NCBI GenBank assembly: GCA_003220225.1
Contig: QHRU01000056.1
Span: forward strand, 1 to 64,000
Length of the DNA stretch: 64,000 bases
Direction of reading: 5' to 3'
Source: Candidatus Rokuibacteriota bacterium
GTDB taxonomy: Bacteria; Methylomirabilota; Methylomirabilia; Rokubacteriales; CSP1-6
Under the pieces are notes generated by a model, which was given only the letters and a program-made list of their open reading frames with translations, was not told the origin of the DNA and did no database searches. Below are positions 1 through 64,000 of the stretch, one piece after another; within the stretch, counting starts at the first letter, position 1, and the number at the start of each line of letters is the position of its first letter. The position numbers and the translations under genes are program-made.

Positions 1-216
1 GGCAACGAGCCGCGCTCAACGTCGTGTGCGCCTCGACGCCTGGGCCGCCGCTCATCGCGCTGTTCACCATGCCTGAGGTCGCGGACAAACCACACCCGTA
101 TATGTCACCGGCTCTTACTGTTTCAACGTTCCGTTTCGTGCGAAGCTCCTTCGGTCGAAGATAGTACGTTGTCCGGTGATCCTCGCGCGACGCAGGGTTT
201 CCGGCATAGGAGAAGA

Positions 217-753
217 ATGACAAGGCCGGAGACTACATGTGGATACCGTAACTACATGCCTCCAATTAACGCCAACGCTGCGGTAAGGCGGCTGCTGGAA
301 TGTGTGCCGGACGAGTTTCTCACAGGCTTGGATCGTATTGTCCTTACGAATTCCTCCGGCGCACCTCGCTCAGAGCGCCGCCAAAGAATCTGGAGTAGAC
401 AGCATCGCAAGAGCCATCTAAGGCATGCGGCCGGTCTCTACCATCCGAACGCGAAAGGTCAGGCAGCCTGGATCGAAGTATTTGTCGACAAGATATTTGA
501 AAATGTTCCTCGCCTTGTCTGCTCAGTGTCGCTTGTTCGCGATCTCTTTCTCGCAAAGGTCATCTATCACGAGATAGGACATCACGTTCAACTGAGGGTC
601 CGCCCCCAAAGAGGGAACGTCGAAGCTCTAGCCGATGCGTGGGCGCGCCACTTGACGCTCATGTTCGTGCGCGAAAAGTACTGGTACACACTTCCGATTC
701 TCAATGCCTGGCGAATAGTGAGACATCGCAAAGCGACCGAACAGAAACAATAA
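217..753 (+). CDS. Putative zinc metallopeptidase with an HEIGH motif
   Basis: This 178-residue protein has an HExxH zinc-binding motif (HEIGH, about residues 118-122), followed 14 residues later by Glu136 in an EALADAWA stretch that could be the third zinc ligand. That is the gluzincin layout seen in small ImmA-like or M48-like peptidases. No signal peptide or membrane segment is evident, so it is probably cytoplasmic. The ATG at 217 was chosen because TAGGAG lies just upstream (208-212); an ATG at 256 is an alternative. Base composition is visibly less GC-rich than the rest of the window and codon use is relaxed, which suggests recent acquisition. No neighbouring gene suggests a substrate. 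The family is not recognised beyond the motif. Confidence 0.6.
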   Translation: MTRPETTCGYRNYMPPINANAAVRRLLECVPDEFLTGLDRIVLTNSSGAPRSERRQRIWSRQHRKSHLRHAAGLYHPNAKGQAAWIEVFVDKIFENVPRLVCSVSLVRDLFLAKVIYHEIGHHVQLRVRPQRGNVEALADAWARHLTLMFVREKYWYTLPILNAWRIVRHRKATEQKQ

Positions 754-1484
754 AATCTGCGGTGAGTGCTGGGCAACACCAATCCAACCCGTGCTCGGGG
801 CCGCCGGAATTGTCGAGGCTCGGGTTCGCGGCAGGAGAGACTCTTGTGCTGAAGGAAGGGGGCTTCCCTGGGGGCTCTTGTCGGATGGAGCATCGGGAGT
901 AGCTGATAGCGTAAAGGGCGTACGGTGCGGGGTCTTGTACGACGCTGTTGTGCCCGCTCAGCGCGCAATGAAATCGCGCACTTCAATTCTGCAAGTTCGA
1001 TCGCGTCCCCTCGGGGCCACCACTTGAATCACGCGTACTTAGCCTTGAATAATTTCAATCCCCTCCCATACCGCTCCGCCGTACAGCCAGGGAGTATCAA
1101 GGGCGAGATGCGGCCACGTCCATGAAGCGGTGCGACTTTTCAGTAAGTCCGACGGGTGTACACCGGCACAGGATGGAAACAGTGGAACCAGTCCCGGCAT
1201 TTTGGAAGGCTCGGATGCGTGGAACTCATAACCCAACGGTCGCTGGCGGTGTCTCGACGACTGCAGGGGGGTTGACCAGAATGCCAACGATCTTGGCAAC
1301 ACATGCGGCAAAGCACGGCCCATTTGCTTAAGTGATTCAGCCTGACGGAGGCCGTAACCACACGTAGGCGGTCGCATCGGACCGTTGGGTATCAGACCGC
1401 CACCATCAGGAGGACGCCGAGCGATCTCACGAGGTCACGCGACGTCGGGCCCGCGATGGGGCCGTTCCGGGACCGCGGCGGCTG
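754..1484. other. Stretch of about 730 bp without a convincing gene
   Basis: Six-frame ORFs here are short and lack domain-like sequence, and composition is less GC-rich than the flanking genes on the right. The only recognisable string is GGGGCCACCA (1013-1022) preceded by GTTCGATC, which resembles the 3' end of a tRNA but cannot be folded into one. A half-match to the window-wide operator (ATCGGACC at 1376-1383) lies near the right end. It may be degraded DNA flanking the acquired gene at 217. Confidence 0.5.
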
Positions 1485-1865
1485 TCACCATCGGTGAGGC
1501 TGAATGGCAGTGAACTTCAGGATGCGGAACGGCGGGTGCGCCGAGACCCACAGATGTCCGGTACGGGTCACGTATGTTCGGGCGGCCCTGAGCGCTTCCA
1601 CGAACGTCTGGGCAAACGATTCCGATGGGAGGCCCTCCGTGAAGACGATCCGGTCGAACGTGAGCGATTGCCCGGCGAGCGTGAATGCGCCGACACCCCG
1701 GGCGTCGCCGGCCCGGATCGCGACGACGCCGTCTTCGACCAGCCGAAGGGTGTAGCGCGCCGTCTTGTCGGGCGTGAGCGCTTGCCCATCAGGGCGCTCG
1801 ATCAGTGCGAGCTCCCACGTGTTGACGAGGAGCGCGGCTTGTCGAGCCATGAAAGAGCCGTGCAT
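1485..1865 (-). CDS. META/HslJ-like domain protein
   Basis: A 126-residue protein reading as one META (DUF306/HslJ) domain: NTWELA near the start, an alternating beta pattern with FTLAGQSLTFDRIVFTEG in the middle, and a closing YVTRTGHLWVSA strand. META proteins in Gram-negatives are usually periplasmic or lipoproteins linked to stress or drug resistance, but no signal peptide is clear here. The ATG at 1865 is preceded by AGGAG, which overlaps the TAA stop of the upstream pal-like gene (TAAGGAG). The two are therefore probably co-transcribed and coupled. ATG 1850 is an alternative start. Assignment rests on pattern and length. Confidence 0.6.
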   Translation of the reverse strand: MHGSFMARQAALLVNTWELALIERPDGQALTPDKTARYTLRLVEDGVVAIRAGDARGVGAFTLAGQSLTFDRIVFTEGLPSESFAQTFVEALRAARTYVTRTGHLWVSAHPPFRILKFTAIQPHRW

Positions 1866-1882
1866 GGGCCGGCGATCGCTCC

Positions 1883-2485
1883 TTACTGCGGCTTGATGAA
1901 GAACATCGCGCGGCGGTTCTGGGCCCAGCATGTCTCGCTCTCCTCGCGGCACAGCGGCCGCTCTTCTCCGTACGACACGACCGTGAATCGCGCCGATGCA
2001 ACGCCTTGCGCCACGAGGAAATTCATCGCGGACCGCGCACGGCGCTCACCGAGCGCGAGATTGTATTCGTTCGTGCCTCGCTCGTCACAATGCCCTTGCA
2101 CCAGCACGATATGGCCGGGGTTGTCGCGAAGCCAGCGCGCGTTGGCTTCGAGGATGCTGGCGTCGTCGGGACGGATGTCGGCCTTGTCGAACTCGAAATG
2201 GATCATCCGGAGCGCGTCGTTCGGTCCGAACTCGGCCGGTGCCGGCCGCGGGACGGGCGCGGCCGCCGGCTCGGGACGTGCCGGCTCGGCGGCGGCCGGC
2301 GCGGTGGCCACCGGCGGCGGTGCCGGCTGGGCGGGCGCCGGCAGCGGCGCGGGCGGCGTCGCCGCCCCGGTCGGAGCAGGCGCCGTGGCGACCGCGACGG
2401 CGGGGCGCTTCGCACACCCGCTGGTGCCGAGCGCCAGCGCGAAGGTGACGGCGACGACGAGGATCGAGCGAGGGAGACGGATCAT
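1883..2485 (-). CDS. pal: Peptidoglycan-associated lipoprotein (Pal/OmpA-like)
   Basis: A 200-residue lipoprotein. It has a signal peptide with lipobox LGTSGC, a long Pro/Ala-rich linker (about residues 30-90), and a C-terminal OmpA-like peptidoglycan-binding domain: IHFEFDKADIRPD, GHCDERGTNEYNLALGERRA, then VVSYGEERP. Pal anchors the outer membrane to peptidoglycan and works with the Tol system. Start ATG 2485 has a strong AAAGGAGGA ribosome site. The lipoprotein at 2506-2760 is upstream and the META protein downstream, forming a three-gene envelope operon. tolA, tolB, tolQ and tolR are not in the window. The long AP-rich linker is unusual for Pal but common in high-GC lineages. Confidence 0.9.
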   Translation of the reverse strand: MIRLPRSILVVAVTFALALGTSGCAKRPAVAVATAPAPTGAATPPAPLPAPAQPAPPPVATAPAAAEPARPEPAAAPVPRPAPAEFGPNDALRMIHFEFDKADIRPDDASILEANARWLRDNPGHIVLVQGHCDERGTNEYNLALGERRARSAMNFLVAQGVASARFTVVSYGEERPLCREESETCWAQNRRAMFFIKPQ

Positions 2486-2505
2486 GGCGGTCTCCTCCTT
2501 TCTAA

Positions 2506-2760
2506 TCACTTCTCGACAATGGTGCTCTGATCAACGGTGATCGCCGTGCCGAACCAGTCCTGCGAGCGAGCGAGGGCGACGTCGTCACGGGTCACCCGGG
2601 TCTGCGGCCCGTCCCGGTTGCGCACCGAAAAGCCCATGTGATCGCCCGAGGCGAAATGCACCGGGTGGCCCTTCCACTCAGCCCACTCTTGAGGCGTCGC
2701 GCAGCCGATCATCCATACCGCGACGCCCACGAGAACGCTGACGAGGGTGATGACACGGAT
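2506..2760 (-). CDS. Small lipoprotein with a probable AUC start codon
   Basis: This 84-residue protein is unassigned to a family. The ATG/GTG-only reading starts at GTG 2730 inside the hydrophobic stretch and gives a poor signal peptide. Ten codons upstream, an ATC codon (2760-2758) sits 7 nt after AGGAG. Initiating there gives a textbook lipoprotein signal: basic Arg2, a hydrophobic core, and lipobox MIGC with Cys20. The mature part has Trp-rich and charged segments with no recognisable domain. It is the first gene of the operon with pal and the META gene, and the operator at 2831-2848 lies about 70 bp upstream. The same apparent AUC start is seen in atpB. Confidence 0.6.
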   Translation of the reverse strand: MRVITLVSVLVGVAVWMIGCATPQEWAEWKGHPVHFASGDHMGFSVRNRDGPQTRVTRDDVALARSQDWFGTAITVDQSTIVEK

Positions 2761-2830
2761 GGCCGCTCTCCTTTCGACGACACGAGCTATCCGAGCGCGG
2801 TCAAGGGTATAGCGGTGGCTGGATGCGCCT

Positions 2831-2848
2831 ATCGGGTCTTGGTCCGAT
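2831..2848. promoter_or_regulatory. Palindromic operator, pal operon
   Basis: ATCGGGTCTTGGTCCGAT: near-perfect copy of the recurring 18-bp palindrome, about 70 bp upstream of the minus-strand lipoprotein-pal-META operon. Confidence 0.75.
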
Positions 2849-3022
2849 GCGGGACCGGAACAGCGGCGCGACGAGCTACCAGGCTTCCGGAGTGCCGAGG
2901 CTGGAGGGGCGTGGGCGTAATAAAAGAGCAGCAGGCGCTCGGCGCGTGCCTCGAGTGGACCACGCGGAGAGTCCTCAAGGTCACCTCCCCGACGCCGCCG
3001 GGTTCGAACGAACGCGGCGCCC

Positions 3023-3222
3023 TCAGTTGACGATGATGCGCACGTCGTGTTTCGTCAGCCACGCGCGTGCACGTTCCCATGCGTGAGGATCGTCGCTGTG
3101 CCAGCGCTCGATCGCCTTCCCTGAGATGGCCACGACACGACGTGGCCGCTGTTGGATTCTCGTCACCAGCTTAGCCAAGTCTGTCGGGCTTCCTCGGAGG
3201 TCACGGAGAAGCTCCTCCGTCT
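3023..3222 (-). pseudogene. Hypothetical protein fragment running into a tRNA remnant
   Basis: About 65 codons of coding-looking sequence (charged, with AISGKAIERWHSDDP and a C-terminal HDVRIIVN) remain open to 3253. The upstream codons are only the reverse complement of a tRNA 3' end (reading MVAPTGFEP, a familiar artefact of tRNA sequence). The gene therefore has no start of its own and looks 5'-truncated at the tRNA remnant. No family is recognised. Confidence 0.35.
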
Positions 3223-3224
3223 CA

Positions 3225-3252
3225 AACGGTTCGAATCCCGTTGGGGCCACCA
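3225..3252 (+). other. tRNA 3'-end remnant (possible attachment site)
   Basis: AACGG-TTCGAATC-CCGTT forms a T-arm-like hairpin followed by GGGGCCA and CCA, the layout of the last third of a tRNA. One extra C enlarges the T-loop, and no matching 5' acceptor, D-arm or anticodon arm lies upstream, so this is not a functional tRNA. Integrative elements commonly leave such 3' ends as att sites, and a tyrosine-integrase remnant lies about 100 bp away at 3332-3679. Confidence 0.45.
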
Positions 3253-3331
3253 TTTCGATTTAGTTGACGTTTTTCGCTCAGTGGTTTAGGAACATCGAAA
3301 TCTTCCTCGAACACGGAGCGCGTGCACAGCC

Positions 3332-3679
3332 TCACTCGCTCAACATCTTCGTCCCACGCTCCTCATACAATGACCCGCGCGCTTGAGCTGCGGCGGTCGG
3401 ATGCTCGTATAGGTCTGCGTGGTGTCGATCCGCGCGGGACCGAGGAGCGCGCGCACCTGCTCGAGGTCGTGGTGCTGCTCGAGCACTTCCATCGCGATCA
3501 GAAACGCGTTTGACGGCGAGTAATGGGCGACCGCAGCCTGGGCCGCGTGCAAGAACTCCTCCGCCGATCCCAACCGCCCCGACTGTGAAGCCGGCCGCGC
3601 GGAGCAAGATCTGCAGAGCCCGGGGCAGGGACACGTCGTCGTCGACGACGCACACGGCGCGTGCCTGCGACGTCGCCAT
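3332..3679 (-). pseudogene. Receiver-domain / tyrosine integrase chimeric pseudogene
   Basis: The 5' part (about 3535-3679) reads as the start of a FixJ-type receiver: VCVVDDDVSLPRAL with the acidic DDD pocket. A frameshift then leads to GSAEEFLHAAQAAV in the next frame. It continues directly into the C-terminus of a tyrosine recombinase: HDLEQVRALLG, RIDTTQTYTSIRPPQLKRA with the catalytic Tyr in TYT. A second frameshift precedes a final SLYEERGTKMLSE. The phosphorylation Asp of the receiver and the integrase Arg-His catalytic residues are missing. This is a non-functional junction of two gene ends and marks a decayed integrated element next to the tRNA remnant. Confidence 0.6.
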
Positions 3680-3714
3680 TAGCCGAATGTTACGACCCCG
3701 CGCGGTGGCCAGTT

Positions 3715-3732
3715 ATCGGACCTTGTGTGTAG
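3715..3732. promoter_or_regulatory. Degenerate operator (one good half-site)
   Basis: ATCGGACCTTGTGTGTAG: the left half matches the palindrome perfectly and the right half is decayed. It lies between the receiver/integrase remnant (minus) and the broken DUF3313 gene (plus). Confidence 0.4.
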
Positions 3733-3883
3733 GCCTCGCTCTGGACGTCGGCCGGCGAGAGGCGACCGACCCGTACGACGAAGGTCCCATCACATGCGCC
3801 CGATTGTCCGATGGCCACGGCGCCGGCAGGCTCCTACGATACCCGCTGCAGGCCACGTCGCGGCCATGGCGGAGGACACGAGC

Positions 3884-4340
3884 ATGAAGATCCCCGCTCA
3901 ACGTTCGCCCTCGCAGGTCTGACCCTTCTTGCCGCAGCGTGCGCCACGGCCAAGGGCGCCGACGTGAAAGCGCCAACGTCGAGCTTTCTCGGGCCGGACG
4001 CGCGCCTGCTGACGCCGGGCGACGTCTCCAAGGGCCAGGCGGGTCTGCGCTACTTCAACCCGGCCGCGCAGTGGCAGCAGTACAAAAGCGTCCTCATCGA
4101 GCCCGTGACGTTCTGGGGAGACGAGACCAGCAAGGTGGCGCCCTCCGACCAACAGGCGCTGGCGACCTATTTCAAGGGCGCCCTCGACAAGGAGTTCGGA
4201 GAAAAGTTCCAGGTCGTGTCCGAGCCCGGACCCGGCGTCGTCAGGGTTCAATTCGCGATCACGGATGCCGAAGCCGCCACGCCCGGCCTGCGCACGGTCG
4301 CGCTGGTCGTGCCGCAGCTGCGCACGGTCAACGCCGTTCA
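3884..4340 (+). pseudogene. Truncated, frameshifted DUF3313-like lipoprotein
   Basis: This is the first of three window copies of a lipoprotein family marked by LTPGDVSKGQAGLRY, NPAAQWQQYKSVLIEPVTFWGDE and ATPGLRTVALVVPQ. ATG 3884 starts a signal peptide, but a one-base shift within it puts the hydrophobic core and lipobox (LLAAACA) in a different frame. The 3' end stops matching the intact copies (27789-28478 and 51039-51743) after RTVNAV, losing about 90 residues including the GGGSxxxAAQWxWGDAENA block. DNA of other origin follows directly: a heme-motif fragment and IS481. The gene is non-functional. Confidence 0.7.
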
Positions 4341-4387
4341 TGCTGGAATTCCTCGGCGTGGCACTGCGCGCAGATCTGGGCTCCCAC
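4331..4387 (-). pseudogene. Scrap of a c-type cytochrome heme-binding segment
   Basis: Minus-strand reading VGAQICAQCHAEEFQ carries a CxxCH heme-attachment motif in the context typical of multiheme cytochrome N-termini (xVGxxxCxxCHxxxF). Only about 19 codons remain, squeezed between the IS481 fragment and the truncated DUF3313 gene. Confidence 0.4.
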
Positions 4388-4601
4388 ATGACTCGGCGCC
4401 GGCTCCCGTGAGGGCCCCGCGAGCGAGGCCGGGCCGGACTGCCACCACCACTCGGCCGCCCTGACCGTCTTCTCGCACACGCGGGCGGTTCGGCTCACGC
4501 GCCGAGCCGACGCGCCGAGCCGAGCGGCCCAGCCCCACCACCTCGCGGACAACTTCTGCTCGACCATGAGGCGTCAACCGGGCATTCTTGTGGATGTTCA
4601 T
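4388..4601 (-). mobile_element. 5' fragment of an IS481-family transposase
   Basis: The minus strand starts at ATG 4601 with NIHKNARLTPHGRAEVVREV, the characteristic N-terminus of IS481 transposases. After a frameshift it continues as ARVCEKTVRAAEWWWQSGPASL, the helix-turn-helix region (family pattern VCxKTVRKWxxRFxxxGxxGL). The DDE catalytic domain is absent. The element apparently truncated the gene now seen as a fragment at 4621-4908. Confidence 0.65.
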
Positions 4602-4620
4602 CCGGGGATCCTCCTCATCG

Positions 4621-4908
4621 ATCTGGCGTGCGACCTACATCTTGACGCACCTCATGGCCACGCCGGACGGCGCCGCGTACGCGCTCGCCCGGCGTCAGTA
4701 CTATGCGAGCACGAGCTACAACGGCGAGCAGTCCGTCGCGGGCTTCCTGCCCGTTTCGGACGGAACCGTCGTCGTGTTAGCCAGCCACGCCTTCACGGAC
4801 CAGGTCACCGGCTTCGGCGGCTCCATGAAGCGCAGCATCGGCAGCAGCATCATGGCGCGCAAGATGAGAGAGATTTTCGAGGCGGGCCGGAAGAAGGTTG
4901 GCTCGTAA
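4621..4908 (+). pseudogene. C-terminal fragment of an unrecognised protein
   Basis: About 95 codons with strong coding character, including ATYILTHLMATPDGAAYALA, SVAGFLPVSDGTVVVLASHAF and SIMARKMREIFEAGRKKV. There is no credible start: the reading frame upstream is IS481 5'-end sequence. It looks like the intact 3' end of a gene that lost its 5' part to the IS insertion. I do not recognise the family; the segment reads as a globular strand-helix domain end with a basic C-terminal helix. Confidence 0.4.
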
Positions 4909-4919
4909 GCCGTGTGGGC

Positions 4920-5309
4920 TCAGCGTACGGTCGACTGCCACACCGCCATACGTAGCTCGTCGACCCGGATCGGCCTCGTGACGTAACCCTGGAAGCCAGC
5001 GGCGCGGACACGGGCATCCGTCAGAGGCTCGGCGGTGACGAAGGCAAGAGCCGGCGCGGGCCGTCCGCGACGGTGGTGTTTCATCCTGAGCGCGGCGAGG
5101 AACCCGGGTCCAGCTGGCTCGACCAGCTCGAGGTCGCAGAGGATCACGTCCGCGACGAGCGCTGCCTCAGAGGCGCCCGCGGCGGTCGTGGTCGTGACGA
5201 GCACGCCGAGAGGCTCGAGCACGGCTCGGACGATCGCGCGAACGTCCGCATCGGCGTCGATGACGAGGACGTGGATGCCTTCGAGTCCCTGCCAAGCGTT
5301 CTGGCCCAT
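4920..5309 (-). CDS. Divergent stand-alone receiver domain protein
   Basis: A 129-residue CheY-like domain: HVLVIDADADVRAIVRAVLE supplies the acidic pocket, VILCDLEL the likely phospho-acceptor Asp, and AFVTAE the conserved Thr. The normally invariant Lys of the KP motif is Arg (YVTRPI). No output domain follows. Loss of the Lys often weakens phosphorylation-dependent signalling, so this may be a modulator or a weak phosphate sink. Start ATG 5309 was chosen because upstream sequence in the open frame is not receiver-like. It is 80 bp downstream of the AraC-type regulator on the same strand and may share its transcript. Confidence 0.65.
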   Translation of the reverse strand: MGQNAWQGLEGIHVLVIDADADVRAIVRAVLEPLGVLVTTTTAAGASEAALVADVILCDLELVEPAGPGFLAALRMKHHRRGRPAPALAFVTAEPLTDARVRAAGFQGYVTRPIRVDELRMAVWQSTVR

Positions 5310-5389
5310 TGATGGTGAGTGTGATGGGGCGGAGACCCGGCGACTCGGGTTCGGCACGACAAATTTGCCGTGGGCGACGACAGCGGCGG

Positions 5390-6421
5390 TCACTGCGGCG
5401 CCTGTCGAAAGGCCCGCGGCGATAGACCATGCCACGCCCGGAACGCGCGCTGGAAGGCGCTCGGATCGCGGTAGCCGAGCAGGAACGCCACTTCGGACAC
5501 CGCGAGACGGCCGTCGCGCAGCAGCGGCCGCGCCATCTCTTGCCGGAGCGCCGTCAGCACGGCGGCGAACGTCGTGCCCTCGGCGCGTAATTGACGCTGG
5601 AGTGTCCGCGCACTGACTCCCAGCGCGCGCGACACTTTGCCGAGCCCGGGGACGCCTTCGCTGAGTTCCGCCCAGAGGAGCCGCCGCACGCGATGCGCCG
5701 TCGACCGGTCGTCGCCGAGGCGCGCCAGCGTGTCGTCGGCGAGATGTTCCAGGTAGCCGGTCACCGTCGGATCGGACAGGACGACTGGCCGCTGCAGATC
5801 CGTGTTGTCGAGCAGCAGCGCCGTGGCGAGGGTGCCGAATTCCAGCGGTGCCCGAAAAAATCGCTCGTAGGGCGTGACGCCGTCCGGCCGCCGATACGGA
5901 AATTGCACGACAAGTGGCGCCAGCGGCGCCGCGGCGATCTCACGCAGGGTGGCGAGGAGGGCGGCGAGCCGGCTGTCGACCGCCGGGCGCAATGAGCGTA
6001 GCGCCGGCTGCGAGTCCACCCGCACCCACGTCGCCTCGGCGTCGCGGGCGAGGCTCACCACCAACGCGTCGGAGACGATCCGTCCGTAGCGGGCGAGACG
6101 CTCGAGCGCCGTCGAGACGGTCGTGCTGTACGCCATGACGCATCCGACGAGACCAAGGTCGCGCACGCGACAGTCGGCGCCGAGGCGCAGCCCTATCGTC
6201 GGCTCCGTCGCCTGCACCGTGATCGCTTTCCACAGGCGCGCCACTGCGGCCAACGGAATTCTCGCGTCCGGATTTCGTAATTGGCGCTCGTCGAGACCGG
6301 CCGCGCGCATGAGCTGCGCGTACGGTATCCCGAGCGCGCTCATGCGCGTGAGCGGCAGGAGCGCGAGCCGGGCGAGGCCCGACGGCTCGCTCACAGGATG
6401 GCCGGCATCAATCTTCGGCAC
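5390..6421 (-). CDS. AraC-family transcriptional regulator (arabinose-binding-like N-terminus)
   Basis: A 343-residue regulator. Residues about 25-210 match the Arabinose_bd/OruR type effector domain ([40 protein letters not shown]). Residues about 245-340 form the double helix-turn-helix ([20 protein letters not shown], then [20 protein letters not shown] with the typical FQRAFRxWHGxSPxxFR ending). Relatives such as OruR and ArgR-like AraC proteins control catabolic or fatty-acid genes. A perfect copy of the 18-bp palindrome lies 35 bp upstream (6456-6473), so the gene itself may be a regulon member. The target is unknown. Confidence 0.85.
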
Positions 6422-6455
6422 GGGCCGAGAGTGCCATCAGTGACGTTGTAGCCTC

Positions 6456-6473
6456 ATCGGACCAAGGTCCGAT
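6456..6473. promoter_or_regulatory. Palindromic operator, perfect copy
   Basis: ATCGGACCAAGGTCCGAT: two exact 8-bp inverted half-sites around AA. It lies 35 bp upstream of the araC-like gene (minus) and directly abuts the GH63 fragment (plus). Confidence 0.85.
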
Positions 6474-6474
6474 A

Positions 6475-6615
6475 TGCGCGCTTGCCCTCTGGAACGGCGT
6501 GGACCCCATCGTGAAGGAGCGCCTGTTCGGTCTCACCAACAGCGAGGGCAATCACGGCGAGGACGTGAAGGAGTACTACTTCTATCTCGACAGCACGCCG
6601 ACCCACTCCTACATG
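6475..6615 (+). pseudogene. Internal fragment of a GH63/MGH1-like glucosidase
   Basis: Forty-seven codons read [19 protein letters not shown], then [20 protein letters not shown] and STPTHSYM. This is a signature stretch from the N-terminal region of the bacterial glucosidases related to mannosyl-oligosaccharide glucosidase (GH63), whose full length is about 850-900 residues. Homology begins two bases after the operator at 6456-6473 and stops at 6615. Neither the start nor the catalytic domain is present, so it is a translocated or leftover scrap. Confidence 0.7.
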
Positions 6616-6671
6616 ACCTCGCGCGTGGTGCATGCCGACCATGGCCGGAGCGGGATGGGACGGAAGGCACG

Positions 6672-6689
6672 ATGGGACCAAGAGCGGAT
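6672..6689. promoter_or_regulatory. Palindromic operator, receiver gene
   Basis: ATGGGACCAAGAGCGGAT: perfect left half and degenerate right half, 36 bp upstream of the receiver gene at 6725. Confidence 0.5.
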
Positions 6690-6724
6690 GGTCAAACGAC
6701 GGGCAGCAGTCCATTGTGTTGACG

Positions 6725-7090
6725 ATGCCCTCGTTGATCTGCGTGATCGACGACGATCGGTCGGTGCTGCGCGCGCTGCGACGGCTCCTCTGGGCCGAGG
6801 CGTTCGCCGTCGAGGCCTTCGGCTCGGCCGAGGAGTTCCTCGCCTCCGAGCACCGGGCCAACGCCAGGTGCCTTGTGCTGGACGTCAACCTGACCGGCCG
6901 GAGCGGATTGGAGCTGCAGGAGCAGCTGCTTCTGACCGGAGCCGCGCCGCCGATCGTCTTCATCACGGCCTACGACGACCGGGTCGCCCGCGAGCGCGCA
7001 TGTCGAGCCGGCGCCGTCGACTATCTACGGAAGCCATTCGACGACACGGCCCTTCTAGACGCAATCAATCGGGCCATCAGGGGTTCCTGA
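6725..7090 (+). CDS. FixJ-type stand-alone receiver
   Basis: A 121-residue receiver with all key residues: CVIDDD acidic pocket, phospho-acceptor Asp in LVLDVNL, Thr in FITAYDD and Lys in LRKPFDD. The alpha4-beta5-alpha5 face ([12 protein letters not shown]) is FixJ/TodT-like. No output domain follows. Start ATG 6725 was chosen because everything upstream in frame is GH63 scrap or operator. It lies just before the MASE1 kinase operon on the same strand and could be a third phosphorylation partner for that kinase. The ribosome site is weak. Confidence 0.85.
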
Positions 7091-7142
7091 CGTCGCGCAT
7101 TTCCTTGCCAGAGGCCGGAGGACCGTGGTAGAGAAGCCCTGA

Positions 7143-7160
7143 ATACGACCAAGGTCTTAT
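7143..7160. promoter_or_regulatory. Palindromic operator, MASE1 kinase operon
   Basis: ATACGACCAAGGTCTTAT: good match to the palindrome, 42 bp upstream of the kinase start at 7202. Confidence 0.7.
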
Positions 7161-7201
7161 GTGCGCCCGGGCGACGGTTCTCTTAGGCTTACAGGTCGGC
7201 G

Positions 7202-9757
7202 ATGATGGCAGAAACTGGGAACAATAGGGTCCAGGGCTGGAGGCCGGCAGCGACGCTTCTGGCCGTGGCCGTCGCCTACTACGTGGGCGCCCAGTTGGGC
7301 TTCATCCTGAGATTCCCGCCGACGACGCCCTCCGTTCTCTGGCCACCCAACTCGATCCTGACCGCGACGCTTCTCCTCACACCGGTACGGCGGTGGTGGC
7401 TCTACCTGCTGGCGGCGCTTCCAGCGCATCTCGCCGCCGAGCTGCCTGTGTTGCCCCCGCTCCTCGTGTTCGGCCTCTTTGCGACGAACTGCGCCGAGGC
7501 GCTCGTCGCCGCCGCGGGGCTCCGATGGTTGAGCGACGCGCCGACGCGCTTCGACACGCTCCCTCGCATGGCGGTTTTCGTGCTCGTCGGAGCTCTCGCC
7601 GCGCCTTTCGTCTCATCGTTTCCGGACGCGGCCCTCGTCACCGCCATACAGGGGGAATCCTACTCATTCGTCTGGCGCACCCGCTTCTTCTCCAACGTCC
7701 TCGCGTCGCTCACGATCGTGCCGGCAGTCGTCATGGCCGTACGCAACGGGCTGCCGAATCTCCGCGCAGCGGCTCCGCACCGCCATCTCGAGGCGGGCCT
7801 GCTCGCCAGCGGGCTCTTCCTGGCGAGTATGGGTCAGTTCGGGAATCCGTCGGAGTTCGGGCTGGGGCTGCCGGCGGAGCTGTCCGCGCCGGTCGCGGTC
7901 CTGTTGCCGTTCCTCCTCTGGTCGGCGGTCCGCTTCGGGCCGGGCGGACTCAGCGTCTGCCTCGTCGCGACGGCGCTGCTGGCGGTCGTCGCCGGCACGG
8001 GCGAGAGCGGGATCTTCGTGACGCAGCGGGCCGCGGAGGCCGTACTCTCGCTTCAGATCCTTCTCAGCACTATGGCGATCCCGCTGATGTGCCTGGCGGC
8101 TGTGATCGAGGAGCGCCGGCAGGCCAGCGAGGCCCTTGCCACACGGCTCCGGCTGGAGGAAATGCTCTCCCGCCTGTCGGCGGCCTTCGTCCATCTGCCG
8201 AGCACCGAGATGCATCGGGCGCTCGACGAATGGCTGGGACGTCTCGGCGAGCACATGGGTCTCGATTGCGTCGTGATCGCGGAGTACTCCAGGACCGCGG
8301 CCGATGAGCTGGTCGTCCGCGCGTGGGCCCCATCGGAACCGGTGAAGCCCCAGACCGTCGCCTGCCGCGAGGTGCGGTGGGCCGACGACCAGCTTCGCCA
8401 GAGGCAGACGATCGCGGTCCGTGACGTGGGCGATCTTCCGCCCCACGCCCACGCTGAGCGGCTCATGTTTCGCCTGTACGGGATCAGGTCGTGCATCGTG
8501 GTGCCGTTGGAGGCTGGTGAGCGGGTCCTTGGTGGCCTGGCGGTCGCAACGACCAGCGCGGATCGGGCGTTGCGCGAGCCGTTTTCGGGATGGCTTCGTC
8601 TGGTGGCGGAGGTCTTCGCCAGTGCGCTCGAGCGGACAGCGATGGAGGACGCGCTGCGGGCCAGCGAGGGGATGAAGTCGGCCATCCTGTCCTCGCTGAG
8701 CAACGGCGTGGCCGTGCTGGACTCGGACGGCACGATCGTCGCAGTCAGTCAGAGCTGGACGATCGAAGGCGCGACCGTCGGCAGCAATTACGTGACCGCC
8801 TGGCGGGAGACGGCGCGCGCGGGTGCTTCACACGGCTCGGACGCGGCTGCTGGTATCGCCGCCGTCCTCGCTCGTGAGCGCGACTCCTTCGCGTTCGAGT
8901 ACACGGCGCGCGACCCGACGGCGGAGCGCTGGTACTCGATGGTCGTCGTGCCCCTGAACCAGCCCGACGGCGGCGCGGTCATCTCGCACACGGATGTCAC
9001 CGAGCGGAAGCGGGCGGAGGTGAACGCCCAGCGTAGCCGCCAGGAGCTCGCGCATTTCACCCGCGTCTCGACGATGGGCGCGCTGGCCGCGTCGCTGGCT
9101 CACGAGCTGAACCAGCCCCTGGCCGCCATCCTGAGCAATGCCCAGGCCGCGCGCCGCTTCCTGGACGCGGCGCGGCCCGACTTGGGCGAAATCCGTAGCA
9201 TCCTGAGCGACATCGTCGAAGACGACAAGCGCGCGGGCAAGGTAATCGAGGGCCTGCGCGAGCTGCTCCGCAAGGGTGAGACTGAAGTCGAGCTTCTTGA
9301 CCTCAACGCCCTGATCCGGGACGTGGTCAAGCTCCTCGGCAGTGATGCGCTCATCCGGCGGGTCAGAATGCACCTCGACGTCGCCGCCGAGCCTCTCATC
9401 GTGGCTGGAGACCGCATCCAGCTGCAGCAGGTCGTCTTGAACCTTCTGGTCAACGCCATGGACGCTATGGCCGACTGCCCCACGGAGGAACGTGTCGTCT
9501 CCGTGCAAACCGAGCTGTGCGATGGCCAGACGGCGCGCGTGTCCGTCCAGGACGCCGGGCCGGGGATCCTCACCGGCCAGCACGATCTGCTCTTCGAGCC
9601 CTTCTACACGACCAAGCCCACAGGCATGGGCATGGGCCTGTCGATTTCGCGCTCGATCATGGAGGCGCACGGCGGCCTCATCTGGGCGACGAACAACCCG
9701 GCCCGCGGAGCGACCTTCAGCTTCGCCATGCCGATCCGCAACGGCACGGCGACGTGA
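7202..9757 (+). CDS. MASE1-GAF-PAS sensor histidine kinase
   Basis: An 851-residue membrane kinase. Residues about 15-305 form a MASE1 domain of roughly eight helices (signature GFILRFPPTTPSVLWPPN). A GAF domain follows at about 325-490, then PAS at about 495-615, HisKA at about 622-690 with the phospho-His in SLAHELNQPLAAILSN, and HATPase at about 735-848 with N-box NLLVNAMDAM and G-box GMGMGLSISRSI. The transmitter resembles FixL/TodS enzymes, which usually phosphorylate FixJ-type regulators. Its stop overlaps the start of the next receiver gene (GTGA), and a LuxR-type regulator follows, so this looks like a phosphorelay. The ligand is unknown. A shorter paralogue lies at 51780-53834. Confidence 0.9.
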   Translation: MMAETGNNRVQGWRPAATLLAVAVAYYVGAQLGFILRFPPTTPSVLWPPNSILTATLLLTPVRRWWLYLLAALPAHLAAELPVLPPLLVFGLFATNCAEALVAAAGLRWLSDAPTRFDTLPRMAVFVLVGALAAPFVSSFPDAALVTAIQGESYSFVWRTRFFSNVLASLTIVPAVVMAVRNGLPNLRAAAPHRHLEAGLLASGLFLASMGQFGNPSEFGLGLPAELSAPVAVLLPFLLWSAVRFGPGGLSVCLVATALLAVVAGTGESGIFVTQRAAEAVLSLQILLSTMAIPLMCLAAVIEERRQASEALATRLRLEEMLSRLSAAFVHLPSTEMHRALDEWLGRLGEHMGLDCVVIAEYSRTAADELVVRAWAPSEPVKPQTVACREVRWADDQLRQRQTIAVRDVGDLPPHAHAERLMFRLYGIRSCIVVPLEAGERVLGGLAVATTSADRALREPFSGWLRLVAEVFASALERTAMEDALRASEGMKSAILSSLSNGVAVLDSDGTIVAVSQSWTIEGATVGSNYVTAWRETARAGASHGSDAAAGIAAVLARERDSFAFEYTARDPTAERWYSMVVVPLNQPDGGAVISHTDVTERKRAEVNAQRSRQELAHFTRVSTMGALAASLAHELNQPLAAILSNAQAARRFLDAARPDLGEIRSILSDIVEDDKRAGKVIEGLRELLRKGETEVELLDLNALIRDVVKLLGSDALIRRVRMHLDVAAEPLIVAGDRIQLQQVVLNLLVNAMDAMADCPTEERVVSVQTELCDGQTARVSVQDAGPGILTGQHDLLFEPFYTTKPTGMGMGLSISRSIMEAHGGLIWATNNPARGATFSFAMPIRNGTAT

Positions 9758-10170
9758 GCCGGAACGGCGCCCGGATCATCGTGGTCGACGACGACATCTC
9801 GGTGCGCCGTGCGCTGTCCCGGCTCTTGATCTCCGCCGGCTACCAGGCCCAGACTTTCGAATCCGTGCGCGACTTGCTCATGAACGGCGAGCTCGGTCGC
9901 ACGGCTTGTGTGATCGTCGACGTCCGCATGCCAGGGCCGGGGGGACTTGAGCTTCAAGAGATCCTGTCGCAAGTCCCGGTGCCGATCCCGATCATCTTCA
10001 TCACGGGCAATCCCGACGTCCCGACGGCGGTGAAGGCGATGAAGGCCGGCGCCGTGGACTTCCTCTCGAAGCCGTTCAGCGAGGAGGAGCTCTTCGGCGC
10101 CGTCGAGCGGGCCCTCGCACTACGCTCGGCTTCAACGGACCAACGTCGTATGGCGCACCGCCGTCGATGA
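9754..10170 (+). CDS. Receiver-only response regulator coupled to the MASE1 kinase
   Basis: A 138-residue receiver with IVVDDDISVRRAL, the phospho-acceptor Asp in VIVDVRMPG, Thr in FITGNPD and Lys in FLSKPFSEEEL. The GTG start (9754-9756) overlaps the kinase TGA by four bases, which indicates translational coupling and therefore a direct partner. There is no DNA-binding domain; it may relay phosphate or compete with the LuxR-type regulator that follows. Its own stop overlaps the next ATG (ATGA). An operator copy lies within its last codons. Confidence 0.9.
   Translation: MSRNGARIIVVDDDISVRRALSRLLISAGYQAQTFESVRDLLMNGELGRTACVIVDVRMPGPGGLELQEILSQVPVPIPIIFITGNPDVPTAVKAMKAGAVDFLSKPFSEEELFGAVERALALRSASTDQRRMAHRRR
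10134..10151. promoter_or_regulatory. Palindromic operator before the LuxR-type regulator
   Basis: AACGGACCAACGTCGTAT, inside the end of the preceding receiver gene and only 15 bp upstream of the ATG at 10167. The position suggests autoregulation of the LuxR-type response regulator. Confidence 0.6.
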
Positions 10171-10871
10171 TTCACTATCTGCGGGCGGACCGGACGAGCG
10201 CGGTACCCAAGAACGCTGCGGTCCAGGGAGGACCGGCGGTGGCGACGGGTCCCGACTCTGTGGTGTACGTCGTGGACGACGACGAAAGCATCCGTCGCTC
10301 GCTCGCCCGCAACATGCGTGCGGCCGGCCTGACCGTGGAAACGTTCTCATCCGCGCAGGCCTTCCTCGCCCACGACCTGCCCGATCGAGTGGCGTGCCTC
10401 GTGCTCGATGTTCGCCTGCCCGGCGCCAGCGGTCTCGACCTTCAGACCGCGCTCCTCGAGGCCAACCGCGCCATGCCCACCATCTTCATCACTGGATTCG
10501 GCAACGTGCCGATGAGCGTGCAGGCCATGAAGGGCGGCGCCATCGATTTTCTCCAGAAGCCGTTCGACGAGAACGAGCTGTTGAGCGCCGTCGAACGCGC
10601 GCTGGCGCGCGGACGCCAGGCCCGCGCGGAGCGCGCCGAACGGCTCATCATCCAGCGCCGCTTCGATATGCTGACGCGCCGCGAGCGGGAGGTGCTCGAA
10701 CTGGTTGTGGCCGGCCTGCTGAACAAGCAAATCGCCTTCAACCTCGGGGCCGCGGAGAAGACCGTCAAGATTCACCGTGGCCGGGTCATGCACAAGATGC
10801 AGGTCGAGTCGGTGGCGGACCTGGTGCGCATGACCCAGCGGATCGGTATCGAGCCCTCCAAGACGTCCTAG
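10167..10871 (+). CDS. FixJ/TodT-type response regulator with LuxR-family HTH
   Basis: A 234-residue regulator. The receiver is at about 30-150 (VVYVVDDDESIRRSL, Asp in LVLDVRLPG, Thr in FITGFGN, Lys in FLQKPFDENEL). A LuxR/NarL helix-turn-helix lies at about 168-228 (LTRREREVLELVVAGLLNKQ, EKTVKIHRGRVMHKM). It is the only response regulator in the window with a DNA-binding domain. ATG 10167 overlaps the previous stop; a later GTG would also preserve the domains. The TAG stop (10869-10871) is the junction with the IS1380 element, whose target duplication includes it, so the coding sequence is intact. It is the best local candidate to bind the repeated 18-bp palindrome, including the copy just upstream of itself. 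Confidence 0.92.
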   Translation: MIHYLRADRTSAVPKNAAVQGGPAVATGPDSVVYVVDDDESIRRSLARNMRAAGLTVETFSSAQAFLAHDLPDRVACLVLDVRLPGASGLDLQTALLEANRAMPTIFITGFGNVPMSVQAMKGGAIDFLQKPFDENELLSAVERALARGRQARAERAERLIIQRRFDMLTRREREVLELVVAGLLNKQIAFNLGAAEKTVKIHRGRVMHKMQVESVADLVRMTQRIGIEPSKTS

Positions 10872-10887
10872 CCTGGATTATTCATGA
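10872..10887 (+). repeat. IS1380 left terminal inverted repeat
   Basis: CCTGGATTATTCATGA, paired with the inverted copy at 12540-12555; preceded by the CTAG target duplication. Confidence 0.9.
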
Positions 10888-11080
10888 GTGACAGGCACGG
10901 CGCGCTCGACGGCTCTGGCGGCACCGAGGAGGCCCGGCTCCGGCCAGCGAGCGGCGGATCGTGTCGGCAATTCCGACAAGAGCGTTCTCCGAGGCGTATC
11001 GGCGCGCTTGAGCGCGGCGGCGGTCGGTCCGCGTCTCGACACCAGTGCCCTGGTCCCGGCGCGCCCCGGCAGCAGCCGCG

Positions 11081-12451
11081 CTACGAGGTCGCGCCCACGG
11101 CGCGAGCGACCTGCCACCACGTCGGAAGCCAGGGGAAGCTCCGTGGCAAGTGCAGCACGATCCGGCGCACCGAGCGCTCGACCCACACCGCGAGTTTGAG
11201 CAAGCGCTCGCGCAGCGTCGTGACCTGGGCGTCGGCACAGGCGGTGCCGACCGCGCGCCGGCGCAGTTCCTGGAACAGGATGTACGCGGCCAGCGTCAGC
11301 AGGACGCGGAGCTGGTTGGCCAGAAACCGGCAGCAACTGGTCCGATCCAGCTCCAAGCCGTGATGCAGCTCTTTGAGCCGGTTCTCCACGTCGCCGCGCT
11401 GGCAGTAGAGCTGATAGACCGCCTCGGGGTCGTCGGGCAGGTTGGTCACGACAAACCGCGGGTTGTTCTTCGGCGCGCGCCCCGGATGGCGTACGACTTC
11501 GGCCTTGATAATCACGCGGCGCTTCCGCTTCCACGTCCGCGCTGCGTACCGCGTCTCGCCATAGAGATGGGCGGTGCGGCCCGTGGTTCGAGAGAGCAGG
11601 CGCGCCTTGCCCATCAAGCGCCGGGCGCGCTTGTCCAGCCGCGCATTGCTCGGCATCGCGACGACGTACTCCACCTGCTCGCGCTCGAGAAACGCGAAGA
11701 GCTGGGCGCTCGCGAAGCCGCCATCCAGCCGCACGCGGAAGACCGCGCTCGGAAAGGCGGCCCGCAGCTGACGAAGCAGCCGGCGCAGCAGTCCTCGTGC
11801 CCCCCGAAGGGCCGGCGCATTGCCCGGTCGGAGCACCGCCGCGACGGCGAATTGCTCGGTCTCCTCGTTGAACGTCACCGCGGCCACCATCGGCAGGTAG
11901 CACCAAGTGTCGTAGTGCCCGTTGAAGAAGCTGAACTCTTGCTGGCCGTGCGTCGGATCGTCGGTGGGGTCGAGGTCGATCGTGATCCGCGTGGCCCGGC
12001 CCTTGAGTCGCCGGCGATGGTGCTCGATCACGGTGTCGGCCAGGACGTGCCCCATCGCGATCAATTCCCGCCGGCCCACGGCGTTCTCGAAGCGCGAGAG
12101 CGTCGGCTGCGAGGCGAGGGCGGGCCCCGCGATCGGATCGCGGCCGACCACAAGCTTGTGGATGACGTCGTCCGCCAGCCGCGCGGCGTCGTTGCAGTCG
12201 GCGTAGCCTGCCGCGAGCCCGAACACGCGCTGCCGGAGCAATTCGATCGTCTCGTGCCGGACCTTCGCCGGCTGGCGCTCGTCGGCCAGGCACGCCGCCA
12301 AACGCTTGGTCAGCCCCAAGTGAGTGTCGATGCCCTTCAGCAGGATCAGACCACCGTCCGAACTGGCGTCCGGAGTGTCGAACGCCACGACCACCGGCTT
12401 GTCTTTCGGCTCGAATTGGAACGTGACTTGCGCTATACAGGCTGTGGCCAT
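11081..12451 (-). CDS. IS1380-family transposase
   Basis: A 456-residue DDE transposase of the IS1380 group. Visible landmarks are DTPDASSDGGLILLKGIDTH near the N-terminus, ITIDLDPTDDPTHGQQ (first catalytic Asp region), FRVRLDGGFASAQLF (second Asp) and YCQRGDVENRLKELHHG (catalytic Glu in the C-terminal part). Length is normal for the family and there is no frameshift. Start ATG 12451 follows GAGGAGG; the open frame extends to 12490 without need. It catalyses cut-and-paste movement of its own element and is unrelated to the neighbouring regulators. Confidence 0.95.
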   Translation of the reverse strand: MATACIAQVTFQFEPKDKPVVVAFDTPDASSDGGLILLKGIDTHLGLTKRLAACLADERQPAKVRHETIELLRQRVFGLAAGYADCNDAARLADDVIHKLVVGRDPIAGPALASQPTLSRFENAVGRRELIAMGHVLADTVIEHHRRRLKGRATRITIDLDPTDDPTHGQQEFSFFNGHYDTWCYLPMVAAVTFNEETEQFAVAAVLRPGNAPALRGARGLLRRLLRQLRAAFPSAVFRVRLDGGFASAQLFAFLEREQVEYVVAMPSNARLDKRARRLMGKARLLSRTTGRTAHLYGETRYAARTWKRKRRVIIKAEVVRHPGRAPKNNPRFVVTNLPDDPEAVYQLYCQRGDVENRLKELHHGLELDRTSCCRFLANQLRVLLTLAAYILFQELRRRAVGTACADAQVTTLRERLLKLAVWVERSVRRIVLHLPRSFPWLPTWWQVARAVGATS

Positions 12452-12539
12452 CGAGCCTCCTCGTTTGAGTGCCCCGAAGCGACCAGACACCGCTTCTATA
12501 GCACCTGCGAGAGACTCGGTGGCTCTTCTCTTTCATCGT

Positions 12540-12555
12540 TCGTGAATAGTCCAGG
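12540..12555 (-). repeat. IS1380 right terminal inverted repeat
   Basis: Inverted copy of the left end with two mismatches, followed by the CTAG target duplication at 12556-12559. Confidence 0.9.
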
Positions 12556-12672
12556 CTAGCCCGCCGCCGCCAGCCAAAGAGCTGATGCTGCCGCCGCGGG
12601 TCCCGGCCATCATGCGCGTGTTGTGGTTCTACAGCGTCTGAGGGCCCGAACGCCGTTACACGCGCGTGCTGG

Positions 12673-12690
12673 CTACGACCAAAGTCCGAT
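12673..12690. promoter_or_regulatory. Palindromic operator, DUF4136 gene
   Basis: CTACGACCAAAGTCCGAT, 50 bp upstream of the lipoprotein start at 12741. Confidence 0.7.
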
Positions 12691-12740
12691 TTGCCGCCTC
12701 GGCGGAATCTCGCACGATCGAGCGTGGAGGATCTCCGAGC

Positions 12741-13292
12741 ATGGCGAAGATCACGGTATGCCTCGCGGCGGCCGTCACGCTGGTGGCATGCAGCACGCTC
12801 CCGGCCATGAAGGTCGAGACCGACCACGACCCGGCAACGGCGACTCAGCTGCGCAGCTACCGGACATACCGTGTCCTGCCGGCGTCTAGTTACGGGTCGG
12901 TGGATGACGCGGCAATGGGTAGCGCGATCGTGCGCTCGGTGGACGAGACGCTTGATGGCAAGGGCTACCGGCAGGAGGCGAGCCGCCCGGACTTCCTCGT
13001 CAAGTGGCACGTGAGCGTCGAGAGCAGGCCGCAGTCGACGCCCATGGCAACTCCGACCTTTCGAGATGTCGGGCCGATGCCCTCGGCGGGGAGCACGAGC
13101 GTGCCGGTGATGGTGACCCGCCAGTACAGGGAAGGGACGCTGATCCTCGACATCGTGGATCCCGGCTCGGACACCGTCGTCTGGCGGGGCTCGGCCCAGG
13201 CCCAGCTCGCCGGATCCGGCGAACCCCAGACCCGGCAAGCGCGCATCCAGACAGCCGTGCGCCGGATCCTCGAGCGATTCCCGCCGCAATAG
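12741..13292 (+). CDS. DUF4136-type lipoprotein
   Basis: A 183-residue lipoprotein with signal peptide and lipobox TLVACS. It has the DUF4136 pattern: an early ETDHDPATATQLRSYRTYRV strand, the PDFLVKWHVSVESR centre, EGTLILDIVDPGSDTVVWRG, and an IQTAVRRILERFPP ending. DUF4136 proteins sit in the periplasm or at the outer membrane; their role is undefined. The start ATG 12741 has GGAGG upstream and the operator lies 50 bp before it. The stop lies one base from the convergent stop of atpC, leaving no room for a separate terminator. Confidence 0.85.
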   Translation: MAKITVCLAAAVTLVACSTLPAMKVETDHDPATATQLRSYRTYRVLPASSYGSVDDAAMGSAIVRSVDETLDGKGYRQEASRPDFLVKWHVSVESRPQSTPMATPTFRDVGPMPSAGSTSVPVMVTRQYREGTLILDIVDPGSDTVVWRGSAQAQLAGSGEPQTRQARIQTAVRRILERFPPQ

Positions 13293-13293
13293 A

Positions 13294-13704
13294 TCAGACC
13301 CGGCGGCGTCGCTTGACGCGCAATTGGGCCAGCGAGCGAGCGAGCGAGCCATTGACGGAGGCAATTTCTTCGTCCGAGAGCTTTTCCCGCAGACGCGCTT
13401 CGGCGCGTTGCCGCGCTTCCTCGGCTTTCGCTTCATCGATGCGATCAGCCGGAATGGCGAGGTCCGTCAGGATGGCCACGCGGCGGGCGGTGACCTCGAT
13501 GAGTCCCTCGCCCGTCGCGATGAACAGATCACGGCCCTCCTTGTGCGCGATCATTTCGCCCGGCACCAGTTGCGTCATCAGCGGCACGTGTCGTGGATAG
13601 ATCCCCATCTGGCCCGCCACGCCCGGCAGGGTGACCATCTCCACGTCCTCGGCGTAGACCGTGCCAGCCGGCGTGACGATCTCCAGCTTCAGCGTGGCGG
13701 CCAT
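13294..13704 (-). CDS. atpC: F1 ATP synthase epsilon subunit
   Basis: A 136-residue epsilon subunit: an N-terminal beta-sandwich (LKLEIVTPAGTVYAEDVEMV, LPGVAGQMGIYPRHVPLMT, IATGEGLIEV) and a C-terminal helical hairpin (AEEARQRAEARLREKLSDEE). It sits on the gamma stalk and acts as a brake on ATP hydrolysis. It is the last gene of the atpBEFHAGDC operon, 15 bp after atpD. Confidence 0.95.
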   Translation of the reverse strand: MAATLKLEIVTPAGTVYAEDVEMVTLPGVAGQMGIYPRHVPLMTQLVPGEMIAHKEGRDLFIATGEGLIEVTARRVAILTDLAIPADRIDEAKAEEARQRAEARLREKLSDEEIASVNGSLARSLAQLRVKRRRRV

Positions 13705-13719
13705 GTCGCGCCCGACCTC

Positions 13720-16022
<2,303 letters not shown>

Positions 16023-16037
16023 GCACCGCGCCGGTGT

Positions 16038-17570
<1,533 letters not shown>

Positions 17571-17582
17571 GCATCCCTCGCT

Positions 17583-17975
17583 TTAGAAGTGTTTCGCCAG
17601 CGCCGTCAGCCCGGCCCGCACGCTGCCGTCATACACGTCGCTGCCCACCTGAATGCGCATCCCACCGATCAACGCCGGGCGGTAGGCGAAGGTCGTGGTG
17701 ACGCCCGGTCCGTACCGGCGCATCAGAGCCGCCTCGATGGCAGCCTGCACATCTGCCGGCATGACCGTGACGCTCTCGATCGTGGCCGTATGCCGGGCGA
17801 GCTCGAGTCTCATCAGCCGACGAACGTGTGAAAGGATGGCCGGGCAATCACGGCGACCGGCGGCGACAACGCGTTGCACCACGTGTCGGACACGGTCCTC
17901 GTCGAGCACGCGGTTCACCAGACACAGGCGGAACAGTTGCCTGGCTTCGCGTTTCGCCCGTTTGCTGATCTTCAT
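17583..17975 (-). CDS. atpH: F1Fo ATP synthase delta subunit (short form)
   Basis: A 130-residue delta/OSCP subunit, shorter than the usual 170-180. The C-terminal signature is clear (ALIGGMRIQVGSDVYDGSVRAGLTALAKH). The N-terminal helical domain is abbreviated (KISKRAKREARQLFRLC). It joins the top of the alpha3beta3 ring to the peripheral b stalk. Position between atpF and atpA is standard, with 3 bp from atpF. The reduced N-terminus may alter the contact with the alpha N-termini; no frameshift is visible. Confidence 0.88.
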   Translation of the reverse strand: MKISKRAKREARQLFRLCLVNRVLDEDRVRHVVQRVVAAGRRDCPAILSHVRRLMRLELARHTATIESVTVMPADVQAAIEAALMRRYGPGVTTTFAYRPALIGGMRIQVGSDVYDGSVRAGLTALAKHF

Positions 17976-17978
17976 GGG

Positions 17979-18536
17979 CTAGGCCGCAATCTGCCTCGCC
18001 GTCTCCTCGACGAGCCTGCGCTGATCTTCCGAGGTCAGAATCTTGCCGGTGACCGCGGTGGTCGCCAGCACCACCAACCGGCCGACCTCGCGTTTGAGTT
18101 CGGCGAGCATGCGATCATGCTCTCGGTCGGCGGCTTCGCGTGCCTTGATCGTGATCTGTTCCGCGGCCGCGATGGCCTTCCGGGTTTGCTGCTCGCGCAC
18201 CCGGGCGGCCGCGACCCGGGCCTGCTCGATCAACGCGTTCGCCTGTGTATTCGCCTGCATCATGACTTCCTGCCGCTGCGCCTCGGTGCGCGCCAGCTCG
18301 GCCTTGATGTGCTCGGCATTGGCCAGGCCCAGAGCGATTTGTTGACGCCGCACTTCCAGCATCGTGAGGACAGGTCGATAGGCGAACCGGTAGAGGACAA
18401 CGCAGACGATGCAAAAGCTGGCGACCTGCGCGAGCAGATGAGGCCAGTCCACGCCGAAGGTCGTGACAATCCGTTCGGGGCGTCCGCTGTCCACGATTTG
18501 TGCTTGCGCCACCGAGAGAAGAGCATTCATCGTCAT
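17979..18536 (-). CDS. atpF: Fo ATP synthase b subunit
   Basis: A 185-residue subunit with one transmembrane helix (LLAQVASFCIVCVVLYRFAY) followed by the long amphipathic coiled coil typical of b (LARTEAQRQEVMMQANTQAN; IAAAEQITIKAREAADREHD). It dimerises as the peripheral stalk linking the a subunit to delta. The N-terminus includes a longer periplasmic-side lead (about 30 residues) than E. coli b. Only one b gene is present, so a homodimer is expected. Met3 is a possible alternative start. Confidence 0.93.
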   Translation of the reverse strand: MTMNALLSVAQAQIVDSGRPERIVTTFGVDWPHLLAQVASFCIVCVVLYRFAYRPVLTMLEVRRQQIALGLANAEHIKAELARTEAQRQEVMMQANTQANALIEQARVAAARVREQQTRKAIAAAEQITIKAREAADREHDRMLAELKREVGRLVVLATTAVTGKILTSEDQRRLVEETARQIAA

Positions 18537-18553
18537 ATGCGTGCCATTGCGGC

Positions 18554-18742
18554 CTATCTCACCAGGAACAGGGCGTAGAAGACGATCGCTTCGGCGAAGG
18601 CGATGGACAGAATCGACTGGACCAGAATCTGCGTCGCCGCGCCTGGATTACGTCCCACTGCGTCCGACGCTTTCATCCCGATCAAACCAACCCCAAGGGC
18701 CGCGCCGAGCGCCGCCAGACCAACGTGCAGGCTCCCCGTCAT
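18554..18742 (-). CDS. atpE: Fo ATP synthase c subunit (short, proton type)
   Basis: A 62-residue two-helix proteolipid, about 15 residues shorter than most because the N-terminal lead before helix 1 is trimmed. Helix 1 contains LAALGAALGVGLIGMKASDA, the loop is RNP, and helix 2 carries the ion-binding Glu51 in SIAFAEAIVFYALF. The residue after Glu is Ala, not Ser/Thr, and helix 1 lacks the Gln ligand, so this should be a proton rather than sodium ring. Its ATG overlaps the atpB stop (ATGA). Confidence 0.93.
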   Translation of the reverse strand: MTGSLHVGLAALGAALGVGLIGMKASDAVGRNPGAATQILVQSILSIAFAEAIVFYALFLVR

Positions 18743-19713
18743 GTAACCCCCTCTTTCCCGTTTCCCTCATGCCGACAAACCAGGAGAGTGAAGACTGCGC
18801 ACAACAGCATGAACACCAGCGCCTGGACCAAGCCCACCAGCAGTTCCATGAAATAAAACGGAATCGGCAGCAGCCACCCGAGGACGGGGCCCATCCGGGA
18901 CATGGTCTCCAGCATGTTTTCTCCGGCAAAGGTGTTGCCGTAGAGACGAAAGCTCAGTGATACCGGCCGGAAAAGGATGGAGACGATCTCCAAACAGCCG
19001 GCGGCGAAGAACACGACGATCATCAACACCTTCAAGAAGCCGGTGCTCTCGCCCTTGGGGGCAAATAACTCTTTCAGGAACCCGCCCGGACCCACTTCTC
19101 GGAGCGCCCAGATGATCCAGCAGGCGAAGAACACGAGAGCCATGGCGAGCGTCAGGTTGAGATCGGCATTCGCCCCGCGGAAGAGCGGTTGATCGACCAC
19201 GAAACCATCGGCGGTCTGCTGTCCCCAGCCAATCGTGCCGACCCCCGGAATGAGGCCCACCCAGTTGGCGGCAAGGATGAAAATGAACACCGTGGCGAAA
19301 AACCAGAACGTCCGCTTGACCAGATGCGGGCCGATGATGTTTTCCAGAAAGCCGTACAGGCCCTCGACGAGCCATTCCAGGAGATTCTGCGCTCCGCCGG
19401 GAACACGTTTCATGTCCCGTGTTGCGACCCGGGCAAAGATGATCAAGCCGACTGCCACGATCCAGCTCACGACCATCGAATTGCTGATGGGGAAGCCGAA
19501 GGGACGGGCGATCTCGACCGCCTTTTGAGGCAGCCCGTGTTCCTCGGGTTCAGCGCCCCCCGAAGGCACACGGCCGGCCGCCTCGTGTGTCGACCTCGCG
19601 GATCCCGCCGGTGGGGCTTCGTTCCACGCAACCGCTATACTGCCGCCTTGGCTCATGAACGGGGCGGCAAGCAGCAAGACACACAGAACATTCAACGTGA
19701 ACCGGATCTTGAT
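18739..19713 (-). CDS. atpB: Fo ATP synthase a subunit, probable AUC start
   Basis: About 324 residues. The C-terminal half has five to six membrane helices, including the essential Arg in SLSFRLYGNTFAGEN and the closing YFMELLVGLVQALVF. The N-terminus has a signal-like segment and a Pro/Gly/Glu-rich periplasmic extension. No ATG or GTG fits: the open frame to 19812 would translate the operator. An ATC codon (19713-19711) lies 7 nt after AGGAG and begins a clean signal sequence (IKIRFTLNVLCVLLLAAPF); TTG a few codons later is too far from the ribosome site. It is the first gene of atpBEFHAGDC; no atpI/atpZ precedes it. Confidence 0.88.
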   Translation of the reverse strand: MKIRFTLNVLCVLLLAAPFMSQGGSIAVAWNEAPPAGSARSTHEAAGRVPSGGAEPEEHGLPQKAVEIARPFGFPISNSMVVSWIVAVGLIIFARVATRDMKRVPGGAQNLLEWLVEGLYGFLENIIGPHLVKRTFWFFATVFIFILAANWVGLIPGVGTIGWGQQTADGFVVDQPLFRGANADLNLTLAMALVFFACWIIWALREVGPGGFLKELFAPKGESTGFLKVLMIVVFFAAGCLEIVSILFRPVSLSFRLYGNTFAGENMLETMSRMGPVLGWLLPIPFYFMELLVGLVQALVFMLLCAVFTLLVCRHEGNGKEGVT

Positions 19714-19772
19714 GACGCTGCTCCTTTCCTGCTGCTCGACACGTAGTGAACCTTCTGCATCGCGGACTGGGA

Positions 19773-19790
19773 ATCGGACTTTGGTCCGAC
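19773..19790. promoter_or_regulatory. Palindromic operator, ATP synthase operon
   Basis: ATCGGACTTTGGTCCGAC: near-perfect palindrome 60 bp upstream of atpB. It implies that all eight ATP synthase genes belong to the regulon. Confidence 0.8.
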
Positions 19791-19927
19791 AGTCCTCAGG
19801 ATGGCGGTGCATCGCGGTCGCGGTAGGCCCTTCGTGCTCGGTGCTTCTGCCGCTCGAACGGTCGTGGACGGCTGCGTGTCGCCGCGCGTCGACGAGACGA
19901 CCGTGTGACGAGCTTCGTGCCCGTCCG

Positions 19928-20185
19928 TCAGCGCACCGTTTGACCGTCGCGACGGCCCTGCTCGTCGGATTTCTGCTTCTGGTCGTAGATCAGGCCACCG
20001 AGCAAGCCGACCCCGGCGCCAATGGCCGCGCCCATTCCGGCATTACCGGCCATGGCGCCGATCGCGGCGCCACCCGCCGCGCCGACGACCGTGCCGGTGC
20101 CGGCGCGCCGCTGCGTGTCGGTCATCTGAGCGCACGAGGAGAGCGACAGCGCAAGGATGAGTCCGAGCGTCACGATTCTGATCAT
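19928..20185 (-). CDS. Glycine-zipper lipoprotein
   Basis: An 85-residue lipoprotein. The signal peptide ends in lipobox LSSCA, then a TQRRAGTGTVVGAAGGAAIG glycine-zipper hairpin (GxxxG repeats, about residues 30-68) and a charged tail (YDQKQKSDEQGRR). Proteins of this kind (YMGG-like/Rick_17kDa group) insert a helical hairpin into or against the outer membrane and are often stress-induced. It is the third gene of the MscS-Rap1a-zipper operon, 16 bp after the Rap1a-like gene. Confidence 0.85.
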   Translation of the reverse strand: MIRIVTLGLILALSLSSCAQMTDTQRRAGTGTVVGAAGGAAIGAMAGNAGMGAAIGAGVGLLGGLIYDQKQKSDEQGRRDGQTVR

Positions 20186-20201
20186 GTGGCCCCTCCGTCG
20201 G

Positions 20202-20600
20202 TCACTTCGGGCGGCACGGGTACTCGGTGATGAAGAATCGCCCCAGCACCTCCACCGCGGGCTCCGTCAAGCGCTCCGGGCTCCGTTTGGCCCATTCGAG
20301 AAACCGCCCGACGACCTCGTTGCGCGACGGGGGCGGCTCCGGCGGGCAGATGAGCGGCGTGAGTTTTTCGTGCCTGGTGAGCGCCATGATGGTCTGGTAG
20401 GTGCCGGCGCCGAATCCGTGACACATGTGGACCGCCGCTGTGTACAACGGGTCGGTGGCGGCCGTCGCGCAAAGCGCGACGACGTCGGCGCCCGATCGCA
20501 AGCGAAACTCCTCGGCCGTGATCGCCGGCGCCGGCGCGGCGTATCCGAGAATCATGATCGCGATCAGCAGCCGCCGAGCGGACGTCGCGTACCCTCTCAT
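20202..20600 (-). CDS. Rap1a/Tai-like secreted protein
   Basis: A 132-residue exported protein. The signal peptide ends in APAPA. Cys residues are spaced as in Rap1a/Tai domains: LCATAATD near the start, VHMCHGFGAGTYQ in the middle, LICPPEPPPSRNEVV, and a final FFITEYPCRP. The founding Rap1a proteins are periplasmic immunity proteins against type VI peptidoglycan amidases, but the domain is widespread without type VI systems, and none is seen here. The start ATG (20600) overlaps the MscS stop (ATGA), so the two are coupled. Its role with the channel is unknown. Confidence 0.7.
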   Translation of the reverse strand: MRGYATSARRLLIAIMILGYAAPAPAITAEEFRLRSGADVVALCATAATDPLYTAAVHMCHGFGAGTYQTIMALTRHEKLTPLICPPEPPPSRNEVVGRFLEWAKRSPERLTEPAVEVLGRFFITEYPCRPK

Positions 20601-23089
20601 CGATGGCCTCCGTCTGTTCGAAGTCGCACCTCGCGCTGCGGGACGGGGATCTCCATTCCCGCGTCCTGCAGCGCCGCGTACACGGCGATGTTCAGGTCGC
20701 TCTTGATCGTGAGCCACCGATCGAAGTGATCCGTCCACGCCCGGAGTTCGAACTTCAGCGCGCCGTCAGCGAATTCTAGGAAGAGCGCCTCGGGCGCCGG
20801 CCTGGCCGCCACGTGTGGGTGTGCCGCCGCCACGCCGCGCAGCAGCTCCAGCACCTTTTCGGGCGGGGTGCCATAGGCCACGCCGACCGGCACGTCCACA
20901 CGTCGCACGTGGCGCGAGAGCGTCCAGTTGGTCACTTTCTCGGCCACGAGGCTGGCATTGGGGACGATGACGTCGGCACCCTCCGCTGTCTGGACCGTGG
21001 TCGAGCGGATGCCGATCCGACGCACTTCGCCCGCCACGTCGCCCATCTGGATCGCGTCGCCCACGTGCATCGGCCGCTCGAGGAGCACGATCAGTCCCGA
21101 GACGAAGTTGTTCACCATGCCCTGCAGTCCGAAGCCGAGACCCACTCCGAAGGCCCCCGCGAGGATCGTCACCTTGTTGAGATCGATCCCGAGCGCCGCG
21201 ATCGCCAGCAGGAAGCCGAGAAGGAGGACCCCGTAGTGCAGCAGGCTCGAGATCGTGTACGACAGGCCGCGCCCGAGCCTGAGGCGAGGGAACACGTCCT
21301 CCTCGAGCAGGAATCGGACGAACGCGGAGACCATGAACGCCAGCCACACGGTGAGGAAGAAGGCCAGGACGTCGCCCACCGAGATGCTCATGCCACCCCG
21401 TCGTACCTCGGTGGCCAAGGCCGCTCGTCCAAGCGCAGCCGCAGCATCCAGGAGACCGCGGTGGCTCAACATGGCGAACGCCCACGTGCCGGCCATGATC
21501 GCGCAGAGCGCGCGGTGGGCACGCCGCTCCAGGAGATCGCGATGTCGCGCGACCATCCCGAGCCGGTCCAACGGCGACACCCGGAGGGCAAAGGCGAGCA
21601 GACCGCCCGACACCTTGACCGCGGCATAGGCCGTAATCGCCACGAACACGTCGATGAGCAAGCCTGACCCGAGCATTCGCGCCAGGCGCACGCTGCCGTA
21701 GGCGGCCGCTCCGAACGATGTGACGCAGACGAGGAGACAGAAGCCGGCGACGGTGTCCTGGGCGTGCACCCGTTGGAGCGTCATGCCGTCCGCGGGGAGG
21801 GCACGATGGAGCTGCCGGGAGCCGAAGAGCCATGCCAGGAGGACGATGGCAGGCAGCATCTCCACCAGCAGGATGACCTGATCGCCCAGGGGAGTGACGA
21901 CCACCTGGGCTCGGACGCGATCCACGAGGATCAGCCCGGCGAACGCGTAGAGCGCGGGAGCCATCGCACGGGCGATCAGCGGTCGCACGATGCGCAGCAG
22001 CGGCAGGAGCAACAGGATCCCCGAGACGTCGCCGACCGTGCGAGGCCGGACCGGATAGATCCAGAAGACGGACACGAGGGCGCCCACCGCGGCCGCGGAA
22101 TACGGGCGATCGAACACGGCGGCTGCCGGCGGCACTCCCTCGCGTGCCGCGGCGGGGCCGTGGGCCCACGATCGGGCGGCACGAGTGAGGAAAACCAGAG
22201 CGATGAAGAGCAGACCGTGCAGGAGGAGGCGGACCGTGTGGTCGCCGGCGAATTGTCTCAGCAGCATGGCGCTGGCGCCGAGCTGGTCCCTGATATGCGC
22301 AGGCAGCACCTCGAAGTCCGCTCTGCGCAGCTCGCCACTCCAGATCGGCGGCGAGCTGCGAGCGAACGTCAGCGCAAGGGATCCCCGCCGGATTCGGGTG
22401 ATCTGCGCCAAGGCCCGCTCGCAGCGCTTGGCCTCCTCGGCCACCTGGTCCTGCAAGACGAGCGTGACGGCGCGCTGCGCCTGCAGTCGCACGTGTGCCG
22501 CGTCGATGTCGGCGAGGACGGTTTCCACGTTCTGCAGGACAGGGGTGGGGGCACGCGAGGCCTGCGCGGCCGTGCGCGTTTGCGCCCACGTGGCGCGCAG
22601 GCCCGCCAGGCGGTTCAGCTCGCGCTCGAGCTGGGTCGCGTGCTTCGTGATGATCTCCAGCCACCCGGCCAGCTCCGAGCTGCTCGCTTGCCAGGACTGC
22701 GTCAAGCGTTCCTGGATGCCGATCGGCGGCCCTTGCTCCAGGACGTCGATCGTGGATTTGAATTCGGGGCCGAGCTTCGTGCGGACGTCGGGCAGCCGAG
22801 TCTGGATCGCCACGATCGCGGGCACCGGCGCCGCCAGCGCGTCGAGCTCGCGCAGGAGCTTCGTCACCTCTTCGGCCTGCACGACGATCTGTGGCACGGG
22901 AATCGACACGGGCGCCTGCGGCGCCGCAGCCTTGGGCGGCGCTCCCGGCGCCGGCGGGGCCTTCTGCGGAGCCTCCGCCGGCGGGACGGTGCCTGCGGCC
23001 GGCGAGGCCGGCGCGCCGAAGGCGGCCGGCGCGATCGCCAGCACGCCCAGCAGCGCGCACACCACGACGATGTCGTGCAACCGTCTCAT
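20597..23089 (-). CDS. Large MscS-family mechanosensitive channel (MscK/MscM-like)
   Basis: An 830-residue channel. It has a cleavable signal peptide and a Pro/Ala linker. A long periplasmic coiled region follows (about 60-265, VVQAEEVTKLLRELDAL), then roughly ten membrane helices and the C-terminal MscS core: GIDLNKVTILAGAFGVGLGF, GMVNNFVSGLIVLLERPMHV, GDAIQMGDVAGEVRRIGIRS and IVPNASLVAEKVTNWT. The size and periplasmic domain resemble MscK/MscM, which release solutes on hypo-osmotic shock. It leads an operon with a Rap1a-like protein and a glycine-zipper lipoprotein. Two tandem operators lie 35-75 bp upstream. Confidence 0.92.
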   Translation of the reverse strand: MRRLHDIVVVCALLGVLAIAPAAFGAPASPAAGTVPPAEAPQKAPPAPGAPPKAAAPQAPVSIPVPQIVVQAEEVTKLLRELDALAAPVPAIVAIQTRLPDVRTKLGPEFKSTIDVLEQGPPIGIQERLTQSWQASSSELAGWLEIITKHATQLERELNRLAGLRATWAQTRTAAQASRAPTPVLQNVETVLADIDAAHVRLQAQRAVTLVLQDQVAEEAKRCERALAQITRIRRGSLALTFARSSPPIWSGELRRADFEVLPAHIRDQLGASAMLLRQFAGDHTVRLLLHGLLFIALVFLTRAARSWAHGPAAAREGVPPAAAVFDRPYSAAAVGALVSVFWIYPVRPRTVGDVSGILLLLPLLRIVRPLIARAMAPALYAFAGLILVDRVRAQVVVTPLGDQVILLVEMLPAIVLLAWLFGSRQLHRALPADGMTLQRVHAQDTVAGFCLLVCVTSFGAAAYGSVRLARMLGSGLLIDVFVAITAYAAVKVSGGLLAFALRVSPLDRLGMVARHRDLLERRAHRALCAIMAGTWAFAMLSHRGLLDAAAALGRAALATEVRRGGMSISVGDVLAFFLTVWLAFMVSAFVRFLLEEDVFPRLRLGRGLSYTISSLLHYGVLLLGFLLAIAALGIDLNKVTILAGAFGVGLGFGLQGMVNNFVSGLIVLLERPMHVGDAIQMGDVAGEVRRIGIRSTTVQTAEGADVIVPNASLVAEKVTNWTLSRHVRRVDVPVGVAYGTPPEKVLELLRGVAAAHPHVAARPAPEALFLEFADGALKFELRAWTDHFDRWLTIKSDLNIAVYAALQDAGMEIPVPQREVRLRTDGGHR

Positions 23090-23124
23090 CGCGTGCAGTG
23101 GAACACCGGCCGGCCGCGCGCCGT

Positions 23125-23142
23125 ACCGGACCTAGGTCTCAT
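23125..23142. promoter_or_regulatory. Palindromic operator, tandem copy 1
   Basis: ACCGGACCTAGGTCTCAT in the divergent promoter between the MscS operon (minus) and the lipoprotein gene at 23236 (plus); its centre is 24 bp from that of the next copy. Confidence 0.7.
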
Positions 23143-23148
23143 AGCCGC

Positions 23149-23166
23149 ATGGGACCTTGGTCGTGT
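23149..23166. promoter_or_regulatory. Palindromic operator, tandem copy 2
   Basis: ATGGGACCTTGGTCGTGT, second copy in the same divergent region, 69 bp upstream of the lipoprotein start at 23236. Confidence 0.7.
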
Positions 23167-23235
23167 CGTATCCGGGCATGGCTCGATCCACACTGCGGCA
23201 GCGAGACGACAGGATCACCAACGCGTGAGCGGACC

Positions 23236-24324
23236 ATGAGGCTACACTCCGTGCTCCTCATCCTGACCCTGGGGGGCCTGACGGCCGGGTGCGTCCTCGG
23301 GCCGGGCACCGTGATCCGCGACCGTTTCGACTACAGCGCCGCGGTCGCCGACTCGTGGAAGAGCCAGATGCTGCTGCACCTCGTCCGCACCCGCTACGGT
23401 GACACCGGGGTGTTCCTGGACGTGGGGCAGATCGTCGCCGGCTACACGGTCGAGACCACGGTGTCGGCCGCCGCGGCCTGGAACCTCTTCGGCTTTTCGA
23501 TCCCGCACCCGAACGTTCCCAACAACAGCGTCAGCGCGGGCGTCGCCGGTCGATTCACCGACCGGCCGACCATCACCTACACCCCGCTCGTGGGTGAGCG
23601 CTTCTCCCGCTCGATGCTCACCCCGGTCCCGCCCGCGGCGGTGCTGAGCCTCATTCAGGCCGGCAACCCCGTCGACGTGGTGCTGCGGCTCATGGTGAGC
23701 GTGGTGAACGGTATCGACAACCGCTACGGCGGCGACCTGCGAGCGCACCCGGCGGACGCGGAGTTCTACGCGCTCCTCGAGCGGATGCGCCGGGTCCAGC
23801 TCTCCGGCGGTATCGGGATGCGCGTCCGCCGGCTCGAGCGCGACGAAGCCGTCCTCATGACGTTCCGCCAGAAGGTGGACCCCGCCGTCGAGCCCGACAT
23901 CCGCGAGATCCGGCAGCTCCTCGGCCTCGACCCGGGCGCGCGGGAGTTCCGGGTCGTGTATGGGTCGGTGGCCTCGAGCGACAAGGAGATCGCGATCCTG
24001 ACGCGGTCGGCGCTGGAGATCCTGGTCGACCTGTCGTCGTTCATTGCGGTGCCGGAGGAGCACGTCGCGGAGCGGCGCGTGAGTCCGACGGCTGCCGCCG
24101 AGGAAGGCCCGGCCGGGCCCATCAGGCCGTTGATCCAGATCAAGAGTTCCAGGGACCGGCCGGCCGACGCGTTCGTGGCGGTGCCCTATCGCGACTACTG
24201 GTTCTGGATCGACGACCGCGACGTCCCGTCCAAGCGGATGTTCAGCTTCATCATGTTCGTCTTCGCGCTCGTCGAGCCGGCCAGCAAGGACGCCCCGCCG
24301 GTGCTCACGATCCCCGCCGGCTGA
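23236..24324 (+). CDS. Hypothetical outer-envelope lipoprotein
   Basis: A 362-residue lipoprotein with signal peptide and lipobox LTAGCV (Cys19). Recognisable stretches are DRFDYSAAVADSWKSQMLLH and LVRTRYGDTGVFLDVGQIVA, followed by a Thr/Ala-rich region, TITYTPLVGERFSRSMLTPV, and a C-terminal FWIDDRDVPSKRMFSFIMFV. I do not recognise a named domain. The DSWKxQMLLNLVKLRY-like start recurs in uncharacterised lipoproteins of several proteobacteria. It is transcribed divergently from the MscS operon across the tandem operators and followed 33 bp later by a small membrane protein. Confidence 0.75.
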   Translation: MRLHSVLLILTLGGLTAGCVLGPGTVIRDRFDYSAAVADSWKSQMLLHLVRTRYGDTGVFLDVGQIVAGYTVETTVSAAAAWNLFGFSIPHPNVPNNSVSAGVAGRFTDRPTITYTPLVGERFSRSMLTPVPPAAVLSLIQAGNPVDVVLRLMVSVVNGIDNRYGGDLRAHPADAEFYALLERMRRVQLSGGIGMRVRRLERDEAVLMTFRQKVDPAVEPDIREIRQLLGLDPGAREFRVVYGSVASSDKEIAILTRSALEILVDLSSFIAVPEEHVAERRVSPTAAAEEGPAGPIRPLIQIKSSRDRPADAFVAVPYRDYWFWIDDRDVPSKRMFSFIMFVFALVEPASKDAPPVLTIPAG

Positions 24325-24357
24325 CGTGATTCGGGCGCGACGTCACAGGAGCCGACA

Positions 24358-24612
24358 ATGAAGTTCTTCAGACCGGACATCGAGCGGGTGCTCGAAAGGA
24401 TCGCCGTCGTCGGGCTGATCGCGGCGATCCTGATCCCCGTCGGATGGGGTTATGCGCAGCGCCAGCAGGCGCGCGCCTGGCAAGAAACCGCGTGCATCTA
24501 TCGACTCAGAGAAGTGGCGCGGGAGACCAAGCAGCTGGTCGCCGCCAGCGGGCGCGGCAACGCCTGCGCTGTTCTCCGCCAGCTCGGTTTCGAGATCGAG
24601 GCGTCGCGGTAA
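24358..24612 (+). CDS. Small single-span membrane protein
   Basis: An 84-residue protein with one membrane helix (ERIAVVGLIAAILIPVGWGY) followed by a basic and helical cytoplasmic or periplasmic tail containing two Cys (ETACIYRLREV, GNACAVLRQLGFE). No family recognised. ATG 24358 follows CAGGAG. It sits 33 bp after the hypothetical lipoprotein and is probably co-transcribed with it. Confidence 0.65.
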   Translation: MKFFRPDIERVLERIAVVGLIAAILIPVGWGYAQRQQARAWQETACIYRLREVARETKQLVAASGRGNACAVLRQLGFEIEASR

Positions 24613-24679
24613 GCTTCAGCCCGGCGCCGCGCCGTGGGCGACCCAGCCCGCGGCGCGACGCCGGAGCGATTCGAGGGCT

Positions 24680-25642
24680 CTATTCCTGGCAGAAGCGTTC
24701 GCGGCGCTGCAAGTAGGCGTGACGGACGGCGCTGTACATGTCGACCGTGCTCTCTTCGAAGCCCTGGAACAGGTCCAGGTTGAGCGATCGCTCGTTGACG
24801 ATGTCGCCCACCTTCATACCCACGCGGTCCCAGACGAGCGGCAGGAAATAGGAGAGCGGTTCCATCAAACTGTCGACCGCCTTGCCGATCCCCTCACGGA
24901 TCGTCAGCGGCTCCAGGAACGGCACGATGACGTACCGACCGGGCCGCACGCCGTAGACACACAACGTCTGTCCGAAGTCTTTGCGGCTCTTGAGAATGCC
25001 GAAGACGTCCTTGGCCGGATCGAACAAGCCACCCACGCCCGCCGTGCTGTTGATGAGGAAGCGTCCGATCTCGCGGCCGGCGCCCTTGACGTTGCCCTGG
25101 AGCAGGTTGTTGATGAACCGTGGCACGAACGAGATGTTGCCGAAGCCGTTCGCAATCATGATCTGGATCTCATCGGGGACGACGAAGTTGTAGCCCTTCG
25201 CGAACGGCTTGAGGACGTACTTGTCCAGCCGCCGGTTGAAGTCGAACGCCTTCGTGTTCCAGCCCTCCCACGGATCGTACGCTTCGAGCTCCACATCCGT
25301 GGTCGTCTCGCGCGCCTGGGCCATGCCTTCCTCGGGCGCCAGGGGGTCGGCGACGGCGTCCGCGCTCTGCGGTGCGGCGTCGGTGGCCGGGTCGGCCGCG
25401 GTGGCGACCAGCGTCGCCTCGCGCTCGGGAGCGGCGGACGGCGCCGATGCCGGGTCGGCGTCACCCACGACTGCGGCTTCGATGGTGCGCGGCGGGCCGA
25501 CGTTGAGGGCGGAGTCGACACGGGCTGCGCGGGACAACGTGCCGCATGCCGTCAGCCCGAGTGCGAGCGCACCGAAGCAGACGACGGTGGCGAGGCGAGG
25601 GAGCCTGAGTCCATCGACACTCGTAGACGTTTGCGCTGTCAT
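24680..25642 (-). CDS. mlaA: MlaA/VacJ family outer-membrane lipoprotein
   Basis: A 320-residue lipoprotein. Lipobox GLTACG is followed by a long low-complexity Ala/Asp-rich linker (about 35-125) not found in E. coli MlaA. The MlaA domain then follows: DPWEGWNTKAFDFNRRLDKY, VPRFINNLLQGNVKGAGREI, FLINSTAGVGGLFDPA, SRKDFGQTLCVYGVRPGRYV and NERSLNLDLF. MlaA removes mislocalised phospholipids from the outer leaflet and passes them to MlaC and the MlaFED complex. Here it stands apart from the Mla operon at 46.6-50.6 kb, but both loci carry the same operator. Start ATG 25642 matches the signal peptide. Confidence 0.92.
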   Translation of the reverse strand: MTAQTSTSVDGLRLPRLATVVCFGALALGLTACGTLSRAARVDSALNVGPPRTIEAAVVGDADPASAPSAAPEREATLVATAADPATDAAPQSADAVADPLAPEEGMAQARETTTDVELEAYDPWEGWNTKAFDFNRRLDKYVLKPFAKGYNFVVPDEIQIMIANGFGNISFVPRFINNLLQGNVKGAGREIGRFLINSTAGVGGLFDPAKDVFGILKSRKDFGQTLCVYGVRPGRYVIVPFLEPLTIREGIGKAVDSLMEPLSYFLPLVWDRVGMKVGDIVNERSLNLDLFQGFEESTVDMYSAVRHAYLQRRERFCQE

Positions 25643-25729
25643 GCGTCTGCCTCCTCCTGGCCTGCCGGGCGCCGCTGTTGCGCTGTGACCATCACGGCGT
25701 GAGGGTAGCGGTCGAGAGCGGCGCTCTCT

Positions 25730-25747
25730 ATCGGACCCTGGTCCCAT
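25730..25747. promoter_or_regulatory. Palindromic operator, mlaA
   Basis: ATCGGACCCTGGTCCCAT, 88 bp upstream of the minus-strand mlaA start. Confidence 0.75.
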
Positions 25748-25850
25748 GCGCCGACCTGCCCACGGGTCAGAATTCAGCGCGACGTGACGACGTGACGCCG
25801 CACGCCGATCGAGGTCGTGGCGCACGGATGTCTCGTTCAGATTCCGGCGT

Positions 25851-25868
25851 CTAGGACGAACGTCCGAT
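25851..25868. promoter_or_regulatory. Palindromic operator, gene at 25936
   Basis: CTAGGACGAACGTCCGAT, 67 bp upstream of the plus-strand exported-protein gene; 103 bp from the mlaA copy in the same divergent region. Confidence 0.75.
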
Positions 25869-25935
25869 TGTCCCGGGCGCTACGCCGACGCATTTTGCCG
25901 CATGCAGGACAGCACCGAGACAAAGGAGGCCGACA

Positions 25936-26454
25936 ATGGGGAAAGGCAGGCCGTTTGCGCAGATGCTCATCGCAGTCGCCGCTCTGGCACTCGCCGCTGG
26001 GCCGGCGTGGGCGGCGGAGGAAACGTCCGGAACCGTTTCGATCGACAGCATGTCGGTGGCCGCGGGGCTGGGGTTCGCGTGGGGCGACGGCGTCCTCGAG
26101 TTCCGTGGGCAACGATATCCGTTCACGATCACGGGGTTCAGTCTCGTCGACGTCGGCGTGGCGAAGGTGTTCGCGAAGGGCAAGGTGTTCAACCTGAAGA
26201 AGGTGGAAGACTTCGAGGGGATGTTCATGGCCGCCGTGGCGGGCGCCACGCTCGGCGGGGGCGCCGGTGCCGCCGCCATGCAGAACCAGAAGTACGTCAA
26301 CATGGTCTGGACGGCCACCAACCAGGGGCTGAGCTTCTCGCTTGCTCACGCGGGGCTCAACGTGAAATTCACGGAGCAGGCGCGTCAGCAGGCGGCACGG
26401 ATTCGAAAGAATGCTGAAGGGCAGCCTGCGGCGGCGCCACGCACGGGTCAGTAG
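25936..26454 (+). CDS. Hypothetical exported protein
   Basis: A 172-residue protein with signal peptide cut after AGPAWA. The body carries SMSVAAGLGFAWGDGVLEFR, the repeated strand pattern YPFTITGFSLVDVGVAKVFA, a glycine-rich AAVAGATLGGGAGAAAMQN segment and GLSFSLAHAGLNVKF, then a basic disordered tail. This looks like a periplasmic beta-rich protein of an uncharacterised family. The start is supported by AAAGGAGG immediately upstream. An operator lies 67 bp before it and it diverges from mlaA. Confidence 0.7.
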   Translation: MGKGRPFAQMLIAVAALALAAGPAWAAEETSGTVSIDSMSVAAGLGFAWGDGVLEFRGQRYPFTITGFSLVDVGVAKVFAKGKVFNLKKVEDFEGMFMAAVAGATLGGGAGAAAMQNQKYVNMVWTATNQGLSFSLAHAGLNVKFTEQARQQAARIRKNAEGQPAAAPRTGQ

Positions 26455-26531
26455 TCCGAGACGCCCTCCGGGTGGGCAGCCCAGTCGGTGAGCGCCCACC
26501 CGGGGACGAGCGCGCTCTTCGTCCCGACCTC

Positions 26532-26549
26532 ATCGGACTTTCGTCCGAT
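26532..26549. promoter_or_regulatory. Palindromic operator, HtrA-like gene
   Basis: ATCGGACTTTCGTCCGAT: full palindrome with a TT centre, 54 bp upstream of the protease start. Confidence 0.85.
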
Positions 26550-26603
26550 AGCCGCTCGCGCACCCCCTTTCTACCATCATGATCCTCGGGCTATAGGCGA
26601 GGC

Positions 26604-27638
26604 ATGGCGATGCGCACACGATTCGGTATGGCTCTCTTCGTCGGCTTCCTCCTCGCGGCGCGCGCGCCCGTGGCCCAAGCTCAGGACGTCGGCGAGCTCT
26701 TCCGGAACATCAACCCTTCGGTGGTCGTCGTCCGGGCGACGGGGCGGGAGGTGACCGCGGCGCGGGGTGTCTCAACGTTCAAGGAGACGGGCTCAGGCGT
26801 CCTGATCTCCGCCGACGGAAAGGTCATGACTGCCGCCCACGTCGTGCACTCGATGGACGAGGTCAAGGTCGAGTTCCTCGGCGGCGAGGCCGTGTCGGCG
26901 CGGGTGATCGAATCCGAGCCGGCCGCGGATCTTTCGCTACTTCAGCTCGAGCGTGTCCCCGCAGGCGCGAAGGTGGCGCCGCTCGGTGATTCCGACAAGG
27001 CTCGCGTGGGCGACCAGGTGGCCGTGGTCGGCGCTCCGTACGGGCTGTCGTACTCGCTCAGCGTGGGCTGGATCAGCGCCAGGTGGCCCCGCAACACGGT
27101 CTATCGCGCCATGCCGCTGGCGGAGTTCTTCCAGACGAACGCCACTATCAACACCGGCAACTCCGGCGGCCCCATGTTCAACATGCGCGGCGAGGTGATC
27201 GGCATCGTCAGCCACATCATCTCCAAGTCCGGGGGTAGCGAGGGCCTCGGATTCGTGGTGACGATGAAGACGGCGAAAGAGCTGCTGCTGGAGACGAAGT
27301 CCGTCTGGGCAGGCCTCGAAGGCACCCTCTTGACCGGCGAGCTGGCCGAGGTCTTCAACCTCCCGGGCGGGTCCGGCTTCATGGTGAAGACCGTGGCCAA
27401 AGGATCGCCGGCCTGGACGGCCGGTGTTCTCGGCGGCGACCGAACGGCAACCATCAACGGCCAGGACATCGTCGTTCGCGGCGACGTCATCCTCGAGGTG
27501 GCCGGCATCGCGATCAAGGCCGCGGACGACATGCCGAAGATTCGCGAAAAGCTGGGGGCGATGAAGGCCGGGCAGCCCTTCAAGATCAGCGTGCTGCGTG
27601 CCGGCAAGGTGCTCGAGCTGACCGGTAACCTGCCATGA
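26604..27638 (+). CDS. HtrA/DegP-like trypsin-fold protease with one PDZ domain
   Basis: A 344-residue exported protease. The signal peptide ends in VAQA. The catalytic triad is visible: His79 in TAAHVV, Asp109 in AADLSLLQL and Ser187 in TGNSGGP. A C-terminal PDZ domain spans about 250-342 (FMVKTVAKGSPAWTAGVLGG, RGDVILEVAGIAI, FKISVLRAGKVLELTG). HtrA proteases clear or refold damaged envelope proteins. The PDZ half is closely similar to the separate PDZ gene in the Mla operon (47798-48130). ATG 26604 is used; ATG 26610 is equally possible. Confidence 0.92.
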   Translation: MAMRTRFGMALFVGFLLAARAPVAQAQDVGELFRNINPSVVVVRATGREVTAARGVSTFKETGSGVLISADGKVMTAAHVVHSMDEVKVEFLGGEAVSARVIESEPAADLSLLQLERVPAGAKVAPLGDSDKARVGDQVAVVGAPYGLSYSLSVGWISARWPRNTVYRAMPLAEFFQTNATINTGNSGGPMFNMRGEVIGIVSHIISKSGGSEGLGFVVTMKTAKELLLETKSVWAGLEGTLLTGELAEVFNLPGGSGFMVKTVAKGSPAWTAGVLGGDRTATINGQDIVVRGDVILEVAGIAIKAADDMPKIREKLGAMKAGQPFKISVLRAGKVLELTGNLP

Positions 27639-27642
27639 GCGC

Positions 27643-27750
27643 ATGAGGCACGGGGTCTGCCACACCCTGACCATCGACGCGCCGAAGCTGACGCCGGAAG
27701 ACAAGCAGAAGCTCACGGAAGCGCAGCACAACAACCGGGCGAGCGAGTGA
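27643..27750 (+). CDS. Possible 35-codon ORF or gene-end remnant
   Basis: A short reading frame, ATG 27643 to TGA 27750, four bases after the protease stop. It contains TIDAPKLTPEDKQKLTEAQ, a charged helical segment that looks like real protein, possibly the C-terminal scrap of a larger lost gene. It ends 38 bp before the DUF3313 lipoprotein. No ribosome site of note, no family. Confidence 0.25.
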   Translation: MRHGVCHTLTIDAPKLTPEDKQKLTEAQHNNRASE

Positions 27751-27788
27751 TCGAGGCCAGAAACTGCATTGAGGAAGAGGAGAACAAT

Positions 27789-28478
27789 ATGTTGAAGCGC
27801 GTCTTCATGATCGGTGCCTGCGCCGCGTTGTTGGCCGCATGCAGCACCACGCAGCAGGCGGCGGTGTCGCAGGCCGACGTCAAGTGCGGGTTCCTGGGGT
27901 CGGCGTGCTCGCGACTCAGCCCCGGCACCGACGGGCAGATCGCCCTGCGCTACGTCAACCCGAGCGCAAAGTGGACGCAGTACACGAAGATCATGATCCA
28001 GCCGGTGACGTTCTGGGGCGACGAGAACTCGAAGGTCTCGACCGAGGATCAGCAGCGGCTCGTGAACTTTTTCTATACCACCCTGAACGAGGAGTTGTCC
28101 AAGCAGTTCCAGGTCGTCGACCAGGATGGCGCGGACGTCATGAAGCTCCAGGTGGCTGTGACCGACGTCGCCGCGGCGACGCCCGGCCTGCGGACCATGA
28201 CCATGGCGATTCCGCAGGCGCGGCTGCTGAGCACGATCAAGCGCGGCGCCACCGGATCCTATCCGTTCGTGGGTGGTGCGCAGGCGGAGTTCAAGCTCAC
28301 CGACTCGACGACCAGCGCCCTCCTGGCGGCCGGCGTGGACCGTCGTATCGGCGGTGGCTCGATCTCGACGGCCGCGCAGTGGCAGTGGGGCGACGCCGAG
28401 AACGCGATGACCGCCTGGGCGCGGCTGGCCGCCCAGCGCCTTTCCTCATGGGCGAAGGGCACGGCAAAAGCGTCTTGA
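27789..28478 (+). CDS. DUF3313-like lipoprotein (intact copy)
   Basis: A 229-residue lipoprotein with lipobox LLAACS. The family hallmarks are in order: LSPGTDGQIALRYVNPSAKW, TKIMIQPVTFWGDENSKV, KQFQVVDQDGADVMKLQVAV, AAATPGLRTMTMAIPQARLL, and GGGSISTAAQWQWGDAENAM. The fold is probably a periplasmic domain anchored to the outer membrane; function is unknown. It aligns end to end with 51039-51743 and with the broken copy at 3884-4340. Start ATG 27789 follows GAGGAGA. It lies downstream of the HtrA-like gene and may share its operator. Confidence 0.85.
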   Translation: MLKRVFMIGACAALLAACSTTQQAAVSQADVKCGFLGSACSRLSPGTDGQIALRYVNPSAKWTQYTKIMIQPVTFWGDENSKVSTEDQQRLVNFFYTTLNEELSKQFQVVDQDGADVMKLQVAVTDVAAATPGLRTMTMAIPQARLLSTIKRGATGSYPFVGGAQAEFKLTDSTTSALLAAGVDRRIGGGSISTAAQWQWGDAENAMTAWARLAAQRLSSWAKGTAKAS

Positions 28479-28520
28479 TCGCTGGTTGCAGGCCGGGCGC
28501 CCCTGGGCGGCGTGGCTCAC

Positions 28521-28542
28521 GGGCGCGGCCGCCGACGCGCCC
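28521..28542. terminator. GC-rich hairpin between convergent genes
   Basis: GGGCGCG and CGCGCCC separated by eight bases, in the convergent gap between the DUF3313 gene and the soluble kinase. There is no T-run, so if it terminates transcription it does so weakly or for both strands. Confidence 0.3.
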
Positions 28543-28622
28543 GGCGTGCCTGAAGCCTCTCAGGACGACGATCCGCTCGCCGATGGATCCACCGCACGTC
28601 CCACGCCACCGGCACGCGTGGC

Positions 28623-29429
28623 TCAGGACGGCCGTGGCGGAACCGTCGGCAGCCAGAACGAGAACGTGGTGCCTCGGCCGGGAGTGCTCGCACACGTGAG
28701 CTCGCCGCCGAGGCGGTCGACGAAGCTCTTGGCGATGGCGAGGCCGTAACCGCTGGACGGCTCGCCTCCGGACGGCGTCGCCCCCAGACGGATGCCCGGT
28801 CGGAAGAGACGGGTCTGTTCGTCGCTGGTGAGGCCTGGACCTTCGTCCCGGACGCTACATACGACACCATCGCGCTCGCCGCGCAGCTCGACCCAGATGC
28901 GTCGATCGCGGGGCGAGTACTTCACGGCGTTCGACAGGAGATTATCGAGAATGGCCGCGGCGACGACGCGGTCCGTTCGGACGGGTCGAAGATCGCCGCG
29001 GGCGCTGAAGTTCAGCTCGATGCCCTTGGCCTCGGCAGCTCGTCTATAGTAGGCGCACGCGCGCTCGACCAGGCGCGGCAACTCGACGTCCTCGAGCCGC
29101 AGGGTCATCTCGACGCCCACGGAGTTGTTCATCAGCTGGCTCACGGTGTGACTCATGAGATCGTTCGCGTGCGTGAGGCCCTCGAGCCACACCGTGACCT
29201 GGTGATCCGGATGGTGCCGCAGCAGCGGGAGCAGGAGAGCGACGACACCGCCCGACACGGTCAGGAAATTGTTCAGGGCGTGGGCGGCGAGGGCAACCGC
29301 ATGGACGTCGATCGCGGGCAGCATGTCGATCTCCGTGACCGCGCGCTCCAGATCGATCTGCGCCCTGCTGATCGCGGCAATGGCCGCTTGCTTGGGATTG
29401 TGCGACTCCTCGTGGCCGGCGAGCGCCAT
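28623..29429 (-). CDS. Soluble histidine kinase
   Basis: A 268-residue cytoplasmic kinase without membrane helices or sensor domain. The H-box region is atypical: HAVALAAHALNNFLTVSGGV, with His-x-x-Asn-Asn like HWE/HisKA variants. The ATPase domain is complete: N-box ILDNLLSNAVKYS, G1 VRDEGPGL, G2 SSGYGLAIAKSF and GRGTTFSFWLP. It is an orphan, with no receiver adjacent. It diverges from the phosphotransferase at 29534 across two overlapping operators. It may phosphorylate one of the stand-alone receivers elsewhere. Confidence 0.82.
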   Translation of the reverse strand: MALAGHEESHNPKQAAIAAISRAQIDLERAVTEIDMLPAIDVHAVALAAHALNNFLTVSGGVVALLLPLLRHHPDHQVTVWLEGLTHANDLMSHTVSQLMNNSVGVEMTLRLEDVELPRLVERACAYYRRAAEAKGIELNFSARGDLRPVRTDRVVAAAILDNLLSNAVKYSPRDRRIWVELRGERDGVVCSVRDEGPGLTSDEQTRLFRPGIRLGATPSGGEPSSGYGLAIAKSFVDRLGGELTCASTPGRGTTFSFWLPTVPPRPS

Positions 29430-29465
29430 AGGCCTCGCTTGTAGCGCCGGGAGGAGCCGGGGCCC

Positions 29466-29483
29466 ATGGGACCTTCGTCCGAC
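29466..29483. promoter_or_regulatory. Palindromic operator, overlapping pair copy 1
   Basis: ATGGGACCTTCGTCCGAC, 37 bp upstream of the minus-strand kinase; its centre is 16 bp from the next copy, and the two share two bases. Confidence 0.8.
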
Positions 29484-29499
29484 GAGACCAACGTCTCAT
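29482..29499. promoter_or_regulatory. Palindromic operator, overlapping pair copy 2
   Basis: ACGAGACCAACGTCTCAT, 35 bp upstream of the plus-strand phosphotransferase gene. Confidence 0.75.
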
Positions 29500-29533
29500 A
29501 GAGCCGGGATCGCATGGCCGCTAGCATCGCCCC

Positions 29534-32314
29534 GTGCTTGCCACCATCGCGCCTCGGACGGATCGCTGGCTGGTCGACATCGTCGACGCGACCGACGCGG
29601 CGTTGTGCGGAGGCAAGGCGGTGGGCCTGGCGAAGTTGAAGCGGATCGGGTTGTCTGTGCCGCGCGCGATATGTCTGACCACGGACTTCTACCGGCACTG
29701 GCTCGACGTGTCCGGCTTCGGGCGCCGCCTGGCCGAGCTCGTGGCGAGCGCGGCCGCCGCCGACGTTCGACGCAAGGTCCTCGAACAGATCCGATGCGAG
29801 GTCGAGGCAACGCCGCTTTCCGAGGATGCGGAGGCGGCGCTTCGGGAGGGCGTTGGCCGTCTCACCCTCGAGCGGGACGGCGACGGCGACGTCCTCTCGG
29901 TGCGGTCGTCTGGCGTGGACGAGGACCATCTCGACGCGTCCCACGCCGGCGTCCACGCGAGCCGCATCGTCCGGGGCCACGACATGCGCGCCGTCATCGC
30001 GGCCATCAAGACGTGCTGGGCCTCCCTGTGGACGGAGACGGCGTGGACGTATCGCGAGCGCCTCGGCATCCCTCACGCCTCGGCAGCGATGGCGGTCGTC
30101 GTCCAGCGCTACGTGGCTGCCGTGTGCTCCGGCGTCGCCTTCTCCGCCGATCCCTTGACGAACGACCGGACAACGGTGGTGATCGAAGCGGGATGGGGAA
30201 GCGCGGCGGCGCTGGGTTCAGGGAGGCTGACGCCCGATGAATACCGGGTCTCGCTGAACGGCAACGCCCCCGCCGCTGCCCGCCGGCGCCCGGGACGGCA
30301 GACGGAGATGACCGTCTGGCGCGATGGCCGCTCGGTCGATCTGCCGCTCGACGACGCGCAACGAGGCCGGCCGGTGCTGAATGACACGCAGGTGCGGGAC
30401 CTTGCCGGTATCGCGAAGACCGTCGAGCGGACCCTCGGGACGCCGGTGGACATCGAGTGGGTCTGCGACGCCGACGGCGTGTGGGCCGTGCAGGCGAGGC
30501 CGATCACCACGCTGACGGAGGCCCCGCATGCCTCGACGCTGTGGACGCGCGCCAACCTCAAAGAGGTCTTTCCCGAGCTGCCCAGCCCGCTGGCGCTCTC
30601 GTATCTCACGCTGACGCTCAACCGGATGTTCCGCACATATCATGCTGCGCACGGGTATTCGGTGGCGCCAGATTCGAGCCTCGTCTCCGTGATCCACGGC
30701 CGTCCGTACCTGAATCTCTCGCTGATGCAGCAGATGACGGTCGAGCGCGGCGGCGACCCGGCGATCGTCGGGCGGCTTTTCGGCGGTGCGAGCCCGACCG
30801 AACCGCGATCGCCTGCGCCCGCGTCGCACCACGCGATTCCGACCAGCGGTCGCGTTCGGCTTGCGCGCGAGATGGTCACGACGTTTTTGGGGACGCCCTA
30901 TCGAGGCCGGCAACTCTTCCGCGCCATGCGGCGCCAGGCGGCCGCGCGCGCCGACATCTCGCTCGAGGCCCTCGACGATCGAGCGCTCAGCGCGCATGCC
31001 AGCGAGTTTTTTGCAACGCTGATGGACGAGACCACCCTCGGGCGTCTGCACGAGGTGGTCTCCGCACAGTCTCGTGCTTACATGACGCTGGAGGCCCTTC
31101 TCACGGCGTGGATGCCGACCGATGCCGACGGCCTCCTGAAGCGGCTCATGACCGGGCTCGGTACGCTGCCCAACGTCCGGATGACCTATCGCCTCATGGA
31201 TCTGGCCGCGCTCGCCGTGCAAGACACCCGGGCGCGCGCGTACTTCACCGGTGACCTGGACGAGGACGCCCTTCGAGGGTACGAGACGGCCCTCGGCGGC
31301 GCCGCCGTGCTCGCGGGCCTCCGCGCCTTTCTGCGGGAGTTCGGCCATCGTGGTCCCTACGAGTCCGATGTCATGTCGGCCAGATTCGCCGACGATCCGG
31401 GACCGGTGTTACGGCTCATCCAGCTCCACGTCCGCGCAGGGGCGACCCAGGATGCGGCGCGCCACGCCGCCGAGCGGTGCCATGTCCGGCGCGGCGCGAT
31501 GGCCGACGTGCGCGGGGCGCTTCATCAGGGCTGTGGCCACCTCGCGTTCATGACGCAGTGGGCGCTGTTCCGTATCATGTGCAGCGCGCTCCACCGGCTC
31601 TTGGCGCTGCGCGATGAATGCCGCCACGTCACAACGATGATGGTGGCTCATCTGCGGCGCGTGGCGCTGGAGATCGGGCGACGCGCGAGCCGAGATCGCG
31701 TGCTGGCGGATGCGACGGACGTTTTCTTCCTGACCTTCGACGAGATGCCGCGGGTGCTCGTTGAGCGTGATGGCGCCTGGCGTCTCCTGGCGGCCGACCG
31801 CCGGCGCCAGCGCGCGCGCGATGCGCAGCTGGAGGCGCCGGACGTCGTCAGCGACGACGGGACCGCGGGCGATGCCGAGCGCGCGGCGAACGCGCCGGGC
31901 GACGACGAGCTGCTCGGTTACGGCGTCAGCTCGGGCATCGCGACGGGGCGCGTCCGTGTCCTGCGATCGGCGGAAGGGATCGGCCACCTGTCCGGGGAGA
32001 TCGTCGTGATTCCGGCGATCGAGCCGACCCTCACGCCGATCTTCCCTCTCGTCCGAGGATTCATCGCCGAGATGGGCGGTCTGCTCTCCCACGCGGCGAT
32101 TCTCGCTCGCGAATATGGGCTGCCGGCCGTCGTGAGCGTGCGCGATGCCACGCGACGCCTCCGGGACGGGGATCGCGTCGAGCTCGATGGCAGCACCGGG
32201 CGGATCCGCGTGCTGGAGCGTGCGGCTGAGCTCGCCGCTGGCTGGGGTCAGTGCGACCGGTCGGCCGACCGTTCGAGCGTGATCCCGCCGGGCAGCGTCT
32301 GCCGGTACCGGTAG
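29534..32314 (+). CDS. PEP-synthase/rifampin-phosphotransferase-like enzyme
   Basis: A 926-residue protein. The N-terminal ATP-grasp domain of the PPDK_N type is at about 20-335 (GGKAVGLAKLKRIGLSVPRA, VLSVRSSGVDED, GVAFSADPLT, IEWVCDADGVWAVQARPITT). A long helical middle follows, then a C-terminal mobile phosphohistidine domain with His853 in GGLLSHAAILAREYGLPAV. The PEP/pyruvate TIM barrel of true PEP synthase is missing. That three-part layout matches rifampin phosphotransferase and related dikinases that phosphorylate other small molecules. The substrate cannot be read from sequence. GTG 29534 start; the 3' end overlaps the convergent PAP2 gene by 67 bp. Confidence 0.85.
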   Translation: MLATIAPRTDRWLVDIVDATDAALCGGKAVGLAKLKRIGLSVPRAICLTTDFYRHWLDVSGFGRRLAELVASAAAADVRRKVLEQIRCEVEATPLSEDAEAALREGVGRLTLERDGDGDVLSVRSSGVDEDHLDASHAGVHASRIVRGHDMRAVIAAIKTCWASLWTETAWTYRERLGIPHASAAMAVVVQRYVAAVCSGVAFSADPLTNDRTTVVIEAGWGSAAALGSGRLTPDEYRVSLNGNAPAAARRRPGRQTEMTVWRDGRSVDLPLDDAQRGRPVLNDTQVRDLAGIAKTVERTLGTPVDIEWVCDADGVWAVQARPITTLTEAPHASTLWTRANLKEVFPELPSPLALSYLTLTLNRMFRTYHAAHGYSVAPDSSLVSVIHGRPYLNLSLMQQMTVERGGDPAIVGRLFGGASPTEPRSPAPASHHAIPTSGRVRLAREMVTTFLGTPYRGRQLFRAMRRQAAARADISLEALDDRALSAHASEFFATLMDETTLGRLHEVVSAQSRAYMTLEALLTAWMPTDADGLLKRLMTGLGTLPNVRMTYRLMDLAALAVQDTRARAYFTGDLDEDALRGYETALGGAAVLAGLRAFLREFGHRGPYESDVMSARFADDPGPVLRLIQLHVRAGATQDAARHAAERCHVRRGAMADVRGALHQGCGHLAFMTQWALFRIMCSALHRLLALRDECRHVTTMMVAHLRRVALEIGRRASRDRVLADATDVFFLTFDEMPRVLVERDGAWRLLAADRRRQRARDAQLEAPDVVSDDGTAGDAERAANAPGDDELLGYGVSSGIATGRVRVLRSAEGIGHLSGEIVVIPAIEPTLTPIFPLVRGFIAEMGGLLSHAAILAREYGLPAVVSVRDATRRLRDGDRVELDGSTGRIRVLERAAELAAGWGQCDRSADRSSVIPPGSVCRYR

Positions 32315-32880
32315 AGGCACGCCGCGACGATCGCCCCGAGTGCCGCGCCCGCGATGATGTCGGAGACATAATGACGCGCGAGATAGACGCGTCCAAGGGC
32401 GATGGCAGCAGCCAGGGCGTACAGCGGCCAGCGCAGGCGGGGATAGTACGCGGCGAAGACGGTGGCGACCGCGAACACCGACGTCGCGTGGCCGGAGGGA
32501 AACGAATCGATGTCCGGCGCGAACGAAGGGCCGAGGAGGCCGGCGCTCGCCAGCGCGGCGCCCGGTCGCGGGCGGCCCACGAGATGTTTGAGGCTGAACT
32601 CGATGAGGCCGGCTGAGGCGAACGCGAGCGCGGAGATGCAGGCCGCGTCGTGCAGTCGTGGTCGTCGGAGCCGACGGCTCACGACCGCGAGCGCCACGCA
32701 AACGATCAGGAGCGTCACGCCACTGCCGATCGGATTGATGGTGCCGACCACCGCGTTCAGGATCGGATTCTTGAAGTGCGGGATGGAGGCGGTCACGAAC
32801 CCGTCGAACAGAAGGGCGGCGCCGAGCACGAGCAGGAGCAGCGCGAACGCCGCGGGTCTCCGGCTTGCCGATACCGCCAT
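32248..32880 (-). CDS. PAP2-family membrane phosphatase
   Basis: A 210-residue membrane protein with about six helices. The three PAP2 motifs are complete: KHLVGRPRP, FPSGHATS, and GRVYLARHYVSD with the catalytic His. These enzymes dephosphorylate lipid pyrophosphates or phosphatidic acid (undecaprenyl-PP, PgpB-like). It diverges with a 45-bp gap from the flippase-like gene at 32926, suggesting a role in lipid recycling or export. The 3' end overlaps the phosphotransferase gene convergently. No operator copy was found here. Confidence 0.9.
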   Translation of the reverse strand: MAVSASRRPAAFALLLLVLGAALLFDGFVTASIPHFKNPILNAVVGTINPIGSGVTLLIVCVALAVVSRRLRRPRLHDAACISALAFASAGLIEFSLKHLVGRPRPGAALASAGLLGPSFAPDIDSFPSGHATSVFAVATVFAAYYPRLRWPLYALAAAIALGRVYLARHYVSDIIAGAALGAIVAACLYRYRQTLPGGITLERSADRSH

Positions 32881-32925
32881 CGCCTCCAGTATAGCGAAAG
32901 CGCGAAGCGGCAGGCGAGCACTTCG

Positions 32926-33915
32926 ATGAGGCTGGCTCGCGGCCTGCTCGTCGCGGCCGGTATGGCGTCGGTCGCGTACCTGGTGGCCATGACCGGCATC
33001 GACGTGCTGGTGGCGTCGGTCCGCACGCTCTCGTGGCGCCTCGCCGTCTTCATCGTGATGCCCTATGCCGTGGTGGCGCTTCTACATACGATCGCCTGGC
33101 GTCTGACCTTCATGCGCGCACCGTCGTCCCTGCGTCGGCTGTTCTGGATACGCCTGGCAGGCGAGGCGCTCAACCTGGGCGCCGCGTCCGTCGGCGGTGA
33201 GCCGGTGAAGGTCTATCTCCTGAGGGACCGGGTGCCGCTGGCCGACGCTTCGGCCTCGCAGGTCGTGGACAAGACCGGCATCACGGTCGGTCAGGTCCTC
33301 TTTCTTGCCGTCGGGCTCGTCGTCGCGATCCTGCACTTCGATCTGGCCGCGGACGTCCTCTGGGCCGTGGTGGTGTTGCTCGTGGTTCAGATCGGCGTCG
33401 TGGTCACCTTCGTGCTCGTACAGGGCGTCGGGCTCGGTGACCGGACGTTGCGGCTCCTCGACCGGCTCGGGGTGGTCGCCGACCGGGGGCGCGCGAGCGG
33501 CTTCGCGCGATTCGAGCGCATACTCGCCGCGTCCTATCGCGAGCGGCGCGGCGCCGTCCTCGCCTGCGTCCTCGTCCATCTGCTGGCCTGGCTGGTGGGG
33601 AGCCTCGAGGTCTATCTCGTGCTGCGCTGGCTGGATGTCAGGGCATCGCTTGCCGCCGCCCTGGCGATCGATGCGTTCGGCGCCGGGATCAAGTTCATGG
33701 CCTTCGCGATCCCGGGCGCGGTCGGCGTTCTCGAGGGCGGGTACATGATGCTCTTCAGCGCCTTCGGCTTCGATGGCGGATTGGGCCTGTCCTTCACGCT
33801 CGTCCGGCGGCTTCGAATGGTGGCCTGGAGTGTCGCCGGACTCGTCGCCCTCGCTCTGCTGCGCGAATCCGCGACGCCGGCGCCGGTGAGCACGGCGGCG
33901 GTTCCCGAGGGCTAG
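32926..33915 (+). CDS. Flippase-like membrane protein (LPG synthase TM/HpnL type)
   Basis: A 329-residue protein with about eight membrane helices in the lysylphosphatidylglycerol synthase TM / UPF0104 family: RLAGEALNLGAASVGGEPVK, VDKTGITVGQVLFL and IDAFGAGIKFMAFAIPGAVG followed by VLEGGYMML. HpnL in hopanoid clusters belongs to this family, and related proteins move lipids or glycolipids across the inner membrane. HpnM-like and HpnN-like genes lie just beyond (34399-37703). ATG 32926 was chosen because the longer open frame runs back through the PAP2 gene. It ends overlapping the convergent hydrolase gene by 4 bp. Confidence 0.82.
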   Translation: MRLARGLLVAAGMASVAYLVAMTGIDVLVASVRTLSWRLAVFIVMPYAVVALLHTIAWRLTFMRAPSSLRRLFWIRLAGEALNLGAASVGGEPVKVYLLRDRVPLADASASQVVDKTGITVGQVLFLAVGLVVAILHFDLAADVLWAVVVLLVVQIGVVVTFVLVQGVGLGDRTLRLLDRLGVVADRGRASGFARFERILAASYRERRGAVLACVLVHLLAWLVGSLEVYLVLRWLDVRASLAAALAIDAFGAGIKFMAFAIPGAVGVLEGGYMMLFSAFGFDGGLGLSFTLVRRLRMVAWSVAGLVALALLRESATPAPVSTAAVPEG

Positions 33916-34394
33916 TAGTCGATCACCGGTCGATCCGGCGTCCGCTTCCGTCGCCACGCGATCACCACGACGCCGAGCGCGGTGACGGTCATGACGACCG
34001 CATTCGGCCACGACGCCAGGACCCAGTGGCCGCCGTAGGACCACTGCCAGTCCGTGAGCGGCCAGAGGTAGCGGATCGGCATTCCGCCGGTGCCCACGAC
34101 GTCCAGCAGCAGGTGCAGGTGAAAGCTGATCGCGGCGAGCGCGCCCACGAGCCACGGCCGATCCGTGCCGAGCACGGCGACGGCGATGATCAGCGCCGCG
34201 AAGAACACGCCGTGCGCCGCCGCGCGATGCGCGGCGGCGTAGGCGTGCTCGCTCCACAGGATGCCGATGCCATCGAGATCCGGCAGTGTTCCCGCCAGCA
34301 CGACGATCCAGCGACCTCTCGGGGGAAGTCGCGCCAGGTCGGCGACGATCCAGCTGATGCCGACGTGAGTCAGGAAGTGCAATGCGGACAGCAC
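33912..34394 (-). CDS. Membrane-bound metal-dependent hydrolase (YdjM/DUF457 type)
   Basis: A 160-residue protein with four membrane helices and the His/Asp motifs of the YdjM (LexA-binding/DUF457) family: HFLTHVGISW, LAGTLPDLDGIGIL, AAHRAAAHG and SFHLHLLLDVVG. These suggest a membrane-embedded metal site; the reaction is unknown. It is the third gene of the HpnN-HpnM operon, 4 bp after the HpnM-like gene, so it may act on exported lipid. Confidence 0.8.
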   Translation of the reverse strand: MLSALHFLTHVGISWIVADLARLPPRGRWIVVLAGTLPDLDGIGILWSEHAYAAAHRAAAHGVFFAALIIAVAVLGTDRPWLVGALAAISFHLHLLLDVVGTGGMPIRYLWPLTDWQWSYGGHWVLASWPNAVVMTVTALGVVVIAWRRKRTPDRPVIDY

Positions 34395-34398
34395 GTGA

Positions 34399-34992
34399 TT
34401 ACTTCACGGTCGCGCGCAGCCGCTGCACCAGATCCTCGTACGAGGACCGGGCGATGATCGTCGCGAACTGCACGCGATAATTGTCGACCAGGCTGATCGA
34501 TTCGACCCGGATATCCTGCACGCGCCAGCGCGGCGCGTTCGTGGCCCGCACCACGTAGTCCACGTCGATGGCGTCGCCACGCTTGACGAGGACCTTCGTC
34601 CTCACCGTGGCCCGGTCGCCGGCCGTCGTGTCGCCCAGGTACTGGAACGTCGTGGCGTCCACCAGATGGATTCGGGCGAGATAGGCGCGGGCGAACAGGT
34701 CCGAAAAGAGCTGGGTGAACTCCGCGCGCTCGGCCGGGGTCCGCTTCTGCCACTGGCCGCGGAGCGAGGCCTCGGCCATGGCCGTCCAATCGAACATTCG
34801 ATTGAGGATCGCCCGGCCGGCCGCCAAGCCCGGTCCAGCAGCCGGCGCCGGGGACGCCTGCACCGACCGGTACAGATCGTCGATGTCGGCCCGGAGCTGG
34901 TTGGTCGGCTCGCCGGCCCCGGCGGCCGGCGCGCGGACGAGCAATGCGAGGATCAGCCCAGACACGATGAGCGCACTGTGCGTTGACATCAC
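34399..34992 (-). CDS. MlaC/Ttg2D-family periplasmic lipid carrier (HpnM-like)
   Basis: A 197-residue exported protein with the Tol_Tol_Ttg2/MlaC domain: AILNRMFDWTAMAEASLRGQ, TPAERAEFTQLFSDLFARAY, GDAIDVDYVVRATNAPRWRV and DIRVESISLVDNYRVQFATI, with SSYEDLVQRLRATV closing. MlaC proteins carry phospholipids through the periplasm; HpnM is the hopanoid-cluster relative. Its ATG overlaps the stop of the HpnN-like RND gene (ATGA). The Mla operon at 46.6 kb has no mlaC of its own, so this protein could also serve that transporter. Confidence 0.88.
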   Translation of the reverse strand: MMSTHSALIVSGLILALLVRAPAAGAGEPTNQLRADIDDLYRSVQASPAPAAGPGLAAGRAILNRMFDWTAMAEASLRGQWQKRTPAERAEFTQLFSDLFARAYLARIHLVDATTFQYLGDTTAGDRATVRTKVLVKRGDAIDVDYVVRATNAPRWRVQDIRVESISLVDNYRVQFATIIARSSYEDLVQRLRATVK

Positions 34993-37703
34993 GGCTCCTT
35001 TCGGTTCCGTTCTCCGCGAGCGACCGCCTCGTCACGGTCGAAGAGCGTCAGGAGCAGCGGCAGCAGAACGAGCGACGAGGCCAGGGCCGCCGCGGCTCCA
35101 ATCGTGAGAAGCAGTCCCAGGCTGAAGATTCCCCGGTGGCGGGCGACCATCAGGCTTCCGAAGCCGGTCATGGTCGTCAGGCCGTTGAGCGCGACGGCCA
35201 GGATCGCGCTGCGCGGAAATGGCGGGCGCCCGGCCGCGGTCTGCTCCCGGTAGCGCAGCATGACGTTGAGGCCGTACTCGGCCGAGGTGCCGATGATCAG
35301 CGGCAGCCCCCAGACGTTGGCGAGGTTGAACGACAGGCCCAGGAGGTGCATGAACCCGATGGTCCACAGCGTGGCCAGCCCCAGCGGGACCAGGGCCAGC
35401 ACGGTGTCGAAGACACGTCGCAGCATGACCGCGGCCAGCACCGTGACGACGACGGCGGCATAGAAGGTGCCCTGAAGGTACGCGGCCTCGACCATTCGAC
35501 TCGCCTCATAGCTGATCACGGGAGAGCCGGTGACGGCGTCGTCGACCGCGCGCAGCTGCCGCACGAACTCCCGCGCGCCGTCACGCTCCCAGGTATCGAT
35601 GGCGGGGTAGATGAGCATGAGGAGCCGCCCGCTGGCGCCGATGAACTTTCGCGTCACCTCGGGCGGCAGCTCGGACACGGTCACCGGTCGCGGCGCGAGA
35701 TTGTTCTGCAATCGCCCGAGCGTCGCGACGAAGTCATCGCGGAGCAGGAGCTGCACCCGGGCGAGCCGGGACGTCAGCCCGGCGTCGCCGTTCTGCAGGC
35801 GGGCGAGGAGCGCGACGGCCCGGTCGTGCGCCGAGCGTAGCGTCGTCTCCGCGGGATGACCCTCCGCCTCCGCGGCCGCGATCCCGAGACGCCGGCGGAG
35901 CATCTCCAGTGCATGCCGGGTCGCGTCCCGATCGAGCGCGTCTTCCCGACCGATGTGGATCTCCGCCACGAGAGGGACGAGGTCGCGCACGGCGGCGATC
36001 TTCGCCTCCTGGTCGGCCGGAACGAGCTTGAGCACGCTCATGACCTCCGAGACGGCGGGCAGCGCGGCAAAGGCGCCCTGCTTCACCTTCAGCTCTGCCA
36101 GCGAATCCGCGGTGGCGAGCGCGGCGAACCCGGACCGGCGCGACTCCATGATCTTCCGCTCCCAGATGACCGACTCCGTGCCTCGCGCCTGGAGATTGAG
36201 CCGGTTGTAGTCGAAGCGGATGGCCGGCAGCGCGAACGCTGCGCCGACGGTCAGCGCCGCAGCCACGACGAGGATGGGCAACCGATGGCGCAGCAGCCGC
36301 CGCAGCCGCGGCGCGTCGTCCCGGCCGACCGGCGCTCCGGCGGGAATCACCGATAGCCGTCGCCGCGTGACGACCAGGAGGGCGGGAAGCAGCGTGACCA
36401 TCGCCACGAATGCCATGACGATGGCGGTGGCGGCGATGAAGCCGAACTCCTGGATGCCGCGGAAGTCCGCCAGCATCAGCACGCCGAACGTGGCGGCCGC
36501 GGTGAGGGCTCCGAAGAGGATCCCGGGCCCCGAGCGGCCCGCGGTCGTCACGAGAGCGTGCCGCGGCGTCCGGCCGGATTTCAGCTCTTCGTCGTAACGC
36601 AGAAAGAGGTAGATCCCGTAGTCGATGCCGATGCCGACGAGGAGCGACATGAACATCACCGAGAAGACGCTCAGGTGCCCCACGGTGGCGGCGACGACGC
36701 CGAGGGACCAGGCGAGGCTGACCAGGAGCACGGCCAGCATCAAGATCGGCTCGATGGTGCGCCGGATCACGACAAAGAGCAGGCCCACCGTCACCACGAG
36801 CGCCAGCAGCGTCGCCATCGTGCTGTCGTGGAACGCGCTCAGCATCTCGTCATTCGACAGGGCCGGGGTGCCGGTGGCACCGGCGGCGACATCGGGATAC
36901 GTCTCGCGCAGGCTCCGGATGGTCTGGCGGATCGCCGCGATGAAGTCCTTGTTGTCGGTGAAGCTGGCGGCGTCCCGCCGCGGCTCGACAAGAACGAACA
37001 GGAGCCGATCGTCGGCGGAGAAGAAATAGCCGGAGCGTGTTTGATCGCCGGCGGACGTGAAGACACGCGTCCACGGCGAGCCGTTTCCGTCGGCGTCGTC
37101 GAGGCCACTGGCGACGACACCCAGCAATGTGTCCACGAACCCCGGATCGAACTTAGCAGCCGGACCCTCGCCGAGGCCGAGGTCGACGAACCCGAGGGCG
37201 AAGCGCCGCGCGATCTCCTCGCTGATGCCCTCGAAGAGGCTGGCGAGCGTGGGGCGGGCGGCGTAGTGCTCGATGAAGCGACGGTGCAACTTGATCGCGT
37301 CGGCGAGATCCGCGAGCTGCTCCGTCGACAGATAGAGCAGCGCCTGGCCGGCGAACAGCTCCGGGTCGACGCGATACGCGACTCGGCCTGCGCTCGGCAG
37401 CCGCTTGATCTCGGAGGCAAGCCGGTCCGCATAGACCTGAGCCCGCTGCACGCTCGGCGCCTCGATCGCGACGACGATGTCGTTGAGATCGCCGAAGTCG
37501 CCCAGATGCTCCTTGAAGCGCTGGACGTAGAGGTGGTGCGGCGGTAGGAGCTGGATCGACGAGCTCTGAAACGTCAGCGCGTGGCCGGCGAAGACGAGCG
37601 CCGCGAGCGTGAGGGCCAGGCCCACGGCGATGGTGAGGGCCGGTCGAATGGTCGCCACGCGGACCACTCGGGACAGCGACGCTCCGGTCGGCGGACAGTC
37701 CAT
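34989..37703 (-). CDS. MMPL/RND lipid exporter (HpnN-like)
   Basis: A 904-residue RND protein with two sets of six membrane helices. The first periplasmic loop includes FKEHLGDFGDLNDIVVAIEA. The membrane half has the paired motifs LLVGIGIDYGIYLFLRYDEE and PLIIGTSAEYGLNVMLRYRE. HpnN exports hopanoids to the outer membrane in Rhodopseudomonas and Burkholderia. Here it is coupled to an HpnM-like carrier, with an HpnL-like protein nearby, but no squalene-hopene cyclase is in the window. Start ATG 37703 was chosen for its GAGGGG site; ATG 37718 is an alternative. An operator lies about 50 bp upstream. Confidence 0.88.
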   Translation of the reverse strand: MDCPPTGASLSRVVRVATIRPALTIAVGLALTLAALVFAGHALTFQSSSIQLLPPHHLYVQRFKEHLGDFGDLNDIVVAIEAPSVQRAQVYADRLASEIKRLPSAGRVAYRVDPELFAGQALLYLSTEQLADLADAIKLHRRFIEHYAARPTLASLFEGISEEIARRFALGFVDLGLGEGPAAKFDPGFVDTLLGVVASGLDDADGNGSPWTRVFTSAGDQTRSGYFFSADDRLLFVLVEPRRDAASFTDNKDFIAAIRQTIRSLRETYPDVAAGATGTPALSNDEMLSAFHDSTMATLLALVVTVGLLFVVIRRTIEPILMLAVLLVSLAWSLGVVAATVGHLSVFSVMFMSLLVGIGIDYGIYLFLRYDEELKSGRTPRHALVTTAGRSGPGILFGALTAAATFGVLMLADFRGIQEFGFIAATAIVMAFVAMVTLLPALLVVTRRRLSVIPAGAPVGRDDAPRLRRLLRHRLPILVVAAALTVGAAFALPAIRFDYNRLNLQARGTESVIWERKIMESRRSGFAALATADSLAELKVKQGAFAALPAVSEVMSVLKLVPADQEAKIAAVRDLVPLVAEIHIGREDALDRDATRHALEMLRRRLGIAAAEAEGHPAETTLRSAHDRAVALLARLQNGDAGLTSRLARVQLLLRDDFVATLGRLQNNLAPRPVTVSELPPEVTRKFIGASGRLLMLIYPAIDTWERDGAREFVRQLRAVDDAVTGSPVISYEASRMVEAAYLQGTFYAAVVVTVLAAVMLRRVFDTVLALVPLGLATLWTIGFMHLLGLSFNLANVWGLPLIIGTSAEYGLNVMLRYREQTAAGRPPFPRSAILAVALNGLTTMTGFGSLMVARHRGIFSLGLLLTIGAAAALASSLVLLPLLLTLFDRDEAVARGERNRKEP

Positions 37704-37753
37704 CGCGCCCCTCTTCATCCCGACGAGGGTGCCGCAGGCCGCCGGCGCGATCG

Positions 37754-37771
37754 ATAGGACCAACGTCTCAG
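37754..37771. promoter_or_regulatory. Palindromic operator, lipid exporter operon
   Basis: ATAGGACCAACGTCTCAG, 51 bp upstream of the HpnN-like gene start. Confidence 0.7.
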
Positions 37772-37964
37772 GAGGCGGGTTTCTCGTGCATCGCGGCTCT
37801 CGAGCATTGCTCGGTCGTCGGGGCGTCCGTGCCGTCAGCCCGTGCGGTCGTGTCGCGCGTTGCCAAGCGATCATGCGCGGCGATCATGGCGGGCCGACGG
37901 CTCTTCAGCGGGCGCCGGATCCCGGCGAGCGCGAGGACGTCATTCCAGGTGGGCTGGAGCCACA

Positions 37965-39209
37965 TCAGAACACGACTTGCAGGAGCCGCTTCAACAGCTC
38001 CTCCAGCGAGATCATCGTGAGAAGGAGCGGAGCGACCGGTAGGAGCGTGATCACGGCGAGCTGGAGGAGCGCATCCCTCGTGATGGGCACCACACGCATG
38101 CTCCGGACGAGCTCGAAGCTGTTCCCGAGGTCCGCCAGGGACTGGATGTCCGCGCTTCCCACCAGCGGCTCACCCGCGGAGGCGCCGCCACGGAGCCACT
38201 TGTCGTCGAACGCTCGCACATAGCGCTGGGCGAGGGTGCCGTACTCACGCAGGCCGACGCGTCGCGCCGTGGCCAGGTGCGGCGTGAACAGCAGGAGCGG
38301 CCCGAGCACGACGAGCAGGAGGAATGCGACGACCACGACCAGTTCCACCTTGAACTCCAGCAGCGCCGCCCCCTGAAAGAAGATCCGATTGGCAATGACC
38401 CCTGTGAGGAGCGTGCCGTGCGCCGCCAGGAGCGGCGCGAACGCGACGACGCTGCCCGACAGGAAGCCGAGACCGGCGACGCGATCCGGGTGGGTCGGCA
38501 CCAGGCTGAGCGTGCACCGCGCCACCTGCGCGAGAAAGCGGATCCAGACGAACAGCCGGAAATACCAGCGGAGCAGGATGAACTGAAACAGCGGCAGGCT
38601 CACGTAGACGAACCACCAGCCTGCCGGGGAGAGCTCGCGCCCGCCGCGTGCGGGTACGGCGTACCACGTCGCGACATTCAGCTCGCCGTAGTGAGGCCAG
38701 ACGAGAAGCCCCACGACGTACACGAGCGCGATGAGCAGTCCCTCCGCCACCGCCGAGTTGCGCAGCCGCTGCGCCGCGGCGACGGCCGCGTCGAACCTCG
38801 CGCGCGAGGCGTCTGGAAGCAGGCCGCGCTCCAGGAACTCCCGCACCAGCGGACGCATCCTCTGGTGCACCACGAGCTCGGCTACGATGAGCAGGGGCAG
38901 GGTCAGCAGGAACCGCACGTGCACTTCGATGTCTAGCAGGAACGGCACGGCGACCGCATCGCCCCACGCGCGCTTTTCGAGCATCGAGAGGATCAGCAAC
39001 GGCAACCAGGCGACGAGCGCGATGACGACGATCCGGCGACGCCAGAGCTGCAGCGCGTCGCCGGCCAGGTGGGCGCGCCGGATGAGCTGATACAGCGGTC
39101 CGCCCAGCACCACCGAGAAGTCATCGGGGTCCCGGGCCGGCGGGTCACCCGACCTCGGGGCGCGCAGAGCGGCAAGGAGCGACGCCTCGGACCTGGACGT
39201 GTTCGTCAC
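37965..39209 (-). CDS. Conserved multi-pass membrane protein of unknown function
   Basis: A 414-residue protein with seven to eight predicted helices (IVVIALVAWLPLLILSML, FLLTLPLLIVAELVV, AEGLLIALVYVVGLLVW, VVVVAFLLLVVLGPLLLF). The soluble C-terminal part contains ATARRVGLREYGTLAQRYVR and GSADIQSLADLGNSFELV, and the start is DDFSVVLGGPLYQLIRRAHL. This arrangement recurs in uncharacterised bacterial membrane proteins; I cannot assign a function. An operator is 56 bp upstream. It is monocistronic as far as can be seen. Confidence 0.78.
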   Translation of the reverse strand: MTNTSRSEASLLAALRAPRSGDPPARDPDDFSVVLGGPLYQLIRRAHLAGDALQLWRRRIVVIALVAWLPLLILSMLEKRAWGDAVAVPFLLDIEVHVRFLLTLPLLIVAELVVHQRMRPLVREFLERGLLPDASRARFDAAVAAAQRLRNSAVAEGLLIALVYVVGLLVWPHYGELNVATWYAVPARGGRELSPAGWWFVYVSLPLFQFILLRWYFRLFVWIRFLAQVARCTLSLVPTHPDRVAGLGFLSGSVVAFAPLLAAHGTLLTGVIANRIFFQGAALLEFKVELVVVVAFLLLVVLGPLLLFTPHLATARRVGLREYGTLAQRYVRAFDDKWLRGGASAGEPLVGSADIQSLADLGNSFELVRSMRVVPITRDALLQLAVITLLPVAPLLLTMISLEELLKRLLQVVF

Positions 39210-39264
39210 GCGTCGTCACCTCCGTGACATGAGCGAGCGTAGACCCCGCACGGGCGCACGCATC

Positions 39265-39282
39265 ATCGGATGTTGGTCCTAC
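39265..39282. promoter_or_regulatory. Palindromic operator between 39209 and 39351
   Basis: ATCGGATGTTGGTCCTAC, 56 bp upstream of the minus-strand membrane protein and just before the porin fragment. Confidence 0.6.
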
Positions 39283-39350
39283 CCAGGCCCGGCCTGGCCG
39301 CGGTCTGCGCGCTCCCCGCGCGGGGGGGAGGAAGCCGGCGGAGCGCCGGG

Positions 39351-39624
39351 GACTCTCGCCCAGCACAAGCTCAATCCGCTGGCGTACTCGCTTCTCTACG
39401 TGGATGGTCCGTGGGTCAACGGCATCCTGGTGAGCCATCTCTGGTCCGTCGCGGGTCGCAGTAGTCGGCAGGACGTGAGCGTGCCGATCGGGGTGGATGT
39501 CGGACGAACGTTCACGATCGGCTCCCAGGGCATCAGCCTGCAGATCGGCGCCTACGACAACGTCAAGAAGCCGACCGGAGCCGCCGAGTGGGTGCTCGAC
39601 ACGCAGGTCTCGTGGCTCTACTAA
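39351..39624 (+). pseudogene. C-terminal fragment of an outer-membrane beta-barrel protein
   Basis: About 90 codons reading HKLNPLAYSLLYVDGPWVNG, ILVSHLWSVAG, then SVPIGVDVGRTFTIGSQGIS and ending WVLDTQVSWLY with a terminal aromatic. This is the end of the neuromedin-U-like porin/transporter family. The N-terminal three quarters are missing, and an internal stretch (the NYN-GWYL region normally between these blocks) is also deleted. It is a remnant with no clear start, lying 69 bp after an operator copy and overlapping the cyclase stop by 4 bp. Confidence 0.6.
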
Positions 39625-42512
39625 GCGAGTCGACGCTGCAGATATCGGGCGATGGCAGGGGCCACCGCCGTGAAGCGGACCACGAAGCCGGGCGCGGTCG
39701 CCGGGATCGTCTCGATCACCTTCGCGTAGATCTCGCCCGCTTCGGAGCCAACCTCCTCGCCGATCCAGATCTTCACGTTGCTCCGCGGGGGCACCGGCGC
39801 GGCGGATCGTATCTCGCCGCCCCGGCTCGACAACGCCACGAAGCTCGCGTCGACGACGCGGCTTTCCACGCGCTTGTCCTCCAGCATGGCGTAGCGGATG
39901 GGGATTTCTGCGCCGAGTGCGACCATCGCGGGCTCCTCCTCGCATAGCAACAGCTGATACGCGCCGCCGATGCCGATCAGCTTCCAGACCGTCAGCGGGT
40001 GCCGCGCGCCCTTCGGCTCGATCTGCAGCGAGCGGCTGACCTTGACCATTGAGCCGGCTTCGCGCAGCGTGCTGTCGGAGATCAGGATCTCGCCGCCTGT
40101 CGTGTACGACTCGATCCGTCCCGTCAGGTTGACGGCGCTGCCCACGGCCGCATACTTCATCCGGCGGTCCGAGCCGATGTTGCCGACGATCACCTCGCCG
40201 GTGTGGACGCCGATGCCCATCTCGATCTCCGGCAATCCCCGCTCCCGATTTCGCGCGTTCAGGCCGCCCATGGCCTGCTGCATGGCCACCGCGCACGCGA
40301 GGGCGCGCTCGGCGTCGTCCGGCGCCGCTGTGGGCGCCCCGAAGATGACGAGGATGCCGTCGCCCATGATCTCGTTGATCGTTCCGCGGTACCGGAGGAT
40401 CAGGTCCACCATGGTCTGGAGATAGTCGTTCAGGAACCGGATGGCCTCCTCCGGCGTGAGCCGCTCGGCCAGGGGGGTGAAGCCTCTGAGATCCGACATC
40501 ATCACGGTGACCCGGCGCAGCTCGCCGCCGAGCTTGAGGCCCTCGGGCGAGTCGAGGAGGCTGGCGACGACGTCGTCGGACACGTAGCGTCCGAACGTCT
40601 CGCGTATGAATGCGCCGTGCGCCTCGGTGGCCTTCAGCTCCGTCAGATCGTGCGCAGCGCAGACGATGCCGCCGATCGCGCTCGTGCCGCGGCCGATCAC
40701 CGCGCTCGAGAACAGGACCGGGACCTCCCGGCCGTCGTGAATCTTGTAGACGGCCTCACGACCGCCGATCCGTCCGTACCGGAGCACTTCTTCGAGCCAC
40801 ATCCCGGGCGGACCGCCGCCGGGCCCCGTTCCGGGCCTGATCGCGGAAATCAGGGCGCCGATGCGCCGCCCGAGCATCTCGCCCGCCGTGTGGCCCAGCA
40901 TGCGGCACGCCTCCGGGTTCACCGTGACGACCACCGCGTCGCGCCAGTTACGCGCATCGTCGGGCGGCCGGACGACGATCACCGCGTCACTCATCGAGTC
41001 GAGGATGCTGCTCACGTGGTCACGCGAGACGGTCGTCTCCTGGAGGTCGCTCGCCATTCGGTCGAAGGCCATCGCGATCTGACCGATCTCGTCACCCCGC
41101 GCCTCAGCAAGGCGATAGCCGAGATCGCCCCGGCCGAGCCTGCCCATGCCGACGATCAGGCGGCGGAGCGGCGTCGTGAGCGAGCGCGCGAGGAGAATCG
41201 CCGTCACGGCCACGAGCGCGGTGACGCCGGCCGCCGTCGCCAGGAGCGCGCGCCGAAGGGCGACCGCCGGGGCGAACGCCTCCGCCGTGTCGAGCTGCGC
41301 GACGATCCCCCAGCGCAGATCGCCGACGTCGAGGGGCGAGTACGAGGCGAGGACCGGCTGCTCCCGGTAATCGAGCTCCGTCAAGACGCCCGTCCGGCCA
41401 TCCAGCGCGGCCTGAGCCGCCGCGCCGCTGATCTGCTGGAACAGCACGGTGCGCTGGTGGGTCCGCATGAGCTCGAGCAGCTCACCGGGCACGCCGGTCT
41501 GCGCGGCCGTCTCGAGGTACCGCTGCGGCGCGGTCAGAAAAAACCGCGAATCGCTTCGCATCCGGCGATCCGGGCCGATGAGGTAGGTCTCTCCCGTCCG
41601 GCCCAATCCCTGCGTCTCCCACTTCCGGTCGCCGGTCATGACGGCGTTGATGCGATCGACCGGGAGCTGCAGCGCCACGACGCCGAGGCGCCGGCCTTCT
41701 CTGAAGATCGGCGCGGCCACGAACGCCGCCGGCGCGCCCAGTGAGGGTGCGTACGACTCGAAGTCGACGAGCTGAACGAAATCGGCCTCGACGGCCATGC
41801 GGGCCGCGCGAAACGCCCGGCTGAGCCGCGTGTTCCGGTACGGCCCGGACAGGAGACTCGTGCCGAACTCGAGCTTCTTGGCCACGGTGTAGACGACGCG
41901 ACCGTCCTCGTGCTCGATCAGAAACAAGTCTTCGTACCCGAACTGACGGACCATCGATCGCAGGACGGGGTTGAGTCGCGCGTGCGCCTCCCCGTAACGT
42001 CCAGCGCCCACCGGACGGTCCAACCGATCGCGCGATGCCTCGGGGTTGGGGTTGTTCACGATGAAGAGGGCTTGCAGCGCGATCGTCACGTCGTCGGCCG
42101 GCACATCGCCCCACGCTCGCTCCGGGCCGGCCTCCGGCTCGAACGCCCGCAGGTGCGGCACGAACGCCTCGCGGTAGTACCGGGCGACCTCCGAGCGGTA
42201 TCGGACCCACGTCGTGTCAGGCCAACCGGCCACCTGCGCTTCGAGGCCTCGATAGGCCGCCCTGAATTCCTCCATCGCCGCGATGACGTCGCGAGACTCG
42301 GCAAGCGTCATGGCGTCACGCCGCACACCGGCGACGTAGGCCTCGATCTGCCGCTTGCGTTCCGCGCGGATCGACGTGAGCTGGTTGATCGCGGCCCGGC
42401 GGAGCGACACCTCTGCGCCCTGGTCCGCCTGCCAGCCCGTCGCGAGCAGGGCCAGCAGGCCCACCCCGAGCAACGCGGCGAGGAGCCTGGTCCGGAGCGA
42501 GACAGGTTTCAG
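39621..42512 (-). CDS. Sensor class III adenylate/guanylate cyclase (Cache-HAMP-PAS-cyclase-PilZ-like)
   Basis: About 963 residues. The N-terminal helix (RLLAALLGVGLLALLATGW) precedes a large periplasmic Cache-type sensor (about 30-440). A second helix and HAMP follow (RSLTTPLRRLIVGMGRLGRG), then PAS (about 510-640) and the cyclase domain (VTVMMSDLRGFTPLAERL metal site; EIMGDGILVIFG; NLTGRIES). The C-terminus is PilZ-like (PIRYAMLEDKRVESRVVDAS). It makes a cyclic nucleotide in response to a periplasmic signal. No ATG fits; CTG 42512, one base after the upstream stop and five after GGGAG, is the likeliest start. It is the third gene after two binding proteins, which may present the ligand. Confidence 0.85.
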   Translation of the reverse strand: MKPVSLRTRLLAALLGVGLLALLATGWQADQGAEVSLRRAAINQLTSIRAERKRQIEAYVAGVRRDAMTLAESRDVIAAMEEFRAAYRGLEAQVAGWPDTTWVRYRSEVARYYREAFVPHLRAFEPEAGPERAWGDVPADDVTIALQALFIVNNPNPEASRDRLDRPVGAGRYGEAHARLNPVLRSMVRQFGYEDLFLIEHEDGRVVYTVAKKLEFGTSLLSGPYRNTRLSRAFRAARMAVEADFVQLVDFESYAPSLGAPAAFVAAPIFREGRRLGVVALQLPVDRINAVMTGDRKWETQGLGRTGETYLIGPDRRMRSDSRFFLTAPQRYLETAAQTGVPGELLELMRTHQRTVLFQQISGAAAQAALDGRTGVLTELDYREQPVLASYSPLDVGDLRWGIVAQLDTAEAFAPAVALRRALLATAAGVTALVAVTAILLARSLTTPLRRLIVGMGRLGRGDLGYRLAEARGDEIGQIAMAFDRMASDLQETTVSRDHVSSILDSMSDAVIVVRPPDDARNWRDAVVVTVNPEACRMLGHTAGEMLGRRIGALISAIRPGTGPGGGPPGMWLEEVLRYGRIGGREAVYKIHDGREVPVLFSSAVIGRGTSAIGGIVCAAHDLTELKATEAHGAFIRETFGRYVSDDVVASLLDSPEGLKLGGELRRVTVMMSDLRGFTPLAERLTPEEAIRFLNDYLQTMVDLILRYRGTINEIMGDGILVIFGAPTAAPDDAERALACAVAMQQAMGGLNARNRERGLPEIEMGIGVHTGEVIVGNIGSDRRMKYAAVGSAVNLTGRIESYTTGGEILISDSTLREAGSMVKVSRSLQIEPKGARHPLTVWKLIGIGGAYQLLLCEEEPAMVALGAEIPIRYAMLEDKRVESRVVDASFVALSSRGGEIRSAAPVPPRSNVKIWIGEEVGSEAGEIYAKVIETIPATAPGFVVRFTAVAPAIARYLQRRLA

Positions 42513-42513
42513 T

Positions 42514-43311
42514 TCAGCTCCCGACGAGGCGCCCTTCGAACGCCCGGAAATGGCGGCGCCACATCTCCACGTAGCTACCGTCCCTGCGCATCCTCGCGAG
42601 CCAGCCATTCACCCACCGGATCAGCCCCGTGTCCCCTTTTCGAGCCGCGACCGCGTATGGTCGCGGTCCGAGGGGCAAACCTGTGACCCGTAGCGCGGGG
42701 TCGTGCTGCGCCAGCGACAGCAATGTCACGTCGTCGTACACGAACGCGTCGGCCTGGCCGCCCTTGACGGCGCGCGCGCCCTCCGCGACCGAGCCGACCC
42801 CGATCAGGAGCGCACGCGGCTGCCACTGCGCGATGTCGCGCTCCTGGACGGAGCCCCGGATGACGGCGACCCGCCGCGCGGCCAGCGCGCCGATGCCGTC
42901 CACGCCGCTGGCCGCCGGCACCAGGAGCAGCGACGCCGACACGAAGTACGGCTCCGAGAGCTCCGCCACCTGCCGCCGCTCCTCGGTCGCGGTGACCGTG
43001 GCGATCAACAGATCCACACGGCCCGCATGCAGCTCCGCGAATCGCGTCGCCGTGGTCACCGGGACGAACCGCGCCCGGCGCTCGTCGTCGAACAAGACGC
43101 GCGCCAGATACCGCGTCAGATCGATCTCGAGCCCGACGAGGCGGCCATTCGCGTCGCGCGATCCGAACGCAGGGGCGTCCGTCTTGACACCGACGCGGAG
43201 CACACCGCGGGCGCGGATGTCGTCGAGCGAAGACTCGGCGTGTGCCCCGGTGACGACCGCGAGCACGACCGCGACGACCACCCACGTCCTGGCGACGCCG
43301 CGTCGGCTCAT
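42514..43311 (-). CDS. Family 3 periplasmic solute-binding protein
   Basis: A 265-residue exported protein with a signal peptide (WVVVAVVLAVVTGAHA) and the SBP_bac_3 fold: LDDIRARGVLRVGVKTDAPA, GLEIDLTRYLARVL, FAELHAGRVDLLIATVTATE, GGQADAFVYDDVTLL. Members bind amino acids or similar small molecules, but no permease or ATPase is adjacent. ATG 43311 overlaps the stop of the upstream gene (ATGA), and the cyclase begins about one base after its own stop. This suggests a sensing rather than transport role. Confidence 0.88.
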   Translation of the reverse strand: MSRRGVARTWVVVAVVLAVVTGAHAESSLDDIRARGVLRVGVKTDAPAFGSRDANGRLVGLEIDLTRYLARVLFDDERRARFVPVTTATRFAELHAGRVDLLIATVTATEERRQVAELSEPYFVSASLLLVPAASGVDGIGALAARRVAVIRGSVQERDIAQWQPRALLIGVGSVAEGARAVKGGQADAFVYDDVTLLSLAQHDPALRVTGLPLGPRPYAVAARKGDTGLIRWVNGWLARMRRDGSYVEMWRRHFRAFEGRLVGS

Positions 43312-44312
43312 GACACGGTCTCCGCCCGCTGCCGCAGCGCCGGCGGAATCGTCAGGCCGAGGGCCTGGGCCGTTGTGAGATTGATCACCAACTCGAACCG
43401 GTCGGCTTCCTCGACGGGCAGGTCGCCGGCCGGTGTTCCTCGCAGGATCTTGTCGACGTGCCCGGCGGCGCGTCTGCACAGGTCGACCAGGTCCACCGAC
43501 AGGGACATCAAGCCACCGGCGTCGGGGAACAACCGGTCACCATAGATGGCGGGCAGCCGGGCCGCAGCGGCCAACGCCACGAGCCGGGCCCGATGATGAC
43601 TGAACATGGCGTCCCCGGGGACGAAGAGCGCGTCGAGTCGCTTGGCGGCAATGCGCTTGAACGCGTCGCCGAATTCCGTGGCCTCGAACACGCCGATCTC
43701 CTCCAGCGTGATGCCGAGCGGCGCGCCGGCCCTGACGGCCGCGCGCAGGATTCGTGGATGGATCGGATTCGTCAGGTTGACGAGAAGGGCCATCCGCCTC
43801 ACGCGCGGGCTCGCCTCCCGCAGCAGCGCGATCCGTTTCTGGATGAGCGTGATGCCACCGCCGTAGCCGGTGATGTTGCCTCCGGGCTTCGCCGCGCTCG
43901 AGACGATCCCGAAGTCGACGGGGTCGCCCCCGGTCACGAACACGATCGGGATCTTCGCCGTCGCCCGCTTGGCGGCGAGGGCCACGGGCGTCCCGATCCC
44001 CGTGACAATGAGGTTCACCCCGAGCCCGATGAGCTCTGCGACGAGTCCGGGCAGCCGCTCCAGGTCCCCCTCCGCCGAGCGCGGCTCGATGCGGAAGCCG
44101 CGTCCCTCGGCCCAGCCGCGGTCGGCCAAGCCTCGCCGAAGCGCGTCGAGGTAGCGCGGTGGCAGAACGCGCTCCGAGACGAAGCCGATGGCGGCCAGCT
44201 TTCCCGCGGGTTGCCCTGCGGCCACGCGCGGCCCATACGCGACGGCAAGCGTGCCGCCGATGAACGCGCGCCGCGAGATTGCTGGACGCTCGCGCGGGCA
44301 TGTCACAGCCAC
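43308..44312 (-). CDS. ABC-type substrate-binding protein (PF04392 family)
   Basis: A 334-residue exported protein. The N-terminus has a twin-arginine-like RRAFIGGTLAVAYGPRVAAG. The two-lobed binding fold follows: IGFVSERVLPPRYLDALRRG, LADRGWAEGRGFRIEPRSAE, GVNLIVTGIGTPVALAAKRA, IPIVFVTGGDPVDFGIV and a closing NLTTAQALGLTIPPALRQRA. This PF04392 family is greatly expanded in soil lineages. No cognate permease is present. It is the first gene of the three-gene unit with a second binding protein and the sensor cyclase. An operator lies 35 bp upstream. Confidence 0.9.
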   Translation of the reverse strand: MAVTCPRERPAISRRAFIGGTLAVAYGPRVAAGQPAGKLAAIGFVSERVLPPRYLDALRRGLADRGWAEGRGFRIEPRSAEGDLERLPGLVAELIGLGVNLIVTGIGTPVALAAKRATAKIPIVFVTGGDPVDFGIVSSAAKPGGNITGYGGGITLIQKRIALLREASPRVRRMALLVNLTNPIHPRILRAAVRAGAPLGITLEEIGVFEATEFGDAFKRIAAKRLDALFVPGDAMFSHHRARLVALAAAARLPAIYGDRLFPDAGGLMSLSVDLVDLCRRAAGHVDKILRGTPAGDLPVEEADRFELVINLTTAQALGLTIPPALRQRAETVS

Positions 44313-44346
44313 GACGCGAGCCTAGCGCCGCACCCTCGCCCTCACC

Positions 44347-44364
44347 ATCGGACGAAGGTCCAAT
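44347..44364. promoter_or_regulatory. Palindromic operator between 44312 and 44456
   Basis: ATCGGACGAAGGTCCAAT, 35 bp upstream of the PF04392 gene (minus) and about 90 bp before the PAS fusion gene (plus). Confidence 0.75.
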
Positions 44365-44455
44365 TTCTCGAACGCAACGCAACTGGTGGAATGACAAGCC
44401 GCTGATCGTGGAACGTCCTCGAAGGGGGCGGGAGGGAGCGACGGCGCAACAGTCC

Positions 44456-45001
44456 GTGGAGATGATTCTTGTTCGCCAGCTGGCGGGCGACCTCTTCGTG
44501 CCGGTCCTGGTCGTGGACACGACGGGGACGGTGGTCTTCTACAACGAGCCCGCCGAGCGCATTCTCGGGGTGCGCTTCGAGGAGACCGGACGCATCGGCC
44601 CCGACGACATCGACCGGCTCGTCGAGTTGAGCGACAATCCTGCCGCCGGCCCGGACGAAGCAGGACGACCACTGGTCATCGCGCTGCAGCAGCGGCGTCC
44701 TGCCCACGCGCGTCGCTGGCTCTTGCGCCGCGGCGATCGCGTGCGGCTGCAGGTCGAGCTCCACGACGCGCAATACACCCGCGACGAGCACTCCCGCCAC
44801 GTGGGCTGGGGACACAGCACGATTCACGATGCACTGGCCTTCGCCCGGCTGGCCGGCGTCAAGCACCTGGTGCCGTTCCATCACGATCCCGGGCGGGACG
44901 ACGCCGCGCTCGAGGCGGCGGTCGGTGCCGGCATCGCCGACCTGCGCCCCGACTTCCCGGTGACGCCGGCGGCCGAGGGACGAAGCTTCGACCTCCGCTG
45001 A
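44456..45001 (+). CDS. PAS domain fused to the C-terminus of a metallo-beta-lactamase-fold protein
   Basis: About 181 residues. The first part is a PAS domain (ILVRQLAGDLFVPVLVVDTT, GTVVFYNEPAERILG, RPLVIALQQRRPAH) cut near its last strands. Without a frame change it runs into HDAQYTRDEHSRHVGWGHST and GVKHLVPFHHDPGRDD, then TPAAEGRSFDL. That is the end of a Lactamase_B_2-type metallo-hydrolase, lacking the HxHxDH metal motif. The lactamase half therefore cannot be catalytic alone. It is either a genuine fusion acting as a sensor scaffold or a chimera of two broken genes. Start is uncertain (GTG 44456, ATG 44462, or GTG 44408). Confidence 0.6.
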   Translation: MEMILVRQLAGDLFVPVLVVDTTGTVVFYNEPAERILGVRFEETGRIGPDDIDRLVELSDNPAAGPDEAGRPLVIALQQRRPAHARRWLLRRGDRVRLQVELHDAQYTRDEHSRHVGWGHSTIHDALAFARLAGVKHLVPFHHDPGRDDAALEAAVGAGIADLRPDFPVTPAAEGRSFDLR

Positions 45002-45026
45002 CGAAGCTCGAAGGCCTTCGCCTTCG

Positions 45027-45044
45027 ATGGGACCAAGGTCCGAT
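45027..45044. promoter_or_regulatory. Palindromic operator, HdeA-Mla operon
   Basis: ATGGGACCAAGGTCCGAT: one mismatch from a perfect palindrome, 37 bp upstream of the first gene of the 45081-50559 operon. Confidence 0.85.
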
Positions 45045-45080
45045 TCAGCCTGCGGCGGTGGTCTGCTTGAATCCGTCGCG

Positions 45081-45395
45081 ATGATGCGAATCACCTCGGC
45101 TCTCGCTTGCGGGTTGGCGATGGCGATGCTTGGTGCCGCACCGGCGGCCGGGGGCATCGAGCCGTTGCCGCCGCGAACCGGGATCGACGCGTTCACCTGT
45201 GGTGAGCTCCTTGGGCTCCAGCCCGAGATGCAGGAGCGCGCCCTCATCTATTTGTCCGGCGTGGCGGACGGCCGGCGCGCGGCCGCCGTCTACGACGCCG
45301 AGGCGACGGGGGCGGCCATCGATCGCATGCTGGCCGCGTGTCGCATGACGCCCGCGCTGCCCGTGCTCGGCGCGCTGCGTGCGGCGTGGCGATGA
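45081..45395 (+). CDS. HdeA-like periplasmic protein
   Basis: A 104-residue exported protein. The signal peptide ends at APAAGG. The mature part follows the HdeA/HdeB pattern of two Cys and short helices: DAFTCGELLGLQPEMQERAL, IYLSGVADGRRA, and MLAACRMTPALPVLGAL. HdeA proteins are acid-activated periplasmic chaperones. ATG 45081 was chosen because the longer frame would start inside the operator. It heads the operon that includes the Mla/MCE transporter, 19 bp before the next gene. Confidence 0.72.
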   Translation: MMRITSALACGLAMAMLGAAPAAGGIEPLPPRTGIDAFTCGELLGLQPEMQERALIYLSGVADGRRAAAVYDAEATGAAIDRMLAACRMTPALPVLGALRAAWR

Positions 45396-45414
45396 CGCCG
45401 CAGAGGAGTCGTCC

Positions 45415-46653
45415 ATGAAGCTGGCCATCGCGTTGCTGCTCTCGCTCTCCGCCGCCGCCCCGGTCGCTCCGCCGGAGGAGACGTACGAGACTTCTGGGAG
45501 CTATCGCCCGTCCGACGTGGTGTCAAAGGAGCTCGTCAGCGGCCCGCACCACCAGGTCCAGACCCCCGTCGTGTTCGACGGCTACATGTACCGGTTCACG
45601 GTGCGCTCCGACTACGGCCCCTTCGAGGTCACCGGGACATCAGCGCTCCGCAAGCTCGTCGTGGAGATCGGCGCCATCGCGAAGCTGCGAGAGATCAAGG
45701 CGACCAAGGCGTTCGCGGCCGCCGTGGCGGACTCGGCGACAGGACCGTTCCGATTCGCCAAGAACCTCATCGTGCATCCAGCGGACACGGTGACCGGCAT
45801 CCCGAAGGGCGCCTACAAGCTCGTGGAAGAAGTCGGCGAGGCCGTGACGACCACGCGGAACCCGGCCGACGATCCGCTGTATCAGAAGGCGCTGCTCGTC
45901 TCCGGCCGGCGGCGCGACTACGCGGCGCAGCTCGGCGTGGACGTGTACTCCAGCAACGCCGTCCTCCAGAAGGAGCTGAACAGTGTCGCCTGGGCGGCCG
46001 CCGTCGGCAATCTCAGCGTGAGCGTGGCTCTGATGCCGGTCGGCGGGACCGCGGGCGCGGTGGTGACCGGCACCCGCTGGAGCAACACGCTCAATGACTA
46101 CCTCAAGGTCGAGCCGGCCAATCGCCTGCGCATCCTCGCCGAGGACACGCTGAAGGAGATCGGAATCGCCAAGGACCTCGTGCGCCGCTTCATCGATCAG
46201 CCGCGGTTCACGCCGCGGCAGGACGTGATGATCGCGCTGGCGCTGGCGGAGCTCGGGCCCGCTCCGGCGAGAGGCCGGGACGCCTTTCTCGAGGCGACCC
46301 TCGGCGCCGAGGACGAGGTCGAAGCCACCTTTTTCGTCAACACGGCGCAGATGCTCCGCGGCTATCACGATGCCGTCGCACCGATCACCGCCATCCGGAT
46401 GAACCGTCGGCTCGCCGTCGCCAGCGCGCGTAGCGGCTCCGCCCTCGTCGCGCTGCCCGTGGATTATCTGGTCTGGACGGAGACGACGGCCCGGAGATCG
46501 GACGACCTCCTCGCAGCGTACCGGGCGACCGGCTCCGCCAAACTGGAGGTCTGGCTGACGGGGACGGCGTCACCGACCGAGCGAAAGCGTCTCGGCGCGC
46601 GCGGCATCCTCCTCGCCGAGCAGGTCGGCCGGCGCATCGAGATCGTCGACTAG
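45415..46653 (+). CDS. Hypothetical exported protein preceding mlaE
   Basis: A 412-residue protein with signal peptide (KLAIALLLSLSAAAPVA). Visible stretches include TYETSGSYRPSDVVSKELVS, YMYRFTVRSDYGPFEVTGTS, the repeated PADTVTGIPKGAYKLVEEVG, and a helical C-terminal half (QDVMIALALAELGPAPARG, RMNRRLAVASARSGSALVAL). It reads as a large periplasmic or outer-membrane-associated protein of unknown family. Directly adjacent to mlaE (stop and start abut at 46653/46654), it may be a lipid-transport accessory specific to this lineage. Confidence 0.7.
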   Translation: MKLAIALLLSLSAAAPVAPPEETYETSGSYRPSDVVSKELVSGPHHQVQTPVVFDGYMYRFTVRSDYGPFEVTGTSALRKLVVEIGAIAKLREIKATKAFAAAVADSATGPFRFAKNLIVHPADTVTGIPKGAYKLVEEVGEAVTTTRNPADDPLYQKALLVSGRRRDYAAQLGVDVYSSNAVLQKELNSVAWAAAVGNLSVSVALMPVGGTAGAVVTGTRWSNTLNDYLKVEPANRLRILAEDTLKEIGIAKDLVRRFIDQPRFTPRQDVMIALALAELGPAPARGRDAFLEATLGAEDEVEATFFVNTAQMLRGYHDAVAPITAIRMNRRLAVASARSGSALVALPVDYLVWTETTARRSDDLLAAYRATGSAKLEVWLTGTASPTERKRLGARGILLAEQVGRRIEIVD

Positions 46654-47796
46654 ATGGCGGTCGTGGCACCGGAAGCGACGCTCGAGTTCAGCCGCCCGGC
46701 GGGCGACACTCTCGTGCTGCGGCTGTCCGGCGCCTGGACCATTCACGAGCGGCTGCCTTCCGTGGACGACGTCGAGCGCGAGCTCGAGGCCGGCGGCGCC
46801 GTGCGCCGCCTGCTCTTCGACACCGAATGTCTCGCGGCGTGGGACAGTGCCCTGCTGACGTTTCTCCTGCGGGTCGCCGCCCAGGCCGACGGCCGCGGCG
46901 TCGCCGCCTGCCGCGGCGGGTTGCCCGAGGGAGTGCGTCGCCTGCTCGCGCTGGCCATGGCCGTCCCGGAACGTCGAGACATCGGGACGGCCGCCGCGAG
47001 GCTCTCCTGGCTCGCGCGCGTCGGTCTCGCGACGCTCGAGGGCGTTCGCGATGCAGGGGTAACGCTGACGTTCGTCGGGGCGGTGTCGATCGCCTTCGCG
47101 CGTTCTCTGCTCGGCCGCGCCCGGTACCGTCGCTCGGACTTCCTCCTCGTCCTGCAAGAGGTCGGTGCGCAGGCGCTGCCGATCGTCAGCCTCATCAGCT
47201 TCCTCGTGGGCGTGATCCTGGCCTACGTCGGCGCCATCCAGCTGCGCCAGTTCGGCGCGCAGGTCTACGTCGCCGACCTCGTCGGCATCGGCATGACGCG
47301 CGAGATGGGCGCGATGATGGCGGCCGTGATCATGGCCGGTCGCACCGGCGCGGCCTTCGCGGCGCAGCTCGGCACGATGCAGGTCAACGAGGAGATCGAC
47401 GCGCTGACGACGCTGGGCATCTCACCGATCGAGTTCCTCGTGCTGCCGCGGATGCTCGCGCTCGCCGTCATGATGCCGCTGCTCGCGCTATACGCCGATC
47501 TGCTCGGGCTGCTCGGTGGGATGGCGGTCGGCGTCGGCATGCTCGACCTCGGCGTCGTCGAGTACTACCTGCGAACCATCGGGGCGATCGGCCTCGACGA
47601 CTGTGTCGCCGGCCTGATCAAGGCCTCGGTGTTCGGCGTGCTGATCGCGATGGCCGGATGCCTGCGCGGCATCCAGTGCGGCCGCAGCTCCGCCGCCGTC
47701 GGCGCCGCGACCACGTCGGCCGTCGTCACCGGCATCGTGCTCATCATCGTGTCCGACGCGGCCACGACCGTCATCTTCGACCTGATCGGGTTGTAG
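46654..47796 (+). CDS. mlaE: MlaE-family permease with N-terminal STAS-like domain
   Basis: A 380-residue inner-membrane permease. Residues about 10-105 form a STAS-like (MlaB-type) domain fused in front (LVLRLSGAWTIHERLPSVDD). The MlaE domain follows: SFLVGVILAYVGAIQLRQFG, GIGMTREMGAMMAAVIMAGR, TGAAFAAQLGTMQVNEEIDA and ISPIEFLVLPRMLAL. It forms the membrane core of the phospholipid ABC transporter with MlaF and MlaD. The fused STAS domain explains why no separate mlaB is present. Confidence 0.93.
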   Translation: MAVVAPEATLEFSRPAGDTLVLRLSGAWTIHERLPSVDDVERELEAGGAVRRLLFDTECLAAWDSALLTFLLRVAAQADGRGVAACRGGLPEGVRRLLALAMAVPERRDIGTAAARLSWLARVGLATLEGVRDAGVTLTFVGAVSIAFARSLLGRARYRRSDFLLVLQEVGAQALPIVSLISFLVGVILAYVGAIQLRQFGAQVYVADLVGIGMTREMGAMMAAVIMAGRTGAAFAAQLGTMQVNEEIDALTTLGISPIEFLVLPRMLALAVMMPLLALYADLLGLLGGMAVGVGMLDLGVVEYYLRTIGAIGLDDCVAGLIKASVFGVLIAMAGCLRGIQCGRSSAAVGAATTSAVVTGIVLIIVSDAATTVIFDLIGL

Positions 47797-47797
47797 G

Positions 47798-48130
47798 ATG
47801 CCGCCGACGCGACACCTCGTGGCCTGCGTTCTCCTGGCCGAGATCTTCAACGTGCCGTGCGGCGCGGGCTGTCTCGTCAAGACCGTCGCCAAGAACTCCC
47901 CCGCCTGGAACGCCGGCGTGCTCGGCGGCGACCGGCCGGCCACCATCCAGGGCCAGGAGATCGTGGTCCGCGGCGACCTCATGCTCGAGGTGACGGGGAT
48001 CGGCATCCGCGGCGTGCAGGACATGGCGCAGATCCGCGACACGCTCGGGACGATGAAGACGGGATCGCCGCTGGCGATCTCCGTGCTGCGGGCGGGCAAG
48101 GTCATCGAGCTGACCGGGACGCTGCCATGA
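47798..48130 (+). CDS. Stand-alone PDZ-domain protein inside the Mla operon
   Basis: A 110-residue protein that is essentially one PDZ domain: GCLVKTVAKNSPAWNAGVLG, GQEIVVRGDLMLEVTGIGI, LAISVLRAGKVIELTGTLP. It is closely similar, block by block, to residues about 247-344 of the HtrA-like protease at 26604-27638, but the protease domain is gone. The N-terminus (PPTRHLVACVLLAEIFNVPC) has a short hydrophobic stretch that could be a weak signal. It starts one base after mlaE and overlaps mlaF by ATGA, so it is firmly part of the operon. It may act as an adaptor that tethers or regulates the transporter. Confidence 0.82.
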   Translation: MPPTRHLVACVLLAEIFNVPCGAGCLVKTVAKNSPAWNAGVLGGDRPATIQGQEIVVRGDLMLEVTGIGIRGVQDMAQIRDTLGTMKTGSPLAISVLRAGKVIELTGTLP

Positions 48131-48903
48131 GCGCACCCGACCTCCGCATCGAGGTCCGCGACCTCGACATGCGCTACGGCGAGCGCGTGATCCAGCGCGA
48201 CCTCAACTTCACCGTCCGCACGGACGACATCTTCGTGATCATGGGCGGCAGCGGCTGTGGCAAGAGCACCCTGCTCCGGCATCTCATCGGGCTCGTACGG
48301 CCTGCGCGTGGCGATGTCTTCTACGACGGCGAGAGTTTCTGGACGGCGGACCCGGACGAGCGCGACCGCATGACCCGGCGCTTCGGTGTGCTCTACCAGA
48401 GCGGCGCCCTCTGGTCCTCGCTGACGCTCGCCGAGAACGTCGCGTTGCCGCTCGGAGAGTACACGGACCTCGACGCCCACCGGATCGCCGAGCTGGTGTC
48501 GCTCAAGCTCGCGCTGGTCGGTCTCGCGGGCTTCGAGGAGTTCTACCCCTCGGAGATCAGCGGGGGAATGCGCAAGCGCGCGGGCCTGGCCCGGGCCATG
48601 GCGCTCGATCCCGACATCCTGTTCTTCGACGAGCCCTCGGCCGGGCTCGATCCCATCAGCAGCAAGCTGCTCGACGACCTGATCCTCGAGCTGCGCGCCA
48701 GCCTCGGGGCGACGGTCGTCGTCGTGACGCACGAGCTGGCGAGCATCTTCGCCATCGCAACCAACTGCGTGTTCCTCGACGCGGAGACCAAGACCATGAT
48801 CGCCACGGGGGCCCCGAAGGTGCTGCTCGAGCAGCCGCCCGATCCCAAGGTCCGGCAATTTCTCACCCGCGGCGCATCGAACGGGAGGAAGCCTCATGGC
48901 TAA
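48127..48903 (+). CDS. mlaF: MlaF-family ABC transporter ATPase
   Basis: A 258-residue ATPase: Walker A GGSGCGKSTLLRHL, Q-loop LYQSGALWSSLTLAENV, signature SGGMRKRAGLARAMAL, Walker B ILFFDEPSAGLDP and switch His in VVVTHELASIFAI. The Q-loop and TLAENVALPL context are typical of MlaF/Mkl. It powers lipid transport through MlaE. ATG 48127 overlaps the PDZ gene stop; its end overlaps mlaD by 8 bp. Confidence 0.96.
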   Translation: MSAPDLRIEVRDLDMRYGERVIQRDLNFTVRTDDIFVIMGGSGCGKSTLLRHLIGLVRPARGDVFYDGESFWTADPDERDRMTRRFGVLYQSGALWSSLTLAENVALPLGEYTDLDAHRIAELVSLKLALVGLAGFEEFYPSEISGGMRKRAGLARAMALDPDILFFDEPSAGLDPISSKLLDDLILELRASLGATVVVVTHELASIFAIATNCVFLDAETKTMIATGAPKVLLEQPPDPKVRQFLTRGASNGRKPHG

Positions 48904-49957
48904 GCGGGCGAACCCGGCGCTCATCGGCGGCTTCGTCGTCGGCGCGCTGTTGCTCGCCGTCACCGGCCTGGTCGTCCTCGGTGGCGGCCATTTCTTTCGG
49001 CTGACCAAGCCGATGGTGGCCTATTTCGAGGGCTCCGTGAAGGGACTCTCGATCGGCGCGCCCGTGACGTTCCAGGGCGTGAGGATCGGTACGGTGAGCG
49101 ACGTGCGCGTCGTGATCGACACGAAGGACCTGAAGATGGCCACGCCGGTCTTCTTCGAAATCGACGCCGGGCGCCTCACCGAAGCGAGCGGTGCCACGTT
49201 GAAGCTGCGCAAAGGCTCCGAGGGCATGAAGACGCTCATTCAGCGCGGGCTGCGCGCCGAGCTTGAGCTGCAGAGCTTTGTCACCGGCCAGGTGGGGATT
49301 GCCCTCGCCTTCCACCCCGACACTCCGGTGAGGCTCACCGGCTTGTCGCCTGAGTATCCCGAGATGCCGACGGTGGCCTCGGGCATGGAGAAGCTGACCC
49401 GCACGCTCGAGACGCTGCCGATCGACGAGATCATGACCGCGGCGAAGGAGACCCTGGAAGGCATCAAGGCGCTGGTGCAAGCCCCCGAGACGCGGGAGAC
49501 GCTGCGCGCGCTGCAGGGGACGGTCCAGCGGTCCGACGCCACACTGCTCGCGATTCAGAGGCTCGCCCGGCGAGTGGAGACGCAGATCGATCCGTTGATG
49601 ACGCAGCTGGATGCGACCGCAAAGTCCGCACGGGCCGCGCTCGACCAGGCACAGTCGTCGCTGGCTCGCCTGACGCCCAGGGTCGACGACTCGCTGAAGG
49701 ACTACCAGACGCTCGCCCGCAATCTCGACGAGCGCCTCGGCCGGCTCTCGGCAAGTCTGGACCGCACGCTCGCCAGCGTCGATCGCACTCTCGGGGGCGC
49801 CGACGACGTCTTGGCCGACGGCTCGCAGCTCCGCTACAGCCTGGTGACCGCGCTCGATGAGCTGGCGGAAGCGGCGCAGAGCATCCGCGTCCTCGCGGAT
49901 TACCTGGAACGCAACCCGAGCTCGCTCGTCTTCGGGAAGGGACGGGTATCGAAATGA
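48896..49957 (+). CDS. mlaD: MlaD-family MCE lipid-binding protein
   Basis: A 353-residue protein with one N-terminal membrane helix (LIGGFVVGALLLAVTGLVVL) and an MCE domain (about 40-120: VAYFEGSVKGLSIGAPVTFQ, GVRIGTVSDVRVVID). It ends in a long coiled-coil C-terminus (SARAALDQAQSSLARLTPRV) like PqiB/YebT-related MCE proteins rather than short E. coli MlaD. MCE rings form the periplasmic lipid channel of the complex. It overlaps mlaF by 8 bp and the next lipoprotein gene by 4 bp. Confidence 0.93.
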   Translation: MAKRANPALIGGFVVGALLLAVTGLVVLGGGHFFRLTKPMVAYFEGSVKGLSIGAPVTFQGVRIGTVSDVRVVIDTKDLKMATPVFFEIDAGRLTEASGATLKLRKGSEGMKTLIQRGLRAELELQSFVTGQVGIALAFHPDTPVRLTGLSPEYPEMPTVASGMEKLTRTLETLPIDEIMTAAKETLEGIKALVQAPETRETLRALQGTVQRSDATLLAIQRLARRVETQIDPLMTQLDATAKSARAALDQAQSSLARLTPRVDDSLKDYQTLARNLDERLGRLSASLDRTLASVDRTLGGADDVLADGSQLRYSLVTALDELAEAAQSIRVLADYLERNPSSLVFGKGRVSK

Positions 49958-50559
49958 CGCGGATTGCCGGTCTCATCGCGGTGTTGCTGCTCAGCGCGGC
50001 CGGTTGCGCCGGCTCGGCGGACCCGACACGCTTCTACGTGCTCGCCCCCGCGGACCCGGCCGGCAACGCCGGAGCCCGGCCCGCGAGCGAACGGGATCTC
50101 CGCATCGGGATCCGAAGCGTCGAGCTGCCCCGATACCTCGAGCGACCGCAGATCGTCACGCGGGCGAGCGCGACCCGCCTCGAGGTGGCGGACTTCCACC
50201 AGTGGGGAGCGCCGCTGCGACAGGCCGTGCCCATGATCCTGGCCGAGAACCTGTCGCGGCTCGTCCCGACCGAGCAGGTCATGGTCTTCCCCTGGGGCCG
50301 TGCGTTCGCGCCCGATGCGCAGGTCATCGTCGAGATCTCGCGACTCGAGGGAGCGGTCGGCGGCGAGAGCGTGCTCGCCGCCCGCTGGCGAATCCTGAGT
50401 CGCTCCGGCGAGGAGGTCACGATGGGCACGGCGCGCCTCACCGAACCGTCCGGTCCCGACTACGAGAGCCTCGTTGCCGCGCAGAGCCGACTCGTCGGCG
50501 CGCTCAGTCGCGACATCGCCGCGGCCCTTCGAAGCGGTGTCCAGGCGAGAAATCGGTGA
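49954..50559 (+). CDS. PqiC-like ABC transport auxiliary lipoprotein
   Basis: A 201-residue lipoprotein, lipobox SAAGCA. The DUF330/ABC_trans_aux pattern is present: TRFYVLAPADP, LRIGIRSVELPRYLERPQIV, THQW-like FHQWGAPLRQAVPMILAENL, and VIVEISRLEGAVGGESVLAA. It is the outer-membrane partner of MCE proteins, as PqiC is for PqiB. It is the last gene of the operon starting at 45081. Confidence 0.92.
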   Translation: MTRIAGLIAVLLLSAAGCAGSADPTRFYVLAPADPAGNAGARPASERDLRIGIRSVELPRYLERPQIVTRASATRLEVADFHQWGAPLRQAVPMILAENLSRLVPTEQVMVFPWGRAFAPDAQVIVEISRLEGAVGGESVLAARWRILSRSGEEVTMGTARLTEPSGPDYESLVAAQSRLVGALSRDIAAALRSGVQARNR

Positions 50560-50577
50560 GGCGGATGCCGGGCGCTG

Positions 50578-50595
50578 CTAGGTCCAACGTCCTAT
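50578..50595. promoter_or_regulatory. Palindromic operator, gene at 50643
   Basis: CTAGGTCCAACGTCCTAT, 47 bp upstream of ATG 50643. Confidence 0.65.
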
Positions 50596-50642
50596 GTGAC
50601 TCGACGCCGGTGCGTGCTCGAATGGTCGACGGAGATCGATCG

Positions 50643-51743
50643 ATGCGTCGGTGGCGTCCATCATTGACGGGATGTCTGGCCGGGGTGGCGATCGGAGGCG
50701 CTGGCCGCGCGGCCGTTGTGACCGTCCACCTCGACGCGATCAGCGCCGCGACCGTGCCCGTATTGGTCTGGGCAGCGGTGGTCGGAGCGATGATCGGGGG
50801 GCTGGCGGGGCTGAGCGGCGCGCCGCGAATTGGAGCGGCGCTCGGGGCCGTGCTGTCGGCGCTCGCGTACATCGTCATGGTCCCCCTGGCGCTGCTCGTC
50901 GCGGTAATCGGCGTGGCGACCGCGCCGTCGTTGCTCGAGATGATGGTCGTGGGCGCGGTTGCGGGATTCGCCGGCGGCGTTGCGGAACGCATGCGGAGAA
51001 TGGCGCCGGGCTCGATGAGAGCGCAAGGGAGAACAGGCATGAAGATCTCGGTGCTCGTCCTCGGGTTGGGGCTCCTCGTCACGGGCTGCGCGACGACCAC
51101 GATGTCGGACGTGGGACCGACACGCTCCGGCTTCCTCGGCAAGGATTATGCGCTCCTCACGCCGGGCGACGTCTCGAAGGGTGAGGCCGGGCTCCGCTAC
51201 TACAATCCCGCGGCGCAGTGGCGGACGTATGCCAAGGTGCTCATCGAGCCCGTGACGTTCTGGGGCGACGAGGCCGGCAAGATCGAGCCGGCAGACCAGC
51301 AGGCGCTCGGCGCATACTTCAACGACTCGTTGCAGAGGGCCCTCGGCGAGAAATTCGAGCTTGCGACGAGCCCCGCCCCCGGTGTGCTGCGGCTGCAGGT
51401 GGCGGTGGTGGACGCCACGGCCGCGACGCCCGGGCTGCGTACGGTCTCGCTGGTCGTCCCGCAGGCGCGGACGCTGACGACGGCGAGCTCGCTGGTCACC
51501 GGCAAGCAGGCCTTCGCGGGGGCGCTGGAGCTCGAGGCGAAGCTGACGGACGCCGCGAGCGGGCAGCTGCTGTCGGCCGTCGTCGCGCGCGGCGTCGGCG
51601 GCGGAAGCATGAAGGCGGCCGCGCAATGGAAGTGGGGAGACGCCGAGAACGCGATCGACCTCTTCTCCAAGCGCGCGGCGTCGAATCTGCATGCGCTGAC
51701 GACAGGCCGTGCGACGCCGGCGGAGCTGCCTCTACCGGATTAG
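50643..51743 (+). CDS. Open frame joining a small membrane protein to a DUF3313-like lipoprotein
   Basis: One uninterrupted frame of 366 codons. The first about 130 residues are a membrane protein with three hydrophobic spans (LAGVAIGGAGRAAVV, VLVWAAVVGAMIGGLAGLSG, YIVMVPLALLVAVIGVA). There is no stop before the lipoprotein that begins at 51039. Either a true fusion is made or, more likely, the lipoprotein starts separately and the membrane protein lost its stop by mutation. ATG 50643 follows ACGGAGA and the operator is 47 bp upstream. Confidence 0.5.
   Translation: MRRWRPSLTGCLAGVAIGGAGRAAVVTVHLDAISAATVPVLVWAAVVGAMIGGLAGLSGAPRIGAALGAVLSALAYIVMVPLALLVAVIGVATAPSLLEMMVVGAVAGFAGGVAERMRRMAPGSMRAQGRTGMKISVLVLGLGLLVTGCATTTMSDVGPTRSGFLGKDYALLTPGDVSKGEAGLRYYNPAAQWRTYAKVLIEPVTFWGDEAGKIEPADQQALGAYFNDSLQRALGEKFELATSPAPGVLRLQVAVVDATAATPGLRTVSLVVPQARTLTTASSLVTGKQAFAGALELEAKLTDAASGQLLSAVVARGVGGGSMKAAAQWKWGDAENAIDLFSKRAASNLHALTTGRATPAELPLPD
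51039..51743 (+). CDS. DUF3313-like lipoprotein (third copy)
   Basis: A 234-residue lipoprotein with its own signal peptide and lipobox LLVTGCA, preceded by AAGGGAGAA. The family blocks are all present: LTPGDVSKGEAGLRYYNPAA, AKVLIEPVTFWGDEAGKIEP, EKFELATSPAPGVLRLQVAV, ATPGLRTVSLVVPQARTLT, GGGSMKAAAQWKWGDAENA. It most closely resembles the broken copy at 3884-4340, sharing the GDVSKGxAGLRY-NPAAQW wording. Function is unknown; the complete signal peptide argues for independent translation despite the open frame from 50643. Confidence 0.85.
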   Translation: MKISVLVLGLGLLVTGCATTTMSDVGPTRSGFLGKDYALLTPGDVSKGEAGLRYYNPAAQWRTYAKVLIEPVTFWGDEAGKIEPADQQALGAYFNDSLQRALGEKFELATSPAPGVLRLQVAVVDATAATPGLRTVSLVVPQARTLTTASSLVTGKQAFAGALELEAKLTDAASGQLLSAVVARGVGGGSMKAAAQWKWGDAENAIDLFSKRAASNLHALTTGRATPAELPLPD

Positions 51744-51779
51744 AGGCCGGGAGCCCCAGAGATCAAGCACGATGTCGGG

Positions 51780-53834
51780 GTGAGGAAGACAACAGCGACC
51801 GCCGTCCTCGTCGCGCTCGGCTACTACGCCGGCGCCAACATCGGGTTCGTTCTCAGATTCCCGCCGTCCACACCGTCGTTCGTGTGGCCGCCGAACGCCA
51901 TTCTGACTGCGGCGCTGCTGCTCGTGCCGCCTCGGCGGTGGTGGATCTGCCTGCTCGCCGCGTTCCCGGTACACCTCGCCGCGGAATTGCAGGTGTCGTG
52001 GCCGAGCTCCCTCGTGCTCGCCCTCTTCGTCACGAACTGCAGCGAGGCCCTGATCGCCGCCGGCGGCGTCCGGTGGCTGAGCGGTGCGCCCGCGCGGTTC
52101 GACACCCTGCGCCGGATGGCGGTCTTCATCGTGGCCGCCGGTCTCGTCGCGCCGTTCCTTTCCTCGTTCCTCGACGCCGCGGTGGTCACGGTGGTGCATG
52201 AGGAGTCGTACGCGTCGGTCTGGCGGACGCGGTTCTTCTCCAACGTCTTGACCCAGCTGCTGCTCGTGCCAGCCATCGTGATGTGCGCCACGGCCGGCCC
52301 CGCCTGGCTTCGTGGCGCGCCGCGCGCGCGACGGGCCGAGGCGGCGCTCCTGGCGGCGGCACTCGTGCTCGTCGCGGGTTGGGTCTTCGGTCTGGTGACG
52401 GCCGGCCCGACGATTCTCGGCGGCCCGGCCACCCCCGTCGTGTTCCTCCTGCCGATCATCTTGCTCGCGGCGGTGCGGTTCGGGCCGGGCGGCACGAGTC
52501 TCTGCCTGCTCGGCACATCGTTCGTCGCCATCGTGGCGGCCGCACACGGACGAGGACCATTCGCGAACCTGCCGCCCGCCGCGACCGTACTCACGCTGCA
52601 GACCCTGCTGATCGTGCTGGCCATCCCGATCCTGTGCCTGGCGGCGGTCCTCGTCGAGCACCGTCACGCGCGGGCCATGCTGGGAGAGCGCGTCGGGGCC
52701 TTGCATGCCAGCGAGGCGTTGAAGTCGGCGATCCTGGGCTCGCTGAACACCTCCGTCGCCGTCCTGGACCGGGACGGCCGGATCATCGATGTCAACGCGA
52801 ACTGGGGCCGCGTCGCCGCCGAGCGCGGCGCATCGCTGTCGGCCGGGCTCGGCGTGGGCGGAAGCTTTCTCGAGACGTGGCGGCAGGCCGCCGGCGGCGG
52901 GATGCCCAAGGCCGACGAGGCCGCGGCCAGCATCCTCGGCGTGCTGCGCGGAGCGCGTCAGGATTTCGCCTTCGAGTATCCCTGCCACAACGGAGCGGCC
53001 GAGCGATGGTTCGCGATGTTTGTCGTTCGCCTCGACCGTCCGGAGGGCGGCGCCGTCGTGGCCTGCGCCGACATCACCGCGCGGAAGGCCGCGGAGCTGG
53101 ACCTCGAGCGAAGCCGCCAGGAGATCACGCACGACATGCGCGTCTTCATGATGGGAGAGCTGACCGCCTCGCTCGCCCACGAGCTGAACCAGCCGCTTAC
53201 GGGGATCCTGACCAACGCCGGGGCCGGCCTCCGATTCCTCGACGTCGCTGCAGCCGATGTCGGCGAGCTGCAGGCGATCCTGTCCGACATCGTGGACGAC
53301 GGCAAGCGCGCGGGCGAGGTGATCCAGCGCATGCGCGACTTTTTGCGCAAGAGCCAGCCCCAGCGCGCAGCGCTCGACCTGAACGTCGTGGTGCAGGAGG
53401 TCGTCCAGATGCTCACCAGCGATGCGATCATCCGCAACGTCAGCATCACGGTCGACCTCGACGACCAGCCGGTCGTCGTCTGCGCCGATCGCGTGCAGCT
53501 CCAGCAGGTCGTCCTCAACCTCTTGCTCAATGCGATCGAGGCGATGGCCGAGTCCACGGGACGAGAGCGCACGATCGTCGTGCGAGCGAGGAACACAGAG
53601 GTCCAGACGGTGCACGTCGCGGTGGAGGACCGCGGGATGGGAGTCCGCGCCGGCACCTACGACATGCTCTTCGAGCCCTTCTTCACCACGAAGCCGACGG
53701 GCATGGGCATGGGACTGGCGATCTGCCGATCGATCATCGAGGCCCACGACGGTGTCATCTGGGCGCAGGACAACCCCTCGGGAGGCGCGGCGTTTCACTT
53801 CGCGCTGCCCGCCTTCGGCGCCGCCACGACGTGA
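51780..53834 (+). CDS. MASE1-PAS sensor histidine kinase (paralogue of 7202-9757)
   Basis: A 684-residue membrane kinase. The MASE1 domain (about 5-290, GFVLRFPPSTPSFVWPPNAI) is closely similar to the 7202 kinase. PAS (about 305-440), HisKA with phospho-His in SLAHELNQPLTGILTN and HATPase (NLLLNAIEAM, GMGMGLAICRSI) follow. The GAF domain of the paralogue is missing, so the two probably sense different inputs through a shared membrane module. GTG 51780 start. Its stop overlaps the next receiver gene (GTGA), the same junction as in the first pair. Confidence 0.9.
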   Translation: MRKTTATAVLVALGYYAGANIGFVLRFPPSTPSFVWPPNAILTAALLLVPPRRWWICLLAAFPVHLAAELQVSWPSSLVLALFVTNCSEALIAAGGVRWLSGAPARFDTLRRMAVFIVAAGLVAPFLSSFLDAAVVTVVHEESYASVWRTRFFSNVLTQLLLVPAIVMCATAGPAWLRGAPRARRAEAALLAAALVLVAGWVFGLVTAGPTILGGPATPVVFLLPIILLAAVRFGPGGTSLCLLGTSFVAIVAAAHGRGPFANLPPAATVLTLQTLLIVLAIPILCLAAVLVEHRHARAMLGERVGALHASEALKSAILGSLNTSVAVLDRDGRIIDVNANWGRVAAERGASLSAGLGVGGSFLETWRQAAGGGMPKADEAAASILGVLRGARQDFAFEYPCHNGAAERWFAMFVVRLDRPEGGAVVACADITARKAAELDLERSRQEITHDMRVFMMGELTASLAHELNQPLTGILTNAGAGLRFLDVAAADVGELQAILSDIVDDGKRAGEVIQRMRDFLRKSQPQRAALDLNVVVQEVVQMLTSDAIIRNVSITVDLDDQPVVVCADRVQLQQVVLNLLLNAIEAMAESTGRERTIVVRARNTEVQTVHVAVEDRGMGVRAGTYDMLFEPFFTTKPTGMGMGLAICRSIIEAHDGVIWAQDNPSGGAAFHFALPAFGAATT

Positions 53835-54253
53835 CAGAACCCAGCGTCAGCGTCGTCATCGTCGACGACGACCTGGCCGTCCGACGCGGACTGACGCGGC
53901 TGCTCAAAGTATCGGGATACGATGTCGAGGCCTTTGCGTCCGGGCGGGCCTTCCTCGAGCGTGGCGACTACGGTCGCGTGACCTGTCTCCTGCTCGACGT
54001 CCGGATGCCGGGCCAGAGCGGGCTCGACGTCCAGCGCCTGCTGGTCGGGGCCGGCTATGACATCCCGATCATCTTCATCACCGGTCACGGTGACTCGGCG
54101 ATGGCCGCGCAAGCGCTGAACGGCGGGGCCGTGGAGTTCATCACCAAGCCATTCGACGACACCATCCTCCTCGATGCCGTACGCCGGGCGGTCGTCAGAG
54201 GCCGCCAGCTCCCTCTTCCGCAGACCGACGGCCGCGACCCCTCGCCCTCCTGA
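53831..54253 (+). CDS. Receiver-only response regulator coupled to the second MASE1 kinase
   Basis: A 140-residue receiver with VVIVDDDLAVRRGL, Asp in LLLDVRMPG, Thr in FITGHGD and Lys in FITKPFDDTIL. The GTG start overlaps the kinase TGA. No DNA-binding domain is present and no LuxR-type gene follows, unlike the first operon, so output must pass to another protein, perhaps the regulator at 10167-10871. Confidence 0.9.
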   Translation: MTEPSVSVVIVDDDLAVRRGLTRLLKVSGYDVEAFASGRAFLERGDYGRVTCLLLDVRMPGQSGLDVQRLLVGAGYDIPIIFITGHGDSAMAAQALNGGAVEFITKPFDDTILLDAVRRAVVRGRQLPLPQTDGRDPSPS

Positions 54254-54267
54254 GACCAAGGTCCGAT
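54250..54267. promoter_or_regulatory. Palindromic operator, binding-protein/RND operon
   Basis: CTGAGACCAAGGTCCGAT, overlapping the receiver stop codon and 77 bp upstream of the binding-protein gene at 54344. Confidence 0.7.
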
Positions 54268-54343
54268 AGCCCGTTCCGCCGGGCGGCTGCTTTCATCGGG
54301 GCAGCGGGTGGAGGAGCGCGCCCGCCACCGGAGGAACGGCGTG

Positions 54344-55201
54344 ATGAGACGCGTGGGGCTCGCCGTGATGCTCGTGGTCATGTCTGCGGCGCCGGCGGCG
54401 GCGGCGGGACCCGAGGGGACGCTGAAGCGCATCAAGGACACGAAGACGATGACGCTGGGGTACCGCGACTCGTCGTGGCCGTTCTCGTTCACCGGCGACG
54501 ACGGTAAGCCGGCCGGGTACTCGGTGGATCTCTGCCTGAAGATCGCCGACGCGGTCCAGAAGGATCTGGCCCTGCCGGAGCTGCGGCTGAAGTGGGTCAG
54601 GGTGTCGCCCGCGAATCGGATCAAGGCGGTCGTCGACGGCACCATCGACATCGAGTGTGGCTCGACGACCGCCTCGCTGTCGCGGCAGACGCTCGTCGAT
54701 TTCACGATGGCGACCTTCCTCGACGGAGGCAGCCTCCTCACCACGGACGCGTCGGGCATCGAGAGCGTCGTGGACCTCGGCGGCAAGCGCGTCGGGATCG
54801 TGCCCGGCACGACCACCGAGGGCGCCCTCCGCGAGGCGCTGCGCCGCTACATGATCACGGCCCGGATGGTCGCGGTGCAGGATCACGCCGAGGGACTGGC
54901 GGCGCTCGAGAAGGGCGAGGCCGACGCCTATGCCTCGGACCGCACGATTCTCATCGGCCTGGCCCGGCGGGGCCACCGCGCCGCGAAGTTCACGCTGTCC
55001 TCGCAACTGTTCTCCTACGAGGTGTACGGCTTCATGCTCCGCCGCGGCGACGCGGATTTCCGGCTCACCGCCAATCGCGCGTTGTCGCGAGTCTTCCGCT
55101 CCGACGACATCGTCCGCATCTACGAGAAATGGTTCGGCGACCTGGGACGGCCGACCATCGCGCTCCAGCTCATGTACGTGATCTCGGCCTCGCCGGAATA
55201 G
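54344..55201 (+). CDS. GltI-like family 3 periplasmic amino-acid-binding protein
   Basis: A 285-residue exported protein; signal peptide cut after AAPAAAA. The SBP_bac_3 fold resembles glutamate/aspartate-binding GltI: LKRIKDTKTMTLGYRDSSWP, FSFTGDDGKPAGYSVDLCLK, VSPANRIKAVVDGTIDIECG, RRYMITARMVAVQDHAEGLA. No amino-acid permease follows; instead the gene heads an RND efflux operon 20 bp downstream. The start follows GGAGGAAC. It may serve as a ligand sensor, or may simply share the promoter. Confidence 0.88.
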   Translation: MRRVGLAVMLVVMSAAPAAAAGPEGTLKRIKDTKTMTLGYRDSSWPFSFTGDDGKPAGYSVDLCLKIADAVQKDLALPELRLKWVRVSPANRIKAVVDGTIDIECGSTTASLSRQTLVDFTMATFLDGGSLLTTDASGIESVVDLGGKRVGIVPGTTTEGALREALRRYMITARMVAVQDHAEGLAALEKGEADAYASDRTILIGLARRGHRAAKFTLSSQLFSYEVYGFMLRRGDADFRLTANRALSRVFRSDDIVRIYEKWFGDLGRPTIALQLMYVISASPE

Positions 55202-55221
55202 CCGCCAAGGAACGGGAAACC

Positions 55222-56595
55222 ATGAGCGACTTCTGGCTGCGGTGCTCGCTCGCGGTCGTGCTCGGCGCGTGGCTGTTCGTCGCCGGTTGTGATCGCGCCA
55301 AGGCGTCGAAAGACGCAAAGCCACCGGCCGTCCCGCCCGCGCCGGCCGTCGTGGTCGCGCGGGTGGTACAGCGCGACGCGCCGATCCTGCGCGACTTCGT
55401 GGCGCGCACCGAGGCGGTGCCGACCGTGGAGATCCGGGCTCGTGTCGCCGGCGTGCTCGAGCAGGTGCGGTTCCGGGAGGGCTCCGAGGTCAAGAAGGGT
55501 CAGGTGCTGTTCGTGATCCAGCAGGAAGAATACCGGGCGGCGCTGCAGTTCGCCCGCGCCCAGCTCGCCAAGGCGCAGGCCGATCTGACGCGCGCCCACG
55601 ACGTCTCGATCGTCGATCGTGCGCGCGCCCAGCTCGATCAGGCCAAGGCCGACCTCGGCAAGGCCCGTCAGGACGTGGCCCGTTACCGTCCGCTCGCCCA
55701 GGAGCAGGCGATCCCACAACAAGATCTGGACACCGCCATGTCCAAGGAGCAGGCGGCCGCCGCCAACGTCGAGGCCGTCCAGGCCGCGCTCAAGGACACG
55801 GTCCTCAACCAGCGCACCGCCATCCAGCTGGCGGAGGCTGCGGTGGAGTCGGCCAAGGCCGCCGTGATCCGCGCCGACCTCGACCTCACGTACACCGTCG
55901 TCGAGTCCCCGATCTCGGGAATCATCAGCAAAGTCGCGGTCGACCGCGGCAACCTCGTCGGCAAGACTGAGGCGACCCTGCTGGCCACGGTGTCGGCCGT
56001 GGACCCGATGTTCGTCGACTTCTCGGTCACGGAAGCCGACTACATGCGGGTGGTGAAGCGCGCGCCCTGGGTGGCTCGCGGAGAGCTGCGCCGCGACATC
56101 CCTCCGGCGCTGGAGCTCGTCCTGGCCGACGGCACGACGTCGCCGCACAAGGGCCGCTACGTGTTCGTGGATCGCGCCGTCGATGTCAAGACGGGCACCA
56201 TCCAGGTCCGAGCCGAGTTCCCCAATCCGGAGCGGACGATCCGCCCCGGGCAGTTCGGGCGCGTGCGCCTCGTCGCCGATGATGTGCCGAATGCCGTCCT
56301 GGTCCCGCAGCTCGCGGTGCAGGAGCTGCAGGGCGCCAAGACCGTGCTCGTGGTCGGCGACGGTGACAAGGTCTCGCAGCGCACGGTGACGCTGGGCGAC
56401 GTCTACGAGGATTTCTACGTCGTCACCGCGGGACTCAAGGCCGGGGAGCGGGTGATCGTGGAGGGCATCCAGAAGGCCCGGCCCGGAATGCAGGTCAAGG
56501 CGGAGCTCAAATCCGACGCCGTGGCGCCGGCGCCGCCGGCCGCCGCGCCCACGCCGGCCGCCTCGCCGGCGACGAAGGCCAACGGCGAACGGTAG
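55222..56595 (+). CDS. RND efflux periplasmic adaptor (AcrA/MexA type)
   Basis: A 457-residue lipoprotein (lipobox FVAGC). It shows the adaptor layout: barrel-sandwich start VEIRARVAGVLEQVRFREGS, a long coiled-coil hairpin (ARAQLAKAQADLTRAHDVSI; AVESAKAAVIRADLDLTY), the lipoyl return VVESPISGIISKVAVDRGNL, and membrane-proximal TIQVRAEFPNPERTIRPGQF. It bridges the inner-membrane pump and the outer-membrane channel. A Pro/Ala tail ends the protein. The pump gene follows 4 bp later. Confidence 0.93.
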   Translation: MSDFWLRCSLAVVLGAWLFVAGCDRAKASKDAKPPAVPPAPAVVVARVVQRDAPILRDFVARTEAVPTVEIRARVAGVLEQVRFREGSEVKKGQVLFVIQQEEYRAALQFARAQLAKAQADLTRAHDVSIVDRARAQLDQAKADLGKARQDVARYRPLAQEQAIPQQDLDTAMSKEQAAAANVEAVQAALKDTVLNQRTAIQLAEAAVESAKAAVIRADLDLTYTVVESPISGIISKVAVDRGNLVGKTEATLLATVSAVDPMFVDFSVTEADYMRVVKRAPWVARGELRRDIPPALELVLADGTTSPHKGRYVFVDRAVDVKTGTIQVRAEFPNPERTIRPGQFGRVRLVADDVPNAVLVPQLAVQELQGAKTVLVVGDGDKVSQRTVTLGDVYEDFYVVTAGLKAGERVIVEGIQKARPGMQVKAELKSDAVAPAPPAAAPTPAASPATKANGER

Positions 56596-56599
56596 TCCC

Positions 56600-59500
56600 G
56601 TGGCCGATTTCTTCATCCGCCGCCCCATCGTCGCCATCGTCATCGCGATCCTCACGGTGCTGATGGGGATCAACACGCTGCGTGGCCTGAGCTTCGAGCA
56701 GTACCCGTTCCTGGCGCCCCCGACGATCCGCGTGACGGCCACCTACCCGGGCGCCTCGGCGCTGGCGGTCGAGCAGTCGGTGGCCACGCCGATCGAGCAG
56801 GAAGTCAACGGCGTCGACCGGATGATCTACATGAAGTCGTCGAACACCAGCGACGGCCGCATGCAGCTCGACGTGAACTTCGAGGTCGGCGTCGACCAGG
56901 ACACCGCGAACGTGCTGACCCAGAATCGCGTCTCCACCGCCCAGGCGCGCCTGCCGCAGGAGGTCGTCCAGCAGGGCGTCACCGTGAAGAAGCAGAGCCC
57001 GAGCATCCTCATGCTCATCTCCCTCTACTCGCCGGCCGGCAGCTATGACGCCAATTTCCTCATCAACTACGCCTCGATCAACGTGCGCGACCAGATCCTC
57101 AGGATCCCCGGTATCGCGCAGGTCGATCTCTTCGGCGGCACCGACTACGGCCTGCGCATCTGGCTCCGGCCCGACAAGCTCGCGAAGCTGGGCATGACGC
57201 CGGCGGATGTCATCGCCGCGATCAAGGAGCAGAACCTCCAGGCGCCGGCGGGCCGCATCGGCGCGTCGCCGGCGCCGGCCGACCAGGCGTTCACGTTCAC
57301 CGTGAGCGCGCCAGGGCGTCTCGTGAGACCCGAGGAATTCGAGAACATCATCCTTCGCGCCGCGACCACCGGTGCTCCGGTGCGTATCAAGGACGTGGGC
57401 CGGGCCGAGCTCGGCAGCCAGGACTACAACTCGTTCGGGCGGCTCGACGGCAAGCCGTCGGGCGCGATGGCCGTGTACCTGCTGCCGGGCGCGAACCAGC
57501 TGAAGGCGGCCGAGGCGATCTACGAGACGATGAGGCACGCCAAGGGGCTCTTTCCCCCGGATCTCGACTACAAGATCGTCTACGACACGACACCCGCCGT
57601 CGAGGCGTCGATCCACGAAATCTTGAAGACCTTCGTCGAGGCGCTGATTCTCGTCACACTCGTCGTGTTCATTTTTCTTCAAAATATCCGGGCGACGATC
57701 ATCCCGCTCCTGACCGTCCCGGTGTCGATCATCGGCACCTTCATCTTCTTCCCTCTGCTCGGCTTTTCGGTCAACACCCTGTCGATGTTCGGGCTCGTGC
57801 TGGCCATCGGCATCGTCGTGGACGACGCGATCGTGGTCGTCGAGGCCGTCATCCACCACATCGAGCACGGCATGAGCCCGCGGGACGCCACCGTCCAGGC
57901 CATGAAGGAAGTCTCGGGCCCGGTGGTGGGTATCGCCCTCATCCTCTCCGCCGTGTTCATCCCCGTCGCGTTCCTCGGGGGCCTCACCGGCAAGATGTAC
58001 CAGCAGTTCGCGCTGACGATCGCCATCTCGGTGCTGCTCTCCGCCTTCAGCGCGCTCTCGCTGTCGCCGGCGCTCGCCTCGATGCTGCTCAGGCCTGCGA
58101 AGCCGATGCGGGGTCCCCTCGGCGCGTTCTTCCGGGGGTTCAACCGCCTGTTCGAGCGTGCGACGACCGGGTACGTGGGCATCGCGCGGCTGCTCGTGCG
58201 CAAAGCGGTGCTCACGATCCTGCTGGTCGGCGTGGTCGTGCTCGGCGTCGGTCTCCTGGGCCGCGCCCTGCCGGCCGGGTTCATCCCCGACGAGGACCAG
58301 GGCCTCGTGGGCGTCAACATCCAGCTGCCGCCCGGCGCCTCGCTCGAGCGGACGAGCGCGGTGCTGCGCAAGGTGGAGGCGATTCTCGGCAAGACGGAGG
58401 GCGTCGAATCCTTCCAGACCATCGGCGGCTTCGGCGTCGTGACGAGCACCTACCAACCGAACTTCGGCACCGTCTTCGCCCGTCTCAAGCCGTGGGAGGA
58501 GCGGCATGGGGAGGCCCTGCACGTGAAGGGCATCATGCTCCGGCTGCAGCGCGAGCTCGCGCAGATCCCCGAGACGATCGCGTTCCCGTTCAACATCCCG
58601 ACGCTCTCCGGCTTCGGCGCCGCGGCCGGCTTCAACTTCCTGATCCAGGACCGGAGCGGCAGCGTCACGGTGGAGCAGCTCGGCGCCCACACGCGCGACT
58701 TCCTGACGGCGGCGCGCCAGCGCCCGGAGTTGGCGAGCCTGTTCACCTCGTTCGACCCGACGTATCCACAGGTCAAGGTCGAGCTGGACCGCGAGAAGGC
58801 CCGCTCGCTGGGCGTGCCGGTCAACGACGTCTTTCAGGCCATGTCGGCGGCCATGGGCGGCGCGTACGTGAACGACTTCAACCGCTTCGGCCGTCTCTAC
58901 CGCGTCTACGTCCAGGCCGACGCCGACTACCGGCGCAAGCCCGCGGACATCGGCGACGTCTACGTCCGCAGCCACACGACCAACACGATGATCCCGCTCT
59001 CGACGCTGGTCACCATCACGTCGGTGCCGGGCACGGAGATCACCACGCGGTTCAACCTGCTGCGCTCGGTGGAGATCCAGGGCACGCCGGCCCGTGGCTT
59101 CAGCTCCGGGCAGGCGCTCGCTGCCCTGGAGGATGTCTTCCGGCAGACGTTGCCCAAGGAGATGGGGTACGCGTACTCCTCGCTGTCATACCAGGAGAAG
59201 GTGGCGCCGCCCGCAGGGCCGACCTTCATCCTGGCCATCGTCTTCGTCTTTCTGCTGCTGGCCGCGCTCTACGAGAGCTGGCGCCTGCCGTGGGCGGTGC
59301 TCCTCGGCTCGCCGCTGGTCGCGCTCGGCGCCTTCTTCGGCGTCTGGCTCCTCGGCTACGACAACAACGTCTACGTGCAGATCGGCAACATCATGCTGAT
59401 CGGGCTGGCCGCCAAGAACGCCATCCTCATCGTCGAGTTCGCGAAGGCCAAGCACGACGAAGGCAAGTCGATCGAGGAGGCGGCCCTGGAGTCGGCCCGC

Positions 59501-59770
59501 CTGCGGTTCCGCCCGATTCTCATGACGGCCTTCGCGTTCATCCTCGGCGTGGTGCCGTTGATGCGTGCGAGCGGCGCCGGCGCGGGCGCCCAGAACGTCA
59601 TGGGCTCGGCGGTGTTCTTCGGGATGCTCGTCGCCACGGCGCTGGGCGTGTTCCTCATTCCCGGTAATTTCGCCTTCGTCGAGCGGCTCGGCCGACGGCG
59701 GGCGGCGGCGGCGCAGCCCGCGATCACGGCGCCGCCCCCGGGGCATGTGCCGGAGGAGCAGCACGCATGA
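56600..59770 (+). CDS. HAE1-family RND multidrug efflux pump (AcrB type)
   Basis: A 1,056-residue pump with 12 membrane helices: ADFFIRRPIVAIVIAILTVL start, proton-relay Asp pair in GLVLAIGIVVDDAIVVVEAV, the pore and docking regions (GGAYVNDFNRFGRLYRVYVQ), and second-half helix signature NIMLIGLAAKNAILIVEFAK. AcrB relatives export drugs, bile-like amphiphiles or solvents using proton flow. GTG 56600 start; the stop overlaps the outer-membrane gene by 4 bp. Confidence 0.95.
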   Translation: MADFFIRRPIVAIVIAILTVLMGINTLRGLSFEQYPFLAPPTIRVTATYPGASALAVEQSVATPIEQEVNGVDRMIYMKSSNTSDGRMQLDVNFEVGVDQDTANVLTQNRVSTAQARLPQEVVQQGVTVKKQSPSILMLISLYSPAGSYDANFLINYASINVRDQILRIPGIAQVDLFGGTDYGLRIWLRPDKLAKLGMTPADVIAAIKEQNLQAPAGRIGASPAPADQAFTFTVSAPGRLVRPEEFENIILRAATTGAPVRIKDVGRAELGSQDYNSFGRLDGKPSGAMAVYLLPGANQLKAAEAIYETMRHAKGLFPPDLDYKIVYDTTPAVEASIHEILKTFVEALILVTLVVFIFLQNIRATIIPLLTVPVSIIGTFIFFPLLGFSVNTLSMFGLVLAIGIVVDDAIVVVEAVIHHIEHGMSPRDATVQAMKEVSGPVVGIALILSAVFIPVAFLGGLTGKMYQQFALTIAISVLLSAFSALSLSPALASMLLRPAKPMRGPLGAFFRGFNRLFERATTGYVGIARLLVRKAVLTILLVGVVVLGVGLLGRALPAGFIPDEDQGLVGVNIQLPPGASLERTSAVLRKVEAILGKTEGVESFQTIGGFGVVTSTYQPNFGTVFARLKPWEERHGEALHVKGIMLRLQRELAQIPETIAFPFNIPTLSGFGAAAGFNFLIQDRSGSVTVEQLGAHTRDFLTAARQRPELASLFTSFDPTYPQVKVELDREKARSLGVPVNDVFQAMSAAMGGAYVNDFNRFGRLYRVYVQADADYRRKPADIGDVYVRSHTTNTMIPLSTLVTITSVPGTEITTRFNLLRSVEIQGTPARGFSSGQALAALEDVFRQTLPKEMGYAYSSLSYQEKVAPPAGPTFILAIVFVFLLLAALYESWRLPWAVLLGSPLVALGAFFGVWLLGYDNNVYVQIGNIMLIGLAAKNAILIVEFAKAKHDEGKSIEEAALESARLRFRPILMTAFAFILGVVPLMRASGAGAGAQNVMGSAVFFGMLVATALGVFLIPGNFAFVERLGRRRAAAAQPAITAPPPGHVPEEQHA

Positions 59771-61179
59771 AGACCGGCGTGCTCGTGACAGTGGTGCTCC
59801 TGCTGTCCGGCTGCACCCTGGGCCCCGACTACAAGCGCCCACCGGTGCCGAGGCCGCCGTCCTTCCGTGGCGTGACGTCCAGCGACACCGGCGCCACCGG
59901 GTCCCTCGCCGACCTGGCGTGGTGGAATCTCTTCCAGGACGAGATCCTCCAGGAGCTGATCAAGACCACGCTGCGCGAGAACCAGGATCTGCGTGCGGCG
60001 GCGGCCCGCGTGCTCGAGGGACGGGCGCTGGTGACGATCGCGCGCTCCTTCCAGTTCCCGTTCGTCAATGCTTCCGTCTCGGGGACCTGGTCGCACATCG
60101 AGGGCCGCCGGTCGTCATTGCAGTTCCAGGACGCGCTCGTTGGTACGGGCGGCTTCGACGTGGGCTTCGAGATCGACTTCTGGGGCCGCTTCCGGCGCGG
60201 CACCGAGGCAGCGCGCGCCGCCCTTCTGGCCACCCAGGAGGCGCGGCGGGTGGTGGTGACGACGCTCGTGAGCGACGTCGCCTCCACATATTTCTTCTTG
60301 CGCGCGCTCGATCTCGAGCGCGACATCGCGCGGCAGACGCTGGCCAGCCGCCAGGAGGCGCTGCGGTTGGTGAAGATGCGCGCCTCCGGCGGCGTGGCGG
60401 CGCTCATCGACGTGCACCAGTCGGAGATCCTCGTCGCGCAGGCGGCCGAAGTGATCACCGACGCCGATCGCGCCATCGAGCAGACGGAGAACGCGCTCAG
60501 CGTACTCCTCGGCAAGACTCCGGAAGCCATGCCGCGCGGGCGGCCCGTCGGCGAGCAGTTTGCCGCGCCGCCCGCGCCGCCGGGCGTGCCATCGGCGCTG
60601 CTCGAGCGCCGGCCGGACATCCAGCAGGCCGAGGCCGAGTTGCACGCGGCCACCGCGCGGATCGGTGTCGCCAAGGCCGACTACTTCCCGCGCGTCTTCC
60701 TGAGCGGCGCCGCCGCCGCCGGCGGGATCTCGCTCGACGGATCCACCTTCGGGCCGCAGGGGCTGTTCGCGATCGGCCCCTCGATCACGCTCCCGATCTT
60801 CAACGCCGGACGGACCGGCGCCGGCGTGGACGCGGCCCGGGCGCGCGCCGAGGAGGCAGTCGCCCGGTACCGCCAGACGATCCTCCAGGCGTTTCGCGAG
60901 GTGGCGGACGGGCTCGTCGAGTACCGCAAGCGTCAGGAGTTCCGGGTGCAGCAGGAGGCGCTGGTGATCGCGTCGCGCGACACCACCCGGCTCGCGAACA
61001 TCCGGTATCGCGGGGGCGTCTCGAGCTATCTCGAGGTGCTCGACAGCGAGCGGCAGCTCTTCGACTCGGAGCTCGGCCTGGTCCGCTCCCGCCGTGACGA
61101 GGTGCTCGCGGTGGTGCGCATCTACAAGGCGCTCGGCGGGGGCTGGCAGGAGAGTGATGGACACGCTCGCGTCCCGTGA
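59767..61179 (+). CDS. OprM/NodT-family outer-membrane efflux lipoprotein
   Basis: A 470-residue TolC-like channel, lipobox LLSGCT, then the family start LGPDYKRPPVP. Two repeats of the helical hairpin are visible (ALVTIARSFQFPFVNASVSG; RIGVAKADYFPRVFLSGAAA), with ERRPDIQQAEAELHAATA and a final YRGGVSSYLEVLDSERQLF. It completes the tripartite pump. The start overlaps the pump stop (ATGA); the end overlaps the next gene by 23 bp. Confidence 0.94.
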   Translation: MKTGVLVTVVLLLSGCTLGPDYKRPPVPRPPSFRGVTSSDTGATGSLADLAWWNLFQDEILQELIKTTLRENQDLRAAAARVLEGRALVTIARSFQFPFVNASVSGTWSHIEGRRSSLQFQDALVGTGGFDVGFEIDFWGRFRRGTEAARAALLATQEARRVVVTTLVSDVASTYFFLRALDLERDIARQTLASRQEALRLVKMRASGGVAALIDVHQSEILVAQAAEVITDADRAIEQTENALSVLLGKTPEAMPRGRPVGEQFAAPPAPPGVPSALLERRPDIQQAEAELHAATARIGVAKADYFPRVFLSGAAAAGGISLDGSTFGPQGLFAIGPSITLPIFNAGRTGAGVDAARARAEEAVARYRQTILQAFREVADGLVEYRKRQEFRVQQEALVIASRDTTRLANIRYRGGVSSYLEVLDSERQLFDSELGLVRSRRDEVLAVVRIYKALGGGWQESDGHARVP

Positions 61180-62278
61180 TCCGGTTCGCGTGACGCTGGC
61201 CGTCGGCTTGGTCAGCGGGCTGATCGTCACGGGCTTCTGGGTCCTCCAACCGTTCCTGCCCGCGGCGATCTGGGCCGTCACCATCGTCATCGCGACGTGG
61301 CCCCTGCTGCTGCGCCTGGAGTCGATGCTGTGGGGCCGGCGCGGACTCGCGGTGGCCGCCATGACGCTCCTCTTGCTGCTGGGCTTCATGGTGCCGCTCA
61401 CGCTGGCGCTCGTGACGATCGTGACTCACGCGCACGACATCGCCGAGTGGTTCCAGTCGCTCGCCACCTCGGCCCTGCCGCCGCCTCCGGACTGGCTCGC
61501 CCGTGTGCCCTTCGTCGGCCCGCACTTCGCCAGGCAGTGGGGCGAGGCGGCCGCCGCGCCTGCCGGGGAGATCGGCGCGCGGCTCGCGCCGTACACGCGG
61601 CCCGCCGTCGCCTGGGTCGTGCGCACGATCGGGAGCCTCGGAGTCCTGGCCGTGCAGTTCCTGCTCGTCGTTCTGTTCTCGGCGATCCTCTACGCCTCGG
61701 GCGAGAGCGCCGCGAACGCCGCGCGACGCTTCGTCCGGCGGCTGGCCGGCGCGCGCGGCGAGCACTCTGCCCGGCTCGCCGCGCAGGCGATCCGCGGGGT
61801 GGCCCTGGGGATCGTCGTCACCGCGCTGGTGCAGGCGGGCCTGGCCGCCGCCGGCCTCTTCCTCGCCGGCGTGCCGTTGCCGGGGATCCTCACGGCCCTC
61901 GTGTTCCTGCTCTGTGTCGCCCAGGTCGGGGCGGGGCCCGTCATGTTCCTCGCCGTGCTCTGGACGTACTGGTCCGGCGCGAGCGGCTGGGGCACGGCGC
62001 TGCTCGTCTGGTCGCTCGTCGTCGTGAGCATCGACAACGTGGTGCGCCCGATCCTCATCCGCAAGGGCGCCGACCTGCCGCTCCTGCTCGTCTTCGTCGC
62101 GGTCACCGGCGGTTTGCTGGCCTTCGGCGTCGTCGGGATCTTCGTGGGGCCCGCCGTGCTCGCCGTCGGCTACTCGCTGCTCGCGGACTGGATCGCTACG
62201 CCCGAGCCGGCCGCGACCTCGCCTCGCGCGGGCCGTCGCGACGCCACAGTCCTCACCAATCCGGTGGAGGTCCCGTGA
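61157..62278 (+). CDS. AI-2E family transporter (PerM/UPF0118)
   Basis: A 373-residue membrane protein with about seven helices (LVSGLIVTGFWVLQPFLPAA, GVALGIVVTALVQAGLAAAG, VPLPGILTALVFLLCVAQVG) and the family signature near the end (IDNVVRPILIRKGADLPLLL, LLAFGVVGIFVGPAVLAVGY). Members export autoinducer-2 or act as sodium/proton antiporters; sequence alone does not decide. It begins inside the end of the channel gene (23-bp overlap) and is followed with a one-base overlap by a lipoprotein, so it belongs to the efflux operon. Confidence 0.9.
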   Translation: MDTLASRDPVRVTLAVGLVSGLIVTGFWVLQPFLPAAIWAVTIVIATWPLLLRLESMLWGRRGLAVAAMTLLLLLGFMVPLTLALVTIVTHAHDIAEWFQSLATSALPPPPDWLARVPFVGPHFARQWGEAAAAPAGEIGARLAPYTRPAVAWVVRTIGSLGVLAVQFLLVVLFSAILYASGESAANAARRFVRRLAGARGEHSARLAAQAIRGVALGIVVTALVQAGLAAAGLFLAGVPLPGILTALVFLLCVAQVGAGPVMFLAVLWTYWSGASGWGTALLVWSLVVVSIDNVVRPILIRKGADLPLLLVFVAVTGGLLAFGVVGIFVGPAVLAVGYSLLADWIATPEPAATSPRAGRRDATVLTNPVEVP

Positions 62279-63003
62279 TGCATGCGCATCTCAGGCCGTC
62301 TCTCCTCGTTCTCACTGGTCTCGGCGTGCTGCTACTCAGCGGCTGCGCGAAGGCGACGGTGTCGGCGACGCGGCCGACCGCGGGCAACGTCGCGCGACCG
62401 GATCGCGTGATCGTGCACGACTTCGCGGTGACGCCCCGCGACGTCGGGCTCGACCGCGGACTCGGCCCGCGCGCGGCGCGTGAGGTCAGCGCGGGGCCGC
62501 AGAGCGAGGAGGAAGTTCGGGTCGGGCAGGCCGTCGCCCGGGCGCTCAGCGACAAGCTGGTCCAGAACCTGCGCGACCACGGCATCAACGCAGCACGCGC
62601 GGGTGAGAAGGGGTCGCCCGGCCCCACGACCGCGTCGGTCACCGGCGAGTTCCTTCGCATCGACCAGGGCGATCGGACGCTTCGCACGATGGTCGGCTTC
62701 GGCCTCGGAGGCAGCGAGCTGCGGACGCGGATCCACATCTACCAGGGGGCGGGACGCAGCGCGCGGCTGGTGGCCGAGGGCGAGACGAGCACGCAGAGCG
62801 GCCTCAAGCCCGGCATCGGAGTCATGCTTCCGCTCGGCGCGGCGGCGGGAACGGCCGCCACGGCCGCGGTGGTCAGCGGCAGCACCACGATCGCCAGCGA
62901 AGCGTTCTTTGCGACCGTCGAGGCCGACGCCCGACGTACGGCCGAGGCCGTGGCCGAACGGATCGGCGACTACTACCGGCGCCAGGGATGGGCCTGGCGC
63001 TAA
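62278..63003 (+). CDS. DUF4410-like lipoprotein
   Basis: A 241-residue lipoprotein, lipobox LLSGCA. It carries RPDRVIVHDFAVTPRDVG, RVGQAVARALSDKLVQNLRD, SVTGEFLRIDQGDRTLRTMV, and a glycine-rich GVMLPLGAAAGTAATAAVVS segment, then a VEADARRTAEAVAERIGDYY helix. DUF4410 proteins resemble the small outer-membrane assembly or curli-transport lipoproteins; the role is undefined. It is the last gene of the 54344-63003 operon. Confidence 0.8.
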   Translation: MHAHLRPSLLVLTGLGVLLLSGCAKATVSATRPTAGNVARPDRVIVHDFAVTPRDVGLDRGLGPRAAREVSAGPQSEEEVRVGQAVARALSDKLVQNLRDHGINAARAGEKGSPGPTTASVTGEFLRIDQGDRTLRTMVGFGLGGSELRTRIHIYQGAGRSARLVAEGETSTQSGLKPGIGVMLPLGAAAGTAATAAVVSGSTTIASEAFFATVEADARRTAEAVAERIGDYYRRQGWAWR

Positions 63004-63027
63004 GGCGACAAGGCTCGTCGGGAGGGC

Positions 63028-63045
63028 CTAGGCAGAAGGTCGGAT
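63028..63045. promoter_or_regulatory. Weak operator copy, DUF3141 gene
   Basis: CTAGGCAGAAGGTCGGAT: the right half is good and the left half poor. It lies 71 bp upstream of the gene at 63116, the usual position. Confidence 0.4.
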
Positions 63046-63115
63046 TTTCCGGTGACGGCGGACCTGCGATAAGCAATCTCGACGATCGAGACATTCCTGG
63101 AGAGGGAACTGGGCC

Positions 63116-64000
63116 ATGAGCGCTGACAGCGAGAAGCATGTCCCTGCTGGCTGGACCGCTGCCGATTTCGTCCGCTCGTCCACCGAGCTGTGGCAGAACT
63201 GGATTCAGAACATCTGGCCGGGGGGCACGGGCGCCAGCGCCACCGGCTGGCCGACGGGCTCGCTTCGCTGGCCGACCGACGTCTGGCAAGACTGGATCAC
63301 GAAACTCTGGCCCGGGGCCAACGGCGCCGGAGCCATGACGCGGCCGGCCGGCCCCATTACGTGGCCCGCGCCCGACGCGCGGCTCGGCGACTGGCAGGCG
63401 GCCTGGGAGTACTGGGTGGATGCCTGCCAGCGCACGATCCTCTTCTGGGACGTCATGCGGCAGCGCGGCAACACCTTCCTCGAGCACGAAGAGAAGGGCA
63501 AGCCGCCGCTCCTGGTGTTCGACCATCAGATGGTCCTGGACGGGCGGACGCTCGACCCGCCGGTGAACTACTTCCTGGTGCGTATCGTGCCCCCGGCCGG
63601 AGTGAGCGTCGATCCGCGCAAGCGCCCGTTCATCGTCTTCGATCCGCGCGCGGGCCACGGGCCCGGCATCGGCGGCTTCAAGGTGGACAGCGAGATCGGC
63701 GTCGCGATGCGCGCCGGCCACCCCTGCTACTTCGTCGGCTTCCGCGCCGAGCCCGAGCCGGGCCAGACGCTCGAGGACATCGGGCGCGCCGAGGGGCGCT
63801 TTCTGCAGAAGGTCGCCGAGCTGCACCCCGGGGCCGAGGGGCGTCCGTGCATCGTCGGCAACTGCCAGGCGGGCTGGGCCGTGATGATGCTCAGCGCGGC
63901 GGCGCCCGAGCTCGTGGGTCCGATCCTCCTTGCCGGCGCGCCGCTGTCCTACTGGTCCGGCAAGGGCACGCAGAATCCGATGCGCTACAGCGGCGGGTTG
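63116..64000 (+). CDS. DUF3141 (PhaC-like alpha/beta hydrolase), 3' end cut by the window
   Basis: The first 295 residues of a cytoplasmic protein in the DUF3141 family. The core reads LVRIVPPAGVSVDPRKRPFI, VFDPRAGHGPGIGGFK and a lipase-box-like IVGNCQAGWAV with Cys250 as probable nucleophile, as in PHA synthases. A Trp-rich N-terminus holds two tandem copies (about residues 24-53 and 55-84) of a LWQxWIxxxWPGxxGAxA unit. Full-length relatives are about 750-800 residues and lie near phosphotransacetylase and acetate kinase genes. Start ATG 63116. Confidence 0.88.
   Translation, partial: MSADSEKHVPAGWTAADFVRSSTELWQNWIQNIWPGGTGASATGWPTGSLRWPTDVWQDWITKLWPGANGAGAMTRPAGPITWPAPDARLGDWQAAWEYWVDACQRTILFWDVMRQRGNTFLEHEEKGKPPLLVFDHQMVLDGRTLDPPVNYFLVRIVPPAGVSVDPRKRPFIVFDPRAGHGPGIGGFKVDSEIGVAMRAGHPCYFVGFRAEPEPGQTLEDIGRAEGRFLQKVAELHPGAEGRPCIVGNCQAGWAVMMLSAAAPELVGPILLAGAPLSYWSGKGTQNPMRYSGGL

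Follow-up and report, generated by a model that had tools for sequence, protein, structure and literature searches.

Our analysis of a 64,000-nt stretch of a Candidatus Rokuibacteriota genome, hereafter the window, indicates that a subfamily of FixJ/StyR-type response regulators, including the protein encoded at 10239–10871, very probably reads an inverted repeat that recurs in the window, with binding predicted from sequence. This conclusion follows from the co-occurrence of regulator and operator across genomes, from a sister clade (C) with both a changed recognition helix and a changed palindrome, and from a half-site difference between clades A and B. That the window protein alone is the master of the operator is clearly less probable. 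With this assignment an orphan repeat would become a regulon with a named candidate reader.

The regulator gene (+ strand) was detected as ORF 10167–10871, and a Pfam scan of its product revealed a receiver domain (PF00072, E = 1.8e-23) followed by a GerE/LuxR helix-turn-helix (PF00196, 5.9e-20). Together with the phospho-acceptor Asp in CLVLDVRLPG (residue 81), this is the domain plan of NarL/FixJ (LuxR-type) response regulators, i.e., an N-terminal receiver and a C-terminal GerE domain, the recognition helix of which is EKTVKIHRG (E197–G205, numbering from ATG 10167). The best NCBIfam match is the FixJ model NF006900 (E = 9e-63), although the equivalog cut-off of this model is missed (211.5 vs 255 bits), and the nearest solved structure is StyR (1yio, E = 1.4e-55 over 194 residues), with FixJ next. 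Searching genome contigs with the window protein returned eight loci of at most 49% identity, none of them from the host lineage. The true start is probably GTG 10239 rather than ATG 10167, as assumed in a previous sequence-only reading of this DNA, since homologues mostly align only from about residue 25–31 of the ATG-initiated protein and the GTG is preceded by a ribosome site, GGGAGGA. A start at GTG 10239 would place the centre of the nearest operator 94 bp upstream. Among the scanned proteins, five carry receivers (4920, 6632, 9757, 10167, and 53834) and only this one has a DNA-binding domain, as that reading had stated. An AraC-type regulator without a receiver is encoded at 5390–6394.

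The operator pattern GACCAANGTCYNAT has 19 matches in the window at up to one mismatch, compared to a mean of 0.22 and a maximum of 3 in 100 shuffles, and the 17-mer CGGACCAAGGTCCGATA of the palindrome has 11 matches at up to three mismatches, compared to 0.21 expected. All but one of the 19 operators are intergenic (binomial p ∼4e-15, on a gene map that is 86.5% coding and comes from our own GC-frame script instead of a standard gene caller), and they are mostly found 42–130 bp ahead of a start. The sequence GACCWANGTCYNAT occurs 19 times in the 6.03-Mb genome and its reversed control not at all; ten of these occurrences lie on the 109-kb contig of the regulator, nine of them within the window. 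Comparison to the same-genus genome G002 covers 14 of the 19 sites. The copy at 10138 is one of the other five, as contig C205 of G002, with a length of 3763 bases, breaks off within the kinase gene. Two of the 14 lie in regions that are identical throughout; of the other 12, which have informative flanks, nine are better conserved than their flanks and three are not.

Several operators are associated with genes for signal transduction. A perfect pattern match, ATCGGACCAAGGTCCGAT (6456–6473, +), separates the AraC gene (−) from a gene for an orphan single-domain receiver (6716–7090, +; assigned by Pfam and the gene map). The copy at 7143–7160 (+), which is identical in contig C205 of G002 together with its flanks, precedes an operon for a MASE1-GAF-PAS-HisKA-HATPase sensor histidine kinase (7202–9757, +; Pfam), the likely cognate kinase, followed by a single-domain receiver (9754–10170, +; Pfam and gene map) and the regulator. 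A second MASE1 histidine kinase (PAS, HisKA, HATPase; 51780–53834, +; Pfam) is likewise followed by a single-domain receiver (53831–54253, +; Pfam and gene map). Upstream of this kinase and of a DUF3313 protein gene (50718–51743) lies an operator with one mismatch (50578–50595, +), which is kept in G002 in flanks that are 78% identical. Another operator (54250–54267, +), kept in G002 in flanks of 79% identity, precedes genes for a solute-binding protein (54308–55201) and RND efflux (55222–59770).

The remaining copies are distributed among genes with putative functions in the cell envelope and energy metabolism. They are located upstream of another DUF3313 protein gene (3773–3790, +, one mismatch; gene 3964–4464), before a DUF4136 lipoprotein gene (12673–12690, +; gene 12741–13292), and upstream of a second F-type ATP synthase operon (19773–19790, −; operon 13294–19569, −). 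Two sites, 23125–23142 (+, one mismatch) and 23149–23166 (−), fall into the divergent promoter region between an MscS-like gene (20597–23089, −) and 23251–24324 (+), and a further two, 29466–29483 (−, one mismatch) and 29482–29499 (+), between genes for an HATPase protein (28623–29429, −) and a PPDK-like protein (29534–32314, +). Copies with one mismatch precede mlaA (25730–25747, −; gene 24680–25642, −), the gene 25936–26454 (+) (25851–25868, +), a trypsin/PDZ protease gene (26532–26549, −; gene 26628–27638, +), MMPL/MlaC genes (37754–37771, +; genes 34399–37703, −), and the gene 37965–39209 (−) (39265–39282, −), and one more lies between 43308–44225 (−) and a PAS protein gene at 44456–45001 (+) (44347–44364, +). 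Finally, the operator at 45027–45044 (+) precedes genes for MlaE, an ABC ATPase, MlaD, and an auxiliary lipoprotein (45120–50559). Most promoters in this contiguous block of genes for the envelope, lipid transport, efflux, and a second ATP synthase carry a box, which would be an unusual arrangement for a regulon.

Some features of this region are worth recording in their own right. The a subunit of the genome's other ATP synthase is encoded on contig C113. The operator cluster also includes a DDE transposase gene (PF13701; 11081–12451, −), which immediately follows the regulator gene. DUF3313 proteins are represented by three paralogues (3964–4464, 27747–28478, and 50718–51743), two of which are directly behind operator copies.

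Co-occurrence of the regulator subfamily and the motif, which had been proposed as a check in the sequence-only reading, was analyzed in 99 genomes by counting exact motif copies and taking regulator homologues at E ≤ 1e-35. The regulator tree comprises 29 sequences, 28 of them near full length and that of G035 cut at its N-terminus, with four shorter matches excluded; its clades, named A (which holds the window protein), A′, B, and C, were defined after viewing the tree and have branch supports of 0.999 to 1.0 for A′, B, and C and low supports among the A lineages. The outcome of the check was positive: all 16 carriers of A, A′, or B regulators have at least two exact copies and 14 have at least three (141 in total, mean 8.8), counted with a pattern written from the window sites, which introduces some circularity. 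Among 41 non-carrier genomes of the same family, only one, G005, reaches three copies, compared to the 14 of 16 carriers (Fisher p = 2e-10), and each of the five genomes with clade C regulators only has either no or one A/B-type exact copy. Relatedness among genomes was handled solely through a within-genus contrast, in which the mean copy number of carriers exceeds that of non-carriers in six of six mixed genera (g4, g6, g9, g10, g11, and g19), narrowly in g4. Moreover, an operator with up to one mismatch is found within 10 kb of 20 of the 21 A/A′/B regulators vs none of the eight clade C regulators (p = 2e-6), in a scan that is shorter where contigs or extracted stretches end. At the clade B locus of G039, no operator was found within the 10.8 kb examined.

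Many motif copies without an orthologue of the regulator, an observation that the sequence-only reading had named as speaking against its proposal, were encountered once in the family. The genome of G005 (∼100% complete) contains five exact copies but lacks regulators of clades A, A′, B, and C, its best regulator-like matches having E = 2e-17; the other 40 of the 41 non-carriers have fewer than three copies. The G005 palindromes lie at C2:43903, C23:5450 and 5482, C59:11554, and C63:30045. Outside the family, four of 42 genomes have at least three copies, all of them from family f9 (G074, G075, G081, and G085, with 3 to 5 exact copies each and no regulator at E ≤ 1e-35). We set these aside as counterexamples because the matches in the four loci inspected (L155–L158, one per genome) coincide with or adjoin a tandem-like repeat of 7 bases (CCAATGACCAATGACC) instead of the palindrome; the repeat is plain in three of the four, and the copy in G075 shares its letters (GAATGACCAATGTCCAAT). 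By its resemblance to the motif, this repeat-like sequence based on CCAATGA raises the f9 counts. In G009, which has no A/B regulator, two tandem operators are located directly before an apparently frameshifted single-domain receiver gene (C16:8156–8467, L148).

When homologues of the window genes, receivers excluded, were inspected for an operator in the 300 bp upstream, one was present for 13 of 38 at A loci, 3 of 9 at A′ loci, 3 of 9 at B loci, and 0 of 16 at C loci; many of the homologues without an upstream operator probably sit inside operons.

The clades differ in both helix and palindrome. All 21 A/A′/B proteins carry the helix EKT[VI]K[IVFM]HR and all eight clade C proteins E[AVP]TVKEQRG. 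At clade C loci of G055, G056, G026, G018, G035, G001, and G028 (L062–L066, L069, L077, and L078), we found the palindrome ACCC-N-ACC-AA-GGT-N-GGGT, i.e., ACCC-N-ACCAANGT-N-GGGT, mostly followed by AGAC or AGAA. At up to one mismatch, this C box has 20 matches in 143 kb of C loci, compared to three in 340 kb of A/B loci, and none in the window; exact copies are present in six of seven clade C genomes vs two of the 92 others. These two are G002 (two copies) and G053 (one copy), and a pattern scan of the loci taken from them found no C regulator. Since boxes downstream of four C regulators (from G026, G035, and G056) were already known when the C pattern was written, the independent clade C genomes are G001, G018, G055, and G028; exact copies occur in the first three of these (3/3), and G028 has copies with one mismatch only.

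The operators of all clades have the core ACC-NN-GGT in common. With half-sites numbered from the centre outward, positions 5 to 8 read G, G, variable, and T in clade A, G, G, T, and T in clade B, and variable, C, C, and C in clade C; T occupies position 7 in 71 of 82 half-sites from clade B and 9 of 104 from clade A, and C occupies it in 50 of 50 from clade C. A box of the clade B type is ATTGGACCAAGGTCCAAT and one of the clade C type ACCCGACCAACGTAGGGT. Of the exact copies in B-only genomes, 37 of 42 end in -AAT, compared to 3 of 12 in A′-only genomes. The same ending is found in the regulator's own genome in none of the nine exact copies on its contig and in six of seven elsewhere.

With moderate confidence, we propose a scenario in which a FixJ-type regulator has diverged into sister clades that each use a separate palindrome on the shared core, and in which a few helix residues set the outer half-site. 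The pairing that this scenario would entail, and which shares its grading, is EKT[VI]K[IV]HRG with AT[ACG]GGACC, EKTVKVHRA with ATTGGACC, and E[AVP]TVKEQRG with ACCC-N-ACC. If true, this would be a readable specificity code by which paralogous kinase–regulator systems in the same cell could govern distinct regulons, each physically clustered. With its three operator dialects and three helix types, this one bacterial family also provides an evolutionary data set from which DNA-recognition rules of FixJ/NarL proteins could be derived.

The existence of paralogues bears on which member of the subfamily is in charge. A clade A paralogue outside the window (C91:97625–98230, 63% identical) could be the main reader, leaving the window protein as a secondary reader or modulator. 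It is encoded on the same contig, belongs to the same family and helix class (EKTIKIHRGR), and has an operator (101448–101461) ∼30 bp before its kinase ORF. Nevertheless, we consider this assignment unlikely, as the operators are densest around the window protein, with 19 copies at up to one mismatch in the first 64 kb of the contig vs seven in the remaining 45 kb, and as several other genomes have the same operators with a single clade A or A′ regulator, observations with which shared binding is compatible. The own genome also encodes a clade B paralogue on contig C142. The earlier description of the window protein as the simplest candidate master is supported at the level of the subfamily, where the co-occurrence and the helix and palindrome variants agree with it, but its single-master part is weakened by the two paralogues.

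Autoregulation had been proposed from operator copies before the regulator and before its kinase operon. Both copies are present: the first ends at 10151, exactly 15 bp before ATG 10167, and the second is a perfect match, ATACGACCAAGGTCTTAT (7143–7160), ahead of the kinase ORF. The palindrome before the regulator, ATCGGACC-AA-GGTCCGAT, has one pattern mismatch; AACGGACCAACGTCGTATGGCG at 10134–10155 fits GACCAANGTCYNAT with one mismatch at 10138–10151. This copy (AACGGACCAACGTCGTAT, 10134–10151, +) is the weakest of the 19 and the only one inside a gene, within the 3′ end of the receiver gene 9754–10170. An autoregulated two-component operon should carry an operator at its own promoter. For the predicted transcription units, this role would fall to 7143–7160 and, more weakly, to 10134–10151, and autoregulation would rest better on the kinase-operon copy. 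Upstream boxes also occur at other loci: besides the C91 paralogue, G028:C132 and G001:C12 have a box beyond a kinase homologue, ∼3.2 kb ahead of the regulator gene, and at G004:C45 a pair of boxes precedes the regulator by 437 and 472 bp. In clade B, a box frequently follows the stop codon of the regulator gene directly, ahead of the next gene.

It could be argued that the 10134–10151 copy is a chance near-match among otherwise real sites, given its position inside a gene, the mismatch that breaks its symmetry, and its lack of conservation before other clade A regulators, with no equivalent in front of the C91 paralogue or of the regulators of G028:C132 and G001:C12. We find this doubtful: only 0.22 such matches are expected by chance in the whole window, the copy stands at the usual 42–130 bp from the next likely start, and a weak box showing the same deviation (GTCG) precedes the clade A′ regulators of G053 and G030 by 126–127 bp. 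The clade A′ regulator of G041 has no upstream box as good as these.

A NarL-type (DosR-like) regulator represented by G000:C136:65487–66242 (L086:10487–11242; relatives L163–L169) is an improbable reader of the repeat, even though its genes are accompanied by boxes. In G000, G002, and G048, one box overlaps the start and others directly follow the stop; G005, G013, and G039 likewise have boxes behind the stop, so that such boxes occur even in genomes without A/B regulators. Such a reader would explain G005. The boxes after the stop are often tandem. However, neither G047 nor G048 has an exact copy anywhere, although both encode orthologues (65 and 84% identical, respectively), and seven genomes without a match to this family at E ≤ 1e-22 (G020, G028, G037, G041, G053, G030, and G011) still have 3 to 30 copies. 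Over the 99 genomes, this regulator is neither sufficient nor necessary and was rejected as the sole reader, but kept as a possible second one. It is highly improbable that yet another factor, e.g., the AraC-type protein 5390–6394, reads the repeat and that the LuxR regulator is only a target gene, since, despite the operator 6456–6473 adjoining the AraC gene and the copy borne by the regulator gene itself, this would leave the changed helix and palindrome of clade C and the clade A/B difference unexplained, and the palindromic AC-N4-GT geometry suits NarL/FixJ dimers.

With the FixJ/StyR-type subfamily as the reader, we propose that the LuxR helix-turn-helix of the 10239–10871 protein would bind AT-N-GGACC-AA-GGTCC-N-AT as a dimer, each half-site of this inverted repeat being read by one recognition helix. 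The MASE1-GAF-PAS kinase 7202–9757 would probably phosphorylate the regulator, and the single-domain receivers may serve as phosphate sinks or relays. Through ∼19 operators, the regulator could control a contiguous envelope/energy cluster comprising lipoproteins, Mla-type lipid transport, an MscS-like channel, RND efflux, and the second ATP synthase, and could feed back on its own kinase operon via 7143–7160 and more weakly on its own gene via 10134–10151. Activation as the sign of regulation is a guess by analogy with StyR and DosR.

In the one literature library that we searched, the spellings of the box retrieved only a DosR paper on a bacterial operator. Searches of the same library returned no publication on two-component regulons of Rokubacteria, nothing relevant on recognition-helix co-evolution, and nothing specific on MASE1 kinases with LuxR regulators.

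The closest characterized relatives are StyR, TodT, TutB, and TmoT, FixJ-type regulators of aromatic catabolism which have the same domain plan as the window regulator and share the AC-N4-GT core. In PMC5874301, the StyR/TodT palindrome is given as ATAAACN4GTTTAT, StyR is thought to use K175, V176, and H179 for recognition, and TdiR-like relatives with other residues are proposed to read GGTGTTCGCACC. The StyR/TodT operator is not matched by the window box, which has GGAC instead of AAAC in the outer half-site but agrees in the core, and of the three StyR residues K is kept, V is replaced by I, and H by G. In StyR numbering, counted from the alignment, the window regulator has K instead of V at position 172 and G instead of H at position 179. 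The system described here also differs in its MASE1-GAF-PAS kinase and its putative envelope/energy targets. Rhizobial FixJ belongs to the same family and is the best NCBIfam match, below the equivalog cut-off, but has the helix PRT[VI]EV, compared to EKTVKI in the window regulator.

For DosR/DevR of Mycobacterium tuberculosis, PMC5999986 gives the box TTGGGGACTAAAGTCCCTAA, contacted by K179, K182, and N183 within K-T-V-K-N. This box shares the GGAC-N4-GTCC spacing with the window box and differs in the outer bases; K179 and K182 are kept in the window regulator (K-T-V-K), and N183 is replaced by I, and by I, V, F, or M among A/A′/B regulators. The overall similarity to DosR is weak (helix-turn-helix E = 1.6e-5) and the putative targets differ. 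The AC-N4-GT geometry of the StyR/TodT and DosR boxes agrees with the earlier notion that known FixJ/NarL sites share the core geometry of the repeat. EL222 carries a nearly identical helix, SEKTVKMHRG, and, according to PMC10521638, binds boxes such as ACCTAGACCAAAGCAGGTAGT; this natural site and the window box have GACCAAAG in common. EL222 is a light-regulated one-component factor and no response regulator, and its sites are less symmetric. CrbR of the Pseudomonas acetate regulon is, according to PMC5715377, another LuxR-type regulator with an imperfect inverted repeat, the ACTU motif (e.g., TACGACTAAAGTCTAAA), but has an SLC5/STAC kinase and acs and actP as targets. By analogy, a regulator with an EKTVKIHRG helix that reads GGACC-AA-GGTCC is what these known relatives would predict.

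Follow-up and report, generated by a model that had tools for sequence, protein, structure and literature searches.

Three consecutive genes, here called P1, P2 and P3, were found on the minus strand in the order P1, P2, P3, spanning 44312-39621 of the window, i.e., the whole 64,000-nucleotide stretch of Candidatus Rokuibacteriota DNA, from a soil bacterium not in culture, that was analysed. The genes, their junctions and the segments of the P3 protein are as follows.

44312-43308, minus strand: P1, GTG start, 334 residues, solute-binding protein of family PF04392 (ABC_sub_bind)
43308..43311, minus strand: P1/P2 junction, ATGA stop/start overlap (TCATGA), identical in the companion species
43311-42514, minus strand: P2, 265 residues, family 3 solute-binding protein (PF00497, SBP_bac_3; E 1.3e-26)
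42510..42516, minus strand: P2/P3 junction, TGA-A-CTG (TGA-G-CTG in the companion species)
39621..42512, minus strand: P3, membrane sensor class III cyclase, 963 residues from CTG
41196..42512, minus strand: P3 residues 1-439, by hydropathy a first transmembrane segment (within about residues 4-29), an extracytoplasmic dCache_1 region and a second transmembrane segment (beginning at about residue 421)
40623..41195, minus strand: P3 residues 440-630, HAMP (PF00672, E 1.6e-14) and PAS_9 (PF13426, E 1.9e-7)
39963..40610, minus strand: P3 residues 635-850, FGRY transducer element (residues 640-643) and class III catalytic domain
39624..39959, minus strand: P3 residues 852-963, predicted PilZ-fold tail lacking c-di-GMP-binding motifs

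The first-pass annotation had described a PF04392 binding protein, a family 3 binding protein and a Cache-HAMP-PAS-class III cyclase, joined by ATGA and TGA-A-CTG junctions and having no ABC permease or ATPase of their own. The Pfam domains agreed with this description, both junctions were confirmed on the sequence and recur as the same pattern in the companion species of the same genus (G008), and no permease or ATPase gene adjoins the trio in the window. The nearest ABC genes form a Mla-type lipid transport set at 46654-49957, divergent on the opposite strand, and the other flanking genes encode an MMPL protein and a seven-TM protein. Scanning the surroundings of the trio for promoters, terminators and Rfam families returned nothing useful. 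The host assembly (G000, with the trio on contig C91) comprises 167 contigs and 6.03 Mb and is 97% complete; genome-wide gene counts from it are estimates. No ATG, GTG or TTG occurs at the conserved P3 start after the P2 stop, where a CTG is conserved in G008; an alternative start, the ATG at 42608 inside P2, would give an overlapping gene for a protein of 995 residues. Two neighbouring regions were also inspected. A divergent gene at 44456-45001 encodes a PAS domain together with a short stretch resembling a metallo-beta-lactamase; it has no called counterpart in G008, although about 70 bases upstream of P1 are conserved in both species. At 54308-55201, a second family 3 binding protein without a permease comes right after genes for a MASE1-PAS-histidine kinase (51780-53834) and for a response regulator (53831-54253); efflux-type genes follow it.

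P1 matched PF04392 with an E-value of 5.8e-40 and 137.8 bits against a cut-off of 25.9, and its N-terminus, as read from the sequence, resembles a twin-arginine signal (SRRAFIGG). It is not assigned to the tryptophan-binding protein TrpX, reaching 111 bits against a cut-off of 390 for that NCBIfam equivalog. PF04392 is a very large and mostly orphan family in this lineage: the 60 loci sampled were mostly without permeases and often tandem, and only two of them lay near a cyclase. At loci L174, L195 and L197, four to six PF04392 genes stand in a row with no permease. Because such orphans are the rule in the lineage, being permease-less says little for P1, and the lack of a permease was rejected as evidence on its own.

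In G008 the trio has the same order and spacing, with protein identities between the two species of 92, 86 and 85% and dN/dS values of 0.18, 0.31 and 0.30 for P1, P2 and P3, respectively, indicating that the three genes are real and under purifying selection. The block flanking the trio is likewise syntenic between G000 and G008, which makes the conserved order a weak test. In G009, a third species of the genus, the homologue of the flanking seven-TM gene has no trio next to it, and a genome of another genus (G004) contains, at a contig end, the C-terminal part of a P3 homologue with 64% identity. The neighbourhood search that the first-pass annotation had proposed thus far shows the same three-gene order in two species of one genus. 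The P3 sensor was detected at E <= 1e-20 in only 2 of 95 genomes of the phylum (G000 and G008), and a scan of genome contigs with two weak back-translated patterns returned the companion species only. Relatives of this sensor on plasmids are about 30-35% identical. From this and from its presence in only two genomes of the phylum, we infer that the P3 sensor is likely of foreign origin. The trio could also be a neutral neighbourhood, drawn from the many orphan PF04392 genes, in which nothing functional links P1 and P2 to P3. The abundance and frequent tandem arrangement of mostly orphan PF04392 genes and the presence of the trio in two species only are compatible with this, but the stop/start overlaps, the identical spacing in both species, the low dN/dS values and the strong enrichment of PF04392 genes next to dCache receptors elsewhere (see below) make it very improbable.

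P2 carries a Sec-like signal (AHA/ES). Its nearest relatives outside the trio (41-50% identity) are all encoded immediately upstream of a pair of HisM/Q-type permeases, which were identified from their size, TM segments and order, and three remoter relatives (36-38%) likewise adjoin such permeases. G008 holds both the trio copy of P2 and a permease-linked copy, the latter being 90% identical to that of G009 and about 47% identical to P2 over the part present. G000 has no permease pair cognate to the P2 relatives (best match 39%), and contains other HisM/Q-type permeases. Because G008 keeps a separate permease-linked copy, P2 appears to be a diverged paralogue; this copy, together with the missing cognate pair in G000, suggests that P2 is not simply the binding protein of that importer. 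We read P2 as a paralogue that left an importer. The idea that it is all that remains of an importer that decayed was rejected, as G008 has both systems. The first-pass annotation had named orthologous binding proteins beside permeases as evidence against a signalling role; we found this arrangement for the relatives of P2 and not for P2, a diverged paralogue. In an alignment to 6h1u, P2 keeps R112 and D193, positions that contact the amino acid in this family. A polar or acidic amino acid is thus a reasonable guess as the most likely ligand of P2.

The extracytoplasmic region of P3 lies between two hydrophobic segments and is followed by HAMP, which is the topology of a membrane receptor. Its match to dCache_1 (PF02743) had an E-value of 1e-9 and 38.8 bits, under the Pfam cut-off of 45, and a model of the sensor built from two sequences reached a pLDDT of 37. 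The Guanylate_cyc domain was matched with an E-value of 1.6e-23. A loss of catalytic residues on full alignment had been named as a point against the proposed module; all of them are present, including the metal aspartates D674 and D718, the transition-state residues N795 and R799, and the purine-site residue Glu714, a position occupied by Lys in adenylyl cyclases. Among PDB sequences, the closest are the catalytic domain of Cya2 (2w01, E 7e-65) and a chimera carrying the Cya2 domain. Cya2 is a guanylyl cyclase, and the single change E488K converts it to an adenylyl cyclase (PMC5995499). P3, like G008 and the response-regulator cyclase of locus L081, has Ala (Ala788 in P3) at the second substrate position, whereas Cya2 has Gly; P3 is therefore Cya2-like but not identical. 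Because of Glu714, and because the closest solved natural cyclase is Cya2, cGMP is the likely product of P3, which narrows the earlier designation as a cAMP/cGMP cyclase to a probable guanylyl cyclase.

The P3 tail gave no Pfam match at E<1. Its AlphaFold (AF2) model, with a pLDDT of 88, is a six-stranded barrel with a C-terminal helix, and the nine PDB structures that match it at E <= 1e-3 are without exception PilZ domains, belonging to Alg44 or a similar P. aeruginosa protein (best E 2.8e-5). Further matches were mostly other PilZ domains, and the best overall include Alg44, CeSA, MapZ and YcgR. The tail was thus aptly called PilZ-like as far as the predicted fold is concerned. However, neither RxxxR nor (D/N)xSxxG is conserved across 19 aligned tails on inspection, the nearest sequence in P3 being ALSSRG. 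We therefore rejected c-di-GMP binding by the tail, and the cross-connection to c-di-GMP that had been suggested is not supported, because the tail has the fold without the motifs. Besides the G008 orthologue, 17 other cyclases of the lineage have related tails, and two of these are response-regulator cyclases (L081:1358-2770 and L082:7517-8911). The same kind of tail on response-regulator cyclases means that it travels with the cyclase family, not with the sensor. Cya2 itself has a C-terminal extension of 118 residues that stimulates activity and has been described as structurally uncharacterised. The simplest reading is that the P3 tail would play the same role, and its predicted fold offers a candidate structure for this extension in Cya2-type cyclases.

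A tblastn search of plasmids with P1 revealed, in Rhizobium leguminosarum, a PF04392 gene and a dCache-HAMP-cyclase gene that share a 17-base overlap and have no permease in their vicinity. A search with this Rhizobium-type sensor returned 55 plasmid records from six genera, and every genus had an adjoining PF04392 gene. The receptors are cyclases in four genera and kinases in two. In the Rhizobium leguminosarum group, the PF04392 gene precedes the dCache-HAMP-cyclase gene and overlaps it; in Microvirga it precedes the cyclase gene or lies on both sides; in Methylobacterium it follows; in Sinorhizobium fredii the two are convergent; and in Diaphorobacter and Terrarubrum it precedes a dCache-HAMP-HisKA-REC kinase. 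The gene order therefore changes while the partnership is constant, as a physical or functional pair would give. In S. fredii GR64 the two genes are about 4 kb apart, and the laboratory strain Rhizobium johnstonii 3841 has the pair as a PF04392 gene (RL_RS30325) and a cyclase gene (RL_RS30330). The plasmid pairs were recorded at loci L110:8004-10797, L113, L120, L117, L249, L250, L251, L252 and L253. The Rhizobium, Microvirga, Methylobacterium and S. fredii pairs share with the trio the binding-protein family, the membrane topology, the cyclase class and the lack of a permease of their own. They differ from it in having no PAS domain, PilZ tail or family 3 binding protein, and in a non-homologous dCache subtype: no sequence homology was detectable between the P3 sensor and the Rhizobium-type sensor.

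Within Rokubacteria, a PF04392 sequence, in some cases only a fragment, lies directly upstream on the same strand of 6 of the 26 usable Rhizobium-type receptors. At a base rate of 1%, which is itself an estimate, this corresponds to a binomial p of about 2e-7, with loci that are not fully independent. The rokubacterial receptors of this type that were examined are kinases, and a response-regulator cyclase follows in some clusters. At L157:3087-8480, L166:6823-11188 and L169:2788-12589, a HAMP-GAF-histidine kinase (with dCache in L166 and L169) is followed by a response regulator; a cyclase comes next in L157 and L166, and a PF04392 gene precedes the kinase in L157 and L169. These clusters look like a relay from a binding protein to a cyclase. 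The host genome also contains, on contig C164 (L086:9426-11434), a PF04392 gene followed by a Rhizobium-type dCache-HAMP-cyclase gene with an internal deletion and a frame change, either a broken gene or an assembly error.

The recurrent partner in these loci is PF04392, not SBP_bac_3, which raises the alternative that P1 alone is the partner of the receptor, P2 being either a passenger or a scavenger whose role is separate. The position of P2 between P1 and P3, the tight junctions, the purifying selection and the retention of R112 and D193 argue against this, and we consider it rather unlikely.

A different alternative is that P1 and P2 are ordinary importer parts whose permeases are encoded elsewhere, and that the dCache domain of P3 is itself a direct sensor of the same nutrient, the genes being co-regulated with no physical coupling. 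dCache domains commonly bind small ligands themselves, and the cyclases examined among the nearest plasmid relatives of the P3 sensor, those of S. meliloti and M14, have no annotated binding-protein neighbour. Furthermore, the nearest relatives of P2 serve ABC importers, and G000 does have further HisM/Q-type permeases. However, the permease pair that would be cognate to P2 is missing in G000 and is present in G008 with its own binding protein, and the PF04392-dCache receptor pairs recur with no permease between or beside them. We therefore regard direct sensing as unlikely, though a serious alternative.

Our preferred reading, for which we judge the chances about even, is that P1, P2 and P3 form one operon for a guanylyl cyclase gated by one or more docking binding proteins. 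The three genes would be co-transcribed, and P1 and P2 would be exported as binding proteins. A ligand-loaded binding protein, most likely P1 and possibly P2, may dock on the dCache domain that the P3 dimer exposes in the periplasm. From there the signal would travel via HAMP, PAS and the FGRY transducer helix to the paired catalytic domains, which would make cGMP. The PilZ-fold tail would have a structural or allosteric role in the cyclase, like the 118-residue tail of Cya2, rather than being a c-di-GMP receptor. The first-pass annotation had proposed that the binding proteins present ligands to the cyclase sensor as a signalling module. This is plausible in view of the trio in two species and the recurrent PF04392-receptor pairs, but an adjoining binding protein and receptor need not interact: in P. 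aeruginosa, solute-binding proteins encoded beside sensor kinases did not bind them in interaction tests (PMC11113362). Because of this counter-case, the non-homologous P3 sensor and the Sinorhizobium relatives without an annotated binding-protein neighbour, the evidence for docking in the trio is by analogy. The strongest support for coupling seems to come from PF04392 genes beside other dCache-HAMP receptors, not from the trio itself, and this recurrent pairing in unrelated bacteria suggests, but does not prove, that binding proteins act as sensors for P3. If the pairing is functional, it would explain the role of many orphan PF04392 proteins and would give an extracellular input for bacterial cGMP, for which, to our knowledge, few inputs are known. 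More broadly, class III cyclases might be a further class of receptors gated by solute-binding proteins, with PF04392 orphans as dedicated co-receptors of dCache-HAMP proteins in Proteobacteria and Rokubacteria, and with two binding proteins feeding one guanylyl cyclase that has a PilZ-fold regulatory tail of the non-c-di-GMP kind; we put this forward tentatively, with somewhat less than even confidence.

That binding proteins can activate membrane receptors is well established. The receptors listed as activated in this way by a survey of 2022 and a study of 2024 are chemoreceptors, histidine kinases, c-di-GMP enzymes and Ser/Thr kinases, and class III cyclases are absent from these lists (PMC9602780, PMC11113362). 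No report of a binding protein paired with an adenylate or guanylate cyclase was found among the titles and opening lines of abstracts in the open-access library searched. In the NspS-MbaA system of Vibrio cholerae and Sinorhizobium meliloti, a periplasmic binding protein sets the level of a cyclic nucleotide via a membrane receptor (PMC9993111, PMC8967002), as proposed for the trio; however, its output is c-di-GMP and it uses one polyamine-sensing binding protein, whereas the trio has the product of a class III cyclase and two binding proteins. In LuxP-LuxQ and other histidine kinases activated by solute-binding proteins (cited in PMC11113362), the periplasmic domain of the receptor is the target of the binding protein, again as proposed here, but the output of LuxP-LuxQ is that of a histidine kinase and its binding protein belongs to a different family. 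XC_0250/XC_0249 of Xanthomonas campestris shares the theme of a class III guanylyl cyclase tied to c-di-GMP signalling (PMC3770947); there, the cyclase domain is joined to TPR repeats, and the connection runs through a cNMP-binding GGDEF protein instead of a PilZ tail. Cya2 of Synechocystis has the FGRY element, the purine-site Glu and a C-terminal extension of about 118 residues, all of which are shared by P3, but its sensor is CHASE2, whereas that of P3 is dCache-HAMP-PAS.
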